From: Botryobacter ruber
Lineage (GTDB): Bacteria; Bacteroidota; Bacteroidia; Cytophagales; Hymenobacteraceae
NCBI RefSeq assembly: GCF_003347595.2
Contig: NZ_QCZK02000055.1
Coordinates: forward strand, 1 to 64,000
Direction of reading: 5' to 3'
DNA: 64,000 nt
Positions 1-64,000 of this stretch are shown here, in pieces. Made by a program: the position numbers and the translations under genes. Below the pieces are notes generated by a model. The model searched no databases. It saw only the letters and a program-made list of their open reading frames with translations, and was not told the origin of the DNA. The first letter of the stretch is position 1; each line of letters begins with the position of its first letter.

Positions 1-3000
1 ACCAAAAGCCCCAACCAGGCCACCTACGCCAGCGGCAGCACGGTTACCCTTACAGCTACGCCGGCTGCTGGCTACGTCTTTTCAGGATGGAGTGGCGACG
101 CTACGGGTACAACCAATCCGCTGACGGTAACCATGAACAGTAACAAGTCCATTACGGCCACCTTTACCGCTGTTCCCAGTTATAGCTTGTCGGTTAGTAC
201 CTCTGGCAGCGGTACTGTTACCAAAAGCCCCAACCAGGCCACCTACACCAGTGGCAGCACGGTTACACTCACAGCTACGCCGGCTCCCGGTTATGTTTTC
301 TCCGGCTGGAGCGGCGATGCATCGGGCACTACTAATCCACTGTCGGTGACCATGAACAACAACAAGTCCATCACGGCTACCTTTGTTGTCGACACCAATG
401 AATATAGTCTCTCGCTCAGCACTTCGGGCAGCGGCACCGTCTCTAAAAGCCCTAATCAAACGACCTACACCAGTGGCAGCACCGTCTCCTTAACAGCTAC
501 GCCAGCCGCTGGCTACGTCTTTTCAGGATGGAGCGGCGATGCTACAGGAACTGCCAATCCACTGTCGGTAACCATGACCAGCAACAAGTCCATTACGGCT
601 ACTTTTGTTGCTGTTTACAGCCTGTCGGTCAGCACCTCTGGCAGCGGTACTGTTGCGAAGAGTCCGAACCAGGCCACCTACACCAGCGGCAGTACCGTCT
701 CGCTGACGGCGACTCCGGCTTCCGGCTATGCTTTCACGGGCTGGAGCGGGGATGCGTCGGGTACTGCCAACCCGCTGTTGGTGACCATGAACAGCAACAA
801 AAACATCACGGCTACCTTTACCGCTCTTCCCAGCGGGCCACAGGTGACAGGCTTTGTACTCGTCGATGCCAGCACAGAACAGGACATCCGTCCCGTTAGC
901 AACGGAGATATCATTGCGCTTTCCTCGTTGCCTGACACCAAGCTCAACATCCGTGGCAACACCTCACCATCCACGGTGGGCAGCGTGGTCCTGGAGTTAA
1001 GCGGCACCCAGAGCAAGACCTATACCGATGACCGTGCCCCCTATACTCTACACGGCGACAACGGCAATGGCAACTACTACTACGGCAACTGGAATCCGCC
1101 GGCAACAGGCACCTATACGCTCAAGGCCACGCCTTATTCTGGGAGCAATGGAACCGGCACGCCCGGTACTCCGCTCATTGTCTCCTTTACCTTTGTGCAA
1201 TCGGACCAGACACCACCCGCTGTGGTAAGCATAAAGCGCCAGACACCTGCTACCACTACTACTGGTGCTACCTCAGTTGTATTCCGGGCATCTTTTTCTG
1301 AAAAGGTGAACGGTGTCGATGCATCGGATTTTGTGCCAACAGTTCCGGCAGGAACGTTGTCTGCCAGTGTTTCTTCTGTAGCTGCTGCTGGCACCGACGG
1401 TAGCACCTACGACATCACCGTTAGCCCGGTAACAGGAAACGGGGAGCTACGGCTGGACCTGAAAGCCAGTGGCACTAGTATTGTGGATGGAAACAGCAAC
1501 GCCATCAGCGGCGGCTTTACCGCTGGTGAAAGCTATACTATTCTGCAGGATTTTGAACCCCCGGTGGTGCTGAGCATCAGCAGGCAGTCGCCGGAAGCAG
1601 ACAGCACCAATGCTACGGCTGTTACCTTCCGGGCTGTTTTCTCAGAAGGAGTAAACGGCGTGGATGCAAATGATTTCAGCCTCGCCATATCCGGCGCTTT
1701 AACCGGGGTGGTAAACTCCGTGGCTGCCATTGGCACTGACGGCTCTACCTACGACATCGTCGTCAGTCCCGTTGAAGGAGACGGCAAGCTGCGGCTGGAC
1801 CTGAAAGCCAGTGGAACCGGCATCGGGGATGGTGCAGGCAATCCCATCAGCGGCGGCTTTACCACCGGTGAAACATACACCATCCGGCAGGACGTGGAGG
1901 GACCGGTGGTGCTGCGCATCAGCAGGCAATCGCCGGCGGTAGACAGCACCGATGCCACCTCCGTTACCTTCCGGGCTGTTTTTTCCGAAGAAGTCTTTGG
2001 GCTGGATGAGGCAGATTTCACGGTTGTCACGACCGGTGTGCTTAGTGGAGCGGTTAGTTCAGTTGCGGCCGTTGGCTCTGACGGCACTACCTTTGATATC
2101 GTCGTCAGCCCGGTATCGGGTGATGGGAAGCTGCGGCTGGACCTGAACGATACTGGTACCGGTATTACAGATGTACTGGGCAATACGAGCAGCGGCGGCT
2201 TTACCTCCGGAGAAGTTTATACCATCCGGCAGGACCTGGAACCGCCGGTGGTGCTGAGCATCAGCAGGCAGTTGCCGGAAGCAGACAGCACCCTTGCCGG
2301 CACCGTTACCTTCCGGGCTACTTTCTCCGAAGGCGTTACCGGTGTGGATGCGGCAGATTTTGCTGTTGTGGCCTCTGGTGGGCTCAGTGGTGGTAGTATT
2401 GCTGCTGTAACGGAAGCAGATACAGCAGGCATCAGCTACGACATTACCGTTAACTCATTTTCAGGAGAGGGTAATCTGCGGCTGGACCTGAATGCCGCTG
2501 GCACCGGTGTTACGGATGTTATTGGCAATACGATTACCAGCGGCTTTACTTCCGGCGAAGTTTATATGATTCTGGAGGCGCCGGAAGTAGTGAGCATCAG
2601 CAGGCAGTCACCGGCGGCAGACAGCACCGATGCTACAGCTGTTACTTTCCGGGCTGTTTTCTCCGAAGCAGTGAGTGGCGTAGACGAGGCAGACTTTGCG
2701 CTTAGTATCGTTTCAGGTACAATAAGCGGCGAGGTTTCTGCGGTGGTGCCTGTGGATCTGGAAAATACCATCTACGACATTGTGGTTGGCGCCATCGAGG
2801 GTGACGGTAAACTGCGGCTGGACCTGAAAGCCGACAGCACCGGTATTACGGATGCCATAGGCAATGCCATCAGCGGCGGCTTTACTTCCGGTGAAATTTA
2901 CACCATCCAGCAGACTGTTATTGATGCCGTGGCGCCGGAAGTGCTGAGCATCAACAGGCACTCACCACCAGAAGACAGTACCGGTACCACCTCCGTTACG

Positions 3001-6000
3001 TTCCGGGCCACTTTCTCGGAAGGCGTCAGTGGCGTAGATAAAACTGATTTTACACTTACCACTGTTTCAGGTACCGTAAGCGGCAGTATTTCTGTCATTG
3101 TTCCGGTGGATATGGAAAAAACGATCTACGATATTGTGGTCAGCTCCATCCAGGGAGACGGTGTGTTGCGCCTGGACCTGAATGCCGGTGGTACCGGCAT
3201 TGCAGATGGCGCAGGCAATGCCATCAGCGGCGGCTTTACCACCGGCGAAACCTACACCATTCAGCAGACACCTCCGGATGAGGTGGCGCCGGTGGTGCAG
3301 CGCATCAACAGGCAGTCACCGCTTAGCGATACCACCGATGCTACGATTGTTACCTTCCGGGCAACTTTCTCTGAAGCAGTGAGTGGGGTGGATGCTGCAG
3401 ACTTTACCCTTGTGATATCCGGGGCGCTCAGCGGGGCAATTGATGCTGTAGCCGCCGCAGATACCACAGGCATCAGCTACGACATCAGCATTCGCTCCAT
3501 TCTAGGAAATGGCGTATTGCGGCTGGACCTGAAATCCAGTGGCACAGGCATAGTAGATGGGGCAGGAAATGCTATCGGCACAGGCTTTACCACGGGCGAA
3601 AAATACGTTATAGAGCAGGATGTGGAACCGCCGGTGGCGCTGAGCATCAACAGGCAAACACCAGCGACAGACACCACCGATGCTACGGCTGTTACCTTCC
3701 GGGCTACTTTCTCTGAAGCAGTGAGTGGGGTGGATGCAGCAGACTTTACCCTGATTCCATCCGGAGCAGTAAGCGGAGCAATAGGCTCTGTCGCGGCTGT
3801 TGGCACCGACAGCACTGCCTACGACATCGTTGTCAGCTCCATCCTGGGAGACGGCAAGCTGCGGCTGGACCTGAATTCGGTAGGTACCGGTATCGAGGAT
3901 GGGGCAGGCAATGCCATTAGCAGCGGCTTTACCGGAGGAGAAAGCTATGTTATCAAGCAGGACGTGGTGGCGCCGGTGGTGCAGCGCATCAACAGGGAAT
4001 TACCTTTAACCGATACTACCGATGCTACGGCTGTTACCTTCCGGGCAACTTTCTCTGAAGCAGTGAGTGGGGTGGATGCTGCAGACTTTACCCTTGTGAT
4101 ATCCGGGGCGCTCAGCGGGGCAATTGATGCTGTAGCCGCCGCAGATACCACAGGCATCAGCTACGACATCAGCATTCGCTCCATTCTAGGAAATGGCGTA
4201 TTGCGGCTGGACCTGAAATCCAGTGGCACAGGCATAGTAGATGGGGCAGGAAATGCTATCGGCACAGGCTTTACCACCGGCGAAAAATACGTTATAGAGC
4301 AGGATGTGGAACCGCCGGTGGCGCTGAGCATCAACAGGCAAACACCAGCGACAGACACCACAGATGCTACAGCTGTTACCTTCCGGGCTACTTTCTCTGA
4401 AGCAGTGAGTGGGGTGGATGCAGCAGACTTTACCCTGATCCCATCCGGAGCAGTCAGCGGAGCAATAGACTCTGTCGCAGTTGTTGGCACCGACAGCACT
4501 GCCTACGACATCGTCGTCAGCTCCATCCTGGGAGACGGTAAGCTGCGGCTGGACCTGAATTCGGTAGGTACCGGTATCGAGGATGGGGCAGGCAATGCCA
4601 TCAGCAGCGGCCTTACCTCCGGCCAGACATACACCATTATCCAGACACCTCCGGATACGGAAGCGCCCGAGGTAGCGAGCATCAACAGGCTGTCGCCCCC
4701 GGCAGACAGCACCGATGCCACCTCGGTTACTTACCGGGCAATTTTCTCCGAAGCAGTGAGTGGCGTAGACGAGGCAGACTTTGCGCTTACAATTCTTTCA
4801 GGTACAGTAAGCGGTGCGGTTTCGGTGGTGGTGCCTGTGGATATGGAAAAAACGATCTACGATATTGTGATCAGCTCCATCCAGGGCGACGGTAAACTGC
4901 GCCTGGACCTGAATGCAGACAGTACCGGTATCGTGGATGCAGCAGGAAATGCGATCGGCGGCGGCTTTACTTCCGGTGAGGTTTACACCATCCAGCAGAC
5001 ATTTATTGATGCTGTAGCGCCGCAAATACTGAGTATTAACAGGCAGTCGCCACTGGTAGACAGTACGGGCGTTACCTCTGTTACTTTCAGGGCTACCTTC
5101 TCAGAAGGGGTGAGCGGTGTTGATAAAGCAGACTTTACGCTTACCACAGTCAGAGGTACAGTAAAGGGCAAGATTACGGTTGCGTTGTCTGTTGATAAGG
5201 AAAAAACTACCTACGACATTGTTGTCGGTTCCATTAAGGGCGACGGTAAACTGCGCCTGGACTTAAATTCGGGCGGCACCGGTATTACAGATGGCGCAGG
5301 CAATGCGATCAGCGGCGGCTTTACCACCGGAGAGATGTATACCATCCGGCATGACTTAGTAGCGCCGGTGGTGCTGAGCATCAACAGGCAATCGCCGGCG
5401 GTAGACAGCTCCGATGTTACGGCTGTTACCTTCCGGGCCACCTTCTCAGAAGAAGTAACCGGCGTAGATGCAGCAGACTTTGCAATTGTCACAACCCGGA
5501 CGTTGACTGGAGTAATTGATTCTGTAACTGCTGTCGGCACCGACGGTACCACCTACGACATCTTCCTCAGCCAGGTGCTGGGCGACGGTAAACTGCGGCT
5601 GGATCTGAATGCCAGTGGAACCGGTATCAAAGATATTGCCACCAATGCCATTAGTGGCGGCTTTACTACCGGAGAGGTGTTTACCATCCGGCATGACCTG
5701 GTGCTGCCGGAGCTGTTGAGCATCAGCAGGCTGGAACCCGCAGCAGACAGTACCGATGCTACGGCTGTTACCTTCCGGGCAACTTTCTCTGAAGAAGTAA
5801 GCGGTGTGGATGCAGCCGACTTTGCGGTGGTCACCGTCACACCCAGAACGTTAGATGCAACGATTGCTTCGGTAGTTGCCTTTGGCACCGGTGGCACCAC
5901 CTACGACATCATCCTCAACCCGGTACTGGGCGACGGTAAGCTGCGCCTGGATCTGAAAGCAACAGGCACACGTATCGAGGACCCGGCAGGCAATGCGATC

Positions 6001-9000
6001 AGTGGCGGCTTTACCACCGGGGAGGTGTATACCATCCGGCAGGACCTGGTGGAACCGGAGTTGCTGAGCCTCAACAGGCAGTCGCCGCTGGCAGACAGTA
6101 CCGATGCCACCTCCGTTACCTTCCGGGCGACCTTCTCGGAGGGAGTTATCGGTGTGGATGCAGCCGACTTTGCGGTGGTTACTGTTACACCCAGAACGTT
6201 AGATGTAACGATTAATGCAGTAGTTGCCGTCGGCACCGACGGTACCACCTACGACATCGTCCTCGACCCGGTACTGGGCGACGGTAAACTGCGCCTGGAC
6301 CTGAAAGCCAGCGGCACCGGTATTGCAGACCCGATAGGCAATATGATCAGTGGCGGCTTTACTACCGGAGAGGTGTATACCATCCGGCAGGACCTGGAAC
6401 CGCCGGTGGTGCTGCGCATCAGCAGGCACTTGCCGGTAGTAGATAGTTCGGATGTTACGGCTGTTACCTACCGGGCTGTTTTCTCAGAAGGGGTTCTGGG
6501 CGTAGATGCAGCAGACTTTTCTGTTGTCACAACCAATACGTTAACCGGAACAATTAATTCAGTAGTTGCCGTCGGCACCGACGGCACCACCTACGACATT
6601 CTCCTCGATCCGGTATTGGGAGACGGTAAACTGCGGCTGGACCTGAAAGCCAGCGGTACCGGTATTGCAGACCCGATAGGCAACGTGATGAACAGCGGCT
6701 TTACTTCAGGAGAAGTTTATACCATCCGGCAGGATGTGGTGGCGCCGGTGATGCTGAGTATCAACAGGTACTCGCCGGCAGTAGACAGCACCGATGCCAC
6801 CTCCGTCACCTTCCAGGCAACGTTCTCGGAAGGCGTGAAAGGTGTGGATGCGGCGGATTTCACGGTGGTTACGACCGGCGTGCTGAGTGGTGTGATTAGC
6901 GCAGTAGTAGCTGTCGGCACCGACGGAACTACCTACAACATCACCCTCAATCCTGTTTCGGGAAATGGCGACTTGCGCCTGGACCTGAAAGCCAGCGGTA
7001 CCGGCATCCGGGATATCGCAACCAACCCCATCAGTGGCGGCTTTACCACCGGTGAGATTTATGAGATTCAGCAACGGCCAACGCTGCTGAGCATCAGCCG
7101 TAAGGTACCGGTTGCCTATACCACCGATACGACTTCCGTTACGTACCGGGCCGTTTTCTCGGAGCGTGTGACAGGCGTAGATGCAGCAGACTTCAATGTA
7201 GTTGTGTCCGGAACCTTAAGTGGCGTAGTTAAAGCTGTAGCTGCCGTTGGCACCGAAGGCACTACCTATGATATTCCCGTTGGAACAATAGTTGGAGACG
7301 GTATCCTGGGCCTGGCACTGAAAACAAGCGGCACCGGTATTGTAGATGTAACAGGTAATGCTTTCATGGAAGCGCCTTACGCAAGCGAGAGCTATAACGT
7401 GCAGCAGCCGCCAACCGTGCTGAGCATTAAACGCTATAACCCCACTACCTCTGCCAGCCACAATGCTTCTTCTGTTATCTACAGGGTCAGTTTCTCGGAA
7501 CGGGTTACCGGGGTAGATTATACTGATTTTATAGCGAAGGCTGTCTCGGGTCCGGTGAGCGGCGTGCTGGCTCCTGACGCAGTGGCGCCTGTGGGTACAG
7601 ATGGCAAAACGTATGAAGTTACCATCAGTTCTATCACCGACGAGGGTATCCTGCGCCTGGACCTCAAACCTACCGGAACAGGTATTGCCGATGCAGTGGG
7701 GAACGCCATCCGGAGTGGCTTTACCACTGGCGAAACCTATATTTTCGAGGAAGCATCGCCAGGACAAGGGTTCTCTTCGGTTATCGACCTGGCGCCGCTG
7801 GAGATATCTAAAAATACACAGGACAAGCCCCAGTCAAAAGTGTGGATGCATGATGGCAAGCACTGGACCGTGCTGCCAGACAACAATGGTACCCATATCT
7901 GGCGCCTGGACAGCGCTACCTGGACCCGGGCCTATACGGTTTCTTCCACTTCATCCAGCAGGGCTGACTGTAAAGTGGTGGGCAATGTGGTGCATATTTT
8001 CCTGTTCCGTGGAAGTTCCACCTCTTACCTGGCATCGGTGCAATACGATGCGGCGAGCAAAAACTATAAGGCCTGGTCGCAGAGGTCCGGTCTGTCTGAA
8101 GTTGATCTTGACCCCGAGCCGGAAACGGCGACCATGGACATAGACGGCACCGGCAGGATGTGGGTAGCTTACGACGGGCGTAACAATGTAAAGGTGCGCT
8201 GGAGCGATCCGCCTTACACTGCCTGGAGTGCACCAGATACCCTTGCCACAGGTATACATGAAGATGACATCTGCGCGGTGGTGGCATTGCCCGGTAAAGT
8301 TGGCGTGCTTTGGTCAAACCAGAACACAAAACTTTTCGGCTTCAGAACCCATACCGACGGCGCCGCCTCCACTGTGTGGTCGGCGGATGAAGCACCTTGT
8401 TCATCGTCGGCACAGGATGTGGGCTATGGTATGGCCGATGATCATATGAACATGGCAGTTGGCAGCGACGGCACCCTGTATTGTGCCGTAAAGACAGGCT
8501 TCGACAAATCGGGTTACATCAAACTGGCGCTGATGGTAAGGCGTGCGGAAGGCTCCTGGGATGGCCTTTACAAAGTAACCGATGTGGAAGGAACCAGGCC
8601 TATTATACTGCTGAATGAGGCTATCGGCAAGATCAGAATTGTGTATACCGAAGTTGAAAATGGCGGCAACATTCTGTACAGGGAATCTCAGATGTACAAT
8701 GTTTCCTTCAGTACGCCGCTTACGTTAATGAGAGGTACCTATAACTATGTCACCAGCATCAAAGACAACCATACCTCCGAAGTGGTGATCCTGGCCTCGA
8801 ACGATACTGCTGCCGTTGGAGTGCTTGGAATTGATGGTTTGGCTGCTTCCTCAACTGCTGCTGCAACCTTGGTTTCGGTGCAGGAGAAAGACAAGGACGG
8901 AGAACTGCAGGCCTATCCGAATCCGTTTACGTCCACAGTAACCATTACGTATGCGTTACCGGAGGAAGGGGAGTACACCCTGACGCTGTACGACAGCAAA

Positions 9001-9156
9001 GGTGCCCAGGTAAACGCGATCAGCAGGGGCAGGGCAGAGGCAGGCGAACTGCATACGGTTGAGGTGGACGGCACAAAACTGAGCAGGGGGCTTTACTTCA
9101 TCCGGCTGCAGACGGCCCAGGGTACCCGGTCCTTGAAACTGGTACTTGAAAAGTAA
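1..9156 (+). CDS. Giant multimodular T9SS surface protein, 5' truncated by the window edge
   Basis: The frame is open from base 1, so the ATG at 133 is an internal methionine and at least 3051 residues are present. Modules in order: one partial and three full InlB-type B repeats of about 70 residues each (1-830; GWSGDA and NSNKSITATF motifs), one Ig-like domain (about 838-1200; GNYYYGNWNPPATG), then 19 tandem Ig-like modules of about 114 residues (about 1204-7755; FSEAVSGVDAADF, YDI and LRLDL motifs), a region of about 360 residues with propeller-like spacing (about 7768-8860; SKVWMHDGKHWTVLP), and a T9SS type A sorting domain (about 8905-9156; AYPNPF). It is probably exported by T9SS and anchored on the surface as an adhesin or matrix protein; that role is inference. 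Its C-terminal half is shared with the next two genes. Modules 7-8 and 9-10 are nearly identical in DNA. Confidence 0.9.
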   Translation, partial: TKSPNQATYASGSTVTLTATPAAGYVFSGWSGDATGTTNPLTVTMNSNKSITATFTAVPSYSLSVSTSGSGTVTKSPNQATYTSGSTVTLTATPAPGYVFSGWSGDASGTTNPLSVTMNNNKSITATFVVDTNEYSLSLSTSGSGTVSKSPNQTTYTSGSTVSLTATPAAGYVFSGWSGDATGTANPLSVTMTSNKSITATFVAVYSLSVSTSGSGTVAKSPNQATYTSGSTVSLTATPASGYAFTGWSGDASGTANPLLVTMNSNKNITATFTALPSGPQVTGFVLVDASTEQDIRPVSNGDIIALSSLPDTKLNIRGNTSPSTVGSVVLELSGTQSKTYTDDRAPYTLHGDNGNGNYYYGNWNPPATGTYTLKATPYSGSNGTGTPGTPLIVSFTFVQSDQTPPAVVSIKRQTPATTTTGATSVVFRASFSEKVNGVDASDFVPTVPAGTLSASVSSVAAAGTDGSTYDITVSPVTGNGELRLDLKASGTSIVDGNSNAISGGFTAGESYTILQDFEPPVVLSISRQSPEADSTNATAVTFRAVFSEGVNGVDANDFSLAISGALTGVVNSVAAIGTDGSTYDIVVSPVEGDGKLRLDLKASGTGIGDGAGNPISGGFTTGETYTIRQDVEGPVVLRISRQSPAVDSTDATSVTFRAVFSEEVFGLDEADFTVVTTGVLSGAVSSVAAVGSDGTTFDIVVSPVSGDGKLRLDLNDTGTGITDVLGNTSSGGFTSGEVYTIRQDLEPPVVLSISRQLPEADSTLAGTVTFRATFSEGVTGVDAADFAVVASGGLSGGSIAAVTEADTAGISYDITVNSFSGEGNLRLDLNAAGTGVTDVIGNTITSGFTSGEVYMILEAPEVVSISRQSPAADSTDATAVTFRAVFSEAVSGVDEADFALSIVSGTISGEVSAVVPVDLENTIYDIVVGAIEGDGKLRLDLKADSTGITDAIGNAISGGFTSGEIYTIQQTVIDAVAPEVLSINRHSPPEDSTGTTSVTFRATFSEGVSGVDKTDFTLTTVSGTVSGSISVIVPVDMEKTIYDIVVSSIQGDGVLRLDLNAGGTGIADGAGNAISGGFTTGETYTIQQTPPDEVAPVVQRINRQSPLSDTTDATIVTFRATFSEAVSGVDAADFTLVISGALSGAIDAVAAADTTGISYDISIRSILGNGVLRLDLKSSGTGIVDGAGNAIGTGFTTGEKYVIEQDVEPPVALSINRQTPATDTTDATAVTFRATFSEAVSGVDAADFTLIPSGAVSGAIGSVAAVGTDSTAYDIVVSSILGDGKLRLDLNSVGTGIEDGAGNAISSGFTGGESYVIKQDVVAPVVQRINRELPLTDTTDATAVTFRATFSEAVSGVDAADFTLVISGALSGAIDAVAAADTTGISYDISIRSILGNGVLRLDLKSSGTGIVDGAGNAIGTGFTTGEKYVIEQDVEPPVALSINRQTPATDTTDATAVTFRATFSEAVSGVDAADFTLIPSGAVSGAIDSVAVVGTDSTAYDIVVSSILGDGKLRLDLNSVGTGIEDGAGNAISSGLTSGQTYTIIQTPPDTEAPEVASINRLSPPADSTDATSVTYRAIFSEAVSGVDEADFALTILSGTVSGAVSVVVPVDMEKTIYDIVISSIQGDGKLRLDLNADSTGIVDAAGNAIGGGFTSGEVYTIQQTFIDAVAPQILSINRQSPLVDSTGVTSVTFRATFSEGVSGVDKADFTLTTVRGTVKGKITVALSVDKEKTTYDIVVGSIKGDGKLRLDLNSGGTGITDGAGNAISGGFTTGEMYTIRHDLVAPVVLSINRQSPAVDSSDVTAVTFRATFSEEVTGVDAADFAIVTTRTLTGVIDSVTAVGTDGTTYDIFLSQVLGDGKLRLDLNASGTGIKDIATNAISGGFTTGEVFTIRHDLVLPELLSISRLEPAADSTDATAVTFRATFSEEVSGVDAADFAVVTVTPRTLDATIASVVAFGTGGTTYDIILNPVLGDGKLRLDLKATGTRIEDPAGNAISGGFTTGEVYTIRQDLVEPELLSLNRQSPLADSTDATSVTFRATFSEGVIGVDAADFAVVTVTPRTLDVTINAVVAVGTDGTTYDIVLDPVLGDGKLRLDLKASGTGIADPIGNMISGGFTTGEVYTIRQDLEPPVVLRISRHLPVVDSSDVTAVTYRAVFSEGVLGVDAADFSVVTTNTLTGTINSVVAVGTDGTTYDILLDPVLGDGKLRLDLKASGTGIADPIGNVMNSGFTSGEVYTIRQDVVAPVMLSINRYSPAVDSTDATSVTFQATFSEGVKGVDAADFTVVTTGVLSGVISAVVAVGTDGTTYNITLNPVSGNGDLRLDLKASGTGIRDIATNPISGGFTTGEIYEIQQRPTLLSISRKVPVAYTTDTTSVTYRAVFSERVTGVDAADFNVVVSGTLSGVVKAVAAVGTEGTTYDIPVGTIVGDGILGLALKTSGTGIVDVTGNAFMEAPYASESYNVQQPPTVLSIKRYNPTTSASHNASSVIYRVSFSERVTGVDYTDFIAKAVSGPVSGVLAPDAVAPVGTDGKTYEVTISSITDEGILRLDLKPTGTGIADAVGNAIRSGFTTGETYIFEEASPGQGFSSVIDLAPLEISKNTQDKPQSKVWMHDGKHWTVLPDNNGTHIWRLDSATWTRAYTVSSTSSSRADCKVVGNVVHIFLFRGSSTSYLASVQYDAASKNYKAWSQRSGLSEVDLDPEPETATMDIDGTGRMWVAYDGRNNVKVRWSDPPYTAWSAPDTLATGIHEDDICAVVALPGKVGVLWSNQNTKLFGFRTHTDGAASTVWSADEAPCSSSAQDVGYGMADDHMNMAVGSDGTLYCAVKTGFDKSGYIKLALMVRRAEGSWDGLYKVTDVEGTRPIILLNEAIGKIRIVYTEVENGGNILYRESQMYNVSFSTPLTLMRGTYNYVTSIKDNHTSEVVILASNDTAAVGVLGIDGLAASSTAAATLVSVQEKDKDGELQAYPNPFTSTVTITYALPEEGEYTLTLYDSKGAQVNAISRGRAEAGELHTVEVDGTKLSRGLYFIRLQTAQGTRSLKLVLEK
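1204..7755 (+). repeat. 19 tandem Ig-like modules (about 342 bp period)
   Basis: I counted nineteen units in the translation, each opening with a PVVLSINRQSP-like strand and closing with a GGFTTGETYTI-like strand. Most units are clearly diverged from their neighbours. Units 7-8 (about 3297-3978) and 9-10 (about 3981-4662) match base for base over long stretches at an offset of exactly 684 bp, which indicates a recent duplication of a two-module block. Confidence 0.9.
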
Positions 9157-9213
9157 GCGGTGCCGTACAGGCAGGTGTAGCAACACGAAGCCTGACGACA
9201 GGCTGTTCACAAC

Positions 9214-9252
9214 AAAAACAGCACGAGCTTTTTAGCTCGTGCTGTTTTTTTA
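9214..9252 (+). terminator. Rho-independent terminator of the giant surface protein
   Basis: A perfect 16-bp stem (9214-9229 with 9234-9249) closes a 4-nt T loop and runs into a T tract, 58 bp after the stop codon. The A-rich 5' arm means it could also work on the other strand. Confidence 0.9.
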
Positions 9253-9288
9253 TGCTTTCGGTTTTAAAACAACTGCCACAGTTCAGCA

Positions 9289-9376
9289 GCAGAGGCTGTG
9301 GTGGCAGGCGCAGCAGCGTTTTTTACATGCGTCGCAGGCCCCGAAACGCTTCTGCTCCTGCCACCACAGCCTCTGC
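9289..9376. repeat. Facing pair of the dispersed GGCTGTGGTGG repeat
   Basis: A forward copy (9289-9318) faces a reverse copy (9347-9376). The arms pair over 30 positions with two mismatches around a 28-nt loop. The pair lies in the 727-bp gap after the first surface protein. The rest of that gap (9463-9883) is AT-rich, and I see no gene or confident promoter in it. Confidence 0.75.
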
Positions 9377-9426
9377 TCCACGTGTGCTATGAAAGTAGTT
9401 GTCCTCCATCGTAGATGGCGGTTTAA

Positions 9427-9462
9427 GGTCTGCTGCACCAGTCACCACAGCCTCTGCTGCTC
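9427..9462 (-). repeat. Dispersed repeat copy
   Basis: Third copy in this gap, in reverse orientation: it reads TGCTGCACCAGTCACCACAG, then CCTCTGCTGC. It differs from the consensus at a few positions. Confidence 0.65.
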
Positions 9463-9883
9463 GTCTGGAAGGTAGCGGTTTAGTTGCACAGGCGGGTTGG
9501 CATCGGTTCCTGTTCCTGCTCCTGCATTCAACCTATTTCATGGTGTAAGAGATGCAGTTTAAGCCTCAGGGGAACACAATAGCAGCATTTCTATATAGAG
9601 TCACAGCGATAAAGTACAAAAAATGTCTTTCGCATGCCAAACTGCTGCCTATACAATTCCAAAGCGTGCTTTAACTAAATACTGCTTTACCGTTTAAACT
9701 TATTATAGTGTTATTCTTATAATGTAAGAGAAGATGAAGTTTTTAATTGCTTCATTAGCAGGTTGGTGGGCGGGGATTTTAGGCTGCTTGCAGATTTTTT
9801 GTTCAAGCGACTCTCGGAGAGAAAAGGGACGCAGCAGCTACATTTTTTAACATTATGTTCAATACTCTTACATTGTTACGCTT

Positions 9884-12800
9884 ATGATTGTTAATACTAT
9901 TACTTTATTTGTTACAATTTTATTGCCTTTAAGTTTGTTTGCGCAGGCAAGCATCGTACCGTTTGGTTCTGACTGGAAATACCAGGATAACGGAACTGAC
10001 CTGGGCGTAGCCTGGCGTGCCGCCTCCTTTGACGACAGTAGCTGGGAAACAGGCAACGGAAAGTTTGGGTATGGCGAGAGCGGGCTTGCCACCTTGGTAG
10101 ACTATGGTCCCGACTCAGATGAAAAATACATCACGACCTATTTCCGGAAGGATGTAAGTATTGCTGATATGAGTGACTACGCTTCGGTGGAAGGCAGTAT
10201 GTACTGTGACGATGGGCTGGTGGTGTATGTGAACGGGGAGGAGGTGCATCGTTACAACCTTCCGGACGGCACTGTCTCCTACAACACACTTGCTTCCGGT
10301 GCCGACGACGACGGGGATGACGTGCATTCTTTTCCCATCAGCCCTGCTGTTTTTGAAAACGGTACGAACGTGATAGCCGTGGAGGTACACCAGTCAAAGC
10401 CAAGTTCTTCGGATATAGTTTTTGACATGCAACTGGCGGGTGTCGAAGAAACTACTGCTGCGGTTGCAGACGAGCAGCAGGTAACGGGTTTTATACTGAT
10501 TGACTCGCACACCGAACAGGAAGTAAAACCTATTTCCAATGGCGATGTTATCTCGCTGGCCTCGCTGCCTTCCTCTAAAGTAAACATCCGCGCCGTCACC
10601 TCCCCGGCCTCGGTGGGCAGTGTGATTTTTGAGCTGAGCGGCACCCAGAGCAAGACCTATACCGACCGGGCCGCTCCCTATGCGCTGCACGGCGACAACG
10701 GCGACGGCAACTACTACTACGGCAACTGGAATCCGCCGGCAACAGGCTCCTACACGTTGAAGGCTACACCTTACTCCGGCAGCGACGGCACTGGCACTCC
10801 CGGTACGCCGCTCACCATCTCCTTTACCTTTGTGGAAGATGATGGTACTCCGCCTCCTGCCGAACAATACAGCCTTTCGGTCAGCACATCCGGCAGCGGT
10901 ACCGTTACGAAGAACCCTAACCAAACGACCTACGACAGCGGCAGTACCGTTTCCTTAACAGCTTCGCCAGCCTCCGGCTATGCCTTTGCCGGCTGGAGCG
11001 GAGACGCATCCGGCACTACCAACCCGTTGTCGGTGACGATGAACAGCAACAAGTCTATCACGGCTACTTTTACCGCTGTTTCCTCTGGTGAATACAGCCT
11101 TTCGGTGAGTACAACGGGCAGCGGTACCGTTACCAAAAGCCCGGACCAGGCCACCTACACCAGCGGCAGCACCGTTACGCTAGAGGCAACACCGGCCTCC
11201 GGCTACACCTTTTCCGGCTGGAGCGGCGATGCTTCGGGTACGACCAACCCGCTGGCAGTTACCATGAACAGCAACAAAAACATCACGGCTAACTTCGTTG
11301 CCGTTTCCAGCAGTCAGCAGGTGACAGGCTTTATGCTCGTCGATTCCAAAACGGAGCAGGAAGTCAAGCCTATTTCCAACGGAGAAGTGATCAGCCTGGC
11401 TTCGCTGGACAACACGAAACTAAACATCCGCGCCGTCACTTCTCCGTCCTCGGTAGGCAGTGTGATCTTTGAGTTGAGCGGCACCCAGAGCAAGACCTAT
11501 ACCGACCAGGCCGCACCTTACGCGCTGCACGGCGACAACGGCAGCGGCAACTACTACTACGGCAACTGGAATCCGCCGGCAACAGGCTCCTACACGTTGA
11601 AGGCTACACCTTACTCCGGCAGCGGCACGCCCGGCACGCCGCTCACCATCTCCTTTACCTTTGTGGAAGAGGGTGGCACGCCAACAACAGATCAAACCCC
11701 TCCTTATGTGGTTAGCATCAGCCGCCTGTCGCCAACTACTTCTACCACAAGTGCGACATCAGTTGTATTCAGAGTTGCTTTTTCGGAGGGTGTTGTAGGA
11801 GTGGGCACAGCTGATTTTACAGCTACCCGCGTGTCGGGTACCGTGAGCGGAAGTGTTTCCGGTGTTACCTCTGGCAGCTCAACCTACGACGTCACCGTCA
11901 GCTCGATTACCGGAGAGGGCGAACTGCGCCTGGACCTCAAGGCCAGCGGTACCGGTATTGCGGATGCAGCGGGCAATGCCATCAGCGGCGGCTACACCAG
12001 CGGGCAGAGCTATCTTATACAGGCTTCGTCAGGCGGCGGCGGTGGAAGTTCGGGACCAGGATTCGCCTCTGTGACGCCACTTACACCATTGTCGGTATCG
12101 AAAAATACGGCAGATAAGCCACAGTCTAAAGTGTGGATACACGACGGGAAGCACTGGACGATCATGCCCAACTCGTCAGGCACGCATATCTGGCGGCTCG
12201 ATGGCACCACCTGGACACGAATTTTAACGCTCATTTCCAGCTCCTCTGCCCGGGCAGACTGCAAGGTGGTTGGAAATGTGGTACACGCACTTCTTTTCAG
12301 AGGCAGCTCCACTTCTTACCTGGTATCGGCAGAATATGACCCGGCTACAAAAACCTACAAAGCCTGGACACAACGCACGACCAGAGCAGACGTTCCGATT
12401 GAAGATGATGCCGAAACAGCCACCATCGATATAGATGGGAACGGCAGGATGTGGGTAGCCTACGATGCGAGCAACGATGTATATGTACGCTGGAGCGATT
12501 CGCCTTATACGTCCTGGAGTTCCCCCATACGGCTTGCCTCCGGTATACTCGGAAATGAAGATGACATGTGTGCCGTCATCGCATTGCCCGGCAAAATTGG
12601 CGTACTGTGGTCGAACCAGAATACCGAGCGCTTTGGCTTCAGAACCCATACCGACGGTGCTTCCCCGACTTCCTGGTCAGGTGACGAGGCGCCCGGGGCG
12701 TCAGGAGCACTAAATATTGGCTACGGCCTGGCCGACGGGCACCTGAACATGGCCGTGGCCAGCGACGGTACCTTATATTGTGCCGTTAAAACCGGTTACG

Positions 12801-13474
12801 ACAGGTCGGGCTATCCGAAGCTGGCGCTGCTGGTGCGTCGTCCGAACGGCAGCTGGGATAATCTCTATGCCGTTACCAATACCACGGAGGGAACCAGGCC
12901 TATTGTGATCTTGAATGAAACCATTGGCAGGGTCAGGGTTATCTACACGGAAATTGAGAATGGCGGCGACATCAGGTACCGCGAGTCTTCTACCTCCAAC
13001 ATCTCTTTCGGTTCCTCCTTCACTTTAATAAAAGGAGACTATAACTATGTGACCAGCATCAAGGCCAACCACAGCTCCGAAGTGGTAATCTTGGCCTCGA
13101 GCAGTTCGCAGGCCGTTGGCGTGCTGGCAAAGGACAATGTTTCTACTGTTTCAAGCACTTCGTCAACAGTTGCAGCTACGGCTGCTTTTGTAGCTGAAGA
13201 GGAGAACGATCTGCGGGGAGAGCTGCAGGTATATCCGAATCCGGTTTCGTCTGGCGGTACCATTACGTTTTCGTTGCCGGCAGATAGTGAGTATACCCTG
13301 AAACTGTACGACAGCAAAGGGGCTCAGGTAACCTGCATCAGCCAGGGCAGTGCTGCGGCAGGTAAGCTGTATACTGTTGAGTTGAATGGCGCAAGGTTGA
13401 ACAGCGGGCTCTACATTGTAAGGCTGCAGACAGCTGAGGGGGTAAAGGCGCTTAAATTAATGGTTGAAAAGTAA
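9884..13474 (+). CDS. Mosaic T9SS surface protein with Ig-like and InlB repeats
   Basis: 1196 residues. A signal peptide (about 1-21, ending LSLFAQ) is followed by a jelly-roll-like module (about 22-190; SWETGNGKFGYGES, YVNGEEVHRYN), an Ig-like domain (DNA 10480-10843), two InlB-type B repeats (10861-11310), a second Ig-like domain (11320-11680), one FSEGV/LRLDL Ig-like module (11692-12025), a glycine-rich linker, the same propeller-like region as its neighbours (about 12052-13150) and a T9SS type A sorting domain (about 13225-13474; VYPNPV). It is expected at the cell surface; ligand and function are unknown. The two internal Ig-like domains are almost identical in DNA over their second half, pointing to duplication or gene conversion. 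The start is supported by the signal peptide that follows directly. Confidence 0.9.
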   Translation: MIVNTITLFVTILLPLSLFAQASIVPFGSDWKYQDNGTDLGVAWRAASFDDSSWETGNGKFGYGESGLATLVDYGPDSDEKYITTYFRKDVSIADMSDYASVEGSMYCDDGLVVYVNGEEVHRYNLPDGTVSYNTLASGADDDGDDVHSFPISPAVFENGTNVIAVEVHQSKPSSSDIVFDMQLAGVEETTAAVADEQQVTGFILIDSHTEQEVKPISNGDVISLASLPSSKVNIRAVTSPASVGSVIFELSGTQSKTYTDRAAPYALHGDNGDGNYYYGNWNPPATGSYTLKATPYSGSDGTGTPGTPLTISFTFVEDDGTPPPAEQYSLSVSTSGSGTVTKNPNQTTYDSGSTVSLTASPASGYAFAGWSGDASGTTNPLSVTMNSNKSITATFTAVSSGEYSLSVSTTGSGTVTKSPDQATYTSGSTVTLEATPASGYTFSGWSGDASGTTNPLAVTMNSNKNITANFVAVSSSQQVTGFMLVDSKTEQEVKPISNGEVISLASLDNTKLNIRAVTSPSSVGSVIFELSGTQSKTYTDQAAPYALHGDNGSGNYYYGNWNPPATGSYTLKATPYSGSGTPGTPLTISFTFVEEGGTPTTDQTPPYVVSISRLSPTTSTTSATSVVFRVAFSEGVVGVGTADFTATRVSGTVSGSVSGVTSGSSTYDVTVSSITGEGELRLDLKASGTGIADAAGNAISGGYTSGQSYLIQASSGGGGGSSGPGFASVTPLTPLSVSKNTADKPQSKVWIHDGKHWTIMPNSSGTHIWRLDGTTWTRILTLISSSSARADCKVVGNVVHALLFRGSSTSYLVSAEYDPATKTYKAWTQRTTRADVPIEDDAETATIDIDGNGRMWVAYDASNDVYVRWSDSPYTSWSSPIRLASGILGNEDDMCAVIALPGKIGVLWSNQNTERFGFRTHTDGASPTSWSGDEAPGASGALNIGYGLADGHLNMAVASDGTLYCAVKTGYDRSGYPKLALLVRRPNGSWDNLYAVTNTTEGTRPIVILNETIGRVRVIYTEIENGGDIRYRESSTSNISFGSSFTLIKGDYNYVTSIKANHSSEVVILASSSSQAVGVLAKDNVSTVSSTSSTVAATAAFVAEEENDLRGELQVYPNPVSSGGTITFSLPADSEYTLKLYDSKGAQVTCISQGSAAAGKLYTVELNGARLNSGLYIVRLQTAEGVKALKLMVEK

Positions 13475-13515
13475 CGCAGAAACTATGGGTAAAAAGGTGA
13501 AAGTTTAAACTAAAC

Positions 13516-13549
13516 GTTGTGCCACAGGTCCGGGGATCTGTGGCACAAC
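13516..13549. other. Intergenic hairpin without T tract
   Basis: A perfect 12-bp stem (13516-13527 with 13538-13549) closes a 10-nt loop 42 bp after the preceding stop codon. No T run follows, so it may be an mRNA 3'-end or processing structure rather than a simple terminator. Confidence 0.55.
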
Positions 13550-13587
13550 TACTAAGTGTCGCATTTAAACGACAATGTCTCCAAACC

Positions 13588-13613
13588 AAAAGCTGCTAAA
13601 AGGCAGCTTTTTA
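13588..13613 (+). terminator. Terminator just upstream of the third surface protein
   Basis: A 9-bp stem (13588-13596 with 13603-13611) with a 6-nt loop, an A-rich 5' side and a T-rich 3' side. It lies inside the first 30 codons of the longest possible reading of the next gene, so that gene most likely starts downstream, at 13662. Confidence 0.7.
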
Positions 13614-13661
13614 CGAATGTCCCGTCTATTTCTATCCTCGACACTAACCTGCATCTTACCT

Positions 13662-16600
13662 ATGAAAACTTTTACCATTTCACTCATCTTAGTACTCCTG
13701 CTTCACATAAGTGTAGCCGCTCAGACAACTGTTTTCCCCTACAACTCTACCTGGAGTTACCTGGACAACGGCACCAACCAGGGCACCGCCTGGCGCGCCA
13801 CCTCTTTCGACGACAGTAGCTGGAAAACAGGCACGGGCAAGTTTGGCTACGGCGAAAGCGGCCTCTCCACTACAGTGAACTATGGCTCCGATTCCAAAAA
13901 CAAATACATCACCACCTATTTCAGAAAAACAATTACGATCGCCGATATCAGCGCTTTTGCCTCCTTCACAGGCAGTATGTACCGCGACGACGGGCTGGTG
14001 GTGTATGTGAACGGAGTGGAGGTACACCGCAGCAGCATGCCCACCGGTACTGTTTCCTACACCACCCTTGCCTACAGCCCAGACGACGATGGCCACGATG
14101 AGCAGACCTTCACCATCAGCAGTTCTTATTTTACAAGCGGCACCAATGTAATAGCCGTGGAGCTACACCAGTCGAAGCTGAACTCCTCCGATCTGATTTT
14201 TGACCTGGCTTTGTCTGCCACTGCGGGCACTTCGTCGCCTGTGGATGAAACAGCGCCAACCCTGGTGAGTATCAACCGGCAGTCTCCCTCAACCCAGACG
14301 ACCAGCGCTACCGCTGTTGTTTTCCGGGCGACCTTCTCAGAGGCAGTTACCGGTGTGGACGCAGGCGACTTTACGTTTACCAAAATTTCGGGAACCGTGA
14401 GCGGCACCGTTAGTGCTGTGGCAGGTGTGGGAACAGACGGAAAAGCCTATGATATTACCGTTAGCTCGATTACCGGAGAAGGCGAACTGCGCCTGGACCT
14501 GAAGCCGAGCGGTACAGGTATTGCAGATGCGGCCAGCAATGCCATCAGCGGCGGGTTTACCAGCGGGCAGACGTACATCATTCAGCAGACAACGACGGAG
14601 CCGGTAGTGGACAACGCCACTTTCCCTTTTAAATCCGGTTGGAAATACCTGGACAACGGCACCAACCAGGGCACCGCCTGGCGTGCCACCTCTTTCGACG
14701 ACAGTAGCTGGAAAACAGGTACGGGTAAGTTTGGCTACGGCGAAAGCGGCCTCTCCACTACAGTGAACTATGGCCCCGATTCCGGGAATAAATACATTAC
14801 CACCTATTTCAGAAAGGCTGTGAATGTAGCAGACATCAGCGCCTACTCCTCCTTTGCCGGCAGCATGTATTGCGACGACGGCATGGTGGTGTATGTGAAC
14901 GGGGTGGAGGTGTACCGCTACAACCTCTCCGGTACCGTTACCTATACCACGCTGGCCGCTGGTGCAAGCGACGACGGTCGTAACGAACATGCCTTTACCA
15001 TCAGTCCTTCTGCTTTTGTAAACGGCACCAACGTGCTGGCGGTAGAGGTGCACCAGTCCAAAGCAAGTTCCTCCGATATCGTTTTTGACCTGGCACTGAC
15101 AGGTGTTACAGGCACACCGCCAGCTACAGATGTAACCCGGCCTGTGGTGGAGAGTATTAACCGCCAGTCGCCCACTACCCAGACAACCAGCGCTACTGCT
15201 GTTACTTTCCGGGTTACTTTCTCCGAAAAAGTTAACAACGTAGACCGGGGCGACTTTACCGTTACCAGGACATCCGGATCGGTGAGCGGAACGCTGGCTT
15301 CTAACGCTATGGCCACGGTCGGGACAGATGGCACTACCTATGACCTTACCGTCAGTTCCATTTCAGGAGAAGGAACGCTGCGGTTGGACCTGAAGTCCAG
15401 CGGTACGGGCATTGTGGATGCGGCAGGCAATGCCATCAGCGGAGGCTTTACCAACGGGCAAACCTATACCATACAGCAGCAGGTTGCGCAGGGACCTGGA
15501 TTTACCTCTGTTACTGACTTAACGCCTTTGTCTGTATCTAAAAACACCGCAGACAAACCGCAATCGAAACCTTGGTCTTATGCCGGCAAGCACTGGGCGG
15601 TGTTGCCCAACTCATCGGGTACGCACATCTGGCGACTGGACGGTACTACCTGGACCAGGGTGCTTGAAATTGCCTCCGGTACAAATTCGAAAGCAGACTG
15701 TAAGGTGGTGGGCAATGTGGTGCATATACTTTTATACAGAGGAGCTTCTTCGAATGCCTATGTTGTATCGGCAGAGTACGTTCCCGAAACCCAGACCTAC
15801 AAACTCTGGTCAAAAAGAACTTCAGCAGCATCTTTTTCGCTTGAATCAGGGGCGGAAACGGCTACGTTAGACATGGATGGCAATGGCAGAATGTGGGTGG
15901 TGTACGATGGCACGAGTAATGTGAACGTGCGCTGGAGCGATTCGCCCTATTCCTCCTGGAGCTCACCTATTGTTGTTGCATCCGGCATAACCGACGATGA
16001 TATTGCCGCCATTATTGCCATGCCCGGTAAAATAGGCGTGCTCTGGTCGAACCAGAACACGGAGCGCTTCGGCTTCAGAACCCACACCGACGGTGCCAGC
16101 CCTACCGACTGGGGAACAGATGAAGCGCCTGCCTCGAATGAGGCCAAAGATGTTGGCGCCGGCCTGGCCGACGACCACCTGAACATGGCCGTAGCCAGCG
16201 ATGGTACCCTGTATTGCGCCGTAAAAACAGGGTACGACAGGTCCGGTTATCCGAAGCTGGCATTGCTGGTGCGCCGCCCTTCCGGCTCCTGGGACAAGCT
16301 CTACGAAGTGTCGCAGTCGGGTACCAGGTCTATCGTGATCCTGAACGAAAGAATCGGGCGGCTGCGCGTAATTTATACCGAAGTAGAAGATGGCGGCGAT
16401 ATCTTGTACCGGGAGTCCGCTACTGCCAACATTTCCTTTGGTTCTGCCATTACCTTAATTAAAGGTAACTACAATAACCCGACCAGCATCAAAGCCAACT
16501 TCAGCTCAGAAGTAGTGATACTGGCTTCTACGAGCAGCGAGGCAGTGGGTGTGCTGGCACGAGACGGTGACGCCGGTTTAAGTGCTTCGTCAACTGCTGG

Positions 16601-16892
16601 CGCTACGGCTGCCCGGTTTGGTGAAGTAGTACAAGGAGAGTTGCTGGCGTATCCGAACCCTTTCGTTTCCGACGTTACGATAACCTATGTGCTGCCGGAG
16701 GAAGGGGAGTATACCCTGGCGCTGTATGATAGTAAAGGAGCGCTGGTGTCCGTTATCGGTCAGGGCATGGCCCGGGCGGGTGAGCAGCAGACGGTTAAGG
16801 TTAACGGCGCTAACCTGGCCAGTGGCCTCTACTTTGTCAGACTGCAGACTGTCAAAGGAGCCCAGCTCCTGAAGCTGGTGGTTGAGCGATAG
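13662..16892 (+). CDS. Mosaic T9SS surface protein with duplicated N-terminal module
   Basis: 1076 residues from the ATG at 13662. This start is chosen because a clean signal peptide follows (MKTFTISLILVLLLHISVAA) and a terminator hairpin lies between it and the upstream in-frame start at 13575. Order: jelly-roll-like module (about 13722-14225), FSEAV/LRLDL Ig-like module (14240-14590), a second jelly-roll-like module (14610-15115), a second Ig-like module (15130-15480), the shared propeller-like region (about 15495-16570) and a T9SS type A sorting domain (about 16640-16892; AYPNPF). The two N-terminal modules share long identical DNA stretches (for example near 13755-13870 and 14655-14770). 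It is the third protein of the tandem family and lacks InlB repeats. Surface location is well supported; function is unknown. Confidence 0.88.
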   Translation: MKTFTISLILVLLLHISVAAQTTVFPYNSTWSYLDNGTNQGTAWRATSFDDSSWKTGTGKFGYGESGLSTTVNYGSDSKNKYITTYFRKTITIADISAFASFTGSMYRDDGLVVYVNGVEVHRSSMPTGTVSYTTLAYSPDDDGHDEQTFTISSSYFTSGTNVIAVELHQSKLNSSDLIFDLALSATAGTSSPVDETAPTLVSINRQSPSTQTTSATAVVFRATFSEAVTGVDAGDFTFTKISGTVSGTVSAVAGVGTDGKAYDITVSSITGEGELRLDLKPSGTGIADAASNAISGGFTSGQTYIIQQTTTEPVVDNATFPFKSGWKYLDNGTNQGTAWRATSFDDSSWKTGTGKFGYGESGLSTTVNYGPDSGNKYITTYFRKAVNVADISAYSSFAGSMYCDDGMVVYVNGVEVYRYNLSGTVTYTTLAAGASDDGRNEHAFTISPSAFVNGTNVLAVEVHQSKASSSDIVFDLALTGVTGTPPATDVTRPVVESINRQSPTTQTTSATAVTFRVTFSEKVNNVDRGDFTVTRTSGSVSGTLASNAMATVGTDGTTYDLTVSSISGEGTLRLDLKSSGTGIVDAAGNAISGGFTNGQTYTIQQQVAQGPGFTSVTDLTPLSVSKNTADKPQSKPWSYAGKHWAVLPNSSGTHIWRLDGTTWTRVLEIASGTNSKADCKVVGNVVHILLYRGASSNAYVVSAEYVPETQTYKLWSKRTSAASFSLESGAETATLDMDGNGRMWVVYDGTSNVNVRWSDSPYSSWSSPIVVASGITDDDIAAIIAMPGKIGVLWSNQNTERFGFRTHTDGASPTDWGTDEAPASNEAKDVGAGLADDHLNMAVASDGTLYCAVKTGYDRSGYPKLALLVRRPSGSWDKLYEVSQSGTRSIVILNERIGRLRVIYTEVEDGGDILYRESATANISFGSAITLIKGNYNNPTSIKANFSSEVVILASTSSEAVGVLARDGDAGLSASSTAGATAARFGEVVQGELLAYPNPFVSDVTITYVLPEEGEYTLALYDSKGALVSVIGQGMARAGEQQTVKVNGANLASGLYFVRLQTVKGAQLLKLVVER

Positions 16893-16989
16893 CGGGAGGC
16901 GGTAAAGCGGTTCGGGTTGCCGCACGGGCAGCAGGTAACGGAATGGTGGCAGGTGCAGCAGACTTTCCGGTAGCCTGCAAGCTAACCAG

Positions 16990-17054
16990 TAGCCTGCCCC
17001 GTGTTTTCAGCACAGAAGTAACCTGTGCTGAAGACGCGGGGCAGGCTATTTTTA
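16990..17054 (+). terminator. Strong terminator of the third surface protein
   Basis: A 26-bp stem (16990-17015 with 17023-17048; two positions are G-U compatible) with a 7-nt loop and a T run after it. It sits inside the larger inverted repeat 16944-17175. Confidence 0.85.
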
Positions 17055-17086
17055 TGGGATGTTGCTGCAGGTACCTTGTTCCTGGT

Positions 17087-17120
17087 TTGCTGCACCTGCC
17101 ACCACAGCCTCTGCTCCTGG
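17087..17120 (-). repeat. Dispersed repeat copy (near consensus)
   Basis: Reverse copy with the complete core (CTGCACCTGCCACCACAGCC) followed by TCTGCTCCTGG. It is one of the best matches to the family consensus. Confidence 0.75.
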
Positions 17121-17156
17121 TAGGGGGCTAACTCCTGCCTGTGGGCTACCGGAAAG

Positions 17157-17190
17157 TCTGCTGCACCTGCCACCACAGCCACAGCTCCAC
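17157..17190 (-). repeat. Dispersed repeat copy
   Basis: Reverse copy with the complete core, followed by ACAGCTCC instead of the usual TCTGCTCC. Its 5' part forms the right arm of the 32-bp inverted repeat. Confidence 0.75.
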
Positions 17191-17579
17191 AACTGGTATT
17201 ATCCGTGCCTGCCAGGCCTTAGCCGCCGGGCAAGACCAGTTTTAGCCGCTGCGCCAGTAAATTAAAGTTAGTCAATGTTTTAACGCGCATTATACGCGGA
17301 TGCGGGATTATGGTACTGCATCCGGAGCAATAATTAAAAAATATAATAAAAAATAAATATTTTCTGGAATGCCTACAACTAAGCCAATGTTAAACCCGTA
17401 TTAAATCTTGTTGTAGTTATCTAATAATAATTTAGGTTATTTGAATTTTAGTTAATTGTTATTTTATATAGATTATTCTTAACAGTTTAACAATCAGGGT
17501 ATTGATTCAGGAGTTGCTGCTTTGGGAATAGCAAATTATATAAATAATCAGGATACAAAAGTTAAAGCTAAAACTACAA

Positions 17580-17627
17580 TCCCTGTTTTTGTCCGGGCAC
17601 AGCAGGTGCCCTGAACGGAACAAGGGA
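17580..17627 (+). promoter_or_regulatory. Leader hairpin upstream of the exopolysaccharide locus
   Basis: Bases 17580-17587 and 17619-17627 pair with one bulge, and an inner GGGCAC/GTGCCC stem closes a small loop. No T tract follows, so a 5'-UTR structure is more likely than a plain terminator. This is inference from pairing only. Confidence 0.35.
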
Positions 17628-17653
17628 ATAACTGGCAAATTGTTCTACTAAAA

Positions 17654-17667
17654 ACCAGCTAGCTGGT
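17654..17667. promoter_or_regulatory. Perfect 14-bp palindrome before the exopolysaccharide locus
   Basis: ACCAGCTAGCTGGT is a perfect palindrome ending 22 bp before the ATG at 17690. It could be an operator or a small hairpin that affects translation; no bound factor is known. Confidence 0.35.
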
Positions 17668-17689
17668 CTATCTCAAAAACCCTTATGTT

Positions 17690-18484
17690 ATGAAGATTCA
17701 CCATCTTATAGCAGTAACATTGCTCTTGCTGAATTGTGTGTTCCTTTCGGCCTGTTCCAATTCAAAAGCAATCTATTTCTCTGAGACATCTGATCAAAAA
17801 GAAGCAGAGTTTTTAGCAACGGCCCAGGACCTGGAGCCGGTAATCCAGCCAAACGATTTATTGAGTATCTCTGTCAGCAGCCTGAACCCGGAAGCATCCG
17901 AGCTGTTCAATATTTCTGGTTCCACCGTGGTGCGTAACGCATCAGCAACAAACACCATATCGCCGGTAACGGGTTTTCTGGTAGACCAGGATGGTTATAT
18001 CCAGTTTCCTTTCCTGGGGAAGATAAAAGCGGCCGGTTTAACGAAAAAAGAGTTTCAGGAAGGTATCAGGAAGGAGATCGTCCAAAGAAAATTACTGGTA
18101 GAACCGATAGTAGATATCCGTTACCTGAACTACAAGGTGTCGGTGCTGGGGGAGGTAGCGCGCCCCTCGGTGTTGACTATCCCAAACGAGAAAGTGACCA
18201 TGCTGGAAGCGTTAGGCATGGCCGGTGACTTAACCTTATATGCCAACCGCGAAAATGTGTTGCTGATCAGGGAGGAAGGCGGGAAGAAAAAGCTTGCCAG
18301 AATAGATTTAACCTCAAACGAGCTGTTTACTTCTCCTTACTATTACCTCAAATCCAATGATATTCTTTATGTAGAGCCAAATGAAACCAAGATACAGAAT
18401 GTAAGTGCGACCAGACAGTGGCTGCCGATTGTACTTAGCACTCTGTCGTTATTAGTAATCAGTATTGATCGATTGACAAGGTAA
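17690..18484 (+). CDS. Polysaccharide export outer-membrane lipoprotein (Wza-like)
   Basis: 264 residues. A lipoprotein signal ends in the lipobox LSAC (Cys about residue 22). A Poly_export domain follows (about 50-150; IQPNDLLSISVSSLNP, GYIQFPFLGKIKAAGLT), then an SLBB-like segment (about 150-230; VSVLGEVARPSVLTIPNEK) and a C-terminal hydrophobic helix (WLPIVLSTLSLLVIS), as in Wza-type export channels whose C-terminal helix crosses the outer membrane. It opens the exopolysaccharide locus and is followed after 17 bp by the Wzc-like kinase, its usual partner. Confidence 0.9.
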   Translation: MKIHHLIAVTLLLLNCVFLSACSNSKAIYFSETSDQKEAEFLATAQDLEPVIQPNDLLSISVSSLNPEASELFNISGSTVVRNASATNTISPVTGFLVDQDGYIQFPFLGKIKAAGLTKKEFQEGIRKEIVQRKLLVEPIVDIRYLNYKVSVLGEVARPSVLTIPNEKVTMLEALGMAGDLTLYANRENVLLIREEGGKKKLARIDLTSNELFTSPYYYLKSNDILYVEPNETKIQNVSATRQWLPIVLSTLSLLVISIDRLTR

Positions 18485-18501
18485 TTTTTAAGTTTTTGGT
18501 T

Positions 18502-20826
18502 ATGGAAAACAATACTAACTCTGAAGACAGCTTAGCCTCATCTGTAGTACATAAATACCTGCCCTTCTGGCCGCTGTTCGTTATTTTATCCGTTGTTTTC
18601 TTGTTGGGTGCGTGGGGTTACCTCCATTATTTTGCAGTACCTTCCTATGCGATAACGGCTTCACTTATTGTGAAAGATGAAAAGAAAGGTGTTGAAGATG
18701 CTAAAATGACAGAGGCGATCGATGCCTTCACCTCCAACACCATTGTAGAGAATGAAATCAATGTGATTCATTCCTTTACCTTGGTGAACAAAGTGGTGAA
18801 CGAACTGATGCTGTATGCGCCGGTTTTTGAAGAGGATAAGTTTAAGTCAGTTCCTGCCTACACTACTTCTCCGGTGAGGCTGCAACTGAAATCGCCGGAA
18901 AATGCCAAAGAGTTCGAAAAGATTTACTTTACCTATGACGAAGCAGGCAGGCGGGTAACGGTTGGTAACAAGGCGTATCCGTTAAACAAATGGGTTAAGA
19001 CGCCTTTTGGGGAGCTCCGGTTTATCCAAAACCAGAAGCAAACAGATGCTGCAGAAAAGCCTTTGTATTTTTCGATCATCAGGCCCAAGAAAGCCAGTAA
19101 CCTGTTGCTGGCGAATATCTCCATCGAAACCTCCAACAAGCTTTCCAGTGTCATTAACCTGAGTATGCAGGATTATGTGCCGCAGCGGGGCGAAGATATT
19201 CTTAACACACTCATAAGGGCGTACAACGAAACAGCCGACTCCGACAAAAACAGGCTGGCAGCCCAGACCCTTGCCTTTGTTGAAGACAGGATAAGGCTTG
19301 TCGAGCAGGAGTTAACAGATTTGGAAAGTGAAATTGAGCAGTACAAATCCACCAGGGGAGCTGTAAACTTAAACGAACAGGGAAAACTCTACCTGGAAAA
19401 AGTAGGCGAAAACGACCGCAAAATTTCCGAAATCAATCTGCAGCTTGCCGTGCTGGATAAAGTGGAAAGCTACGTGGTTTCCAGGAAAAACACGGCAGGT
19501 ATTATGCCCTCCACGCTGGGGGTGAGCGATCCGGCTTTATCGCAGGTGCTGCAGAAACTGCACACCGCCGAGATCGAGTACCAGAAACTGAAGCCCACCA
19601 CTGCCGAAAACAACCCTTTGCTCATGGCTGTTTCGGATGAAATAGCAAGTATCAGGCCCGGCATTCTGGAGAACATCCGCAGCCAGCGGGTGAACTTAAA
19701 AACCAGCCTCGCCAACATTGTTGCCGCCAACAGCCAGTACAATGCCGAGTTGCGGGCAATCCCCGCAAAAGAAAGGGAACTGATAGAGATCAGCCGCCAG
19801 CAGTCCATTAAAAACGAGGCCTACAGCTTCCTGCTGCAGAAAAGGGAAGAAACCGTGCTCTCGAGTGCCCCTACAGACGGTGACGTCCGGGTGATCGATA
19901 TGGCCGAAGCTTCGGTGCTGCCTGTAAGTCCTAAAAAACTGTACATCTACTTGTCTGCACTGCTGGTAGCCTTTGGGCTTGGCATCGGGCTGGTAACAGG
20001 TAGGGAGTTAATGAACGGAAAACTGTTGTTCAGGCACGAAATAGAAGAAAACATAAGTGCGCCTATCGTGGGCGAACTTACCAGCGTAAACAACCGGAAA
20101 GGAAGCCTTTTTGTAGAGCCTGCCGATACAGCCGTGATCGAACAGTTCAGGCAGCTACGGGCCACGATGGGGCTCTATGGGCGTACCTTCGTCAAAAAGA
20201 AAATCATGGTTGCCTCCAGCATACCCGGCGAAGGAAAAAGCTATGTGAGTACCAACCTGGCGCTAAGCCTTTCTGCCTCCGGCAAACAGGTAGCCCTGCT
20301 CGACTTCGACTTACGGAATCCTGTTACCTCGCAGCTGTTTGACCTCTACAAGGAAGCCGGTATCATCGAATACCTGAACGGCGAAGCGGTACGCCCGGAA
20401 GCCATTGTCAGGAAGACGGCTTTTAAAAACCTGAGCATGATTCCGGCCGGAACAGATGTAGGCGACCACACCGAGCTGCTGCTGAACGGGAAACTGGAAA
20501 CCCTGTTCGCCTTTTTAGAAGACACCTTTGATTATATCATCATCGACACGCCACCTGTCGACCTTATTTCAGACGCGTACCTGCTGTCGGAATACTGCGA
20601 CATTACACTGCTCGTGATGCGGCATGCGCATACGCCGAAACAGGTTGTGCAGCGCCTGGGGCAGAGCGGCAAACTGAAATCGTTGCGCAACGTGGCCATA
20701 GTTTTCAATGGTGTTAAACCCAGAGGCTTTGTTAACGGCAAGTATGGCTATGGCTACGGCTATGGTTACGAAGTTAAATATGGAAATAAAGTGTACCAGT
20801 CAAGGACCAAAACAGCAAAGGCGTAG
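18502..20826 (+). CDS. Wzc-like polysaccharide co-polymerase / BY tyrosine kinase
   Basis: 774 residues from the ATG at 18502 (an in-frame TTG lies two codons upstream). There are membrane segments at about 25-45 and about 480-500. Between them lies the Wzz periplasmic domain with coiled-coil stretches. A cytoplasmic tyrosine-kinase domain follows, with Walker A SSIPGEGKS at about 571-579, Walker A' ALLDFDLRNP and Walker B-like DYIIIDTPP. The tail carries alternating Tyr-Gly (YGYGYGYGYEVKYGNKVY), the usual autophosphorylation cluster. It acts with the Wza-like lipoprotein just upstream to control polymer length and export. No cognate phosphatase gene is visible in the window. Confidence 0.92.
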   Translation: MENNTNSEDSLASSVVHKYLPFWPLFVILSVVFLLGAWGYLHYFAVPSYAITASLIVKDEKKGVEDAKMTEAIDAFTSNTIVENEINVIHSFTLVNKVVNELMLYAPVFEEDKFKSVPAYTTSPVRLQLKSPENAKEFEKIYFTYDEAGRRVTVGNKAYPLNKWVKTPFGELRFIQNQKQTDAAEKPLYFSIIRPKKASNLLLANISIETSNKLSSVINLSMQDYVPQRGEDILNTLIRAYNETADSDKNRLAAQTLAFVEDRIRLVEQELTDLESEIEQYKSTRGAVNLNEQGKLYLEKVGENDRKISEINLQLAVLDKVESYVVSRKNTAGIMPSTLGVSDPALSQVLQKLHTAEIEYQKLKPTTAENNPLLMAVSDEIASIRPGILENIRSQRVNLKTSLANIVAANSQYNAELRAIPAKERELIEISRQQSIKNEAYSFLLQKREETVLSSAPTDGDVRVIDMAEASVLPVSPKKLYIYLSALLVAFGLGIGLVTGRELMNGKLLFRHEIEENISAPIVGELTSVNNRKGSLFVEPADTAVIEQFRQLRATMGLYGRTFVKKKIMVASSIPGEGKSYVSTNLALSLSASGKQVALLDFDLRNPVTSQLFDLYKEAGIIEYLNGEAVRPEAIVRKTAFKNLSMIPAGTDVGDHTELLLNGKLETLFAFLEDTFDYIIIDTPPVDLISDAYLLSEYCDITLLVMRHAHTPKQVVQRLGQSGKLKSLRNVAIVFNGVKPRGFVNGKYGYGYGYGYEVKYGNKVYQSRTKTAKA

Positions 20827-21227
20827 GCGCCAGCCGGTCGTGTAGCTGCCGAAACAAAAGGATTTGTTGTGCCGGGTGGGTTTGGCAACAGGAGCTTAGG
20901 CGAAGAAAGGTGCTGCGTAGCGTTTGGATAAATCCGGAAGAAAGCTGTTCATCTTGTAGCTGGTTGTTGGAAGCGACCGGCACAGGCGGAGCTTTCGCAG
21001 AATAAAATGTTGTACTTTAAATATTAAAAAATTGTCTTTAATGAGTCTGGCCGCACTCCGAAAGGCTGCTGACACATGGTTTGAAACAGCTCTGTTTGCT
21101 GATGTTCGGAAACCATCACCTGACTCCCCCTCTACCTGGCGACTCATGCCGGGATAGCAATTCAAGTGTACTACACACCGGAAGAATCAGATCTAAATAC
21201 AGTGCGATAAATCTAAACACTCAGAAG

Positions 21228-22325
21228 ATGAAAGTATTAGTTACAGGAACAGCGGGTTTTGTTGGTTTTCACTTAGCTGAGCAGCTTCTTGACAGGGGCG
21301 ATGAAGTAGTGGGCGTAGACAACATAAATGATTATTATGATCCGAAGCTGAAGTTTGCCAGGCTGGCGCAAAGCGGAATACGGGAAGAACTTGTAGACTG
21401 GCATAAGGAGGTGCAAAGCTATAAACATGCCGGCTACAGGTTTATTCGGATGAACCTGGAAAATAAACCGGAACTGGTGGCGCTCTGCGACCGTGAGAAG
21501 TTCGATGTAATTGTGCACCTGGCAGCACAGGCCGGTGTGCGCTACTCCATCACCAACCCCGATGCCTATGCGCAGTCTAACCTGGTCAGTTTTCTCAACA
21601 TATTAGAGGTAAGCCGCTATAACAAAGTAAAACATTTGGTGTACGCCAGTTCTTCGAGTGTTTATGGCCTGAACGAAACCATGCCTTTCTCGGTGAAGCA
21701 CGGTACCGACCATCCGGTGTCGTTGTACGCGGCCAGCAAAAAGGCAAACGAACTGATGGCCCACACCTACAGCCACCTCTACCGGATTCCTACCTCTGGG
21801 CTGCGCTTCTTTACCGTGTATGGCCCCTGGGGCAGACCGGATATGGCCTATTTCCTGTTTGCAGATGCTATCCTGAAAAACAAGCCGATCCAGGTGTTCA
21901 ACTACGGTAAAATGAAACGCGACTTTACCTACATCGACGACATCACCAGCGGCATCATGAATGTAATGGACAAGCCCGCAGAACCGGATGGAAACTGGAA
22001 TGCCAGCAACCCCGATCCTTCCCGCTCTACAGCTCCTTACTGTATTTACAACATCGGCAACAACACGCCGGTAGAACTGATGAGCTTTATCCGGGAGATC
22101 GAAAAAAATATGGGTACCAAAGCGGTTATCGAAATGAAGGGCATACAGGACGGCGATGTTACTGCCACCTGGGCCAACGTAGACGACCTGATTCACCATT
22201 TCGATTATAAGCCCAACACTACCATTCATGCCGGGCTCAGGAAGTTTACCGAGTGGTTTAAGAACTACTATGCTGCCGGGAAAGTGGCAGAAGTAAAAGC
22301 TGCCGCAAATGCGGTGGGCGTATAG
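21228..22325 (+). CDS. NAD-dependent nucleotide-sugar epimerase (UDP-glucuronate 4-epimerase-like)
   Basis: 365 residues from the ATG at 21228; the longer in-frame opening from 21081 has no family similarity and is rejected. The Rossmann motif GTAGFVGFHLAEQL is at the N terminus and the catalytic YxxxK is in SLYAASKKANE, as in extended short-chain dehydrogenases. VYGPWGRPDMAYF and FNYGKMKRDFTYIDD are typical of the UDP-glucuronate 4-epimerase branch (CapI/WbpP type). It probably supplies UDP-galacturonate or a related sugar from the product of a nucleotide-sugar dehydrogenase such as the one at 29827. The 400-bp gap before it (20827-21227) shows no gene or clear regulatory element. Confidence 0.88.
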   Translation: MKVLVTGTAGFVGFHLAEQLLDRGDEVVGVDNINDYYDPKLKFARLAQSGIREELVDWHKEVQSYKHAGYRFIRMNLENKPELVALCDREKFDVIVHLAAQAGVRYSITNPDAYAQSNLVSFLNILEVSRYNKVKHLVYASSSSVYGLNETMPFSVKHGTDHPVSLYAASKKANELMAHTYSHLYRIPTSGLRFFTVYGPWGRPDMAYFLFADAILKNKPIQVFNYGKMKRDFTYIDDITSGIMNVMDKPAEPDGNWNASNPDPSRSTAPYCIYNIGNNTPVELMSFIREIEKNMGTKAVIEMKGIQDGDVTATWANVDDLIHHFDYKPNTTIHAGLRKFTEWFKNYYAAGKVAEVKAAANAVGV

Positions 22326-22370
22326 CAGGTGCTGCGGATAGTGTAATTTTTGTACTAAACCCCACAACCT

Positions 22371-23873
22371 ATGAGTCAGGAAAAAAAGCTTACCGAACGA
22401 ACACTTACCGGTTTCCTCTGGATGATTACCGGCAGTGGTGTGCAGGTAGTGCTGAAAATAGGCGTGCTGGCCGTGCTGGCCAGGCTGGTAGGGCCGAAGG
22501 AATTCGGGATCATGGGAATTGCCGTAATTGTCGTGGAGTTTTCTAAAATGTTTACCCAGATGGGCGTAGGACCGGCTATTGTACAGCGGAAGGAGCTGGA
22601 AGACCGCCACCTGACTACCGGCTTCACGCTTTCCCTGTTCATGGGCTTCTTCTTTGCCGGCATGCTGGCGCTGCTGGCCCCGCTGCTGGAAGTGTTTTTC
22701 CGAATGGAAGGACTGACGCCTGTGCTGCGGGTAACGGCCCTGATCTTCCTGGTCGATTCGCTTACCCTGATCGGGCAGGCGCTGCTGCAGCGCAACATGA
22801 AGTTCAGGGCAATTGCAGCGGTTGATGTCGCCTCGTATGCCATCGGCTACGGCGGTATTGGCATAACGCTGGCCTATTTCGGCTGGGGCGTGTGGGCGCT
22901 GGTAGCAGCGCACATGGCACAGGCTATCCTGCATGCCGTTATCATCTTTTTCATTCAGCCTTTTTCCAAGCGTCCGGGGTTCGAGCTGGATGCCTTTAAG
23001 GAACTGCTTCATTTCGGAGGCGGCATGACCATGGCCCGGATCGGCAATTTTCTCGCTAACCAGGGCGATAACCTGGTGGTAGGACGCATGCTGGGAGCCG
23101 GGGCGCTGGGTATCTACGGAAGGGCGCATCACTTTATGGTAATGCCGGCCAGCCTGTTCGGTACCGCCCTGGACAAAGCGCTCTTTCCGGCCATGGCCAA
23201 GGTGCAGGACGACAAACAGCGGCTCGGAAAAGCGTACCTGACGGGCGTGAGCATTATTGCTACCATTTCCATTCCGCTGAGCATTGTGCTGGTGCTGCTG
23301 GCGCCCGAAATTATCATGGTTTTACTGGGCCCGAAATGGACAGCGGTAATTCTTCCTTTTCAGATTTTGACCTGCAGCCTGCTGTTCAGGATGAGCTATA
23401 AAATGAGCGATTCGCTGGCAAGGGCAACAGGAGCGGTCTATAAAAGAGCCTGGCGCCAGGTAATTTATGCCGTCTTAGTGGTGGCCGGTACCTACATTGG
23501 CCAGTTCTGGGGACTGCCCGGCGTAGCCGTAGGTGTTGCCATGGCGCTGATCACAAACTTCCTGCTGATGGCACAGCTGAGCCTCGGCATCACCCATGTC
23601 AGCTGGCTGAAAATGGCGCAGGTACACTGGCATGGACTGGTACTGGGGCTGACGATTGGCATTGCCAGCTACACCCTGGTAACGCTGTGCCGTTTACATC
23701 TTCACTCACACTTCCTGACGTTGCTGGTTACTGGTGTAGCCCTGGGAATACTGTTGGCGTTGGCAATATGGCGCTTCCCCGGGCTGATCAGCCATGAACT
23801 GAAGGAGCTGTTTAACAAACTGGTTTTAAAGCGTATTAAAAAATTACCAACCCAGAATGCATGGACGAGCTAA
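22371..23873 (+). CDS. Polysaccharide flippase, MOP superfamily (Wzx/WzxC-like)
   Basis: 500 residues with about 12-14 hydrophobic segments. The N terminus (TLTGFLWMITGSGVQVVLKI, VLARLVGPKEFGIMGIA) is characteristic of the WzxC-type lipopolysaccharide/colanic-acid flippase family, which moves lipid-linked repeat units across the inner membrane. The 3' end overlaps the next gene by 13 bp, consistent with one transcript. The substrate is not predictable from sequence. Confidence 0.88.
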   Translation: MSQEKKLTERTLTGFLWMITGSGVQVVLKIGVLAVLARLVGPKEFGIMGIAVIVVEFSKMFTQMGVGPAIVQRKELEDRHLTTGFTLSLFMGFFFAGMLALLAPLLEVFFRMEGLTPVLRVTALIFLVDSLTLIGQALLQRNMKFRAIAAVDVASYAIGYGGIGITLAYFGWGVWALVAAHMAQAILHAVIIFFIQPFSKRPGFELDAFKELLHFGGGMTMARIGNFLANQGDNLVVGRMLGAGALGIYGRAHHFMVMPASLFGTALDKALFPAMAKVQDDKQRLGKAYLTGVSIIATISIPLSIVLVLLAPEIIMVLLGPKWTAVILPFQILTCSLLFRMSYKMSDSLARATGAVYKRAWRQVIYAVLVVAGTYIGQFWGLPGVAVGVAMALITNFLLMAQLSLGITHVSWLKMAQVHWHGLVLGLTIGIASYTLVTLCRLHLHSHFLTLLVTGVALGILLALAIWRFPGLISHELKELFNKLVLKRIKKLPTQNAWTS

Positions 23874-25414
23874 TCATCCCACCCATACGGCCTGTTGCCA
23901 TTCCTAAAAGCAATTCACAAACGCCAAAGCTGGCCCTTATCCGGGACTTGCTGGACGTGTTGCACACGGCTGGTATCCAATACTGTCATTGGAAGAGCAA
24001 CGAACACCTCGATGCCTCCATGACAGGAGATACCGACCTGGATATTCTGTTCGATGCAGAACAGCGGGAGCAACTGGAAGGACTGCTGGATAAACTGGGC
24101 TTTAAGCGCCTTTGTTCCATCACCCAGAAGCAGTACAAGGATATCGAAGACTTTATTGGCATGGACCTGCCATCGGGCAAACTGGTGCATGTGCATGCCC
24201 ACTTCAGGCTTACCATGGGCGAAATGTACCTGAAGGGCTACCAGCTGGAACTGGAAGAAAGGATTCTGAACAGCCGCGTTTTTGATGAAACATTCGGGAT
24301 TTACACTTCCGATCCGGCCTATGAGCTGATTCTGCTCTACTTCAGGGAAGCGCTGAAGCTCCGGAACCGCGATGTGATGATGATGCACCTGTTCAACCGG
24401 GTAAAGTACTCCGAAAATGTGCTGAAGGAGTACCGGTGGCTGAAGCAGAAAACCACCGAGGCCCAGCTGAAGGCCACGCTCAAAACCATGTTTAAGAATT
24501 ACAAGCCCATTTATCAACTGGTAACCGGGGGCTTTAACCGCCGGGAGTTACTAAAACTTTCTGTTATCATCAAAGACATCTTCTATAACAACAGGCTGTA
24601 TTCTCCTGTAACGGCCAACCTGTTGCGGTGGTACCGGGAGGCAACGGTGCGGGTGTCCCGGAAGCTGTCGCGGCTGCTGAACCGCCCTATCCTGTCACAG
24701 CGGATAAACCCACGTGGAGGGATTGCCGTGGCCGTGATCGGTGCAGACGGGTCGGGTAAATCTACGGTAACGGCTAACCTGCAGAGCACTTTCCGGCAGA
24801 AGCTGGATGTGTATAAGATCTACTTTGGCAGAGGCGACGGCAATATGTCGTGGGCCAGGCGGATGCTGTTACGTGCAAAGGCTGTGGTGGCAGGTGCAGA
24901 AAACAAAAAGAAGAAAAAAGGCACCGACCTGGGGGTGGTGCGAAAGCGGGGCGTGCTGGGGAACCTGTACAAATGCGCGGAAGCGGTGATCGTGGCATTC
25001 GAAAAGCGCCGGAACCTGCAGCTCATGCAGGAAGCCCGGGAGAAAGGCATGTTCATCATCTGCGACCGTTTTCCGCAGAACCAGATCATGGGCTACAACG
25101 ATGGCCCGCTGCTGCACCACCTGCTTGCGTCTTCGAACCCCCTGTTCCGGGAGATCGCCAAATGGGAATCGGAGGTATATGCCGCCGCAGAGAACAGTCC
25201 GCCGGATGTGCTTTTCAAACTGATAGCAGATGCCGGCGTGGTGGAAGCCCGGAAGCCGGGCGAAACCTCACTCGAAACCCTGGAAGCCAAGATTGCGGGT
25301 GTCAGGAGCCTGAAGTTTGACGACAGATGCAAAGTAGTGACAGTAGATGCCACGCAGCCGCTGGACAAAGTGCTTTACACCATCAAGGAGCAGATCTGGG
25401 GCAGCTATCGCTGA
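23861..25414 (+). CDS. Nucleotidyltransferase-like / thymidylate-kinase-like fusion protein
   Basis: 517 residues. The N-terminal half has a nucleotidyltransferase-type core (YCHWKSNEHLDAS, then GDTDLDILFD with paired acidic residues, about 45-66). The C-terminal half is a P-loop kinase resembling thymidylate kinase, with Walker A GADGSGKS at about 293-300 and a DRFP motif (FIICDRFPQNQ). Such fusions occur in polysaccharide loci and probably act on a sugar, lipid or nucleotide substrate, but the reaction is unknown. It overlaps the flippase upstream. The stretch encoding RAKAVVAGAENKKKKK (near 24866-24915) contains a match to the dispersed repeat. Confidence 0.75.
   Translation: MDELIIPPIRPVAIPKSNSQTPKLALIRDLLDVLHTAGIQYCHWKSNEHLDASMTGDTDLDILFDAEQREQLEGLLDKLGFKRLCSITQKQYKDIEDFIGMDLPSGKLVHVHAHFRLTMGEMYLKGYQLELEERILNSRVFDETFGIYTSDPAYELILLYFREALKLRNRDVMMMHLFNRVKYSENVLKEYRWLKQKTTEAQLKATLKTMFKNYKPIYQLVTGGFNRRELLKLSVIIKDIFYNNRLYSPVTANLLRWYREATVRVSRKLSRLLNRPILSQRINPRGGIAVAVIGADGSGKSTVTANLQSTFRQKLDVYKIYFGRGDGNMSWARRMLLRAKAVVAGAENKKKKKGTDLGVVRKRGVLGNLYKCAEAVIVAFEKRRNLQLMQEAREKGMFIICDRFPQNQIMGYNDGPLLHHLLASSNPLFREIAKWESEVYAAAENSPPDVLFKLIADAGVVEARKPGETSLETLEAKIAGVRSLKFDDRCKVVTVDATQPLDKVLYTIKEQIWGSYR
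24875..24904 (+). repeat. Dispersed repeat copy inside a coding region
   Basis: Contains GGCTGTGGTGGCAGGTGCAG exactly, in frame, encoding KAVVAGA between the kinase P-loop and the LID-like region, and followed by a lysine run. Confidence 0.6.
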
Positions 25415-25447
25415 TATTGTTGATTGTATTACCATTTACAGAAAGGC

Positions 25448-26194
25448 ATGGAAGCAAGCTGTAAACTTAAAGAGAATTTTGAAGAAGCAACGTTGGTACA
25501 AAAGGTGGCAACTATAATAGAGTTTGTCGGTCCTCCGGGAGCAGGCAAAACAACAAGCTGCAGTTACTTTTCGCAGGTGTTAAAGGAGAAAAACCTGCAG
25601 GTATACCAGCTGCAGGATGTTAAAGATTACCTGAGCGAAATGGGCAGCCTCCGAAAGCTAAGCTTTTATGGGAAAACAGTCCTTTTCAAAGGTCGGAAAC
25701 TGATGCTTTTTACCATCGTGCTGGCTTTTTTTGGCGTGTTCAGTTTTAACGCTGTGTACAGGTATAGCAGGCTCTCTGTGTTTGACCTGGTGCTGAAACA
25801 ATTTGTAAAAGACAGGAACGCCGACGTGGTATTACTCGATCAGTGGAGCATACAGGAAGTGTGGTCGGCCACTATTTTCAGGCTTAAATCTTACCAGGAA
25901 ATACCGAAGCGGCTGAAGCAGTTTTATTTTAAAACAGACCACGTGATCTACTTCGATATTGATGTGCCGACTGCTGCGGAACGGATCAGCGGACGGCCAA
26001 CTAACCGCAGCCGGTTTGACCGGATGCGTCCGGATGAACGGCTTGAAGAACTGGATAAATACAGTACGTACCTGTTTCAGTTGTTCGAGAAATCGGATTG
26101 TGAGAACAAATGCATCTTCTCTGCTAGGCAACGCCCGGAGGAGAACGCGGCCGGTTTTCTGCAGTTTTTGAATGCCTCTTTTGTACAAGTTTAA
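25448..26194 (+). CDS. P-loop kinase-like protein of the exopolysaccharide locus
   Basis: 248 residues from the ATG at 25448; the only upstream alternative is a TTG at 25424. Walker A FVGPPGAGKTT lies near residues 25-35. A hydrophobic stretch (about 78-103) and DVVLLDQWSIQE (Walker B-like) follow, then a region with IYFDIDVPTAAERISGRPTN, resembling the LID of thymidylate or deoxynucleoside kinases. The substrate is unknown. It lies 33 bp after the fusion kinase and overlaps the next gene by 23 bp, so it is probably cotranscribed. Confidence 0.65.
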   Translation: MEASCKLKENFEEATLVQKVATIIEFVGPPGAGKTTSCSYFSQVLKEKNLQVYQLQDVKDYLSEMGSLRKLSFYGKTVLFKGRKLMLFTIVLAFFGVFSFNAVYRYSRLSVFDLVLKQFVKDRNADVVLLDQWSIQEVWSATIFRLKSYQEIPKRLKQFYFKTDHVIYFDIDVPTAAERISGRPTNRSRFDRMRPDERLEELDKYSTYLFQLFEKSDCENKCIFSARQRPEENAAGFLQFLNASFVQV

Positions 26195-27512
26195 GTTTAG
26201 TTGGGTTATGATATTGATTGCATTGTCGCTTTTGCTGGTTATTATCTTCTTCTACGACATCAAGCTGTTCGTACCCTCGCTGTTGGTGTATTTTGTGTTT
26301 TTCGACATGTTTGACGGTTTTTACGAAGAAAATAAAATTTATTCTGCCATACGCTACCTCATCCCGCTGGCACTGATCGCCTTTTACATGATGCGGTTTG
26401 ATGTTCTGAAAAAGTCCGATTTTATTTTCCTGATCCTCACTGTTTACCTGGTGTTTTTGTGGATCGTAAATTCTGGCGATATACTGGTATCTTCCCGCAA
26501 CTTAATGGCACTGTTTATTACGCTCCTGCTGATTCCGGTAGGCAAGCACCTGGGCAGGAGCGTGGACTTTGTGCAGGAGTTCGAAAAGTATAACCGGGTA
26601 CTGCTGATCGCGCTGCCACTCTACATCATCAGCGCCAACGTGTTTAACTTCGGGGAATCGTACACCGACGAATTCTCGACCGGCTTCCTGATTACCTCCC
26701 GCATGTATGTCGTTCCGATCGTGGTGTTCCTGGCCATCCACTACATCATCACGAACAAAGAGCGCAGCTGGCTTATCAAAGCCACCGATGCTTCCTTTAT
26801 CCTGCTCAACCTCTGCCTGCTGCTCATTAACACCCGTCGGACCACTTTGGGAATGCTGCTGGGGGCGCTGTTCGTGTACACGCTGCTCAACCGGAAAATA
26901 ATTTTTCAGATGGTGATGCTGGTTTTTGTGCTGGTGGCCACGCTGGTGTTTACCTACCCGCTGTACGAGGCAAAGCTCACGGCGCAGCTCGAGAAACGGG
27001 AGCGCATCCAGAACCTCGATACCTATGAGGAGGAAGGACGGGTGCTGGAAACACTTTACATCATGGACTACCACCAGAAACGGGAGAACCTGGCGGAGCT
27101 GCTGTGCGGCGTAAAGCTGTTCGATACTTACGAGTTCGGCGCCAAATACTTCGGACGGGGCCGCCCGATCCACAGCGACATCAACATGATCTTTTTCAGT
27201 ACAGGGATCATCGGCGTCATCCTGTTCAGCATGTTTTTCCTGCATTACTTCTACAGCGGGAACAGGAGGATTCTGCACCATAACAGGAAGCTGTATTATC
27301 CGCTCCTGATCGTGTTTCTGATGGTGCTGTTGCCCGGTCGCTTTATTGGCACCTTAACCTATGCGCCGCTGCTGATGCTCCTGCTCTCTTCCATAAAATA
27401 CTGCAGGCTGCAGCCCGAGGCAGCAAAAACAGGCAAGGAGGAGGCGGAGGGCCACTATTACCAGAGTGGCACATTAGAAAACACGCCAGGAACGAAAGCG
27501 GTCTATTCCTGA
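26172..27512 (+). CDS. O-antigen/exopolysaccharide polymerase-like membrane protein (Wzy candidate)
   Basis: 446 residues with about 10-11 predicted membrane segments and one larger extracytoplasmic loop between the last segments (about 270-335; LEKRERIQNLDTYEEEGR). This is the topology of Wzy/O-antigen ligase family proteins. Wzy sequences are poorly conserved, so the call rests on topology and on its place beside a flippase, export lipoprotein and co-polymerase. The start overlaps the preceding kinase by 23 bp; the next gene follows after 141 bp. Confidence 0.65.
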   Translation: MPLLYKFKFSWVMILIALSLLLVIIFFYDIKLFVPSLLVYFVFFDMFDGFYEENKIYSAIRYLIPLALIAFYMMRFDVLKKSDFIFLILTVYLVFLWIVNSGDILVSSRNLMALFITLLLIPVGKHLGRSVDFVQEFEKYNRVLLIALPLYIISANVFNFGESYTDEFSTGFLITSRMYVVPIVVFLAIHYIITNKERSWLIKATDASFILLNLCLLLINTRRTTLGMLLGALFVYTLLNRKIIFQMVMLVFVLVATLVFTYPLYEAKLTAQLEKRERIQNLDTYEEEGRVLETLYIMDYHQKRENLAELLCGVKLFDTYEFGAKYFGRGRPIHSDINMIFFSTGIIGVILFSMFFLHYFYSGNRRILHHNRKLYYPLLIVFLMVLLPGRFIGTLTYAPLLMLLLSSIKYCRLQPEAAKTGKEEAEGHYYQSGTLENTPGTKAVYS

Positions 27513-27653
27513 TGAAACAGCTGCATGCGTGGTGTTGCTACAGTACCAGCTTTGTAAAACCAATAAATACCCAGCAGTCCGGCATCCGGCTGCCGAACAA
27601 AAAGGAAAATAGAACAAGTGACAATCAACCGGAAAATTTTAAAACATTAGCTT

Positions 27654-28652
27654 ATGAAAGTACTTTTTGTGTGCAGCGGGAATAACAAAAGCTTTGATAT
27701 CGTGCCCTTTATCAAAGCGCAGGGAGAGTCGCTGGTGCGGGCAGGGGTGGAGGTGGATTATTTTCCGGTCATCGGGAAAGGCATAGCAGGCTATGTGAAG
27801 GCAGGCTTCAAGCTCCGGGATTACCTGAAAAGCAACAGCTACGATCTTATTCATGCCCATTTTACCCTCTCGGGCTGGAGTGCCATTATTGGTGCCGCCG
27901 GCAAAACACCGGTCGTGCTGTCGCTGATGGGCAGCGATGCCTACGGCGAATACATTGGCGTTAATAAAATCGAGTTCAGCAGCAGGCTCAATATTCTGTT
28001 AACCTACCTCATTCAACCTTTTGTAAAAGCCATCATTTCCAAGTCCCGGAACATCGAGGACTACGTGTACCTCAAGCACAAGTCGTATATCGTTCCGAAT
28101 GGCATCAATAAAGAGAAGTTTCAGCCGTCGGAAACGGATTACCGCGACGAGCTGGGGCTGAACAACGGCAAAAAACAGGTGCTGTTCCTGGGCAGCAAAA
28201 CCAACGTCCGGAAAAACTTTAAGCTGGTGCAGGAGGCGGTGGCCAGGCTGAACAGGCCTGATGTGGAGCTGATCAATCCGTACCCGATTCCGCATACCGA
28301 AATACCCAAATACCTGAATGCGGTAAATGTGCTGGCCGTCACCTCGCTGATGGAAGGGTCGCCGAATGTGGTAAAAGAAGCCATGGCCTGCAACTGCCCA
28401 ATCGTTTCTACGGACATGGGCGATGTAAAATGGGTAATGGGCGACACCGAAGGCTGCTACACTACCTCCTTCGACCCCGGCGATTATGCCGAAAAGCTAA
28501 AACTGGCCCTGGCGTTTTCAGAAACCAAAGGCAGAACCAGGGGCGAAGAACGAATAAGAAAGCTAGGGCTGGATGCCGGAACCATTGCCAACCGGGTAGT
28601 GGCTATTTACCGGGAAGCCCTGAACTACAAAGAAGAAAAAGTGGCCGGTTAA
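27654..28652 (+). CDS. Family 4 glycosyltransferase
   Basis: 332 residues with the GT-B fold pattern: an N-terminal half with YDLIHAHFTLSGWSA, and a C-terminal half with VLFLGSKTNVRKNFKLV and the donor-binding EGSPNVVKEAMACNCPIVST segment that marks GT4 enzymes (E-x7-E). It probably adds one sugar to the lipid-linked repeat unit in the cytoplasm; donor and acceptor are unknown. Confidence 0.88.
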   Translation: MKVLFVCSGNNKSFDIVPFIKAQGESLVRAGVEVDYFPVIGKGIAGYVKAGFKLRDYLKSNSYDLIHAHFTLSGWSAIIGAAGKTPVVLSLMGSDAYGEYIGVNKIEFSSRLNILLTYLIQPFVKAIISKSRNIEDYVYLKHKSYIVPNGINKEKFQPSETDYRDELGLNNGKKQVLFLGSKTNVRKNFKLVQEAVARLNRPDVELINPYPIPHTEIPKYLNAVNVLAVTSLMEGSPNVVKEAMACNCPIVSTDMGDVKWVMGDTEGCYTTSFDPGDYAEKLKLALAFSETKGRTRGEERIRKLGLDAGTIANRVVAIYREALNYKEEKVAG

Positions 28653-28667
28653 GCCGACATACGATCT

Positions 28668-28693
28668 GCAGCCACAGTCACCACAGCCTTACC
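28668..28693 (-). repeat. Dispersed repeat copy (degenerate)
   Basis: Contains CAGTCACCACAGCC in reverse orientation, 15 bp downstream of the glycosyltransferase stop. It lacks the outer parts of the consensus. Confidence 0.5.
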
Positions 28694-28778
28694 ACTTCCG
28701 CAACAACAGGTGCAACCGTGAGAAGGATATTTTTTGCTGAGTTTAAGATGATATTATTTAGTTTTTAATTGATGTGAA

Positions 28779-29825
28779 ATGAAGATACTGATTGATATAA
28801 AGCACCCTGCCCAGCTCAACCTGTTCAAGAACCTGTCGCGGGTGCTGGCAGACGAAGGCTGGGACGTTACGATCTGCTACCTGGAACGAGGAAAACTGCC
28901 CAAGATCATTGCACAGGAATATGCCGGCTTCAGAACCATTCCGGTGGGGAGCAGCAAAGGCACCAAGTGGTCTATTTTCTGGGATGGCAACGTAAAACGC
29001 ACCCTTACCTTTTTCAACCTCATCCGGAAAAACAACTACAACATATGTGTGGCGGCCAGTAGTATTCCGCTGGCCCTGGCTGCACGAGTATCGGGTGTGC
29101 CCATTATCCAGTTTTACGACGACCCCGAACGCGGAAAGATCAACGACCTGAACGCCGTGTTCTCCGACCAGCTGTTCTTTCCGCCGATCGTGGAGAAAAC
29201 CGAAAAAACCTCCACGTTTAACTGCCTGAAGGAATGGAGCTACCTGAGCCCGCGGTGGTTTAAACCGGATACGCAGATTCTGCAGCGCTATGGCCTTACG
29301 CCGCACCAGTACGTGTTCGTGCGGGAAGTCAGCAACAAATCCTTTAACTACTACGACCAGGAAGATGCCATTGTGTGCAGCCTCTCGCAGGAAATAGATC
29401 CGAATGCTACGGTCGTGTTGTCCTTAGAAGATAAAAGCATCGCACATAAATTTCCCAAAAACTGGATACTGCTGGAGGAGCCGGTCGGCGATATTCATTC
29501 CCTGATTTACTACTCGAAGCTGGTAATTTCTTCCGGCGACAGTATGGCCCGGGAGGGCGCCATGCTGGGGGTGCCGAGCGTATACTGCGGCATCCGGAAC
29601 ATGAAGGCAAATGAAATGCTGATGGGCCTGGGCATACTGGAACACCTGCCGCAGCGCGAAGCGCTTCCATTCATCAACAGCACCATCGCAGCCAGTTTTG
29701 ACGAGCAGAAACAGGTAAGCACCCGCAATGAATTGCTGGAGACCTGGGATGACATGGTGGATTTTATGAAAAAGCAGATTCACCACTACATGAAAGGACA
29801 GATCAACCACTATAAATATCAATAA
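28779..29825 (+). CDS. DUF354-family protein (GT-B/epimerase-like)
   Basis: 348 residues. The start MKILIDIKHPAQLNLFKNL and the pattern of the following Rossmann halves resemble DUF354, a family related to UDP-GlcNAc 2-epimerases and GT-B transferases and often found in capsule loci. SGDSMAREGAMLGVPSVY in the C-terminal half fits a nucleotide-sugar-binding site. The reaction is unknown. The stop is separated from the next start by one base, so the two are almost certainly cotranslated. Confidence 0.72.
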   Translation: MKILIDIKHPAQLNLFKNLSRVLADEGWDVTICYLERGKLPKIIAQEYAGFRTIPVGSSKGTKWSIFWDGNVKRTLTFFNLIRKNNYNICVAASSIPLALAARVSGVPIIQFYDDPERGKINDLNAVFSDQLFFPPIVEKTEKTSTFNCLKEWSYLSPRWFKPDTQILQRYGLTPHQYVFVREVSNKSFNYYDQEDAIVCSLSQEIDPNATVVLSLEDKSIAHKFPKNWILLEEPVGDIHSLIYYSKLVISSGDSMAREGAMLGVPSVYCGIRNMKANEMLMGLGILEHLPQREALPFINSTIAASFDEQKQVSTRNELLETWDDMVDFMKKQIHHYMKGQINHYKYQ

Positions 29826-29826
29826 C

Positions 29827-31134
29827 ATGGAAATTTCAGTATTTGGCTTAGGGTATGTTGGCTGTGTCAGCTTGGGCTGTCTGGCTAAAAATGGACACCA
29901 CGTAACAGGCGTAGATGTAAGCGCTTTTAAAGTAGAACTGGTAAACAGGGGTAAACCTACCATTCTGGAAAAAGATATTGATGCTATTTTTAAGGAAGGC
30001 TATGAAAAAGGCAGAATCTCGGCTACGATGAGTGCTGCCGACGCTGTGAAAAACACGGAACTAAGCATTATCTGCGTGGGTACGCCTTCTTCGCCGCACG
30101 GGCACCTGAACCTTTCCTATATTTATAAAACTGCCGAACAGATTGGCGAAGCACTGCGGGCAAAAGATAGTTTCCATACGGTGGTGATCAGGAGCACCGT
30201 GTTGCCCGGCACGAACCAGAAGATTGGTGAAATAATTGAAGAGTTTTCCGGTAAGAAAAGAGGCGAGCATTTTTCGGTTGTCTCCAACCCGGAGTTCCTG
30301 CGGGAAGGTTCAGCAGTGAAAGATTATTATCATCCTGCAGTTACGGTAATTGGCGGCGACCATGAAGGTGCTTTGGAAAAAGTAGTGTCGTTGTACACCA
30401 GCCTGGATGCACCCATCGAAATTACCGACATCAAAATAGCAGAGCTGATCAAGTATGTGAACAACACCTACCATGCCTTGAAAATCACGTTCGCTAACGA
30501 AGTAGGCAACATCTGCAAATCGCTGGATATTGATTCGCACAAGGTAATGGAGTTGTTCTGCAAAGATACGCACCTCAATATTTCACCTGCTTACTTCAAA
30601 CCCGGCTTTGCCTACGGCGGCTCCTGCCTGCCAAAAGACCTGAAAGGACTGGTTACGCTCGGCCACGACAACTACGTGCAGACACCGGTGCTGGGATGTA
30701 TCGAGGGTTCGAATGAGCATCAGAAGAAGGTAGCCTACGAACTGGTAGCCAAAACCGGGAAAAGAAACATCTGCTTTATCGGCCTCAGCTTTAAAGAAGG
30801 CACCGACGACCTGCGCTACAGCCCATCCGTAGACCTGGCAGAAACGCTGATAGGCAAAGGCTACCACATCCGGATTTTCGATGAGAACGTGCGGCTGTCA
30901 AAACTGATAGGAGCGAACGAGGCCTTCATCAACGAGCGTCTGCCGCACCTGTCTGAACTGATTGTAGCGGATGTGGAAGACGCCATCCGGAACGCCGATG
31001 TAGTCATCGTAAACCACCGCACCTTCGATGCCGCTTCATACCTGCAGCTGTTAGCTGAAAAAGCTGCTGTCGTGGACTTAGTAAGGATACCGGAACTGGA
31101 GCAACTGCCTAACTACGAAGGCCTGTGCTGGTAA
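29827..31134 (+). CDS. UDP-glucose/GDP-mannose 6-dehydrogenase family protein
   Basis: 435 residues. An N-terminal NAD-binding motif (GLGYVGCVSLGCLAKNGH), the SNPEFLREGSAVKDY segment, the catalytic cysteine C267 in FAYGGSCLPKDLKGL, and a C-terminal UDP/GDP-binding domain (GLSFKEGTDDLRYSPS) are all present. It oxidises a nucleotide sugar to the uronic acid in two NAD-dependent steps. The spacing looks closer to AlgD-type GDP-mannose dehydrogenases, but the epimerase at 21228 would fit UDP-glucuronate as the product; the substrate is unresolved. It closes the exopolysaccharide gene run. Confidence 0.9.
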   Translation: MEISVFGLGYVGCVSLGCLAKNGHHVTGVDVSAFKVELVNRGKPTILEKDIDAIFKEGYEKGRISATMSAADAVKNTELSIICVGTPSSPHGHLNLSYIYKTAEQIGEALRAKDSFHTVVIRSTVLPGTNQKIGEIIEEFSGKKRGEHFSVVSNPEFLREGSAVKDYYHPAVTVIGGDHEGALEKVVSLYTSLDAPIEITDIKIAELIKYVNNTYHALKITFANEVGNICKSLDIDSHKVMELFCKDTHLNISPAYFKPGFAYGGSCLPKDLKGLVTLGHDNYVQTPVLGCIEGSNEHQKKVAYELVAKTGKRNICFIGLSFKEGTDDLRYSPSVDLAETLIGKGYHIRIFDENVRLSKLIGANEAFINERLPHLSELIVADVEDAIRNADVVIVNHRTFDAASYLQLLAEKAAVVDLVRIPELEQLPNYEGLCW

Positions 31135-31216
31135 CGAAACACCGATTAAACTAAGCTGCTCTATCGTTGGATGCTTCCGTTGCCGCTTACCAAAAGCTGT
31201 CTCACCCAGCTACGGC

Positions 31217-31258
31217 AGCGGGAGCAACACCAATGGTGGCAGCTGCAGTAATGTTTTG
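31217..31258 (+). repeat. Dispersed repeat copy (GCAGTAATG subtype)
   Basis: Lies 82 bp after the dehydrogenase stop. Its 25-nt 3' part (31234-31258) is identical to 37412-37436. Confidence 0.65.
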
Positions 31259-31277
31259 GAGGCTGTTCAACAGCTGT

Positions 31278-31308
31278 AAAAGGGACTACAGGAGCAGTAG
31301 CCCCTTTT
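31278..31308. terminator. Bidirectional terminator between convergent genes
   Basis: A 12-bp stem (31278-31289 with 31297-31308, one G-U-compatible position) flanked by A and T runs. It overlaps the last codons of the radical SAM gene and ends the exopolysaccharide locus on the plus strand. Confidence 0.65.
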
Positions 31309-33490
31309 CGCGTAAGGTAAACCAGGCTGGCGAGTTCAGAAATTCCGTAAAGCTCAGGTGCGCATCCACAGGGTAGCTTTCTTCCAACTGCTGCAGCGTA
31401 ACCGTAGCACCTGTGCCTGCACTTAGTTCCTGCAGCACATCAAACAGCCACTGCCCGATGGCGGCAGTCGTCTTCACCTCAAAGTCTTCTGCTTTCTCGT
31501 AAAACGTGAGCACACAGCGCTCGATCGTTTCTCCCTTCCGGGCAAATATCGTGAAGTCTATTTCCGGCACATGGCCCAGCCACACGACCCGCGCATTTTT
31601 TCGGGCGCTGTCGGGTTTGGTGGGTTCAGCGATGGCGTTGGCGATCAGATTTCGCGGCGTGGTGGTGCGTGGCACTTTAAAATCGAACCAGAACGAGAGC
31701 GGTTCCTCCAGCCCCACGCCATGCATGTAATTGTAAATTGCTTTGGCTAGCCCTTCGCCGAACAGTTCGTGGTCGGTGCCTTTGGGATCGTCGTGCCAGA
31801 GGTCGTTGTTGGCAAAATCGCCTTCCGGCGGACCGACTTTTACCACGCCGTACTTTTCCGGGTGTTTACCGATCGGGCTGTGGGCGGTCATGCTGAAGCG
31901 GTGCCAGTAACCGGACTGGATCACATTGTTCACAAACAGCTGCCGCACCACCTCCAGCGAGTCGATGGTTTCCTGAGCCGTCTGGGTCGGGAAACCGTAC
32001 ATCAGGTAAGCGTGCACCATAATGCCGGCCTGTGTAAAACCGTCTGTTACGCGCGCCACCTGTGCTATGCTAACGCCTTTCTCCATCAGGTCGAGTAGCC
32101 TGTCAGACGCTACTTCCAGGCCACCCGATACTGCGATACAACCCGAAGCAGCCAGCAGGCGGCACAGGTCCGGTGTAAATGTTTTTTCAAATCGGATGTT
32201 GCCCCACCAGCTTATCTTCACCCCCCGTCGCAGCAGCTCCAGCGCCAGGTCGCGTAAGGCGGCAGGCGGAGCAGCTTCATCTACAAAATGAAAACCAGTC
32301 TGGCCGGTCTGGGCGATGATCTGCTCGATGCGGTCCACGAGCAGGGTAGCAGGCGCTGCTTCGTAGCGGGAGATGTAGTCGAGGGTGATGTCGCAGAAGG
32401 AGCAGCGTTTCCAGTAGCAGCCGTGGGCAACGGTGAGTTTGTTCCAGCGCCCGTCGCTCCAGAGGCGGTGCATCGGGTTAATTACATCGATTACCGAGAG
32501 GTAATCCTGCAGCGGCAGATCGCTGTAATCGGGCGTACCCACTTCGGTGTGCGGAATATCCTTATCGAGGCAGCCATTTACGAACTCCACGCTACCATCC
32601 TGCAGCAGGAAGGTGCGCTGCAGAAAATCGAGCGGACGCTGGCCCTGCAGGTACTCCAGCAGCTTGAGCCAGGGGCCTTCGCCGTCGTCGAGCGTAATAA
32701 AATCGATGTATTTAAAAATGCGGGGCTCGCGCAGGTCGCGCAGTTCGGTGTTGGGGTAGCCGCCGCCCATCAGGGTTTTGATGTGCGGGTGCTTCTCCTT
32801 GATGTGCTTTGCCAGCAGCAGTCCGCCGTACAGGTTGCCCGGAAACGGCACTGAAAATCCCACCACATCGGGCTTTACCGCCTGCAGGCGCTCCTCCAGC
32901 AGCTCGAGCAGCAGCTGGTCTACCAGGTTTGGTTCTTGCTGCAGCGCCTCCTCCAGCGGATCGAATGAAGTAGCCGACATCGCCAGTTTATCGGCGTAGC
33001 GGCTGAAGGCGAAGTAGGGGCAAACCGTTTCCTTAATCAGGTCGCCCAGGTCTTCGAGGTACAGTGTAGCCAGGTAGCGTGCCCGGTCTGCAATGCCCAT
33101 ACTGCCGAAAGCCCAGTCGATATCCTCCACCTGGTCGAAGCGCGCGCCTTCGGGCAAATAGCGGCTGTAGCTGATCTGCTGCGCCAGCGTCGTGTCTTTG
33201 TTCTGCAGGAAGCGGATAACAGGTTCAATGGTGCTGAGGTACTCCCGCTTGAGCCGCAGCATGCGCCGGCTGTTGTCCGACAGCTGGTAATCGCCTTCCT
33301 CGATGGTGCTGAAAATACGGCTCAGCCCGTTCCGGGTGAACATCCGCAACACAAGCTCAATGCCGAAATCGGCCTGCGTAACGGAATAGCCGCGCCCGGT
33401 CAGAAAGCCTTTCAGGTAGGCCGTGGCGGGGTAAGGCGTGTTGAGCTGCGTGAGTGGTGGCGTGAGCAGCAGTATTTTTGGGTTGTTCAA
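31286..33490 (-). CDS. B12-binding-domain radical SAM protein
   Basis: 734 residues. The N-terminal region (PKILLLTPPLTQLNTPYPAT, VGFSVPFPGNLYGGLLLAKH, MGGGYPNTELRDL) fits a cobalamin-binding Rossmann domain. The radical SAM part starts near residue 355 with cluster-binding cysteines C358, C363 and C366 (HGCYWKRCSFCD), that is CX4CX2C rather than the usual CX3CX2C. A C-terminal accessory domain of about 200 residues follows. The likely start is a TTG at 33490: no upstream ATG is in frame, and the conserved N terminus begins immediately. The substrate is unknown. It is transcribed towards the exopolysaccharide locus and appears to be single. Confidence 0.82.
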   Translation of the reverse strand: MNNPKILLLTPPLTQLNTPYPATAYLKGFLTGRGYSVTQADFGIELVLRMFTRNGLSRIFSTIEEGDYQLSDNSRRMLRLKREYLSTIEPVIRFLQNKDTTLAQQISYSRYLPEGARFDQVEDIDWAFGSMGIADRARYLATLYLEDLGDLIKETVCPYFAFSRYADKLAMSATSFDPLEEALQQEPNLVDQLLLELLEERLQAVKPDVVGFSVPFPGNLYGGLLLAKHIKEKHPHIKTLMGGGYPNTELRDLREPRIFKYIDFITLDDGEGPWLKLLEYLQGQRPLDFLQRTFLLQDGSVEFVNGCLDKDIPHTEVGTPDYSDLPLQDYLSVIDVINPMHRLWSDGRWNKLTVAHGCYWKRCSFCDITLDYISRYEAAPATLLVDRIEQIIAQTGQTGFHFVDEAAPPAALRDLALELLRRGVKISWWGNIRFEKTFTPDLCRLLAASGCIAVSGGLEVASDRLLDLMEKGVSIAQVARVTDGFTQAGIMVHAYLMYGFPTQTAQETIDSLEVVRQLFVNNVIQSGYWHRFSMTAHSPIGKHPEKYGVVKVGPPEGDFANNDLWHDDPKGTDHELFGEGLAKAIYNYMHGVGLEEPLSFWFDFKVPRTTTPRNLIANAIAEPTKPDSARKNARVVWLGHVPEIDFTIFARKGETIERCVLTFYEKAEDFEVKTTAAIGQWLFDVLQELSAGTGATVTLQQLEESYPVDAHLSFTEFLNSPAWFTLREKGLLLL

Positions 33491-33657
33491 AGCAGATAAT
33501 TTAAGTGTTGCCGAAGCAGGAAAAACAAATTTACGGATAAAGCTTCTGAATATGAAAGCGCTACTCTGCCAACAGTTGTGCCGGCGGGCAGGTTCAGTGG
33601 CTATGGTAAGTACAGCAGGAACAGGATTTTAGCCAAAAAAATACTTTGCATAAAAAT

Positions 33658-33688
33658 GTTGTAACATTATAAAATTTCAATAGTTTTG
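33658..33688 (+). promoter_or_regulatory. Bacteroidota-type promoter
   Basis: TAGTTTTG (33681-33688) matches TAnnTTTG, with GTTG 19 nt upstream (33658-33661). It lies 82 bp before the lipoprotein gene at 33770. Confidence 0.6.
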
Positions 33689-33769
33689 CGGGATGAAATA
33701 ATCTGCAGATACGGGTTACTTCGCTCAGTTACAGTCTTTTTAAACCTTTTTCAAAACTAAATTCTTTAC

Positions 33770-34300
33770 ATGAAAAAATTTCTACCAATCCTCGTTTTGG
33801 CGGTACTTGTGTTTACTGCTGCCTGCACCCTTTTCAAGAAGGATATCGATGTTCCACAGGTATTCTCGATCGAAGTAAACCAGTCGGCTGCTGACCCGCT
33901 GCAGTTTACTACTACAAAAGAGGTGACAACTTTAGATGCCGATGTTGAAAAGTACAAGGAAGAGATTGATGAGTTCAGAATTTCGAAAGTAACCTGCAAA
34001 GTAGCGCAGTTCTCCGGTTCAAACGCACCTGTAGTTTCAGGAAACCTGCTGTTTGCTGCTGCCGGAACAAGCAATTTCAAAACACTGGGCGCCGTTGAAA
34101 ACCTGGACCTGAAAGCGCTGAACCTCTCCGGAGATGAAGTGAATGTGCCGATTGCTGACGAGCAGGTAAAGCAGGAGCTGATCAGCCTGATCAAAGCCGG
34201 TACCAACATCATCCTGAAACTGGATGCGGAGACAACTGAAAACCCGGTTGTGGCCACGCTCGATTTTACAGTTTACGCGACCATTTCGGTAGAACTATAA
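33770..34300 (+). CDS. Small lipoprotein, paralogue of the next gene
   Basis: 176 residues with a lipoprotein signal (VLAVLVFTAAC, Cys about residue 20) and a single compact, probably beta-rich domain. I do not recognise a family. The next gene encodes a clear paralogue: KDIDVPQ, DPLQFT, KYK-NIDEFRI-like, FSGSN-PVVSG and LDLKA stretches line up along the whole length. A terminator separates them, so they are separate transcription units. Probably anchored in the outer membrane facing the periplasm or surface; function unknown. Confidence 0.75.
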   Translation: MKKFLPILVLAVLVFTAACTLFKKDIDVPQVFSIEVNQSAADPLQFTTTKEVTTLDADVEKYKEEIDEFRISKVTCKVAQFSGSNAPVVSGNLLFAAAGTSNFKTLGAVENLDLKALNLSGDEVNVPIADEQVKQELISLIKAGTNIILKLDAETTENPVVATLDFTVYATISVEL

Positions 34301-34360
34301 TTTTGCTGACTTTTTCCGGCGGCAGCGTACCCTGTTGTCCGGAAAAAGAACAGCTAGTAA

Positions 34361-34410
34361 AAATAAAGCCCGCAGTGCTTCATGTTGGAAGCGCTGCGGG
34401 CTTTATTTTT
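34361..34410 (+). terminator. Terminator between the two paralogous lipoprotein genes
   Basis: A long stem (34361-34380 with 34389-34408) of GC-rich core and AT-rich base, ending in a T run, 60 bp after the stop. Confidence 0.85.
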
Positions 34411-34420
34411 TAGCAGTAGT

Positions 34421-34454
34421 TAGGAGCAGTGGGAGTGGTGGCAGTGGCTGCAGA
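34421..34454 (+). repeat. Dispersed repeat copy (degenerate)
   Basis: Contains GGAGCAGTGGGAGTGGTGGC followed by AGTGGCTGCAG, directly after the terminator. It keeps the GGAGCAG...GTGGTGGCAG frame of the family. The rest of the gap to 34689 is AT-rich leader. Confidence 0.55.
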
Positions 34455-34689
34455 GATTTCTGGCGTTTGCTGCGCCGTTTGGTTTTGCAGCTGCTGCCAC
34501 TGAGGGTGTTATGGCAGGCTGAAATGCGGTTTCTTTCAAAAAAAAGCAACAAGATTTTAAAATAGGAGTATAGGAATTAAATAATATTTTTTATAACTTG
34601 TTTAAACATTTAACCTCCTGAAAAATTTCAGACAAAGGCTTTTTTATGTGGAGCAAATAAAATTTATCAACAACAATTAAATTATGATT

Positions 34690-35220
34690 ATGAAGAAGTT
34701 ACAGGTGTATTTTTGGGTGGCGCTACTTGCTGTTGCAGCTGCCTGTTCGTTGTTCACGAAAGACATTGATGTGCCGCAGTCTTTCTCCTTACCTATTTCG
34801 CAGGCAGTTTCCGACCCTTTGCAATTCACGAAAACCTACACCTTAAACACTTCCAACGAGGATGTGGACAAGTATAAAGACAACATTGATGAATTCAGGA
34901 TCGACAGGATAACTTATAAGGTCAGCGCATTTTCAGGGTCGAACACGCCGGTAGTTTCGGGAACCATGAAGTTTGCGGCCGACGGCACCAGTACCTACAA
35001 AACCCTTGGCACCATCAGCAGCCTGGATCTGAAAGCAAGCAATGCCTCCGGCCAGGAATACACCCTGGATATAGCCAGCGAAGCTGTAAGAAATGAGCTG
35101 GTAAACCTGATGAAAGCAGGTACTACCGTTAGCTTCCGGTTAGATGCCAGCACTACGAATAACCCGGTAGACGCTACCATCGATTTTAAAATTTATGCCA
35201 ACATGACTGTAGAGCTGTAG
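34690..35220 (+). CDS. Small lipoprotein, paralogue of the previous gene
   Basis: 176 residues from the ATG at 34690 (another ATG lies two codons upstream at 34684). The lipoprotein signal ends LLAVAAACS. It aligns end to end with the product of 33770, including KDIDVPQ, SDPLQFTK, KYKDNIDEFRIDRI, FSGSNTPVVSGT and the final YANMTVEL. Tandem duplication followed by divergence is the simplest explanation. No enzymatic motif is visible. Confidence 0.75.
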   Translation: MKKLQVYFWVALLAVAAACSLFTKDIDVPQSFSLPISQAVSDPLQFTKTYTLNTSNEDVDKYKDNIDEFRIDRITYKVSAFSGSNTPVVSGTMKFAADGTSTYKTLGTISSLDLKASNASGQEYTLDIASEAVRNELVNLMKAGTTVSFRLDASTTNNPVDATIDFKIYANMTVEL

Positions 35221-35242
35221 CTTTTCCAGGCTATGATATAAA

Positions 35243-35279
35243 CGCAAAGGCTTGTGCTGATAACACAGGCCTTTTTGCA
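35243..35279. terminator. Bidirectional terminator
   Basis: GCAAAGGCTTGTG pairs with CACAGGCCTTTTTGC around a short loop between a plus-strand and a minus-strand gene end. Confidence 0.7.
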
Positions 35280-35280
35280 T

Positions 35281-35523
35281 TTATAATGAAAACTTACGCA
35301 CAATTTTGTTCACCACAAACGACACGCCGGGCACTATGCCCAGGGCCGTTACGCTGATCAGGACGAATACCACAAAAAAGGAGCGGAGCCACCTGGTAAA
35401 AAAGTCGGAGGCAATGCCAAAGGTATACAGTTCGATGGCCGAAGCCAGCAAGAGGCTCAGGACAGCAATAACCAGCAGTGGCTTTTTGAAACGTATTTTT
35501 ACCGCAGCTTTAGATTTTTTCAT
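35281..35523 (-). CDS. Small two-helix membrane protein, DUF2798-like
   Basis: 80 residues with two membrane segments (about 16-36 and 47-70) and positively charged termini. The length and second-helix pattern (RSFFVVFVLISVTALGIVPG) resemble the DUF2798 family of small membrane proteins of unknown function. The next minus-strand gene upstream (35577-35753) is too far away to prove an operon. Confidence 0.65.
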   Translation of the reverse strand: MKKSKAAVKIRFKKPLLVIAVLSLLLASAIELYTFGIASDFFTRWLRSFFVVFVLISVTALGIVPGVSFVVNKIVRKFSL

Positions 35524-35576
35524 GCAAAAGGCATCTTATCTTCTGCAAAGGTACGGCAATAGCGGCAGCTAAAAAA

Positions 35577-35753
35577 TCAGGAATGCCCTTTTTCTGCTTC
35601 CTCTTCTTCTTTTGTTTTTCCTGTTTCCGGCGGAGCCGATTCGGCGGGATGCATCTCGTTGCCGAGCCGCTCTTTATCTTTTTTTACACGCTCTACATCC
35701 GATGAGTCGTCTTTGGTATTTTCCTGCAGGGGGGCTTTGTGTTGCTCGTTCAT
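35577..35753 (-). CDS. Very small, charged hydrophilic protein
   Basis: 58 residues starting MNEQHKAPLQENTKDDSSD and ending KEEEEAEKGHS. It is strongly enriched in Lys, Glu and Asp, with no Cys, Trp, Phe, Tyr or Ile, and is almost certainly disordered. No family is recognised. ATG start, a clean reading frame and the lack of any other gene in this interval support it, but evidence for such a short frame is limited. Confidence 0.5.
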   Translation of the reverse strand: MNEQHKAPLQENTKDDSSDVERVKKDKERLGNEMHPAESAPPETGKTKEEEEAEKGHS

Positions 35754-35899
35754 AGTGTTTATGTGGTTAATGGCTTGTCTGGTGTAAATACGGGAAATGA
35801 AAGCGCCGGGTACATGTCTTAACTCTAAATAGGTTATGGTCGTAGACGTAGGAGCAGATAAAATTTAACTGCTTCATGCTACATCAAAGAAAATAGACT

Positions 35900-36178
35900 A
35901 TGGTGAATACAGGAAAATTAAAAGCGGCTTTGGTTGCAGTTGTAGTTTGTGCAGCCACAGGATTTGGCCTGACAGCTTGTAACAAGGGTACAGAACCCGG
36001 CGATACCAATGTGGAAAGAGGCGAAATAGTAGAACCGGAAGAGGATGTTGACAAAAGCCTCGGGACAATGGATACGACCGATTACGAACATCACTACGAC
36101 CACGCCGACCACCCCGATAGCACTGCACTGGGCTCCGGTGCCTATGATCAGGACGGCGACCGCGACAAAAGGCCATAA
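35900..36178 (+). CDS. Small acidic lipoprotein
   Basis: 92 residues. The signal peptide ends in a lipobox (GFGLTAC, Cys about residue 27). The mature part is short, acidic and rich in Asp, His and Glu (EHHYDHADHPDS), which could bind metal ions, but no known domain is present. It stands alone between convergent or divergent neighbours and is followed by a terminator. Confidence 0.65.
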   Translation: MVNTGKLKAALVAVVVCAATGFGLTACNKGTEPGDTNVERGEIVEPEEDVDKSLGTMDTTDYEHHYDHADHPDSTALGSGAYDQDGDRDKRP

Positions 36179-36183
36179 AACAG

Positions 36184-36218
36184 AAAGGGGCCACTCCCGC
36201 TGGAGCTGCCCCTTTGTT
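36184..36218. terminator. Probable bidirectional terminator
   Basis: AAAGGGGC (36184-36191) pairs with GCCCCTTT (36208-36215) between the convergent genes at 35900 and 36238. The T run is short. Confidence 0.5.
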
Positions 36219-36237
36219 AAATTACATCCGCTACAGT

Positions 36238-37344
36238 TTACCGGAAAGCAAACCCGTTCGGAGCTACGCCTACTCTGAAAGAATCGACTGCTGCTCCTGA
36301 TGGGTTATAGCGAATTACCCACCCGTCGGATGTAAAGCCAGGTACTTTGCCCGCGTAGATATAACCGCTTACCGGATCTACTCCCAAGCCATAGAAGCCC
36401 GAGGAGGGATAGGAGGCGCCGCGGTTAATCAGGGGGGTGGAGCTAAGCGCAGTAGCAGCTATGTCCTGCCGGTAGACTTTGTTATCGTAGACAAAGTAAA
36501 GCTTGTCTTTGGCAGCATTGGTTGTTAAGTTTTTCGGCGAAGGTGCGTTGCGGCTGAACGTAAATGTGCTCACAACTGTGTTGTTGGCCGTGCTGATTTT
36601 AGTTAATGCGCCAGGCTCGCTCAGTTCCTCGCTTATAGTCCAGTCCTGGTTGTAGGCTTTGTTGTTGCGGCTGGTAACCCACAGGTTGTTGTCTTTGTCC
36701 AGGGCAAGGCTGTTGGGGCCGTAGGTAACCGGAATGGTAGCTTCCAGGGTATCGGTGGCTGTGTTGATAACAGAAACTGTGTTCCCTCCGCTGTTGGCAA
36801 CGTAAACCTTGCCGCCTGCTACCAGCAGTTTTTCCGGGTTAATGCCCACTTCTATTGTCTTCGTTACAGTAAAGTTCTTCAGGTCCACTACCGCTACACG
36901 CCCGTTGCCGTCGTAGGTCACCCATTCGGTTACATAACCTTTCTGGTTGTCGAGTGCGGCAAAATAGCGGGGCATTTTCAGTCCGTTTATTTCTCCCTCC
37001 ACTTTAAAGGTATTGGCGTTGGCTACATACATTTTCTGGCTGTTGTTCACTACCAGGAAAGCGCGGTCGTCGTGGGTGCTGATGTCCTGCAGCACATCGC
37101 CCAGCAAGAGCGGGTTATTTTGCTTGCTGAAGATGTTGTTTTCCAGTTTGCCCGAGTTGCGGTTGTAATAGCTCACAGAGGCATTGGAGGCGTTGAAACT
37201 GCCCTCGTTGGCAATAAGCACGGCGTTGGCAGCATAGGCACCAGTGGGTGCATCATTCTCATTTTCACAACTGGTAAAGGTAAAGGCACCTGCTGTTAAA
37301 GCCGCAGCCAGGAAGAAGCTGCGCACAGATCTGTTTTTTGTCAT
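36238..37344 (-). CDS. YncE-like beta-propeller lipoprotein (DUF5074-like)
   Basis: 368 residues. The signal peptide has a lipobox (FTFTSCENEND, Cys about residue 26). A seven-bladed-propeller pattern follows, with repeats such as KVYVANSGGNTVSVINTATD and LALDKDNNLWVTSRNNKA. In Bacteroidota such surface lipoproteins commonly accompany BtuB-type TonB receptors and probably assist ligand capture. Here it lies 424 bp downstream of one that carries a cobalamin riboswitch, on the same strand, supporting a role in corrinoid uptake. Whether both share one transcript is uncertain because of the repeat-rich gap. Confidence 0.82.
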   Translation of the reverse strand: MTKNRSVRSFFLAAALTAGAFTFTSCENENDAPTGAYAANAVLIANEGSFNASNASVSYYNRNSGKLENNIFSKQNNPLLLGDVLQDISTHDDRAFLVVNNSQKMYVANANTFKVEGEINGLKMPRYFAALDNQKGYVTEWVTYDGNGRVAVVDLKNFTVTKTIEVGINPEKLLVAGGKVYVANSGGNTVSVINTATDTLEATIPVTYGPNSLALDKDNNLWVTSRNNKAYNQDWTISEELSEPGALTKISTANNTVVSTFTFSRNAPSPKNLTTNAAKDKLYFVYDNKVYRQDIAATALSSTPLINRGASYPSSGFYGLGVDPVSGYIYAGKVPGFTSDGWVIRYNPSGAAVDSFRVGVAPNGFAFR

Positions 37345-37768
37345 GATGATTGGTTAATGTGTTAATGGGTTAATGTGCTAATGGGTTACTATGATTAGGG
37401 TGCAGCGGGTGTGGTGGCAGCTGCAGTAATGTTTTGTCTGAACCTTTGATTAACGGTGATTTAATTGATGACTATGATTATTTGTCTGAATCAGGATTAA
37501 CAGAATTTTAGGATTTTCGGGATTAGGTTTGTTTGTGGTTCGCGCAGGAGACGCGGGCATCGCGTCTCTACAGCCATATCCCCTACCTCTCTACCTCTCT
37601 AGTACAGGGTTGAAAATCTTCAACCCCTACAAAATTTCTACCTCTCTACCTCTCTACCTCACTGTGTCAGGGTTGAAGATTTTCAACCCCTACAAAATTT
37701 CTACTTCTCTACCTTTCTACCTCTCAAACTCTCAAACTCTCAAACTCCCAAACTCTCTAACTCCCAAA
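37345..37768. repeat. Repeat-rich intergenic region with tandem and palindromic elements
   Basis: From left to right: GTTAATG-type direct repeats (37350-37388), a dispersed-repeat copy (37400-37436), an 8-bp-stem hairpin GAGACGCG/CGCGTCTC (37548-37568), two 63-bp tandem units that each carry a palindrome (37607-37626 and 37670-37689), interspersed CTACCTCT runs, and a CAAACTC-type microsatellite (37725-37769). No gene is supported here. Confidence 0.8.
37400..37436 (+). repeat. Dispersed repeat copy (GCAGTAATG subtype)
   Basis: Upstream of the minus-strand lipoprotein gene. Its last 25 nt are identical to 31234-31258. Confidence 0.65.
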
Positions 37769-39709
37769 CTAAATTATGTATCGCAAACTGAAGGTGTAGC
37801 TGCGTGGTGGCATAGCCCGGTTCACCATGGTCTGGTAGCGGGTGTTGGTTGCGTTGTCGGTGCGCAGGGTGGTGTGCAGTTGGTGGCGGCCCAGCTTAAA
37901 TTGTTTGCCCACGGACAAGCCCAGCAAGGTGAAGCCTGGCATACTTTCAGAGTTGTTGGCGGTGGTGTAGCGCCTGCCGGTGTAGGTCAGGTTGCCGATA
38001 AAGCGCCAGGTACGGTAGGAGGCATCGGTGGAAAAAGTGGCTTTGTGCAGCGGTACGTATGGTAACTGCCGGTGCAGTTCCGCTGCGGCTCCCTCATACG
38101 ACTTTACCTGTTCCGAAGAGGTAAAAGCATACCCTGCTGCAGCACCCACCACAGCCTTACCTGCTTTGGCAGACACACGACTGCTGAACTCCAGCCCCTG
38201 CGACTGTACCTTCTGCAGGTTCAGGGGTGTCCAGTAACCAACTCCGGTATCTGTCCATTGTACCCAGTTGTCGAGCAGGATGGTATAGGCTGTTGCTTCT
38301 GTCTCCACAACCACAGCGCCTTTTGCAAAGAGGTGCCGCAGGCCTGCTTCATAGTTCCAGCCTTGCTCCGGCTTCAGGTCAGGGTTGCCGCCGGGGCGCC
38401 AGAATCGTTCGTTCAGGGTGGGTACCCGGTAACTACCCGATACATTACCTTTTACACTGATGTAGTGCTGGCCGAAGCGGGCAAACTTCCAGTTGGCGCC
38501 GAGGGTAGGCGTAGGCACCGGGTTAAAGCCTTCCACAAATGCCTGCCGTAGGTTCAGGCTCAGCGCCAGCCTTTGCACAGGCTCGTAGCGGAAAAGTGCG
38601 AAAGCGGCGGCTCGTTTTTCTGTTACCTTACCGCCATAGCCATCTACAGCCGCATCGAAATACTGTAGATTCAGGCCGCCTTTCAGGCTCCAGCGCCGGC
38701 CATAGGTATACGTCTGCTCTGCCTGCAGCTGCCAGGTGCCGATATCGGTGCGGGAGTTGTTATGGTTGTCGGTGTAGTGGAGGAAATCGGAAAAATAAGC
38801 CGCTTTGATACTGGTCTGGCCCCAGCGGCTGTTGTGCCCGAAGCTGGTGAGCAGGCGCAGGTTTTTGTCGAGCTGAGCGGCGTTGTTGTCGGCTGCGCCC
38901 ATGGCAGGCTGCAGTTCGCGGTCGGTGTAGGTGTACCAGCTGCTGAAAGCAAGGTTTGTTTTGGGGCTCAGGTGCCAGGTAACATCCTGTGTAAAGCCAT
39001 GCTGCGCTACTCCTGCATGCGCCATCCGCTCCCGTGGCGCTCCGAATTTGCCAGCGTTGCGGTACCAGAAGTTGTTCTGCGCCTGCTGCCGGTAAGCGCT
39101 TCCGCCCACCGCAATTTTTTCGCTGCTGTAGCCTGCGGAAATGTGGCTGTAGTAGCGACCGAAGCTGCCCACTTCCTGCTGCAACGCTGCCCGGAATCCT
39201 TTTTCAGTATAATCGGGAGAGTTCAGCATCACGGCTCCGCCGATAGCGCCACTGCCATACGTAGCGCCTGCTGCGCCATGCTGCACCGCCACATCTCCGA
39301 CACCGCTTAAGGGCAGCGTGGCAAAATCGTTCTGCCCGAGCGAGGGGATGGCGATGTTGAGCCCATTCCAGAGTACTGCCGTATGCGAAGCCGAGGTTCC
39401 CCTGAACGAAACACTCGACAAACCGCTGGCGCCATAAGATTTGAGGTAGAGCGGCGTGCGCGTCTGCAAAGCTTCGGCCAGGGAGGCGGAGCTGTAGGTT
39501 TGGAGGTAGCTGCTGTCAAGCGAAAACACGCGGCTGCCGGCGGCGTATACTTCGGCGGGCTTGCCAAATACTTCTACGGCGCCAAGTTCGTAGTGCGTGG
39601 TGTCCTGCTGGGCCACAGCCACGGTAGCCACCGTGCAGGAGGAGGCCAGCAGGCAAAAAATAAATTTGTGAAAAGTTGTCACTACATGTTTGCTTACATC
39701 CCGAAGCAT
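37769..39709 (-). CDS. TonB-dependent receptor, BtuB-like, probably cobalamin
   Basis: 646 residues from the ATG at 39709. The frame stays open upstream to 39844, but that part overlaps the riboswitch and has no family similarity. The signal peptide ends near VATVAVAQQD. A plug domain follows (GAVEVFGKP, SLAEALQTRTPLYLKSYGASG, VSFRGTSASHTAVLWNGLN, GAIGGAVMLNS), then a beta-barrel ending in an aromatic-type strand (YTFSLRYII). It imports a large ligand across the outer membrane using TonB energy. The cobalamin riboswitch directly upstream indicates vitamin B12 or another corrinoid. A YncE-like lipoprotein follows on the same strand. Confidence 0.9.
   Translation of the reverse strand: MLRDVSKHVVTTFHKFIFCLLASSCTVATVAVAQQDTTHYELGAVEVFGKPAEVYAAGSRVFSLDSSYLQTYSSASLAEALQTRTPLYLKSYGASGLSSVSFRGTSASHTAVLWNGLNIAIPSLGQNDFATLPLSGVGDVAVQHGAAGATYGSGAIGGAVMLNSPDYTEKGFRAALQQEVGSFGRYYSHISAGYSSEKIAVGGSAYRQQAQNNFWYRNAGKFGAPRERMAHAGVAQHGFTQDVTWHLSPKTNLAFSSWYTYTDRELQPAMGAADNNAAQLDKNLRLLTSFGHNSRWGQTSIKAAYFSDFLHYTDNHNNSRTDIGTWQLQAEQTYTYGRRWSLKGGLNLQYFDAAVDGYGGKVTEKRAAAFALFRYEPVQRLALSLNLRQAFVEGFNPVPTPTLGANWKFARFGQHYISVKGNVSGSYRVPTLNERFWRPGGNPDLKPEQGWNYEAGLRHLFAKGAVVVETEATAYTILLDNWVQWTDTGVGYWTPLNLQKVQSQGLEFSSRVSAKAGKAVVGAAAGYAFTSSEQVKSYEGAAAELHRQLPYVPLHKATFSTDASYRTWRFIGNLTYTGRRYTTANNSESMPGFTLLGLSVGKQFKLGRHQLHTTLRTDNATNTRYQTMVNRAMPPRSYTFSLRYII
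38133..38165 (-). repeat. Possible dispersed repeat copy inside the TonB receptor gene
   Basis: CACCCACCACAGCCTTACC resembles the family core on the reverse strand. It encodes GKAVVGAAAG and could also be an ordinary coding coincidence. Confidence 0.3.
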
Positions 39710-39802
39710 GCAAAGGGGCAGAAGTGCAGGAACAGCTAGCGCTTGTGGAGCGGAGGCCGTGCAGCTTTTTACCCGAAAGCATACGACAATTTTGTCTGGA
39801 AC

Positions 39803-39970
39803 TGGCAGGTCTCCTGGCTTTCTCCGGTCAGCCCGCCTTCCCATCCGGTGCCGGACAGTGGCTTTGGTGTTGAGCTTTCCTTTTAATGGAGATTACAGTT
39901 GCGGGAACAGCGCAGGTTTTACACCTGCTTCCCTTTTAAGGCCCTTCGTACAGAAGTAGAAGCGCCACCA
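39803..39970 (-). ncRNA. Cobalamin riboswitch
   Basis: Read on the minus strand, the expected elements occur in order: a GGGAAGCAGGTGTAAAACCTG block, CCCGCAACTGTAA, AAGCCACTG, GGGAAGGCGG, and the closing GAAAGCCAGGAGACCTGCC. This is the conserved core of the B12 aptamer (Rfam cobalamin class). It ends about 95 bp before the TonB receptor start and should repress that gene when the corrinoid level is high. Confidence 0.95.
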
Positions 39971-39978
39971 ATCTGTTG

Positions 39979-39986
39979 CAAAGGTA
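39979..39986 (-). promoter_or_regulatory. Probable -7 box driving the riboswitch transcript
   Basis: TACCTTTG on the minus strand matches TAnnTTTG just upstream of the aptamer. I see no clear -33 TTTG at the usual distance. Confidence 0.45.
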
Positions 39987-40174
39987 ACGAACTTTTTAAT
40001 ACGGGCGTGTCCGGAGCAGGAATTTTTTCGTTGTGCTGCTGTGGAGCCTGCTGCTGCCTGCGTTGTGGGGCTGTTAAATAAAATATTAAATAAATGTAAT
40101 GTTTTGTAAATTCACCGTTTCAGAATATCAGGCCTGAACAGGTAATTTTAAATTTTAATCAACACAAAAAAAAC

Positions 40175-41380
40175 ATGAAACCAAACTTAAGACATTTTGG
40201 ATGGATACTGCTGCTGTATGTATTCGTGCTGGGCGGGTGTAAGGATAACGAGGAAGAACCGACGCCGGAGAATAACAGTAATTTTGTATCGGCTACATTG
40301 CTGGGGGAACTTCCCAAAAATACCTTGCAAACCTATGCAACAGCTTTTGGTTTTGGCAATTACGTGGTGCATATCAACTACGATGTATCTTTTTACCGGC
40401 TCCACTACCGAACCCGCTTTAAGGGCCAGGAAATTGAAGCATCCGGTCTGGTGGCTGTACCCAGAGGTACTACAGCGGCTCCTGCGCTGCTGAGTGCACA
40501 GCATGGCACGATGTTTCGCGAAGCAGATGCACCTTCTAATTTCCCGAATACCTTTAGTGGGTTCGAATTGTTTGGTGCAGCCGGCTTTGTAACGGCTATC
40601 CCGGATTATATAGGGATGGGTGCCTCCAAGTCGGTGGTGCATCCGTATTACGACGAAGCGCATTCAGCTGCCGCCGTAGTAGACATGCTGAAAGCAACCA
40701 AACACTACCTGCAGACCCAGAATATTGCTTTCAGCAACAAATTATTTTTGGTTGGTTATTCGGAGGGTGGCTATGTAACGCTGGCGGCGCAGAAGGAAAT
40801 AGAAACCACACCCGGGCACAACCTGGCTGTAACTGCCGTAGCCGCAGGAGCGGGGGCATACGACCTGCCTGTAATGATGAACATGGTGGCGACTGCTTCC
40901 TCCTACAGTAATCCTGCTTTTCTGGTAAAAATGGTGCATGCCTACAATAATACCTACAACTGGAACAGGCCTTTAACCGATTTCTTCCGGACCGATTATG
41001 CTGCAGCCATACCCGGCTTACTCGACGGCACAAAAAGCCTGGAGCAAATAAACCAGGCGCTGTCTCCTAGCCCGGCAGAATTGCTGAACCCAACGTTTTA
41101 TCAGAACCTGCAAAGCACTACCGGCGAAATGGAGCTGAAGCAGAAACTAGTGGAAAACAGCTTCTTCCTGACCTGGAACCCTAAAAGTCCGACCCGGCTT
41201 TACCACGGAACCCAGGATGAATCGGTTTACTACAGAACCACCGAAACAGCCTATGAAAAGTTCAGCGCAGGTGGCGCTGCCAATGTGGAACTGGTTCCGA
41301 TAGAGGGTGGTACGCATGTCTCTTCCATAGAACCAATGATGATTGATGCCCTGCTTTGGTTCAAGTCGTTAAACAAATAA
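40175..41380 (+). CDS. Secreted alpha/beta-hydrolase lipoprotein
   Basis: 401 residues. The lipobox LGGC lies near residue 22. The nucleophile elbow GYSEGG (LFLVGYSEGGYVTLAAQ), the acid in LYHGTQDESV and the histidine in EGGTHVSS form a complete catalytic triad of the alpha/beta-hydrolase fold. HGTMFREADAPSN and IPDYIGMGAS in the N-terminal half resemble secretory lipase or prolyl-oligopeptidase-like enzymes. It is probably an esterase or lipase anchored in the outer membrane; the substrate is unknown. Single gene, followed by a terminator. Confidence 0.82.
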   Translation: MKPNLRHFGWILLLYVFVLGGCKDNEEEPTPENNSNFVSATLLGELPKNTLQTYATAFGFGNYVVHINYDVSFYRLHYRTRFKGQEIEASGLVAVPRGTTAAPALLSAQHGTMFREADAPSNFPNTFSGFELFGAAGFVTAIPDYIGMGASKSVVHPYYDEAHSAAAVVDMLKATKHYLQTQNIAFSNKLFLVGYSEGGYVTLAAQKEIETTPGHNLAVTAVAAGAGAYDLPVMMNMVATASSYSNPAFLVKMVHAYNNTYNWNRPLTDFFRTDYAAAIPGLLDGTKSLEQINQALSPSPAELLNPTFYQNLQSTTGEMELKQKLVENSFFLTWNPKSPTRLYHGTQDESVYYRTTETAYEKFSAGGAANVELVPIEGGTHVSSIEPMMIDALLWFKSLNK

Positions 41381-41403
41381 AGTAAGCACAGCAACTTTTG
41401 CCA

Positions 41404-41438
41404 GAAAAGCTCCGGAGGATCAGCCTTCGGAGCTTTTC
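41404..41438 (+). terminator. Terminator of the hydrolase gene
   Basis: An 11-bp stem (41404-41414 with 41428-41438) whose 3' arm ends in a T run. Confidence 0.75.
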
Positions 41439-41523
41439 CGTTATCGGTTCAGCGCATTCAACTTCTTGGCTTGCTGCAGCGTAAGTTCTCCTTGATATCC
41501 ATCCCAAAACGCCTGGTTTTATT

Positions 41524-42123
41524 TTGAAGCTACCATCACATTTTTATACCCGTCCCAACGTCGTGCAGGTGGCGCAGGACCTGCTGGGCAAATATCTCTA
41601 CACGAATATTGGCGGTGTACTGACCGGTGGTATGGTTGTAGAGACAGAAGCGTACGCCGGCGAAAACGACCGTGCCTGCCATGCCCATATGAACCGCCGC
41701 ACCCCACGCACCGAAATCATGTACCAGGAAGGCGGCGTGGCTTACGTGTACCTGGTGTACGGCATCTACCACCTCTTCAACGTCATCACCAACACAGCCG
41801 GCAAAGCCGATGCGGTACTGGTACGAGCCATCGAGCCCACCGAAGGCATACCCGAAATGCAGCTGCGCCGCCACATGCCCGTCCTGAAACCCAACCTGAC
41901 GGCCGGGCCCGGTGTGCTGAGCATCGCCCTGGGTATTGACCGGAAACTGTATGGCGCCGACCTGACCGGCGATACTATCTGGCTGGAGGACCAGGGCGTG
42001 CAGGTGCCTGCCGGGCACATTGCTACAGGCCCGCGCATTGGCGTAGACTATGCCGGCGACGATGCCCTGCTGCCCTGGCGCTTCTGGCTAAAAGATAACA
42101 AGTGGGTGAGCCGCAGCAGGTAA
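41524..42123 (+). CDS. DNA-3-methyladenine glycosylase, AAG/MPG family
   Basis: 199 residues. The motifs FYTRPNVVQVAQDLLGKYL, GMVVETEAYAGENDRACHA, MYQEGGVAYVYLVYGIYHLFN, VLVRAIEPTEG and TAGPGVLSIALGID cover the whole AAG family. The enzyme excises alkylated purines in base-excision repair. The conserved N terminus begins right after a TTG at 41524. The frame has no ATG between the upstream stop at 41482 and this codon, so TTG is the likely start. The gene appears to be single. Confidence 0.92.
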   Translation: MKLPSHFYTRPNVVQVAQDLLGKYLYTNIGGVLTGGMVVETEAYAGENDRACHAHMNRRTPRTEIMYQEGGVAYVYLVYGIYHLFNVITNTAGKADAVLVRAIEPTEGIPEMQLRRHMPVLKPNLTAGPGVLSIALGIDRKLYGADLTGDTIWLEDQGVQVPAGHIATGPRIGVDYAGDDALLPWRFWLKDNKWVSRSR

Positions 42124-42328
42124 GTTGTTAAGCTTCAGTGCAAAGCGAATCGGCAGGAGCCAGGGTACGTAAAACCAACAGGATAAGCAGCTTCTCCGGA
42201 AAACGCAGATTATTGTCTTTTACCAGAAAATGTTGAGAAACGGTGGCTGTAGCTGCGTTTTTGGCAAGATATTTATTCTATATACAGCATATAAAATAAT
42301 TTCAGGATCATGTTAGCAACTTTCGACA

Positions 42329-43774
42329 ATGGGAACTTTAAAAAAGTACTGGGCAGTACTGATGCTCACCTGTCTGGCCTTTGGCCTGGCAGGTACTGAA
42401 CAAGCAAGGGCTCATGGCGGGACCAGCGTCTCCTTCCAGACCTTTTACGATGAACTGACGCCGTACGGCCGCTGGATCAACTACCCCGGGCATGGCTATG
42501 TGTGGGCACCCGATGTAGAAGCCGGTTTTCAGCCGTACGCTACCCGCGGGCACTGGGTAATGACAGAATACGGCAACACCTGGGTTTCGGATTATGCCTG
42601 GGGCTGGGCGCCTTTCCACTACGGCCGCTGGCTCTGGGACGATTATTACGGTTGGGTATGGGTGCCTGGCAACGAGTGGGGACCAGCCTGGGTGAGCTGG
42701 CGCACCGGGGGCGATTATTACGGATGGGCGCCCTTAGGTCCGGGTGTGCACATCAATATCAACATACCAGTGGCGCATTGGGTGTTTGTGCCAAGGCGGC
42801 ATGTGATGAGCCGCAGATGGCACAACTACTGTGCACCCCGAACAACTGTTGTGAACGTCTACCACAACACGATCATCATCAACAACTACTATAATTACAA
42901 CAACCGCACCTATGTGTACGGGCCGCGGGTGCAGGAAATAGAGCAGCATACCCGCAGCAGGGTGCAGGTGCACCGTGTGAACCAGGACAGCAGGCCCGGT
43001 CGTGCAGTGGTTGACAGGGGGGCAGTGAGAATGTACCGGCCTGAAGTAACGGCACAGCGCAACGAAGCACCTGCCCGGGTTGTCAGCCGCGAAAACTTTA
43101 CACGTCCTGATCGCTCAAGCGTTGAAAGAGTAAACGACCGCGAAAGAACCGACAGAAGCAGCATCTCCGGTGACAGGAGCAGTGTTGTTAGAGAAGGTAC
43201 AGCTGAGAATACCGGTATTTCACCAAGAGAACGGATGGCGGAAAGCAGGCGCAGTACCGAAATCGGGGACAATGCTACAGGCAGAAGCAGTACGTCGCGC
43301 GATGACTATACCGACAGGAGAGAGGCCGTTATACGGGAAAGGTATCCGGAGCGCAGAACCAATATACCGGCTACTGATAATACCAGCCCGCGTGAGGCAA
43401 TAAGAAACAGGCCTGACGCAGCCGTGCGAGAAACAGAGCGTGCCCCTGTACAGGAGCGGGTTGTCAGGGAAAGACCTGTCCGTACGCCGTCATCCGTCGA
43501 GCGCCCTGCCGGTTTGGAAGCACCGGTCAGGCGGGAACTTCCGCAGCCTGAGCGAAGCCCGTACAACCCGGGTGTGCGACAGGAGCAGCCTGCCGGAAGG
43601 TCGGTGCAGCGGACCGTTCCTGACTACAGCCAGCGGGCGCGTCAGCAGATCAGCCAGCCGCAGGTTGGGCAGCAAAACCGGCAGAGTCTGCCGCAAAGGC
43701 CACAGCGCAGCCAAATACAGCAGCAACGGCAGGAGTCTTCCGGTGGCGTACCCGAAAGGCGAAGCAGAAACTAA
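42329..43774 (+). CDS. YXWGXW repeat protein (DUF6600-like) with Arg-rich disordered tail
   Basis: 481 residues. A signal peptide (about 1-28, ending ARA) is followed by a domain with YGRWINYPGHGYVWAPD, SDYAWGWAPFHYGRW and DDYYGWVWVPGNEWGPAWV repeats (about 45-165), the signature of the YXWGXW/DUF6600 family. An Asn- and Tyr-rich linker follows. The last 290 or so residues are a low-complexity segment very rich in Arg, Ser, Pro, Glu and Gln, probably disordered. Probably exported; function unknown. The upstream gap (42124-42328) shows nothing else. Confidence 0.82.
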   Translation: MGTLKKYWAVLMLTCLAFGLAGTEQARAHGGTSVSFQTFYDELTPYGRWINYPGHGYVWAPDVEAGFQPYATRGHWVMTEYGNTWVSDYAWGWAPFHYGRWLWDDYYGWVWVPGNEWGPAWVSWRTGGDYYGWAPLGPGVHININIPVAHWVFVPRRHVMSRRWHNYCAPRTTVVNVYHNTIIINNYYNYNNRTYVYGPRVQEIEQHTRSRVQVHRVNQDSRPGRAVVDRGAVRMYRPEVTAQRNEAPARVVSRENFTRPDRSSVERVNDRERTDRSSISGDRSSVVREGTAENTGISPRERMAESRRSTEIGDNATGRSSTSRDDYTDRREAVIRERYPERRTNIPATDNTSPREAIRNRPDAAVRETERAPVQERVVRERPVRTPSSVERPAGLEAPVRRELPQPERSPYNPGVRQEQPAGRSVQRTVPDYSQRARQQISQPQVGQQNRQSLPQRPQRSQIQQQRQESSGGVPERRSRN

Positions 43775-43792
43775 GTACAAAGCCGCAATATC

Positions 43793-43842
43793 AAAAAGCA
43801 GAAGAGGCTGCCCCTGTAGCTGGGGCAGCCTCTTCTGCTTTT
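43793..43842. terminator. Strong bidirectional terminator
   Basis: A perfect stem of about 21 bp (43793-43813 region with 43822-43842) and a short loop, with A and T runs on the two sides, between convergent genes. Confidence 0.9.
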
Positions 43843-43881
43843 GATTTATGATCTATCGTTTCTTCTGGCTTACATCATAAG

Positions 43882-44067
43882 CTAGAATTTATTTCTTCTC
43901 TTTTCTGTGCCCAACTCGTTGTCAGTTGAGCCTCTGGGCGTGTAATCATTAGCTCCACGATTACCTACCGCATCCCGCTTCAGACTGTTGCCAATATCAG
44001 AGGGATCTTTCTTGCTGAGATCAGTCAGTTCAGACTCTTGTTTCTTATTTTCTTTATTCTTTTTCAT
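43882..44067 (-). CDS. Very small basic hydrophilic protein
   Basis: 61 residues from the ATG at 44067, starting MKKNKENKKQESELTDLSKK. It is rich in Lys, Asn, Asp and Arg, with no membrane segment or Cys, and is probably disordered. No family is recognised. The next small minus-strand gene at 44243 is similar in character but not in sequence. Confidence 0.5.
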   Translation of the reverse strand: MKKNKENKKQESELTDLSKKDPSDIGNSLKRDAVGNRGANDYTPRGSTDNELGTEKRRNKF

Positions 44068-44242
44068 AGTTCTCAAACTTTGGTTCCGATAATAGTTTAC
44101 GTAGTTTGCTTATTTTGGCTGCCACTTTTTTAGCCGTCAGCTTCTGCTAAAGGCTGAGAGTGGCTGTTTACTCCCTCCATATGTTATCTCTTTTCAAAGA
44201 AAGATAAACTCCTGCTGCTCTTAACCTGGCTGCTGCACTTCG

Positions 44243-44482
44243 TTAGAAGTTGCTGCTCTTAGGAGGAAATTCTCTGCGCAGGTCGCCCTGTTCCTTTGCC
44301 CTGCTCTGGTTCTGGCCCTGCACTGGTGTAGCACCTCCGCTCATCTGGCTGGATGTGGTGCTGTTTTGTGACGTGGTTGAACCCCGTACCGGGGAATCCG
44401 GACGTATGGTGCGGGAGCTGTTGCTGGTGCCCGTTTTCATTCTGTTAATGTCTTGTTGGGTTTCTTTGCTGCCTTTTTTCAT
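44243..44482 (-). CDS. Small Ser/Thr/Gln-rich hydrophilic protein
   Basis: 79 residues from the ATG at 44482 (MKKGSKETQQDINRMKTGT...). It is rich in Ser, Thr, Gln and Gly, without hydrophobic core or signal peptide, and probably disordered. No known domain. It lies upstream of the small gene at 43882 on the same strand, 175 bp away. Confidence 0.45.
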   Translation of the reverse strand: MKKGSKETQQDINRMKTGTSNSSRTIRPDSPVRGSTTSQNSTTSSQMSGGATPVQGQNQSRAKEQGDLRREFPPKSSNF

Positions 44483-44763
44483 GATGTATGGTATTAAGTA
44501 AAACAATTAGTGTTAGTTTGTTTTACGAAGTAAATACCTGATAGTTAAGTGTATATGCTGATGTTTGTGAGCGTGTTGCAGGCTGGTTGTAAGATGAAGT
44601 TTTATGGATTATCGCTATATGGGAATACAGGGCTAATTGTATATTACTGATGTAGAAGCAGTTTGGGAGAGGATATTTGTAGCTGTTGAACAGGAGCCGC
44701 TGTAATATGGGAAGAAACCGGGGCAGGCGCCTCTTGCAGAAATGCTGGTTTAAGCTCAAAAAG

Positions 44764-44800
44764 TTCACTGCACCTGCCACCACTTCTTCTGCTCCTGCAA
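44764..44800 (-). repeat. Dispersed repeat copy
   Basis: Reverse copy reading CTGCACCTGCCACCACTTCT, then TCTGCTCCTGCAA. The rest of the gap 44507-44893 shows no supported gene. Confidence 0.65.
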
Positions 44801-44893
44801 TAAAAGGTCTTCTGCCCGGCTTGCCCGTGTTGCAGAAACAGGAGCGGAGGGTGCTGCTACAAACGGCTGCGTAGCTTTACAGGTTTGCCCAGG

Positions 44894-46075
44894 TTAAGCC
44901 TTCTCGCAGAAAAGCACAACCGGTTTCTGGTGCTTGTCGGTCGTGAAGAACAGGTACACATTGCCGCCTTCCCGGATACCGGTTTTCTTTCTTATTTCGG
45001 CTACAGTTTCGGGAAAGTTGCGGACGGTGATGTTGGCTTTTTTGTCGGGGAGCCTGGGGAGCAGTTCTTTTTTGTTGTAGCGCCTAACGGAAAGGCAGCG
45101 GAAAGACCTGCCCGGGAAACCGGGAACCAATGCCTCGGAAGTATACAGGTGGCTGTTCGGGTGCAGTTTGTTTAAGTGGTAAAGCGTTGCCAGGTATTTG
45201 TAACTACCTGCTTTCAGGATGGCGGCGTTTGGTTCGTAAATATATTGCTGCGGATCAGCATACGTAACAGGTGCTTCCTGTTCCTGCTCCTGTGTAAAAG
45301 TTACCTGCTGTACCTCGCCGGAGTTTAACAGGTTTACGGCCACCCGTTCCACCGCTCCGGTTGTAGTTGGCGTGAGCAGATAAAGCACTTCCTTGCACTC
45401 GTTCTGTACGGCCACCACCCATACCTTTGCCACGTGCCCCAGTTGCGCTATAGCCAGCTCTATGTCCAGCATGGGAGCGGTTTTAAGCAGCAAGGCATGT
45501 GCTTTCTGTAGCAGCAGGGGGAGGAGGCGGAGGATGTCCGGTTCGCAATCCTGCAGCAGGTGCACCCGTTCATCGCGTCCGCCGCGGCGGGCCGGGTCGG
45601 CATAAATCAGATCGGCTTTACCTGTAAAAGCCTGGAGGAAATCTTCGGCTGTCGTATTTATCGTTTCGATAGTTGGCGCCTGCAGCACACCAAAGTTGTA
45701 AGTGGCGAGCTCCGAGAGCTCCTTGTTTTGCTCAAGGTGCAGCACTTTTTCAAAGCTGCGGGCAAAATAGTAGCTGTCCACGCCAAAGCCGCCGGTTAAG
45801 TCGATGGCCAGCGCACCGCTTACCAACGAGGCTTTAAAGGCAGCTGTTTTCTCAGAAGAACTTTGCTCTACCGAGAGCATGACCGGGAACACTACATCCG
45901 GGTTCGCCACCCAGCCCGGGAGTTTCTGTGCTGCCTTCTGCCTTGCCTGTATTTGTTGCACCAGTTCGTGCAGGGGCAGGCCGGGGTATCGTTTTGCCTG
46001 CAGCATCAGCTCCGCAGGGTTTCGGTGCTGGTTCTCCCGGATAAACTGTTTTTCCTCTATCGAAAAGGTGCGCAT
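44894..46075 (-). CDS. Class I SAM-dependent methyltransferase with THUMP-like domain
   Basis: 393 residues. Motif I is AIDLTGGFGVDSYYFA (about 90-105) and motif IV is ADLIYADPARRGGRDE (about 153-168), the DPARR form seen in a Bacteroidota family of putative RNA methyltransferases. The C-terminal part (YIYEPNAAILKAGSYKYLA, RSFRCLSVRRYNKKEL) resembles the THUMP-like domain of this family. The probable target is an RNA; not established. It is transcribed divergently from ahcY, which recycles the S-adenosylhomocysteine that methyltransferases produce; the pairing may be coincidence. Confidence 0.8.
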   Translation of the reverse strand: MRTFSIEEKQFIRENQHRNPAELMLQAKRYPGLPLHELVQQIQARQKAAQKLPGWVANPDVVFPVMLSVEQSSSEKTAAFKASLVSGALAIDLTGGFGVDSYYFARSFEKVLHLEQNKELSELATYNFGVLQAPTIETINTTAEDFLQAFTGKADLIYADPARRGGRDERVHLLQDCEPDILRLLPLLLQKAHALLLKTAPMLDIELAIAQLGHVAKVWVVAVQNECKEVLYLLTPTTTGAVERVAVNLLNSGEVQQVTFTQEQEQEAPVTYADPQQYIYEPNAAILKAGSYKYLATLYHLNKLHPNSHLYTSEALVPGFPGRSFRCLSVRRYNKKELLPRLPDKKANITVRNFPETVAEIRKKTGIREGGNVYLFFTTDKHQKPVVLFCEKA

Positions 46076-46190
46076 GCCTCTGGTGTTAAATTAACCGTAC
46101 TGCAGGTTTGCAGCATGGTAAAGCAAAGATAAGTTATTTTAAACTGGCGCCATGTACTACTGCAAATGGGAAGAACAACATGGTAGCTGC

Positions 46191-46221
46191 TTGAAGTTGC
46201 GCAACAAATTGTGTAATTTTG
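46191..46221 (+). promoter_or_regulatory. ahcY promoter, Bacteroidota type
   Basis: TAATTTTG (46214-46221) with TTGA 19 nt upstream (46191-46194), 24 bp before the ATG. Confidence 0.65.
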
Positions 46222-46245
46222 TGTTTATTCTGAAAAACAAGTAAC

Positions 46246-47553
46246 ATGATAGATACACAGCTTAAGTACAAGGTAAAAGATATTTCGCTGGCCGAGTGGG
46301 GCCGCAAGGAAATCAGACTGGCAGAAGCAGAAATGCCGGGCCTGATGGCAATCCGCGAGGAGTACGGTCCGGCCAAGCCGCTGGCGGGCGCACGCATTGC
46401 CGGCTGCCTGCACATGACCATTCAGACGGCTGTGCTGATAGAGACGCTGGTGGAACTGGGTGCTGAAGTAACCTGGTCTTCCTGCAACATTTTCTCTACA
46501 CAGGACCATGCCGCTGCTGCCATTGCCGCTGCCGGTATTTCGGTTTACGCCTGGAAAGGCATGACGGCCGAAGAATTTGACTGGTGCATTGAGCAGACGC
46601 TCTTCTTTGGCGAAGACCGCAAGCCGCTGAACATGATCCTGGATGATGGCGGCGACCTGACCAACATGGTGCTGGATAAATATCCTGAACTGGCTGCAGG
46701 CATCAAAGGCTTGTCGGAAGAAACGACTACCGGTGTGCACCGCCTGTACGAGCGTATGAGAAACGGAACGCTGCCAATGCCTGCCATCAACGTAAACGAC
46801 TCTGTTACCAAATCGAAATTCGATAACAAGTATGGCTGTAAAGAATCGCTGGTAGATGCGATCCGTCGTGCTACGGATGTGATGATGGCCGGTAAAGTTG
46901 CGGTAGTAGCCGGTTACGGCGACGTGGGCAAAGGTTCTGCTGCCTCGCTTCGCGGTGCAGGCGCCCGTGTTATCGTTACCGAAATAGATCCAATCTGTGC
47001 CTTACAGGCTGCCATGGACGGTTTCGCTGTTAAGAAAATGGTGGATGCCGTAAAAGAGGCTGACATTGTGGTGACAGCTACAGGTAATAAAAACATCATT
47101 ACCGAGCAGCATTTCCGCAGCATGAAAGACAAAGCAATTGTGTGTAACATCGGCCACTTTGATAACGAGATCGATATGGCCTGGCTGAATTCCAATTATG
47201 GCCATACAAAAGATGTTATCAAGCCGCAGGTAGACCTGTATAACGTCGAGGGTAAAGATATTATCGTGCTGGCCGAAGGTCGCCTGGTAAACCTTGGCTG
47301 CGCTACCGGTCACCCGTCTTTTGTTATGTCCAACTCCTTCTCGAACCAGACGCTGGCCCAGCTCGAGCTTTGGACAAATACTGACGCCTACGAAAACGTG
47401 GTATACACGCTACCCAAGCACCTGGACGAAAAAGTAGCCCGCCTGCACCTGGGTAAAATAGGTGTGGAGCTGGATGAACTGTCTGAAGACCAGGCAAGCT
47501 ACATCGGCGTGGAGGTTGAAGGACCTTATAAGCCGGAATACTACAGATACTAA
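46246..47553 (+). CDS. ahcY: Adenosylhomocysteinase
   Basis: 435 residues, the normal family length. Conserved segments: [27 protein letters not shown]-type substrate domain, [17 protein letters not shown], the NAD-binding motif [23 protein letters not shown]-type [12 protein letters not shown], and the conserved C terminus KPEYYRY. It hydrolyses S-adenosylhomocysteine to adenosine and homocysteine in the methyl cycle. It is transcribed from its own promoter and ends at a strong terminator. Confidence 0.97.
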
Positions 47554-47576
47554 GTAATTCAGCAAGAGCTGCTGCT

Positions 47577-47621
47577 AAAAAACAAAGGAGCCGGTGCAAG
47601 CGCATCGGCTCTTTTGTTTTT
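47577..47621. terminator. Terminator after ahcY, probably bidirectional
   Basis: A 20-bp stem (47577-47597 with 47602-47621, two G-U-compatible positions) flanked by A and T runs, between convergent genes. Confidence 0.85.
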
Positions 47622-47660
47622 CCAGGAAGGCTTTTACTTTTGTTTTACCAGCTGCTATTG

Positions 47661-47700
47661 CCTGCAGGAGCAGAGGCTGTGGTGGCGGGAGCAGCAGACC
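47661..47700 (+). repeat. Dispersed repeat copy (near consensus)
   Basis: CAGGAGCAGAGGCTGTGGTG followed by GCGGGAGCAGCAGACC and a T run. This copy is one of the longest and closest to the consensus, between the ahcY terminator and a convergent gene. Confidence 0.75.
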
Positions 47701-47768
47701 TTTTTTTCGTCAGGAATGAGAAATGAAGGTCGGGGTGGGGCAGGTAATCGTAAAGCGTAAAAGTTTTT

Positions 47769-48524
47769 TCAAATAATGTTGAATTTAGACATCAGCGCTT
47801 TCTTGTAAGACTTGCCAATCGGGATTTCGCCTTTCGAAAACATAACGGAATTTTCTTCGAGTGCTTCAATTTTGTCGAGGTTGGCAATAAAGGAACGGTG
47901 CACACGCACAAAGTTAGCTGGGGGCAGCTTCTGTTCTGTGTCTTTTAGAGTGGAACTTACCAGGTACTTCTGGTCGGTTGTCACTATAAACGAGTAGTTG
48001 TCATAGGCTTCTACCCACAGAATATCGCTGTACTGTACCTTAATGATGCGGTGTTTAACCTTTACAAACAGGTAATCGGCAGCAATATCGGCTTCGTGGG
48101 CCTTGCCTTTAAAAGAGGATGTTTCGCCGTTTTCTTCCGGCTTTACGTGATGATGGTCGTGCTTGTAGAGCGCAATCTCGATAGCAGACTGCAGGCTTTT
48201 TTCGTCGAAAGGCTTCACCAGGAATCCGTCGGGCTCCGTTTTTTTGGCCCTGTCAATGGTTTCCTTGTCGGCATAAGCCGTCAGGTAGATAAAAGGGATA
48301 TCGAATTCCTGCCTGATCTGCGAGCCCAGGTCTACGCCGTCAGCTTTGCCTTTCAGGTTTATATCCAGTAATATCAGGTCCGGGTGAGTTTCCTTTATCA
48401 GATCGAGCGTATCTTCTCCTGCATCAATAGCACACGTGTCGTAACCTAATTCTTCCAGGCACGCAGCTATATCTTCAGCGATTATGACCTCATCTTCTGC
48501 AATAAGGATTTTAGGTTTAGTCAT
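47769..48524 (-). CDS. LytTR-type response regulator
   Basis: 251 residues. Receiver domain (about 3-120) with acidic pair E10/D11, phosphoacceptor D54 (LILLDINLKGKADG) and K107-type FLVKPFDEKS. A LytTR DNA-binding domain follows (about 145-250; FVKVKHRIIKVQYSDILWVEAYDNYS, NFVRVHRSFIANLDKIEAL). It regulates unknown genes in response to the histidine kinase encoded 30 bp upstream on the same strand; the two probably form one operon. Confidence 0.92.
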   Translation of the reverse strand: MTKPKILIAEDEVIIAEDIAACLEELGYDTCAIDAGEDTLDLIKETHPDLILLDINLKGKADGVDLGSQIRQEFDIPFIYLTAYADKETIDRAKKTEPDGFLVKPFDEKSLQSAIEIALYKHDHHHVKPEENGETSSFKGKAHEADIAADYLFVKVKHRIIKVQYSDILWVEAYDNYSFIVTTDQKYLVSSTLKDTEQKLPPANFVRVHRSFIANLDKIEALEENSVMFSKGEIPIGKSYKKALMSKFNII

Positions 48525-48554
48525 AGCATCAGGTTCTTACGTGAAATATAATCA

Positions 48555-49778
48555 TTATGATGGTAAAATAAAAGTTAATATTGCTATTGTGCCATTTTTA
48601 TTTTTTAACTCAATTTTCCCGTTCAGTTTACTGATAAGTGAGTTAACGAGCTGAAGCCCAAAAGATAAAGATTGCTTCTGTTCAATGTCAGGTGGCAAGC
48701 CGGTGCCATTGTCCGCAATTACCAGTGTGTAGGTGCGGTTGTCGTGGCTCTCCAGCGCAATACGAAGTAGTCCGGTTTGCTCGTCCGGGAAGGCATATTT
48801 TAAGGCATTGGAAACTATCTCGTTTACGATAAGTCCCAGGGTAATGGCTGAATCAATGTCTATTTTTATGTGCGGCACAGCAACCTGTAAGGCTATTTTT
48901 TCCTGTGTTATCCCAAACGAGGAGTAAAGGCTTTCGCAAATCTGCGTGAAGTAGTCGTTCAGGTCTATCTGGCCCAGGTCGTTTTGCATGTACAGGCGCT
49001 CGTGCAGCAGCGCCATCGCCTTTACTCTGTTCCGGATAGCCCGCATTACATCAATTGCATCCTGGTTTTTTGTGCGGCGGACCTGCAGGTTGAGCAGGCT
49101 GATAACAATCTGCAGGTTGTTTTTTACCCGGTGGTGTACTTCCTTCAGGAGTGTTTCTTTTTCCCGGTTCTTTTCTTCGAGCAGTTGTGTCCGGTGCTGT
49201 ACTTTCTGTTCCAGCAGCAGGTTAAGCTTCACTAGGCTTTTCTCACGAAACCGGACTACGCTCATCATCGACGCAAGCAGCAGCACTACCAGCAGGGCCA
49301 CAAACCAGTCGCGCCGCCAGAAAGGATGTACTTCCGACAAAGCCGAAAAGGAGTAAGCAAGGGAGCCGGCAGACCTGTAGCTGCCGGATGTTATGTGGCC
49401 TTTTGTAGCTGGGGCTAAACCGGTAACCCTGGCATAAGCCCGGGCATCGGGGCTGTGGGCGGTTACCGCGCAACCGGTACCTGTGTTTATGGTGTTGATA
49501 AACAAAAGAGCCTGTCCGTAAACTTCGGCTTTCGGCTGCAGGGGATAGGTGGTGTAGCCTGTGCTATGAAAGAGGCTGCCCCTGCCCGGTATTGCCGGCC
49601 ACAGGTGGTGCATGTTGTCCTGTGTAACAGCTGTTGCCTGCAATATGGGCAGGCTGTATTCCAATGCCCGGTTCCGGATACTGTATAGCGCCACCAGCAG
49701 CAGTGCCGGTAAAAAGATCATTGCCATGCCCGGGTACAGCCATTTTTTAGTAAACCGATGATAATTACAGCTGAACAT
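48555..49778 (-). CDS. Membrane histidine kinase, HisKA_2/HWE-like type
   Basis: 407 residues from the ATG at 49778 (a TTG at 49811 is the only longer option). There is one membrane segment near residues 18-37, an extracytoplasmic sensor part of about 130 residues, and a second membrane segment (WFVALLVVLLLASMMSVV). The dimerisation region carries the histidine motif LLKEVHHRVKNNLQIVISLL, typical of HisKA_2 kinases. The ATPase domain has NEIVSNALKYAFPDEQTG and DNGTGLPPDIE. It should phosphorylate the LytTR regulator downstream; the signal is unknown. Confidence 0.88.
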   Translation of the reverse strand: MFSCNYHRFTKKWLYPGMAMIFLPALLLVALYSIRNRALEYSLPILQATAVTQDNMHHLWPAIPGRGSLFHSTGYTTYPLQPKAEVYGQALLFINTINTGTGCAVTAHSPDARAYARVTGLAPATKGHITSGSYRSAGSLAYSFSALSEVHPFWRRDWFVALLVVLLLASMMSVVRFREKSLVKLNLLLEQKVQHRTQLLEEKNREKETLLKEVHHRVKNNLQIVISLLNLQVRRTKNQDAIDVMRAIRNRVKAMALLHERLYMQNDLGQIDLNDYFTQICESLYSSFGITQEKIALQVAVPHIKIDIDSAITLGLIVNEIVSNALKYAFPDEQTGLLRIALESHDNRTYTLVIADNGTGLPPDIEQKQSLSFGLQLVNSLISKLNGKIELKNKNGTIAILTFILPS

Positions 49779-49977
49779 GCATTTATTTTTAGGAACAACA
49801 ACAGCGGACAATACTTTTCATACGTATTTTAGAGTTATGGTTGCTATTTATATAAAGAATTTCACAAATAATTGCAACATTTCACCCGACTTTGTACTTT
49901 AGGGGACGCGCTGCCAGAATGTTGGTAGAAAAGCCGATATTTGCACCCGGTTACTTTTGCAAAAGCAACGGGAATGT

Positions 49978-50742
49978 ATGGAAGTTAGCCTCTCGGTAGT
50001 TATCATCACTTACAACGAAGAACAAAATATTGCGCGCTGTCTCGACTCGGTAGAGGGGATTGCGGATGATGTAGTAGTGGTAGACTCTTTCTCGACAGAT
50101 AAGACGAAAGCGATATGCCTGAACCGGGGTGTTCGCTTTGTGGAGCGTCCGTTTGATGGCTACGTGACTCAGAAAAATTTTGCCAACGCCCAGGCTGCCT
50201 TTCCGCATATTCTCTCTTTAGATGCCGACGAGGTGCTGTCGGAGGAACTGCAGCAGGAGGTAAGGGCCCTGAAGCAAAACTGGCAGCTTGGCGGTTATTA
50301 CCTGTCGCGGCTGACCAACTACTGTGGCGCCTGGGTGCGGCACGGGGGCTGGTACCCGGACCTGAAGCTGCGGCTCTACGACCGCAGGCAGGGGCAGTGG
50401 GAGGGGCTGCTGCTCCACGAAAAGTTCGAGCTGGCTGCAGGAGCCAGGAGTGGCGCTGTAAAAGGCGACCTGCTGCACTATTCTTATACCTCCATAAAGC
50501 AGCACCTGGACCAGATAAACCATTTTACGGAGGTGGCCCTGGAGGAGATGAAGCAGCAAGGGAAACAGGTTTCTGTTTTAGGTTTAATTGTGAAGCCGCC
50601 CTTCCGGTTTCTGAAGATGTATTTTCTGCAGCTGGGATTTTTGGATGGCTTTGCAGGTTTTTGTATCGCTGTCCTGTCGTCTTACGCTGTTTTTGCAAAA
50701 TATGCCAAACTTTATTTGTTCCATAAACAGCCGCTTTCATGA
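49978..50742 (+). CDS. Family 2 glycosyltransferase (WaaE/KdtX-like)
   Basis: 254 residues from the ATG at 49978 (an in-frame TTG lies seven codons upstream). The GT-A domain has LSVVIITYNEEQNIARCLDS, VVVVDSFSTDKT and the metal-binding ILSLDADEVLS (DxD-type). Its second half (RHGGWYPDLKLRLY, HEKFEL) resembles WaaE-type lipopolysaccharide core glucosyltransferases. The stop codon overlaps the start of the next gene (ATGA), a heptosyltransferase-like enzyme, so both probably act in lipopolysaccharide core assembly. Confidence 0.88.
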   Translation: MEVSLSVVIITYNEEQNIARCLDSVEGIADDVVVVDSFSTDKTKAICLNRGVRFVERPFDGYVTQKNFANAQAAFPHILSLDADEVLSEELQQEVRALKQNWQLGGYYLSRLTNYCGAWVRHGGWYPDLKLRLYDRRQGQWEGLLLHEKFELAAGARSGAVKGDLLHYSYTSIKQHLDQINHFTEVALEEMKQQGKQVSVLGLIVKPPFRFLKMYFLQLGFLDGFAGFCIAVLSSYAVFAKYAKLYLFHKQPLS

Positions 50743-51767
50743 AGACCTTCCTCATTAGCCGGCCCGATGCAATTGGTGATGTAGTGCTTACCTTGCCTAT
50801 GTGCGGCTGGCTGAAAAATCAGTTCGAGGGGTGTAGGGTTGTCTTTTTAGGTACCACCTACACGGAGCCGGTCGTGGCCTGCAGCGAACATGTAGACTTG
50901 TTCATCAATGCGGATAAACTGCTGGTCCTGCCCTGGGAGGAGCAGGTGAATTTTCTGAAAGAACTGCAGCCGGATGTGTTTCTGCATGTGTTGCCCAACA
51001 AACACCTGGCCCGTTTGGCCAAAGCAGCTGAAGTACCGGTTCGTGTGGGCACCCGTAGCAGGTGGTACCACTGGCTTACCTGTAACAAACTGGTGTCGCT
51101 GAGCCGCAAGAACTCCGACCTGCACGAGAGCCAGCTGAACATGCTTTTGCTGACCGGAGCAGGCGTTAAAGTTTTTCCGGCCCTCCAGGACATGCACCTC
51201 TTCTACGGGTTTACCAAAATCGACCCGCTTCCGGAATGGCTGCAGCAGCTTTTGGTAAGAGACAACCCCGAGCAACTCAATATAATACTCCATCCGAAGT
51301 CGAGGGGCAGCGGGCGCGAGTGGAGCCTGGTACACTACAGCAAACTGGCAAAAAAATTACACAAGCTGGGGCACCAGGTATTTATTACCGGCACCGCAAA
51401 AGAAGGCGAATTTCTGCGGGAGTGGCTACAGGAGCATTCAGAATTTGTGACAGACATGACCGGACGGCTCACCCTTCCCGAGTTTATTAGTTTTGCCCGG
51501 GCAGTAGACGGTTTGGTGGCTTGTAGTACCGGAACGCTGCATATTGCAGCAGCAGTTGGCGTGCATGCGCTGGGAATTTACCCGCCTATCAGGCCGGCCT
51601 ACCCCGGTCGCTGGGGGCCGGTAGGCGAGAAGGCCAGCGTGCTGTTGCATCCTATTAAATGTAATGCCTGCAGTTCGGTACCGGAAACCTGTATCTGCAT
51701 CAACTATGTAAGGCCTGAGCAGGTAATAGCGCAAATAAAGCTGTGGCATGCCAGCGTAATAAACTAA
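50739..51767 (+). CDS. Family 9 glycosyltransferase (heptosyltransferase-like)
   Basis: 342 residues. SRPDAIGDVVLTLPM at the N terminus, a hinge segment INIILHPKSRGSGREWSLVHY and the C-terminal CSTGTLHIAAAVGVHALGIY with nearby IKCNACSSVPETC are typical of GT9 heptosyltransferases such as WaaC/WaaF. The donor may be a heptose or another sugar in Bacteroidota. It overlaps the GT2 gene by 4 bp (translational coupling likely). Confidence 0.88.
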   Translation: MKTFLISRPDAIGDVVLTLPMCGWLKNQFEGCRVVFLGTTYTEPVVACSEHVDLFINADKLLVLPWEEQVNFLKELQPDVFLHVLPNKHLARLAKAAEVPVRVGTRSRWYHWLTCNKLVSLSRKNSDLHESQLNMLLLTGAGVKVFPALQDMHLFYGFTKIDPLPEWLQQLLVRDNPEQLNIILHPKSRGSGREWSLVHYSKLAKKLHKLGHQVFITGTAKEGEFLREWLQEHSEFVTDMTGRLTLPEFISFARAVDGLVACSTGTLHIAAAVGVHALGIYPPIRPAYPGRWGPVGEKASVLLHPIKCNACSSVPETCICINYVRPEQVIAQIKLWHASVIN

Positions 51768-51806
51768 AGAACATAGATAAAATGATTAATGGTAACTTTT
51801 TTGTCT

Positions 51807-51814
51807 TATTTTTG
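51807..51814 (+). promoter_or_regulatory. Possible -7 box upstream of the sigma factor gene
   Basis: TATTTTTG matches TAnnTTTG, 107 bp before the ATG at 51921. No clear -33 element is seen. Confidence 0.35.
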
Positions 51815-51920
51815 TATGTGTACCTATATTAATAATGGCAAAACTTAAAAACCATTACTCATCTAACTTAATCTAACGTAAAAGTTATTATCTACCGTAA
51901 CTTTTTAAGCAAACGCAAAC

Positions 51921-52514
51921 ATGAGCGAGCAAACAGGTAAACAATTGAGTAAAGAGGAAAAAGACGCACGGTTCGAGGCCGAGCTGCTCCCTGTATTGGA
52001 CCCTCTGTACAATTTTGCCTATAGGCTCACTTTAGATGAAGATGACGCCAATGATCTGGTGCAGGAAACGTATCTAAAGGCTTACCGCTTCTTTGATTAT
52101 TTCGAGCAAGGAACTAATGCAAAAGCATGGCTGTTCCGGATACTTAAGAACTCCTTCATAAACGAGTTCAGAAAAAAGAGCAAACAGCCTGCTAAAGTAG
52201 ACTATAGCGAGGTAGAGGGTTATTACAACTCCGACGACGTGGAGGGGGAAGGCGGCGTGGCCACCACCACCGACATGCGTACCGAGAGTGTGCAGGATCT
52301 GATCGGGGACGAAGTGGCGAGTGCCCTTAATACGCTCCCCGTCGATTTCAGGACCGTAATCATCCTTTGCGACTTGGAAGGATTTACTTACGAGGAAATG
52401 GCCAAGATACTGGACATACCCATTGGTACTGTCCGGTCGCGGCTGCACCGTGCACGGAATTCTTTGAAAGAGAAACTGGAAAATTATGCAAAAACCATGG
52501 GTTATAACAGTTAG
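51921..52514 (+). CDS. RNA polymerase sigma-70 factor, ECF/RpoE-like
   Basis: 197 residues. Sigma region 2 is DANDLVQETYLKAYRFFDYF with the DNA-melting segment TNAKAWLFRILKNSFINEFR; region 4 is FRTVIILCDLEGFTYEEMAK with ILDIPIGTVRSRLHRARN. It directs RNA polymerase to a specific regulon, probably a stress-type one. The next gene encodes a zinc-finger anti-sigma candidate 29 bp downstream, the usual arrangement. Confidence 0.92.
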   Translation: MSEQTGKQLSKEEKDARFEAELLPVLDPLYNFAYRLTLDEDDANDLVQETYLKAYRFFDYFEQGTNAKAWLFRILKNSFINEFRKKSKQPAKVDYSEVEGYYNSDDVEGEGGVATTTDMRTESVQDLIGDEVASALNTLPVDFRTVIILCDLEGFTYEEMAKILDIPIGTVRSRLHRARNSLKEKLENYAKTMGYNS

Positions 52515-52542
52515 AGTAATTTAAGTTAAGAGTTGAGTTAAG

Positions 52543-52824
52543 ATGGAAACAAAATTTACAGAGACTTATCCTAATGTGTCCGAGGAGGGCAGGGAGACGG
52601 ATTGTGAGAAGGTGGTAAACCTGCTGGATCTGATTATTGACGGGGAGGCGTCGTCTGATGAACAAACTTTTTTTAAAGCCCATATAGAGGACTGCGTGAC
52701 CTGCTTCGAAAGCCACCAGAAACAGCGGTTGATGAAGAGCCTGGTCAGCGGCCATTTAAAACGCGTACTTGTGCCGGCCAGCCTGGCATCATCCATAAAA
52801 GCAAAAATTCAACAAACAGCGTAA
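52543..52824 (+). CDS. Anti-sigma factor candidate, zf-HC2-like
   Basis: 93 residues, soluble with no membrane segment. A H-x3-C-x2-C pattern (FKAHIEDCVTCFESHQ) and an upstream cysteine (ETDCEKVV) fit a zinc-binding anti-sigma domain. The position directly after the ECF sigma gene supports a role in holding that sigma factor inactive; the lack of a membrane anchor suggests a cytoplasmic, redox-type control like RsrA. Gene size and composition fit; partner assignment is inference. Confidence 0.78.
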   Translation: METKFTETYPNVSEEGRETDCEKVVNLLDLIIDGEASSDEQTFFKAHIEDCVTCFESHQKQRLMKSLVSGHLKRVLVPASLASSIKAKIQQTA

Positions 52825-52832
52825 ATCCGCCG

Positions 52833-53420
52833 ATGCAACAAGGCAAAATTATTATCTTCTCGGCTCCATCCGGTGCCGGCAAAACAACTATTGTAAAGCA
52901 CCTGTTGCAGGTAAATCCCAAACTGGCCTTTTCTATTTCGGCCTGCACCCGCGATAAGCGCGGCCGGGCAGAAGAAAACGGGAAAGACTATCATTTTATC
53001 ACCCCGGAAGATTTTAAAAAGAGAATCGAGAACGATGAGTTTGTGGAATGGGAAGAGGTGTATGAAGGTGCTTTTTATGGTACCTTAAAATCAGAGATAG
53101 AGCGCATCTGGGCGAGCGGTAAGAACCCCATACTGGATGTAGACGTGAAAGGTGGCTTAAAGATAAAGCAGTTTTACAAAGACCGCGCCCTGGCCATTTT
53201 TGTGAAGCCGCCTTCTGTCGAAGAGCTGGCCAAACGCCTGACCGCCCGTGCCACCGACTCGGCCTCCAGCATTTCGAGCAGGGTATTTAAAGCAGAATTC
53301 GAGATGAAGTTCGAAAACCAGTTCGACGAAGTAATTGTCAACGATAACCTGGAGACGGCCTGCGCCAAAGCCGAAAAACTTGTTTCAGCGTTCCTGGATG
53401 ACGAAGTGACCGTAGCATGA
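52833..53420 (+). CDS. gmk: Guanylate kinase
   Basis: 195 residues, standard length. P-loop FSAPSGAGKTTIVKHLL, GMP-binding SISACTRDKRGRAEENGKDYHF (the family normally has SxTTRxxRxGE at this point), and EEVYEGAFYGTLKSEIE are clear. It phosphorylates GMP to GDP. It lies 8 bp after the anti-sigma gene and overlaps nadD by 4 bp. Confidence 0.95.
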   Translation: MQQGKIIIFSAPSGAGKTTIVKHLLQVNPKLAFSISACTRDKRGRAEENGKDYHFITPEDFKKRIENDEFVEWEEVYEGAFYGTLKSEIERIWASGKNPILDVDVKGGLKIKQFYKDRALAIFVKPPSVEELAKRLTARATDSASSISSRVFKAEFEMKFENQFDEVIVNDNLETACAKAEKLVSAFLDDEVTVA

Positions 53421-53989
53421 AGGTAGGGCTTTTGTTCGGCTCTTTCAATCCTATCCATATCGGACATTTGCTCCTGGCTAATTTCATGGCTACCAATACC
53501 GATCTGGATACGGTGTGGTTTGTAGTGTCGCCGCAGAATCCGTTTAAGCCCAGCAACACGCTGCTGCACGAGTTCGACCGGCTGCACATGGTGTCGCTGG
53601 CTATTGCCGATAACCCGAGCCTGGGCGTTTCGAACATCGAATTCAACATGCCCAGGCCCAGCTATACCATCGATACACTTACCTACCTGCAGGAAAAGTA
53701 TCCGAGCTACGAGTTTGTGCTCATTATTGGCGAAGATAACCTGCCGGGCTTTCCGAAATGGAAGAACTACGAACGCATTCTGCAGTACCACAAGGTGTAT
53801 GTTTATCCACGCAGTGGTTCTGTAACGACCGAGATCACCGCTTTGCCAAATGTTACGTTTGTGAAAGCGCCTGTGCTGGATATTTCGGCCACCTTTATCC
53901 GGGAGTGCATTCGGCAGGAGAAATCTATCCGGTACATGGTGCCGGATGAGGTAGCAGCCTATATAAAGGTGCACAAGCTGTATCTGTAA
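53417..53989 (+). CDS. nadD: Nicotinate-nucleotide adenylyltransferase
   Basis: 190 residues. The nucleotidyltransferase motif GLLFGSFNPIHIGHLLLANF, the SPQNPFK segment, and the C-terminal ISATFIRECIRQEKSIRYMV (ISxTxIR form) identify NadD. It converts nicotinate mononucleotide plus ATP to deamido-NAD in NAD synthesis. It overlaps gmk by 4 bp (ATGA), a pairing that is common in Bacteroidota. Confidence 0.95.
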   Translation: MKVGLLFGSFNPIHIGHLLLANFMATNTDLDTVWFVVSPQNPFKPSNTLLHEFDRLHMVSLAIADNPSLGVSNIEFNMPRPSYTIDTLTYLQEKYPSYEFVLIIGEDNLPGFPKWKNYERILQYHKVYVYPRSGSVTTEITALPNVTFVKAPVLDISATFIRECIRQEKSIRYMVPDEVAAYIKVHKLYL

Positions 53990-54017
53990 GTTTAGCTGAA
54001 AACACTCAAATCAGAGG

Positions 54018-54060
54018 TTTTGCAGGAGCAGAAGGTGTGGTGGCAGCTGCAGCAAATAAA
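54018..54060 (+). repeat. Dispersed repeat copy (near consensus)
   Basis: TGCAGGAGCAGAAGGTGTGG followed by TGGCAGCTGCAGCAAATAAA, 29 bp after the nadD stop and 48 bp before a small gene. Confidence 0.7.
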
Positions 54061-54107
54061 ATTTAATGTTGCCAGCGGTAACATGCGTGTAATTTAAGCT
54101 GAAACTG

Positions 54108-54350
54108 ATGAAAAGTTATAGAGTTGTACAGGTTACTTCGGCAGAAGCTTTCGAGACGAGCCTGAACGATCTGGCCCAGCTGGGCTGGACGGTGGTTGCA
54201 GCCAACATGGCCTACCAGGGCGATGCCAGACAAATGGCTACCTATTTTGCATTGCTGGAAAGCGCTCCTCTCGAACCAGAGCTCAAGCAAATGCTGGAAA
54301 CCCGTACCGACGAACTCGACGACATCGACCTGAGCCCTTCTGCAAACTGA
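54108..54350 (+). CDS. Small protein, DUF4177-like
   Basis: 80 residues, starting MKSYRVVQVTSAEAFETSLN. The pattern KxYRVVxV...LNDLAQLGWTVVAANM resembles DUF4177-type small proteins, in which a beta-strand is followed by a helix with LN...GW. Function unknown. The gene is bracketed by facing copies of the dispersed repeat: a forward copy upstream (54018-54060) and two reverse copies downstream (54425-54466 and 54489-54525). Confidence 0.6.
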   Translation: MKSYRVVQVTSAEAFETSLNDLAQLGWTVVAANMAYQGDARQMATYFALLESAPLEPELKQMLETRTDELDDIDLSPSAN

Positions 54351-54424
54351 AGGCTTAAGATAAATTCTGCTGCTGGATAAGCGATTCTTCCGAAATCTTT
54401 ATCCCATTTTTGCTCTCTAGAAAC

Positions 54425-54466
54425 GTTGCTGCTGCAGCCACCATACCCACTGCTCCTGCTGCAGCG
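54425..54466 (-). repeat. Dispersed repeat copy (degenerate)
   Basis: GCTGCAGCCACCATACCCAC followed by TGCTCCTGCTGCAGCG, in reverse orientation. It keeps the family spacing, but the core is diverged. Confidence 0.5.
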
Positions 54467-54488
54467 TCCTTTTTCAGGTAGAAATTCT

Positions 54489-54525
54489 TTTCTGCACCAG
54501 CCACCACAGCCGCTGCTCCTGTTCC
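54489..54525 (-). repeat. Dispersed repeat copy
   Basis: TTCTGCACCAGCCACCACAG followed by CCGCTGCTCCTGTTCC, in reverse orientation, between the small gene and the frr terminator. Confidence 0.65.
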
Positions 54526-54542
54526 TTCCCCGCTGAAAACAC

Positions 54543-54574
54543 CGAAGCCCTTCCGGTTTAGCAGAAGGGCTTCG
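54543..54574 (-). terminator. Terminator of the pyrH-frr unit
   Basis: An 11-bp perfect stem (54543-54553 with 54564-54574) 27 bp beyond the frr stop on the minus strand, followed by a short T-rich stretch. Confidence 0.7.
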
Positions 54575-54600
54575 ATATATTTCTCCGTAAGCAGTCCGGG

Positions 54601-55164
54601 TTAAACCGTCATGATTTCAGCTTCTTTCTTGGCAAGCAGTTCGTCGATCTTTACGATGTACGAGTCGGTCAGCTTCTGTACTTTGTTTTCGGCATCACGC
54701 ACGGCATCTTCGGCGGTACCTTCTTTCTGCAGTTTTTTCAGCGAGTCGTTCACATCCTTGCGGATGTTGCGGATGCTTACTTTGCCTGCTTCCGTTTCAT
54801 TTTTTACCTGCTTCACCAGGTCGCGGCGGCGTTCCTCGGTCAGGGGCGGAATGCTCAGGCGAATGCTGTCGGCTTCCTGCTGCGGGTTCAGGTTCAGGTC
54901 CGAGTTTTTGATCGCTTTGCTTATTTCGCCCAGCATATTTTTTTCCCAGGGCTTAATAACCAGTGTACGGGCATCGGGAGCAGCAACGTTTGCCACCTGT
55001 GCTACAGGCGTAGGCGTGCCATAGTAATCCACGCGCAAGCTGTCGACCATAGCAGGCGATGCCTTGCCGGCACGGATTTTTAACAGCTCGGAATTGGTGT
55101 GTTGAACTGCTTTCTGCATAGACTCCTCTGCTTCGCTGAGGTAAAACTGAATTTCTTCCGTCAT
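54601..55164 (-). CDS. frr: Ribosome recycling factor
   Basis: 187 residues, standard length. The conserved segments LLKIRAGKASPAMVDSLRVDYYGTPTPV, LVIKPWEKNML, IRLSIPPLTEERRRDLVKQV and VSIRNIRKDVND identify it. It releases ribosomes from mRNA after termination, with EF-G. It follows pyrH with 58 bp between, the usual pyrH-frr order. Confidence 0.97.
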   Translation of the reverse strand: MTEEIQFYLSEAEESMQKAVQHTNSELLKIRAGKASPAMVDSLRVDYYGTPTPVAQVANVAAPDARTLVIKPWEKNMLGEISKAIKNSDLNLNPQQEADSIRLSIPPLTEERRRDLVKQVKNETEAGKVSIRNIRKDVNDSLKKLQKEGTAEDAVRDAENKVQKLTDSYIVKIDELLAKKEAEIMTV

Positions 55165-55222
55165 ATCAATTTTAGCTTAATTAGGTTCTGATAAAATTAT
55201 ACTTATGGTATAGGCAAAAGTA

Positions 55223-56008
55223 CTAATTTTTGTTGGCGCTGTTGTTGGCCTCTGATGCCTCTATTTCATTAATAGCCTCTTTCAGGTCTTCCGCCACATC
55301 TTCCATCGATACCAGCGTGCCTATCTGCTCGCCCTGTAGCAGGCGCTTCAGGTTGCCGGGGGTGTTCATGTCAAACACCACTATAGGAAGTCCGTTTTCT
55401 TTGCAAAGCGTAAAGGCGGTCATGTCCATCACGTTCAGTCCTTTCTCAAATACATCTTTAAAAGAGATATTGGAGAAGAAGACAGCGTTCGGGTCTTTCT
55501 CCGGGTCGGCAGAATAGATGCCGTTTACGCGGGTACCTTTCAGTACCACATCCGCCTCAATCTCGATGGCCCGTAAGCTGGCAGCCGAGTCGGTGGTGAA
55601 GTAAGGGCTGCCGGTGCCGGCGCCAAAAATAACTACGCGTCCTTTTTCGAGGTGGCGTACGGCACGGCGGCGAATGTAAGGCTCACACACCTGCTGAATG
55701 TTCAGGCCGGACAACAAACGGGTATACACGCCCAGCTTTTCGAGCGCACTTTGCAAAGCCATGCTGTTGATAACGGTGGCCAGCATGCCCATGTAATCGC
55801 CCTGCACACGGTCGAGGCCTACTTCTTCTGCCTGCACGCCCCGGAATATATTGCCACCTCCTATTACCACTGCTATTTCTACACCGAAATCACTTACTTC
55901 TTTGATTTCTTTCGCATACTGCATCAATCTGTTCGAATCGATACCGTATTGTTGGTCTCCCATCAGCGCCTCACCGCTTAGCTTAAGCAATATTCTTTTG
56001 TACTTCAC
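55223..56008 (-). CDS. pyrH: Uridylate kinase (UMP kinase)
   Basis: 261 residues from a GTG at 56008. The protein is clear from [48 protein letters not shown] and [16 protein letters not shown]. It phosphorylates UMP to UDP in pyrimidine nucleotide synthesis. It is about 20 residues longer than the E. coli enzyme because of a hydrophilic C-terminal extension ([20 protein letters not shown]...). Directly upstream of frr on the same strand. Confidence 0.96.
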
Positions 56009-56080
56009 GATATAAATTTAATTAATTGTTTTCCGATGACCGAGTTATCCCTGCAGGGCGTCGCGCTGCCATAGGTTTAC

Positions 56081-56578
56081 TCAGAATTTAATTAAAACCT
56101 GGTTCTTCTCTACATTCTGGCGTACTGCCACTTTTATTTCTTTTACCACACCATCGCCCGGAGATTTCAGAATGTTTTCCATTTTCATTGCCTCCAGCAC
56201 CATGATAGGGTCTCCTTTTTTTACTTCCTGGCCAGGTTTTACCTTTATTTCAAGAATCAGCCCGGGCATAGGCGCTTTCACTTCGTTTATTTGCAGCTCG
56301 TTCATGTTGGCCATACCCAGTTTATCGAGCAGCAAATCGAAACGATCTTTTACATAAACCGTTTGCTGTAGACCATTGATCTTAAACGTAAACGTTTTGG
56401 CCTGGTAATCGGCCTGCACCAGTTCAGCGGTATACGACCGGTTGTCTTTGATAATGTGGTAAGTAGCAGGGCCAATAGGAGAAATGTCCCAGTTAAAAGG
56501 GGCTCCGTCCAGAAGAATAGCTTCTTTTTGTATATCAACCTGCCGTGTTTTGCCGTTAGCGGTTTTTATCCGGAGCAT
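56081..56578 (-). CDS. Biotinyl carrier domain protein (acyl-CoA carboxylase subunit)
   Basis: 165 residues. The C-terminal 75 residues form a biotin/lipoyl domain with the biotinylation site K132 in VLEAMKMEN and the second-half turn SPGDGVVKEI. The first half matches the stand-alone biotin carrier subunits of propionyl-/methylcrotonyl-CoA carboxylases rather than the shorter AccB. It carries CO2 between carboxylase active sites. No carboxylase subunit gene is in this window, so the exact complex is unresolved. Confidence 0.85.
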   Translation of the reverse strand: MLRIKTANGKTRQVDIQKEAILLDGAPFNWDISPIGPATYHIIKDNRSYTAELVQADYQAKTFTFKINGLQQTVYVKDRFDLLLDKLGMANMNELQINEVKAPMPGLILEIKVKPGQEVKKGDPIMVLEAMKMENILKSPGDGVVKEIKVAVRQNVEKNQVLIKF

Positions 56579-56663
56579 CTTAAAATCTGGTTTTGGAGCT
56601 TAAAGATAATTGAATTATCAGAGTATTTTTAGAAATTAACCTCAAAATTAAAATCATTCCCTT

Positions 56664-59219
56664 ATGAATCATCGGTTTTTGCAGGTGGTTGGCCTTGCGG
56701 CAGCTATCGCTTTTACAACGGGTTGCCGGACAAATAAAACGGTTACAACCACGAACGAGCCTGAACTGCAAGTGGAGGAAAAGGCCCCGGCCTTGCCGGC
56801 AGAAACGAAAGTGCCTGTGTGGGCGCCTGAAAAGCATAGTTTCAAACCATCCCGCACCAAAGAACACGACCTGCTGCATACCAAACTGCGGGTAAGCTTC
56901 GACTGGCAGAAGCAACACCTCAAAGGCCTTGCCGAACTTACGCTCAAGCCCTATTTTTACCCGCAGAACAGCCTGGTGCTCGATGCCAAGGGATTTGATA
57001 TTCACAGCGTAAACCTGATGAAGGGCTTTGACGGAACACCGCTGAAGTATACCTACGACGGAATGAAGCTTACCGTTGAGCTGGGCAAGACCTATACCCG
57101 CGACGAAAAATATATTTTAGAGATTGGCTACACGGCCAAACCAAACGAACTGGCCGCCGGCGGCAGCGCAGCCATTACAGAAGACAAAGGCCTGTATTTT
57201 ATAGATCCGCTGAACACAGACCCCGACCTGCCGCAGCAGATCTGGACGCAGGGCGAAACGGAGGCAAGCTCGGCCTGGTTCCCGACCATCGACTCACCCA
57301 ACGAGCGGATGACGCAGGAAATTTACATTACCGTAGATCCGAAGTTTACCACCCTCTCTAACGGCACCTTTGTATACTCCCGCAAAAACGCCGACGGTAC
57401 CAAAACAGATTACTGGAAGCTGGAGTTGCCTCACGCGCCTTACCTGGCCATGATGGCGATTGGGGAGTATGCTGTGGTAAAAGACAAGTGGCGCGACCTG
57501 GAGGTGAATTATTACGTGGAGCCGGAATTTAAAAATACCGCCAGAAAGATTTTTGGGCATACACCCGAAATGATGGAGTTCTTCTCTAAAAAGCTGGGGG
57601 TTGCCTATCCGTGGCCGTCCAAATATTCGCAGGTAGTGGTACGAAACTTTGTGTCGGGCGCCATGGAAAATACCACGGCCTCTACTTTTATGGAAGACCT
57701 GCAACTGAATGAACGCGAGCTGCTGGACAAAGACTGGGACAACATCATCGCCCATGAGCTTTTTCACCAGTGGTTCGGCGATTACGTAACCACCGAGTCG
57801 TGGGCGAACCTGCCGCTGAATGAGTCGTTTGCAAATTATTCGGAATACCTGTGGGCCGAGCACAAGTTTGGCCCTGACCAGGCCGCTTACCAGCAGCTGG
57901 AGGAACTGGGGCAGTACCTGGACGAAGCCCAGACCAAGCGGGTGCCGCTGATCCGGTACCATTATGACGACCGCGAGGATATGTTCGACAGCCATTCCTA
58001 TGCAAAAGGAGGACGTGTACTGCACATGCTCCGCAAGTACGTAGGCGACGACGCTTTTTTTAAATCGCTGAACCGCTACCTCACGCAGAACAAGTTTTCG
58101 GATGTGGAAATTGCCGAACTACGGATGGCTTTTGAAGAAGTAACCGGCCAGGACCTGATGTGGTTTTTCGACCAGTGGTTTATGAATGCAGGTCACCCGG
58201 AGCTGAAAGTGACGCACAATTACGCAAACGGGCAGCTGAACCTGCAGGTAGTACAACAGCAGGACACGCTGTATGCGCCCGTATACCGCCTGCCGCTGAA
58301 GGTAGCCATGTGGGTAAACGGCGAGCGGAAAGAGTATCCTATTGAAATAACAAAAGCAAAGCAAACCTTTAGCTTCCCGGCTGGCTCGCAGCCACAGCTG
58401 GTTGTGTTCGATAGCGAGCACCAGTTGCTGGGTACTATAGACCATGAGAAGCAAACCGATGAACTGGTGTTTCAGTTTAGAAATGCCAACCAGTTTGGCG
58501 CCAAATATGAAGCACTGGGAAAACTGGGTAACAACATCGCAAACCCGGAAGTGCAGAAAGTGCTGCAGACAGCGCTGAAAGATGATTTCTGGTTTATCCG
58601 GAGTATGGCAATCAATGCCCTCGGCGACCTGAAGCCGGAAGAAAGAGCTGCTTATACGGATGAACTGCTGCGGATAGCGCAGAAAGATAAAAAAGGATCG
58701 GTACGTTCCGATGCCCTGCTTACATTGGCTGCCTGGGGAGGGGAGCAGTACAAGGCCTTGTTCGAGCAGGCCATGCGCGATAGTTCGTATGTGGTAAATG
58801 CAGCCGGTATACTGGCTTATGCAGGCACAGGAGCCGCAGACGCTAAAACCAGGCTGGAGACTTTTGAAAAAGAGAAAAACGAAGACATTACGCTGGCCCT
58901 GGCCAATTATTACGCCGTTAGGGGCGGAGCCGGAAAGCAGGACTGGTTTATGCAGAAACTAAAACAGGCAAAAGGCGGGAACCTGTATTACCTCCTGCAA
59001 AGTTACGGCGCCTTTCTGGCCAGTCACCCGGAAGCAAACACACCAGCGGCAGTAGACATGCTGCGTGATCTGGCAAAAAGCCATAAGGCTTACTATGTAA
59101 GGATGGCTGCTTACCAGGCGCTGCTGGTGATGGCAGATAAGCCGGAGGTGAAAAAAACGCTGGAAGAAATAAAACAAAATGAGAAAGACGAGCGTCTTCT
59201 GAGGCTATATAACCAGTAA
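56664..59219 (+). CDS. M1-family metallo-aminopeptidase lipoprotein
   Basis: 851 residues. The lipobox (AAIAFTTGCRTNK, Cys near residue 20) suggests an exported, lipid-anchored form. The exopeptidase motif is SGAMENTTAS (GxMEN), and the zinc site is H364-E-x2-H368 with E387 18 residues further on (HELFHQWFGDYVTTES, LNESFANY). The C-terminal third has helical HEAT-like repeats (about 600-850). It removes N-terminal amino acids from peptides in the periplasm or at the surface. It has no operon partner. Confidence 0.93.
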   Translation: MNHRFLQVVGLAAAIAFTTGCRTNKTVTTTNEPELQVEEKAPALPAETKVPVWAPEKHSFKPSRTKEHDLLHTKLRVSFDWQKQHLKGLAELTLKPYFYPQNSLVLDAKGFDIHSVNLMKGFDGTPLKYTYDGMKLTVELGKTYTRDEKYILEIGYTAKPNELAAGGSAAITEDKGLYFIDPLNTDPDLPQQIWTQGETEASSAWFPTIDSPNERMTQEIYITVDPKFTTLSNGTFVYSRKNADGTKTDYWKLELPHAPYLAMMAIGEYAVVKDKWRDLEVNYYVEPEFKNTARKIFGHTPEMMEFFSKKLGVAYPWPSKYSQVVVRNFVSGAMENTTASTFMEDLQLNERELLDKDWDNIIAHELFHQWFGDYVTTESWANLPLNESFANYSEYLWAEHKFGPDQAAYQQLEELGQYLDEAQTKRVPLIRYHYDDREDMFDSHSYAKGGRVLHMLRKYVGDDAFFKSLNRYLTQNKFSDVEIAELRMAFEEVTGQDLMWFFDQWFMNAGHPELKVTHNYANGQLNLQVVQQQDTLYAPVYRLPLKVAMWVNGERKEYPIEITKAKQTFSFPAGSQPQLVVFDSEHQLLGTIDHEKQTDELVFQFRNANQFGAKYEALGKLGNNIANPEVQKVLQTALKDDFWFIRSMAINALGDLKPEERAAYTDELLRIAQKDKKGSVRSDALLTLAAWGGEQYKALFEQAMRDSSYVVNAAGILAYAGTGAADAKTRLETFEKEKNEDITLALANYYAVRGGAGKQDWFMQKLKQAKGGNLYYLLQSYGAFLASHPEANTPAAVDMLRDLAKSHKAYYVRMAAYQALLVMADKPEVKKTLEEIKQNEKDERLLRLYNQ

Positions 59220-59261
59220 AGGAGGGGCTCAGAAAAAATATTAAATTTTTTTTCAAGAATA

Positions 59262-59292
59262 TTTGCCTCTAAAATAAATGTGCTTAATTTTG
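59262..59292 (+). promoter_or_regulatory. Promoter of the tRNA-tuf unit
   Basis: TTTG (59262-59265), 19 nt, then TAATTTTG (59285-59292): an exact Bacteroidota consensus promoter, 83 bp before tRNA-Tyr. Confidence 0.8.
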
Positions 59293-59375
59293 CATCTCCT
59301 TAGAACGAACAGCGGGTTTGAAGCTGCAAAGTTGAAGGAGGTGATCTGAATAAGATTAGTCGAAATAAAGCATTT

Positions 59376-59458
59376 GGGGAGATTCCAGAGTGGCCAAATG
59401 GGACGGACTGTAACTCCGTTAGCGCGAGCTTTCGAAGGTTCGAATCCTTCTCTCCCCA
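59376..59458 (+). tRNA. tRNA-Tyr (GTA)
   Basis: 83 nt with acceptor GGGGAGA/TCTCCCC, anticodon GTA in ACTGTAACT, and the long variable arm expected for tRNA-Tyr. The T arm GGTTCGAATCC is intact. No CCA is encoded. Confidence 0.95.
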
Positions 59459-59495
59459 CATTTTAAAGTCAGGTAATTGGCTGCATTTTATTGAA

Positions 59496-59568
59496 GCGGG
59501 AGTAGCTCAGTTGGTAGAGCGATAGCCTTCCAAGCTATAGGTCGCGAGTTCGAACCTCGTCTCCCGCT
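59496..59568 (+). tRNA. tRNA-Gly (TCC)
   Basis: 73 nt with acceptor GCGGGAG/CTCCCGC and anticodon TCC in CTTCCAAG. D and T arms are complete. 37 bp after tRNA-Tyr. Confidence 0.95.
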
Positions 59569-59678
59569 CAGCTCAGAAATTACAGGCTGGATTTACTGGT
59601 TTATGTAAAAAGAGGAAATTCATGAAAATGGACTTCCTTTTTACTGTAGGTCCGGTTCTTGTTTTTGACGGGGAATAA

Positions 59679-59750
59679 GCCGACGTAGCTCAGGGGTAGA
59701 GTACTTCCTTGGTAAGGAAGGGGTCGTGGGTTCAATTCCCATCGTTGGCT
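59679..59750 (+). tRNA. tRNA-Thr (GGT)
   Basis: 72 nt with acceptor GCCGACG/CGTTGGC (one G-U pair) and anticodon GGT in CTTGGTAAG. It lies 70 bp before tuf, probably on the same transcript. Confidence 0.95.
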
Positions 59751-59820
59751 CAAAGTCCGTTACGTGTATCTTTAAAACACTGCAACACTTAAACGTTTTA
59801 ACCTTAATTAAATATCATAG

Positions 59821-61008
59821 ATGGCTAAAGAAACATTTGACCGTTCCAAACCGCACGTAAACATCGGTACAATCGGTCACGTTGACCACGGCAAAACTAC
59901 TTTGACTGCTGCCATTACTACTGTACTGGCTAAAAAAGGTCTTGCTCAGCTACGCGACTTCTCTTCAATCGATAACGCTCCTGAGGAAAAAGAAAGAGGT
60001 ATTACAATTAATACTTCTCACGTAGAATACGCAACTGCTAACCGTCACTATGCACACGTTGACTGTCCTGGTCACGCTGACTATGTGAAGAACATGGTTA
60101 CTGGTGCTGCCCAGATGGACGGCGCTATCCTTGTGGTTGCTGCTACAGATGGTCCGATGCCGCAAACGCGTGAGCACATCCTTCTTGCCCGTCAGGTAGG
60201 TGTTCCTCAGCTTGTTGTGTTCATGAACAAAGTGGACATGGTGGATGACCCTGAGCTTCTTGAGCTTGTTGAAATGGAAATCAGAGAACTTCTTTCATTC
60301 TATGAGTTTGATGGTGACAATATCCCGGTTATTCAAGGTTCAGCTCTTGGTGGTCTGAACGGCGATGAGAAGTGGGTGAAGACAATTGAAGAATTGATGG
60401 ATGCAGTTGATAGCTGGATTCCAATTCCAACTCGTCTGACTGACCTTCCATTCCTGATGCCGGTTGAAGACGTGTTCTCTATCACTGGTCGTGGTACAGT
60501 TGCTACTGGCCGTATCGAGCGTGGCGTAATCAACTCTGGTGATCCTGTTGAGATCCTGGGTATGGGTGCTGAGAACCTGAAGTCTACTGTTACTGGTGTG
60601 GAGATGTTCCGTAAGATCCTTGACAGAGGTGAGGCTGGTGACAACGTAGGTCTACTTCTTCGTGGTATTGAGAAAACTGATATCCGTCGTGGTATGGTTA
60701 TCTGTAAGCCAGGTTCTGTTAAGCCTCACCAGGAGTTCAAAGCAGAGGTTTACGTTCTTTCTAAAGAAGAAGGTGGTCGTCATACGCCATTCTTTAACAA
60801 GTACCGTCCTCAGTTCTACTTCAGAACGACAGACGTTACTGGTGAGATCCACCTGCCAGAAGGTGTAGAAATGGTTATGCCTGGTGACAACATCACTATC
60901 ACTGTGAAGTTGATCAACAAGGTTGCTATGGAGAAAGGTCTGCGTTTCGCTATCCGTGAGGGTGGTAGAACTGTAGGTGCCGGTCAGGTAACTGAAGTAT
61001 TAGACTAA
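59821..61008 (+). CDS. tuf: Elongation factor Tu
   Basis: 395 residues. GTPase motifs [27 protein letters not shown] and NKVDMVDD are intact, and domains 2 and 3 follow normally ([28 protein letters not shown]). It delivers aminoacyl-tRNA to the ribosome. Codons differ from the neighbours: a strong preference for T-ending codons such as GGT and GTT, typical of a very highly expressed gene. It follows tRNA-Tyr, -Gly and -Thr and ends at a terminator. Confidence 0.98.
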
Positions 61009-61020
61009 TACATAAAAATT

Positions 61021-61062
61021 ACAAGCCCGTTTTAAAATTTATTTAAAACGGGCTTGTTTTTA
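61021..61062 (+). terminator. Terminator of the tRNA-tuf unit
   Basis: A 16-bp perfect stem (61021-61036 with 61042-61057) and a T tract, 12 bp after the tuf stop. Confidence 0.9.
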
Positions 61063-61083
61063 CCTGAATTATAAGTAACTTTG
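61053..61083 (+). promoter_or_regulatory. Probable promoter of the tRNA-Trp-secE-nusG-ribosomal unit
   Basis: TAACTTTG (61076-61083) with CTTG 19 nt upstream (61053-61056). The -33 part overlaps the tuf terminator stem. Confidence 0.6.
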
Positions 61084-61115
61084 CACTCCATTTCCAAAGT
61101 GGCGTGCATTTTTTT

Positions 61116-61188
61116 ACGGGTGTAGCTCAATTGGTAGAGTAGTGGTCTCCAAAACCATTGGCTGGGAGTTCGAGTCTCTCCACCCGTG
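61116..61188 (+). tRNA. tRNA-Trp (CCA)
   Basis: 73 nt with acceptor ACGGGTG/CACCCGT, anticodon CCA in CTCCAAAA and discriminator G. It lies 29 bp before secE, a conserved arrangement. Confidence 0.95.
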
Positions 61189-61217
61189 CAATTTTTTTTA
61201 ACAGGTTAAGTGAAGCG

Positions 61218-61409
61218 ATGAGCAATATTAAAAGCTATATAGACGAGACAGTTGAGGAGATGAGAGATAAAGTCTCATGGCCTACCTATTCTGAATTGCA
61301 GAATAGTTCCGTACTGGTGTTGATAGGTTCTTTGGTATTTGCATTAGTCGTTGGTGCTATGGATTTTGTTTTTGATTCTGCGCTTACGTGGTTTTACAAC
61401 CAGTTTTAA
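61218..61409 (+). CDS. secE: Preprotein translocase subunit SecE
   Basis: 63 residues from the ATG at 61218; the longer open frame upstream runs through tRNA-Trp and is rejected. The amphipathic part EEMRDKVSWPTYSELQNSS precedes a single membrane helix, as in the minimal SecE that stabilises SecY. Located between tRNA-Trp and nusG, its standard place. Confidence 0.95.
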   Translation: MSNIKSYIDETVEEMRDKVSWPTYSELQNSSVLVLIGSLVFALVVGAMDFVFDSALTWFYNQF

Positions 61410-61418
61410 GGGGAAGCT

Positions 61419-61976
61419 ATGGCTGATTTAAAATGGTATGTAGTACGCGCGGTAAGTGGCCAGGAGAAAAAAGCAAAAGCTTACCTGGAGAATGAAATCA
61501 TAAGGCAACACCTGGAAGATTATGTGCCTCAGGTTCTGATTCCTTCGGAGAAGGTGTATGAAATGAGAGGCGGTAAGAAGCGTATCAGGGAAAGAAATTT
61601 TTTTCCGGGATACGTACTGGTAAATGCAGATCTTTCGCACGGCGAAGCTGAACACGTAATCATCAGTACCCCTGGTGTAATAGGCTTCCTGGGTGCCAGT
61701 GAAGGAAATGTAAGTAAAAAGCCGGTTCCCCTTCGTCAGTCGGAAATCAACAGAATTCTTGGTACAGTAGACGAAGCAGAAGAGCAGGCGGAAGTGCTCG
61801 ATACTCCTTTTATAGTTGGAGAAACAGTAAAAGTAATGGATGGTCCGTTCAGTGGATTCTCCGGTACGGTAGAAGAGGTGTTCGAAGAGCGTAAGAAACT
61901 GAATGTGATGGTGAAGATCTTCGGTCGTAATACGCCGGTGGAGCTTAACTACATGCAGGTTGAAAAAGAATCGTAG
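61419..61976 (+). CDS. nusG: Transcription termination/antitermination factor NusG
   Basis: 185 residues. NGN domain (about 5-105; KWYVVRAVSGQEKKAKAYLE, NFFPGYVLVNAD) and KOW domain (about 130-185; GETVKVMDGPFSGFSGTVEEV). It binds RNA polymerase and links it to Rho or the ribosome. 9 bp after secE; same operon as the ribosomal genes downstream. Confidence 0.97.
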   Translation: MADLKWYVVRAVSGQEKKAKAYLENEIIRQHLEDYVPQVLIPSEKVYEMRGGKKRIRERNFFPGYVLVNADLSHGEAEHVIISTPGVIGFLGASEGNVSKKPVPLRQSEINRILGTVDEAEEQAEVLDTPFIVGETVKVMDGPFSGFSGTVEEVFEERKKLNVMVKIFGRNTPVELNYMQVEKES

Positions 61977-61988
61977 TAAAAATAAATA

Positions 61989-62432
61989 ATGGCAAAGGAA
62001 ATAAAAGGTTACCTGAAACTTCAGGTAAAGGGAGGTGCCGCGAACCCATCGCCACCGATTGGACCTGCACTTGGTTCTAAGGGTCTTAACATCATGGAGT
62101 TCTGTAAGCAGTTTAATGCCAGAACCCAGGATAAGCCCGGACAAGTGTTACCAGTATTGATTACAATTTATGCAGACAAGTCCTTCGACTTCGTTATCAA
62201 GACGCCACCTGCACCAATATTGTTAATGAATGCTGCTAAAATTAAGGGTGGTTCAAAAGAGCCAAACCGTAACAAAGTAGGTTCAGTTACATGGGATCAG
62301 GTAAAAGAGATTGCAGAAACTAAAATGCCCGATTTAAATGCGTTTAAACTGGAATCAGCCATGAGAATGGTGGCAGGTACAGCACGCAGCATGGGTATTA
62401 CAGTTACTGGTAATGCTCCTTGGAACGAATAA
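61989..62432 (+). CDS. rplK: 50S ribosomal protein L11
   Basis: 147 residues with [20 protein letters not shown] at the N terminus and the rRNA-binding C-terminal half ending in [12 protein letters not shown]. It forms the GTPase-associated centre with 23S rRNA. 12 bp after nusG. Confidence 0.97.
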
Positions 62433-62448
62433 AAAGAGTTGAAGGATA

Positions 62449-63141
62449 ATGGCTAAGATTTCAAAAAATAGGAAAGCTGCTTTAGAAAAAGCTGACCTTA
62501 ACAAAGAATATTCTTTAACAGACGCCGCTTCGGTAGTAAAAGATATCACCTTTACTAAGTTTGATGCTTCTGTTGATATTGATGTGCGCTTAGGCGTTGA
62601 CCCTCGTAAAGCTGACCAGATGGTTAGGGGTATTGTTACCCTTCCACATGGAACTGGTAAAGAAGTTAAAGTTCTTGCATTGGTAACTCCTGACAAAGAG
62701 CAGGAAGCAAAAGATGCCGGCGCTGATTTCGTAGGTCTTGACGACTATATTCAGAAAATAGAAAAAGGCTGGACGGATGTGGATGTGATCATCACAATGC
62801 CAGCTGTAATGGCTAAAGTTGGTCGTCTGGGAAGAATATTAGGTCCACGTAACCTGATGCCAAACCCGAAGTCTGGTACAGTTACGCAAGACGTTGCAAA
62901 AGCAGTTAAAGAAGTAAAAGCTGGTAAAATTGATTTTAAAGTGGATAAATTTGGTATTATCCACACCAGTGTTGGGAAAGTTTCCTTCTCACCAGAGCAG
63001 CTTGCTGCTAATGCTGCTGAAGTAATTTCAACGCTAAACAGATTGAAGCCATCTTCAGCTAAGGGTACTTATATTAGAAGTATAACATTGTCCAGTACAA
63101 TGAGCCCTGCCGTAATCGTTGACAAAAACGCAATTAGCTAA
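62449..63141 (+). CDS. rplA: 50S ribosomal protein L1
   Basis: 230 residues with [42 protein letters not shown] and the closing [13 protein letters not shown]. It forms the L1 stalk and, in many bacteria, represses its own operon by binding the mRNA. 16 bp after rplK. Confidence 0.97.
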
Positions 63142-63145
63142 GAAA

Positions 63146-63670
63146 ATGACCAGGGAAGAAAAAGAAATAATTGTAAAGGACCTGAGCGAAAAGTTTGCTA
63201 ATACAAACTATTTCTATATCACAGATGCTTCTACCATGTCAGTGGCGAGCATCAACCAGTTCAGGAGAATGGCTTTTGAAAGAGGTCTGGAGTATAAAGT
63301 ATACAAGAATTCGCTAATCAAAAAAGCATTGGATACTTTAGAAGCTGATACTACTGAACTGGAAGGTGTACTGAAAGGTTTCTCCGGAGTAGTATTCTCT
63401 ACGGAAGCAGGCAATGCCCCAGCTAAACTCATCAAAGACTTCCGCAAAAAAGGAAATCAGCTTCCACTTCTGAAAGGTGCCTATATCGATGCAGGCATTT
63501 ATGTAGGAGAGGATCAACTGGATGCACTGACGAAAGTGAAGTCTAAATTCGAACTCATCGGTGATGTTATCGGATTGCTGCAGTCTCCTGCGAAGAACGT
63601 TGTTTCTGCGCTACAGAGCAGTGGTGGCAAACTGGCTGGTATCCTGAAAACTTTGTCTGAAAAAGAATAA
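63146..63670 (+). CDS. rplJ: 50S ribosomal protein L10
   Basis: 174 residues from the ATG at 63146; a longer frame starting at a TTG inside rplA is rejected. REEKEIIVKDLSEKFANTNY and the Ala-rich C-terminal helix (SALQSSGGKLAGILKTLSEK) that binds L7/L12 are present. 4 bp after rplA, so there is no room for the long L10 leader found in Proteobacteria. Confidence 0.95.
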   Translation: MTREEKEIIVKDLSEKFANTNYFYITDASTMSVASINQFRRMAFERGLEYKVYKNSLIKKALDTLEADTTELEGVLKGFSGVVFSTEAGNAPAKLIKDFRKKGNQLPLLKGAYIDAGIYVGEDQLDALTKVKSKFELIGDVIGLLQSPAKNVVSALQSSGGKLAGILKTLSEKE

Positions 63671-63714
63671 ATTTAAAAAACGTAATCAATAAGTAACTTT
63701 TAATTTCAATAAAA

Positions 63715-64000
63715 ATGGCAGATTTAAAAGCATTCGCTGAGCAGTTAGTAAACTTAACTGTGAAAGAAGTTAATGAACTAGCTACAATCCTTAAGGACGA
63801 ATACGGTATCGAACCAGCTGCTGCTGCTCCAGTAATGGTTGCTGGTGGTGGTGCTGCTGAAGGCGGAGCTGCTGTAGAAGAAAAAACTTCTTTTGATGTT
63901 ATCCTTAAGTCAGCAGGTGCATCTAAACTAGCGGTAGTAAAACTAGTTAAAGAACTTACTGGTCTTGGTCTGAAAGAAGCTAAAGAATTGGTAGACGGTG
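63715..64000 (+). CDS. rplL: 50S ribosomal protein L7/L12 (3' end cut by window)
   Basis: 95 codons are visible. The N terminus [20 protein letters not shown] is followed by the Ala/Gly-rich hinge and the start of the C-terminal domain ([37 protein letters not shown]). It is the multi-copy stalk protein that recruits translation factors. 44 bp after rplJ; the stop lies beyond the window. Confidence 0.96.

What the first reader, a model, noticed from the sequence alone, without database searches (positions are those of the whole stretch)
1..16892. Three tandem mosaic surface proteins that exchange modules
The three genes share a C-terminal propeller-like region and T9SS domain but carry different numbers of InlB, Ig-like and jelly-roll modules. 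Near-identical DNA (for example around 1050-1110, 10690-10750 and 11530-11590) points to ongoing recombination. Their position next to the exopolysaccharide locus suggests a surface or biofilm role.
Basis: partly seen in the sequence, partly recalled or inferred. Interest (0 to 1): 0.55.

Follow-up and report, generated by a model that had tools for sequence, protein, structure and literature searches.

The report
Modular propeller proteins beside capsule genes
Three neighbouring bacterial surface proteins share an undescribed propeller-shaped domain that relatives keep beside genes for making and cutting their own slime sugar, suggesting the domain handles that sugar while the other, easily lost modules act as spacers or grips.

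Summary
The three genes are real mosaics. All end in a shared domain of about 355 residues ("Prop") plus a type A T9SS signal, behind different arrays of InlB-like, "Qdom", Ig-like and jelly-roll modules. Gene 1 is cut by the contig edge.

"Ongoing recombination" holds only in part. Prop copies are near saturation at synonymous sites (dS 1.2-2.6). The quoted near-identical DNA encodes one conserved 14-residue motif, found with 1-3 mismatches in three other genomes. The recent event is a 684-nt internal duplication in gene 1. Arrays are nonetheless unstable: one orthologue lacks a 448-residue array, in frame.

The stronger finding is Prop itself: no Pfam or NCBIfam family, no solved homologue by sequence, modelled as a seven-bladed propeller. 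Its conserved polar residues cluster at inner-strand starts, also in stand-alone homologues. Prop genes sit in exopolysaccharide loci (28 of 38 loci of relatives; 1 of 20 control T9SS loci) and co-occur with a PF14099 polysaccharide lyase (25 of 27 Prop genomes of the genus versus 7 of 23 without). Best reading: a T9SS-displayed domain acting on the cell's own acidic exopolysaccharide, probably as an enzyme, possibly as a lectin. Activity is inferred.

The parts
1..9156 (+). Gene 1, 3051 codons, 5' end cut by the contig edge: InlB x4 - Qdom - Ig-like x19 - Prop - T9SS type A tail
841..1194 (+). Qdom of gene 1 (gene 2's Qdom has no Pfam hit at cut-off)
1210..7740 (+). 19 Ig-like (Big_12-type) repeats of about 114 residues
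3282..4649 (+). 684-nt tandem duplication of two Ig-like repeats (copies start at 3282 and 3966; dS 0.06 and 0.16): the only recent event found
7762..8826 (+). Prop domain of gene 1
8902..9153 (+). T9SS type A sorting domain of gene 1
9884..13474 (+). Gene 2, 1196 aa: jelly-roll - Qdom - InlB x2 - Qdom - Ig-like - Prop - T9SS tail
10478..10831 (+). Qdom 1 of gene 2
10868..11308 (+). two InlB-like repeats of gene 2
11318..11662 (+). Qdom 2 of gene 2
12053..13126 (+). Prop domain of gene 2 (modelled)
13575..16892 (+). Gene 3, 1105 aa: jelly-roll - Ig-like - jelly-roll - Ig-like - Prop - T9SS tail
15492..16556 (+). Prop domain of gene 3
17690..18484 (+). Polysaccharide export protein (PF02563, SLBB), Wza-like
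18496..20826 (+). Wzc-like chain-length/tyrosine-kinase protein (GNVR, AAA_31)
21081..22325 (+). NAD-dependent nucleotide-sugar epimerase/dehydratase (PF01370); a uronate 4-epimerase is an inference
22371..23873 (+). Wzx-like flippase (PF13440)
27654..28652 (+). Group 1 glycosyltransferase (PF00534)
29827..31134 (+). UDP-glucose/GDP-mannose dehydrogenase (PF03721), expected to make a uronic-acid precursor (inference)

Best explanation
The three genes encode T9SS-exported surface proteins whose constant part is an undescribed seven-bladed beta-propeller with a conserved asymmetric pocket. I propose that the propeller acts on the cell's own acidic exopolysaccharide, most likely cutting or modifying it, together with the PF14099 lyase of the same locus. 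The InlB-like, Qdom, Ig-like and jelly-roll modules would be interchangeable arms that set reach or hold sugar. Shown: module composition, sorting signal, locus association, co-occurrence with the lyase, residue conservation, array gain and loss between species. Predicted: the fold and the pocket's place on it. Inferred: enzymatic activity, substrate, and surface anchoring.
For: Type A T9SS tails over cut-off and SprA in the genome. Fold: AF2 pTM 0.79, pLDDT 73; sugar-handling propellers lead the VIA-align list (PLL/PHL fucose lectins Z about 23-24; GH145/PL42 proteins about 22-23; PL25 ulvan lyase 21.5), and PL25 and PL24 lyases are in the Foldseek list. Pocket: 16 of 25 polar columns conserved at 90% or more in 15 sequences (7 closer ones, 8 distant ones) lie near inner-strand starts, p 2e-6. 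Context: 28 of 38 Prop loci of other genomes have at least two exopolysaccharide-type genes versus 1 of 20 control T9SS loci of the own genome; 25 of 27 Prop genomes of the genus have a PF14099 lyase over cut-off, versus 7 of 23 without Prop, p 5e-6, and 21 of 27 have one within 20 kb of a Prop gene. Of 34 ORFs in the lyase cluster of these loci, 16 also carry Qdom. A genome of another class also has T9SS-tailed Prop genes among polysaccharide-type genes, by sequence reading. Stand-alone homologues lie beside SusC/SusD (L086), a rhamnosidase (L083) and an esterase (L082). The array can be lacking with Prop kept: L046 against L072, 448 residues in frame, Prop 86% identical. The same modules front two phosphatases, and the jelly-roll a phytase, so they tend to be attached to enzyme domains.
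Against: No activity was measured. The best VIA matches are lectins, the first Foldseek row is a designed kelch-like propeller, TM-scores are low (about 0.45-0.55), and Z of 20-22 also goes to unrelated propellers such as YncE and streptogramin lyase: the fold does not say enzyme. No tyrosine is invariant, unlike the base Tyr proposed for PL25. The seventh inner-strand start was placed by me in a low-confidence stretch. Five of 38 loci show no exopolysaccharide-type gene (L057, L060, L061, L070, L077) and five only one, though L070 does hold a lyase that my gene picker missed. The marker profiles were built from relatives' Prop loci, which inflates their count. The co-occurrence test ignores shared ancestry. 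Prop is dispensable: 172 of 204 family genomes lack it, while all 50 of the genus have an export protein. Several stand-alone homologues (L078, L080, L081) have no clearly sugar-polymer neighbour.
Confidence: 0.5

Rival explanations
1. Prop is a lectin or anchor: it binds the exopolysaccharide and holds the capsule or biofilm matrix on the cell, without chemistry; the module arrays are stalks.
For: The highest VIA scores are fucose-binding PLL/PHL lectins (Z about 23-24, about 3 A over some 298 residues). Exopolysaccharide-locus position and surface export fit equally well.
Against: The blades show almost no sequence resemblance to each other (mean z 0.21, maximum 3.48, blade limits set by me), whereas PLL lectins have repeated blades (recalled). 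Conserved residues differ from blade to blade and many are charged, as in one composite pocket. Some stand-alone homologues lie by degradative genes.
Confidence: 0.3
2. The proteins are a recombining adhesin family: the shared part is only a scaffold and exchange among tandem genes drives surface variation.
For: Module number and order differ within the genome and between species. A recent 684-nt internal duplication. Identical-codon runs in three of six Qdom pairs. Gene 2's first InlB-like repeat has its lowest-dS partner (0.57), and its first Qdom its second-lowest (0.54), in C25 phosphatase genes, so modules move between genes over longer times.
Against: The shared domain has dS 1.16-2.61 and the tails 0.88 to saturated, with 1 of 15 and 0 of 15 pairs passing the run test. 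The quoted identical DNA recurs in other species. The constant domain keeps 35 invariant residues in 15 sequences, seven of them at about 30% identity, which a scaffold need not.
Confidence: 0.15

Closest known systems
BNR_4-type propeller lyases and hydrolases acting on rhamnose-glucuronate sugars (PL24, PL25, PL42, formerly GH145)
   Same: Predicted seven-bladed propeller; conserved residues at inner-strand starts, which would line the anterior face (standard propeller geometry, recalled), where PMC8377490 (passages read) puts the FoRham1 active site; carbohydrate context
   Different: 10-13% identity in the structural alignments; no Pfam hit, BNR_4 included; no invariant Tyr; T9SS tail and module arrays; sits in biosynthesis loci
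PLL/PHL seven-bladed bacterial lectins
   Same: Best VIA score, Z about 23-24
   Different: No clear blade repeat; asymmetric conserved pocket; T9SS sorting signal
AlgL alginate lyase encoded in the alginate biosynthesis cluster
   Same: A polymer-cutting enzyme encoded with the genes that make the polymer (PMC5099689, abstract and part of the introduction seen)
   Different: AlgL is described as a free periplasmic protein; Prop proteins carry outer-membrane export signals and arrays. The PF14099 lyase of these loci is the nearer analogue
T9SS type A cargo with modular surface architecture
   Same: PF18962/TIGR04183 tail, large repeat-rich proteins
   Different: Shared undescribed propeller and recurrent link to exopolysaccharide and lyase loci

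Membership tests
T9SS type A cargo | C-terminal type A sorting domain over curated cut-off | tested here: met
   38.2, 39.8 and 39.1 bits against a cut-off of 23; also PF18962
T9SS type A cargo | T9SS machinery in the same genome | tested here: met
   SprA, 2461.6 bits; other components not searched
T9SS type A cargo | N-terminal export signal | tested here: inconclusive
   Hydrophobic starts visible in genes 2 and 3, read by eye; gene 1's start is off the contig
PL24/PL25/PL42 propeller lyases | Seven-bladed beta-propeller | tested here: met
   Model with Z 21.4-22.6 to PL25 and PL42 FoRham1; prediction only
PL24/PL25/PL42 propeller lyases | Sequence membership (BNR_4, PF15892; family named in PMC8377490) | tested here: not met
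   No BNR_4 hit at E up to 10 for three window Prop domains, nor at E up to 1 for six homologues (one weak BNR_2 hit, E 0.0023, under cut-off)
PL24/PL25/PL42 propeller lyases | His/Tyr base-acid plus Arg neutraliser | tested here: inconclusive
   Invariant H199, H230, R262 and near-invariant R282, but no invariant Tyr; residues not superposed
PL24/PL25/PL42 propeller lyases | Beta-elimination activity | not testable with these tools
   needs enzyme assay
PLL-type lectins | Seven-bladed fold | tested here: met
   Z about 23-24; prediction only
PLL-type lectins | Repeated blades with repeated sugar sites (recalled) | tested here: inconclusive
   Blade-blade z mean 0.21, max 3.48; the binding sites themselves could not be tested
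Recombining surface-variation gene family | Recent exchange between paralogues in the shared region | tested here: not met
   Prop dS 1.16-2.61; one of 15 pairs passes the run test
Recombining surface-variation gene family | Module arrays differ between strains | not tested
   No other strain of this species was compared; between species they differ

The most novel reading that the evidence does not exclude
Prop founds an undescribed family of surface-displayed beta-propeller enzymes that cut or modify the bacterium's own uronic-acid exopolysaccharide, paired with a PF14099 lyase, and mounted on interchangeable arms that lineages add or drop while the catalytic head stays constant.
Probability: 0.4. 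Interest if true: 0.65.

Novelty: new variant of a known kind. Interest (0 to 1): 0.48.

Why it matters
If right, it gives a testable function to large T9SS mosaic proteins for which family searches name only repeats and the sorting domain, and links capsule synthesis, capsule cutting and T9SS display in one locus. It would add a carbohydrate-active propeller family without a current Pfam model, and offers natural experiments (arrays gained or lost around a constant head) for asking what the repeat modules do.

Tried and rejected
Ongoing conversion across the three genes: tested by dS per module and a run test on degenerate codons (4000 shuffles, Bonferroni within module class). Not supported for Prop and tails, nor for InlB-like repeats; partly kept for Qdom. 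One Prop pair (gene 3 against the C25 515-aa gene) passes (p 0.001), and one jelly-roll pair (p 0.0047); I do not build on them. For the Ig-like repeats (300 pairs) the corrected threshold is below what 4000 shuffles can reach, so that class was not really tested (lowest p 0.0015).

Near-identical 42 nt as proof of exchange: rejected. The first version of that comparison was out of register by one codon and its mismatch counts are void. One search left out L055 and L074, which repeat L001 and L002.

The first count of exopolysaccharide genes was inflated because the lyase profile matched Qdom in the mosaic genes; one search removed mosaic genes and frames under 200 residues. My gene picker keeps the longest overlapping frame and so missed at least one lyase (L070).

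Sequence search of the PDB with Prop gave nothing convincing (best E 0.2; 0.05). The viral structure library gave mostly unnamed phage and giant-virus proteins (TM to the query up to 0.65) and was not followed. The Qdom model is weak (pLDDT 65) and its best Z is 7.8, not above background, so I name no fold for it.

C25 end joined to C51 start: no overlapping bases. The join is inferred from orientation and content only; it is not shown.

Print: (five searches of an open-access library) listed no paper that by its title or abstract start links T9SS propeller proteins to exopolysaccharide loci; only parts of the rankings were listed. Paper texts seen: passages of PMC8377490, PMC13193363 and PMC10202324; outline, abstract and part of the introduction of PMC5099689.

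Full report
WHAT IS THERE. The window is the first 64 kb of contig C51 of a 5.84-Mb genome. The genus is probably Pontibacter: a genome placed in the same genus, G188, has a contig of the same length (156,150) as the Pontibacter sp. HSC-36F09 contig behind L001, and their stretches show the same gene arrangement. Three genes lie in tandem. Pfam names Flg_new_2 (InlB-like), Big_12 (Ig-like) and the T9SS tail, but nothing in the shared 355-358 residues before the tail, here called Prop. A second unnamed module, Qdom (about 118 residues), occurs in genes 1 and 2.

MORE THAN THREE. The own genome has six Prop genes: three in the window and three on contig C25. C25 ends inside a gene that starts with a hydrophobic leader (read by eye) and a Qdom and points off the contig end, while C51 begins inside gene 1. 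I infer, without overlap, that these are one locus. C25 also carries two proteins of 1937 and 1442 residues with T9SS tails (28.1 and 38.3 bits) and purple-acid-phosphatase domains (PF00149, PF16656) behind the same jelly-roll, InlB-like and Qdom modules, one also with seven Ig-like repeats.

RECOMBINATION. Prop pairs among the six copies have dS 1.16-2.61, and one of 15 pairs passes the run test. Qdom pairs have dS from 0.42; three of six pairs have longer runs of identical codons than shuffles. The quoted 42-nt identity encodes GNYYYGNWNPPATG. Of 24 copies from other genomes, seven (in L051, L001 and L068) differ from it by 1-3 bases, the rest by 5-11; own copies differ from each other by a median of 4 and from other genomes' copies by 6. 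So constraint explains most of it. Inside gene 1, repeat pairs at residues 1095/1323 and 1209/1437 have dS 0.06 and 0.16, a 684-nt duplication. Between-gene Ig-like repeat pairs start at dS 0.76. Synonymous codons agree more than codon usage predicts in every module class, Prop included (0.50 against 0.37), which fits common descent.

ARRAYS CHANGE, PROP STAYS. I searched 204 genomes of the family; 32 have Prop, 84 copies in all. I fetched stretches that, with the window, hold 73 of the 84. Architectures range from Prop plus tail only (from 467 residues) to 3051 residues, with modules before or after Prop; a few frames are cut by contig or stretch ends. Orthologues differ: L046 lacks 448 residues in frame while Prop is 86% identical to L072; L055 has one InlB-like repeat more than L050 with Prop 88% identical; L048 has an extra jelly-roll/Ig-like pair against L042 (Prop 71%). 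The one very close pair (L065, L066; Prop 97%, array 91%) has the same order. In the tree of 73 Prop domains, five of the six own copies form one clade (support 99/97). Short (under 620 residues) and long forms change at least 11 times on the tree (9 forced by well-supported branches; 25 in shuffles), so form is partly inherited and partly switches.

CONTEXT. Counting only non-mosaic genes, 28 of 38 Prop loci from other genomes have at least two exopolysaccharide-type genes, five have one and five none; of 20 other T9SS loci of the own genome one does. The 20 controls were picked by hand through the list, two of them are shorter than the rest, and the profiles came from the relatives' loci, so the contrast is somewhat flattered. 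In three loci (L042, L048, L049) a long Prop gene lies directly before Wza and Wzc, and in a fourth (L073) before Wza, where the contig ends, as gene 3 does here. PF14099 lyases over cut-off: 25 of 27 Prop genomes of the genus against 7 of 23 without Prop; within 20 kb of a Prop gene in 21 of 27 (not corrected for ancestry). Export proteins themselves are in all 50, so they do not discriminate. In the lyase cluster of the loci 16 of 34 frames carry Qdom; the own C25 lyase, 299 residues, showed none.

WIDER FAMILY. Of 390 genomes drawn from the order, 17 match (12 of them in the same family); of 395 drawn from the phylum, 3 match, own included. Seven distant forms (28-32% identity) are about 400 residues with no tail found. 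Neighbours: SusC and SusD (L086), a TonB-dependent receptor a few genes away (L079), a rhamnosidase (Pfam Bac_rhamnosid; GH78 by recall) and a GDSL hydrolase (L083), an esterase (L082), a phosphoesterase (L080), a glucose/sorbosone dehydrogenase (L081); in L078 I recognised none. L084 and L085, from one genome of another class, keep a T9SS tail, lie among polysaccharide-type genes by sequence reading, and the L085 copy is split over two frames.

FOLD AND POCKET. AF2 on seven sequences gave pLDDT 73, pTM 0.79; residues 6-24 and 332-358 are under 50. Best VIA matches are PLL/PHL lectins (Z about 23-24), then CylK, GH145/PL42 proteins and, lower, PL25. Across 15 sequences 44 columns are at least 90% conserved; 25 are polar and 16 of these fall between 6 before and 4 after an inner-strand start (77 of 358 residues; p 2e-6): PQSK, AD, ETAT, DD, ADxHxN, R, TxxK. 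One start (335) was set by me from the motif, so the p-value is somewhat generous. Blades hardly resemble each other.

READING. A constant head with a single conserved pocket, changing arms, a sorting signal, and a recurrent place beside polymer-making and polymer-cutting genes point to a surface protein that handles the cell's own exopolysaccharide. The dehydrogenase at 29827 and the epimerase at 21081 suggest uronic acid in the polymer (inference). Enzyme is my first choice (about 0.5), lectin second (0.3).

Noticed in passing
window 9288, 9358, 9439, 17096, 17167 and elsewhere: A dispersed element around CTGCCACCACAGCCTCTGCT occurs 397 times forward and 402 reverse (up to 2 mismatches) in the 5.84-Mb genome, against 0 for the reversed-pattern control. 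Its consensus is about 30 nt; 25 of 105 copies scanned (up to 3 mismatches, some stretches overlapping) lie in open frames of 150 codons or more. None (up to 2 mismatches) was found in 690 kb of 38 loci from other genomes of the family. A very abundant REP-like repeat, apparently particular to this lineage.
   Followed up: partly
own contig C25:80688-86498 and 93109-97434: Two T9SS-tailed purple-acid-phosphatase-type proteins whose C-terminal parts are 79% identical (dS 0.58) but with quite different module arrays in front.
   Followed up: partly
   Followed up: no
window 23861-25414: A 517-residue protein with weak kinase/nucleotidyltransferase signatures (Thymidylate_kin E 0.002, NTP_transf_5 E 0.004, both under cut-off) inside the exopolysaccharide locus.
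   Followed up: no
window 13475-13574: Strong predicted hairpin (arms GTTGTGCCACAG and CTGTGGCACAAC) between genes 2 and 3, possibly a terminator.
   Followed up: no
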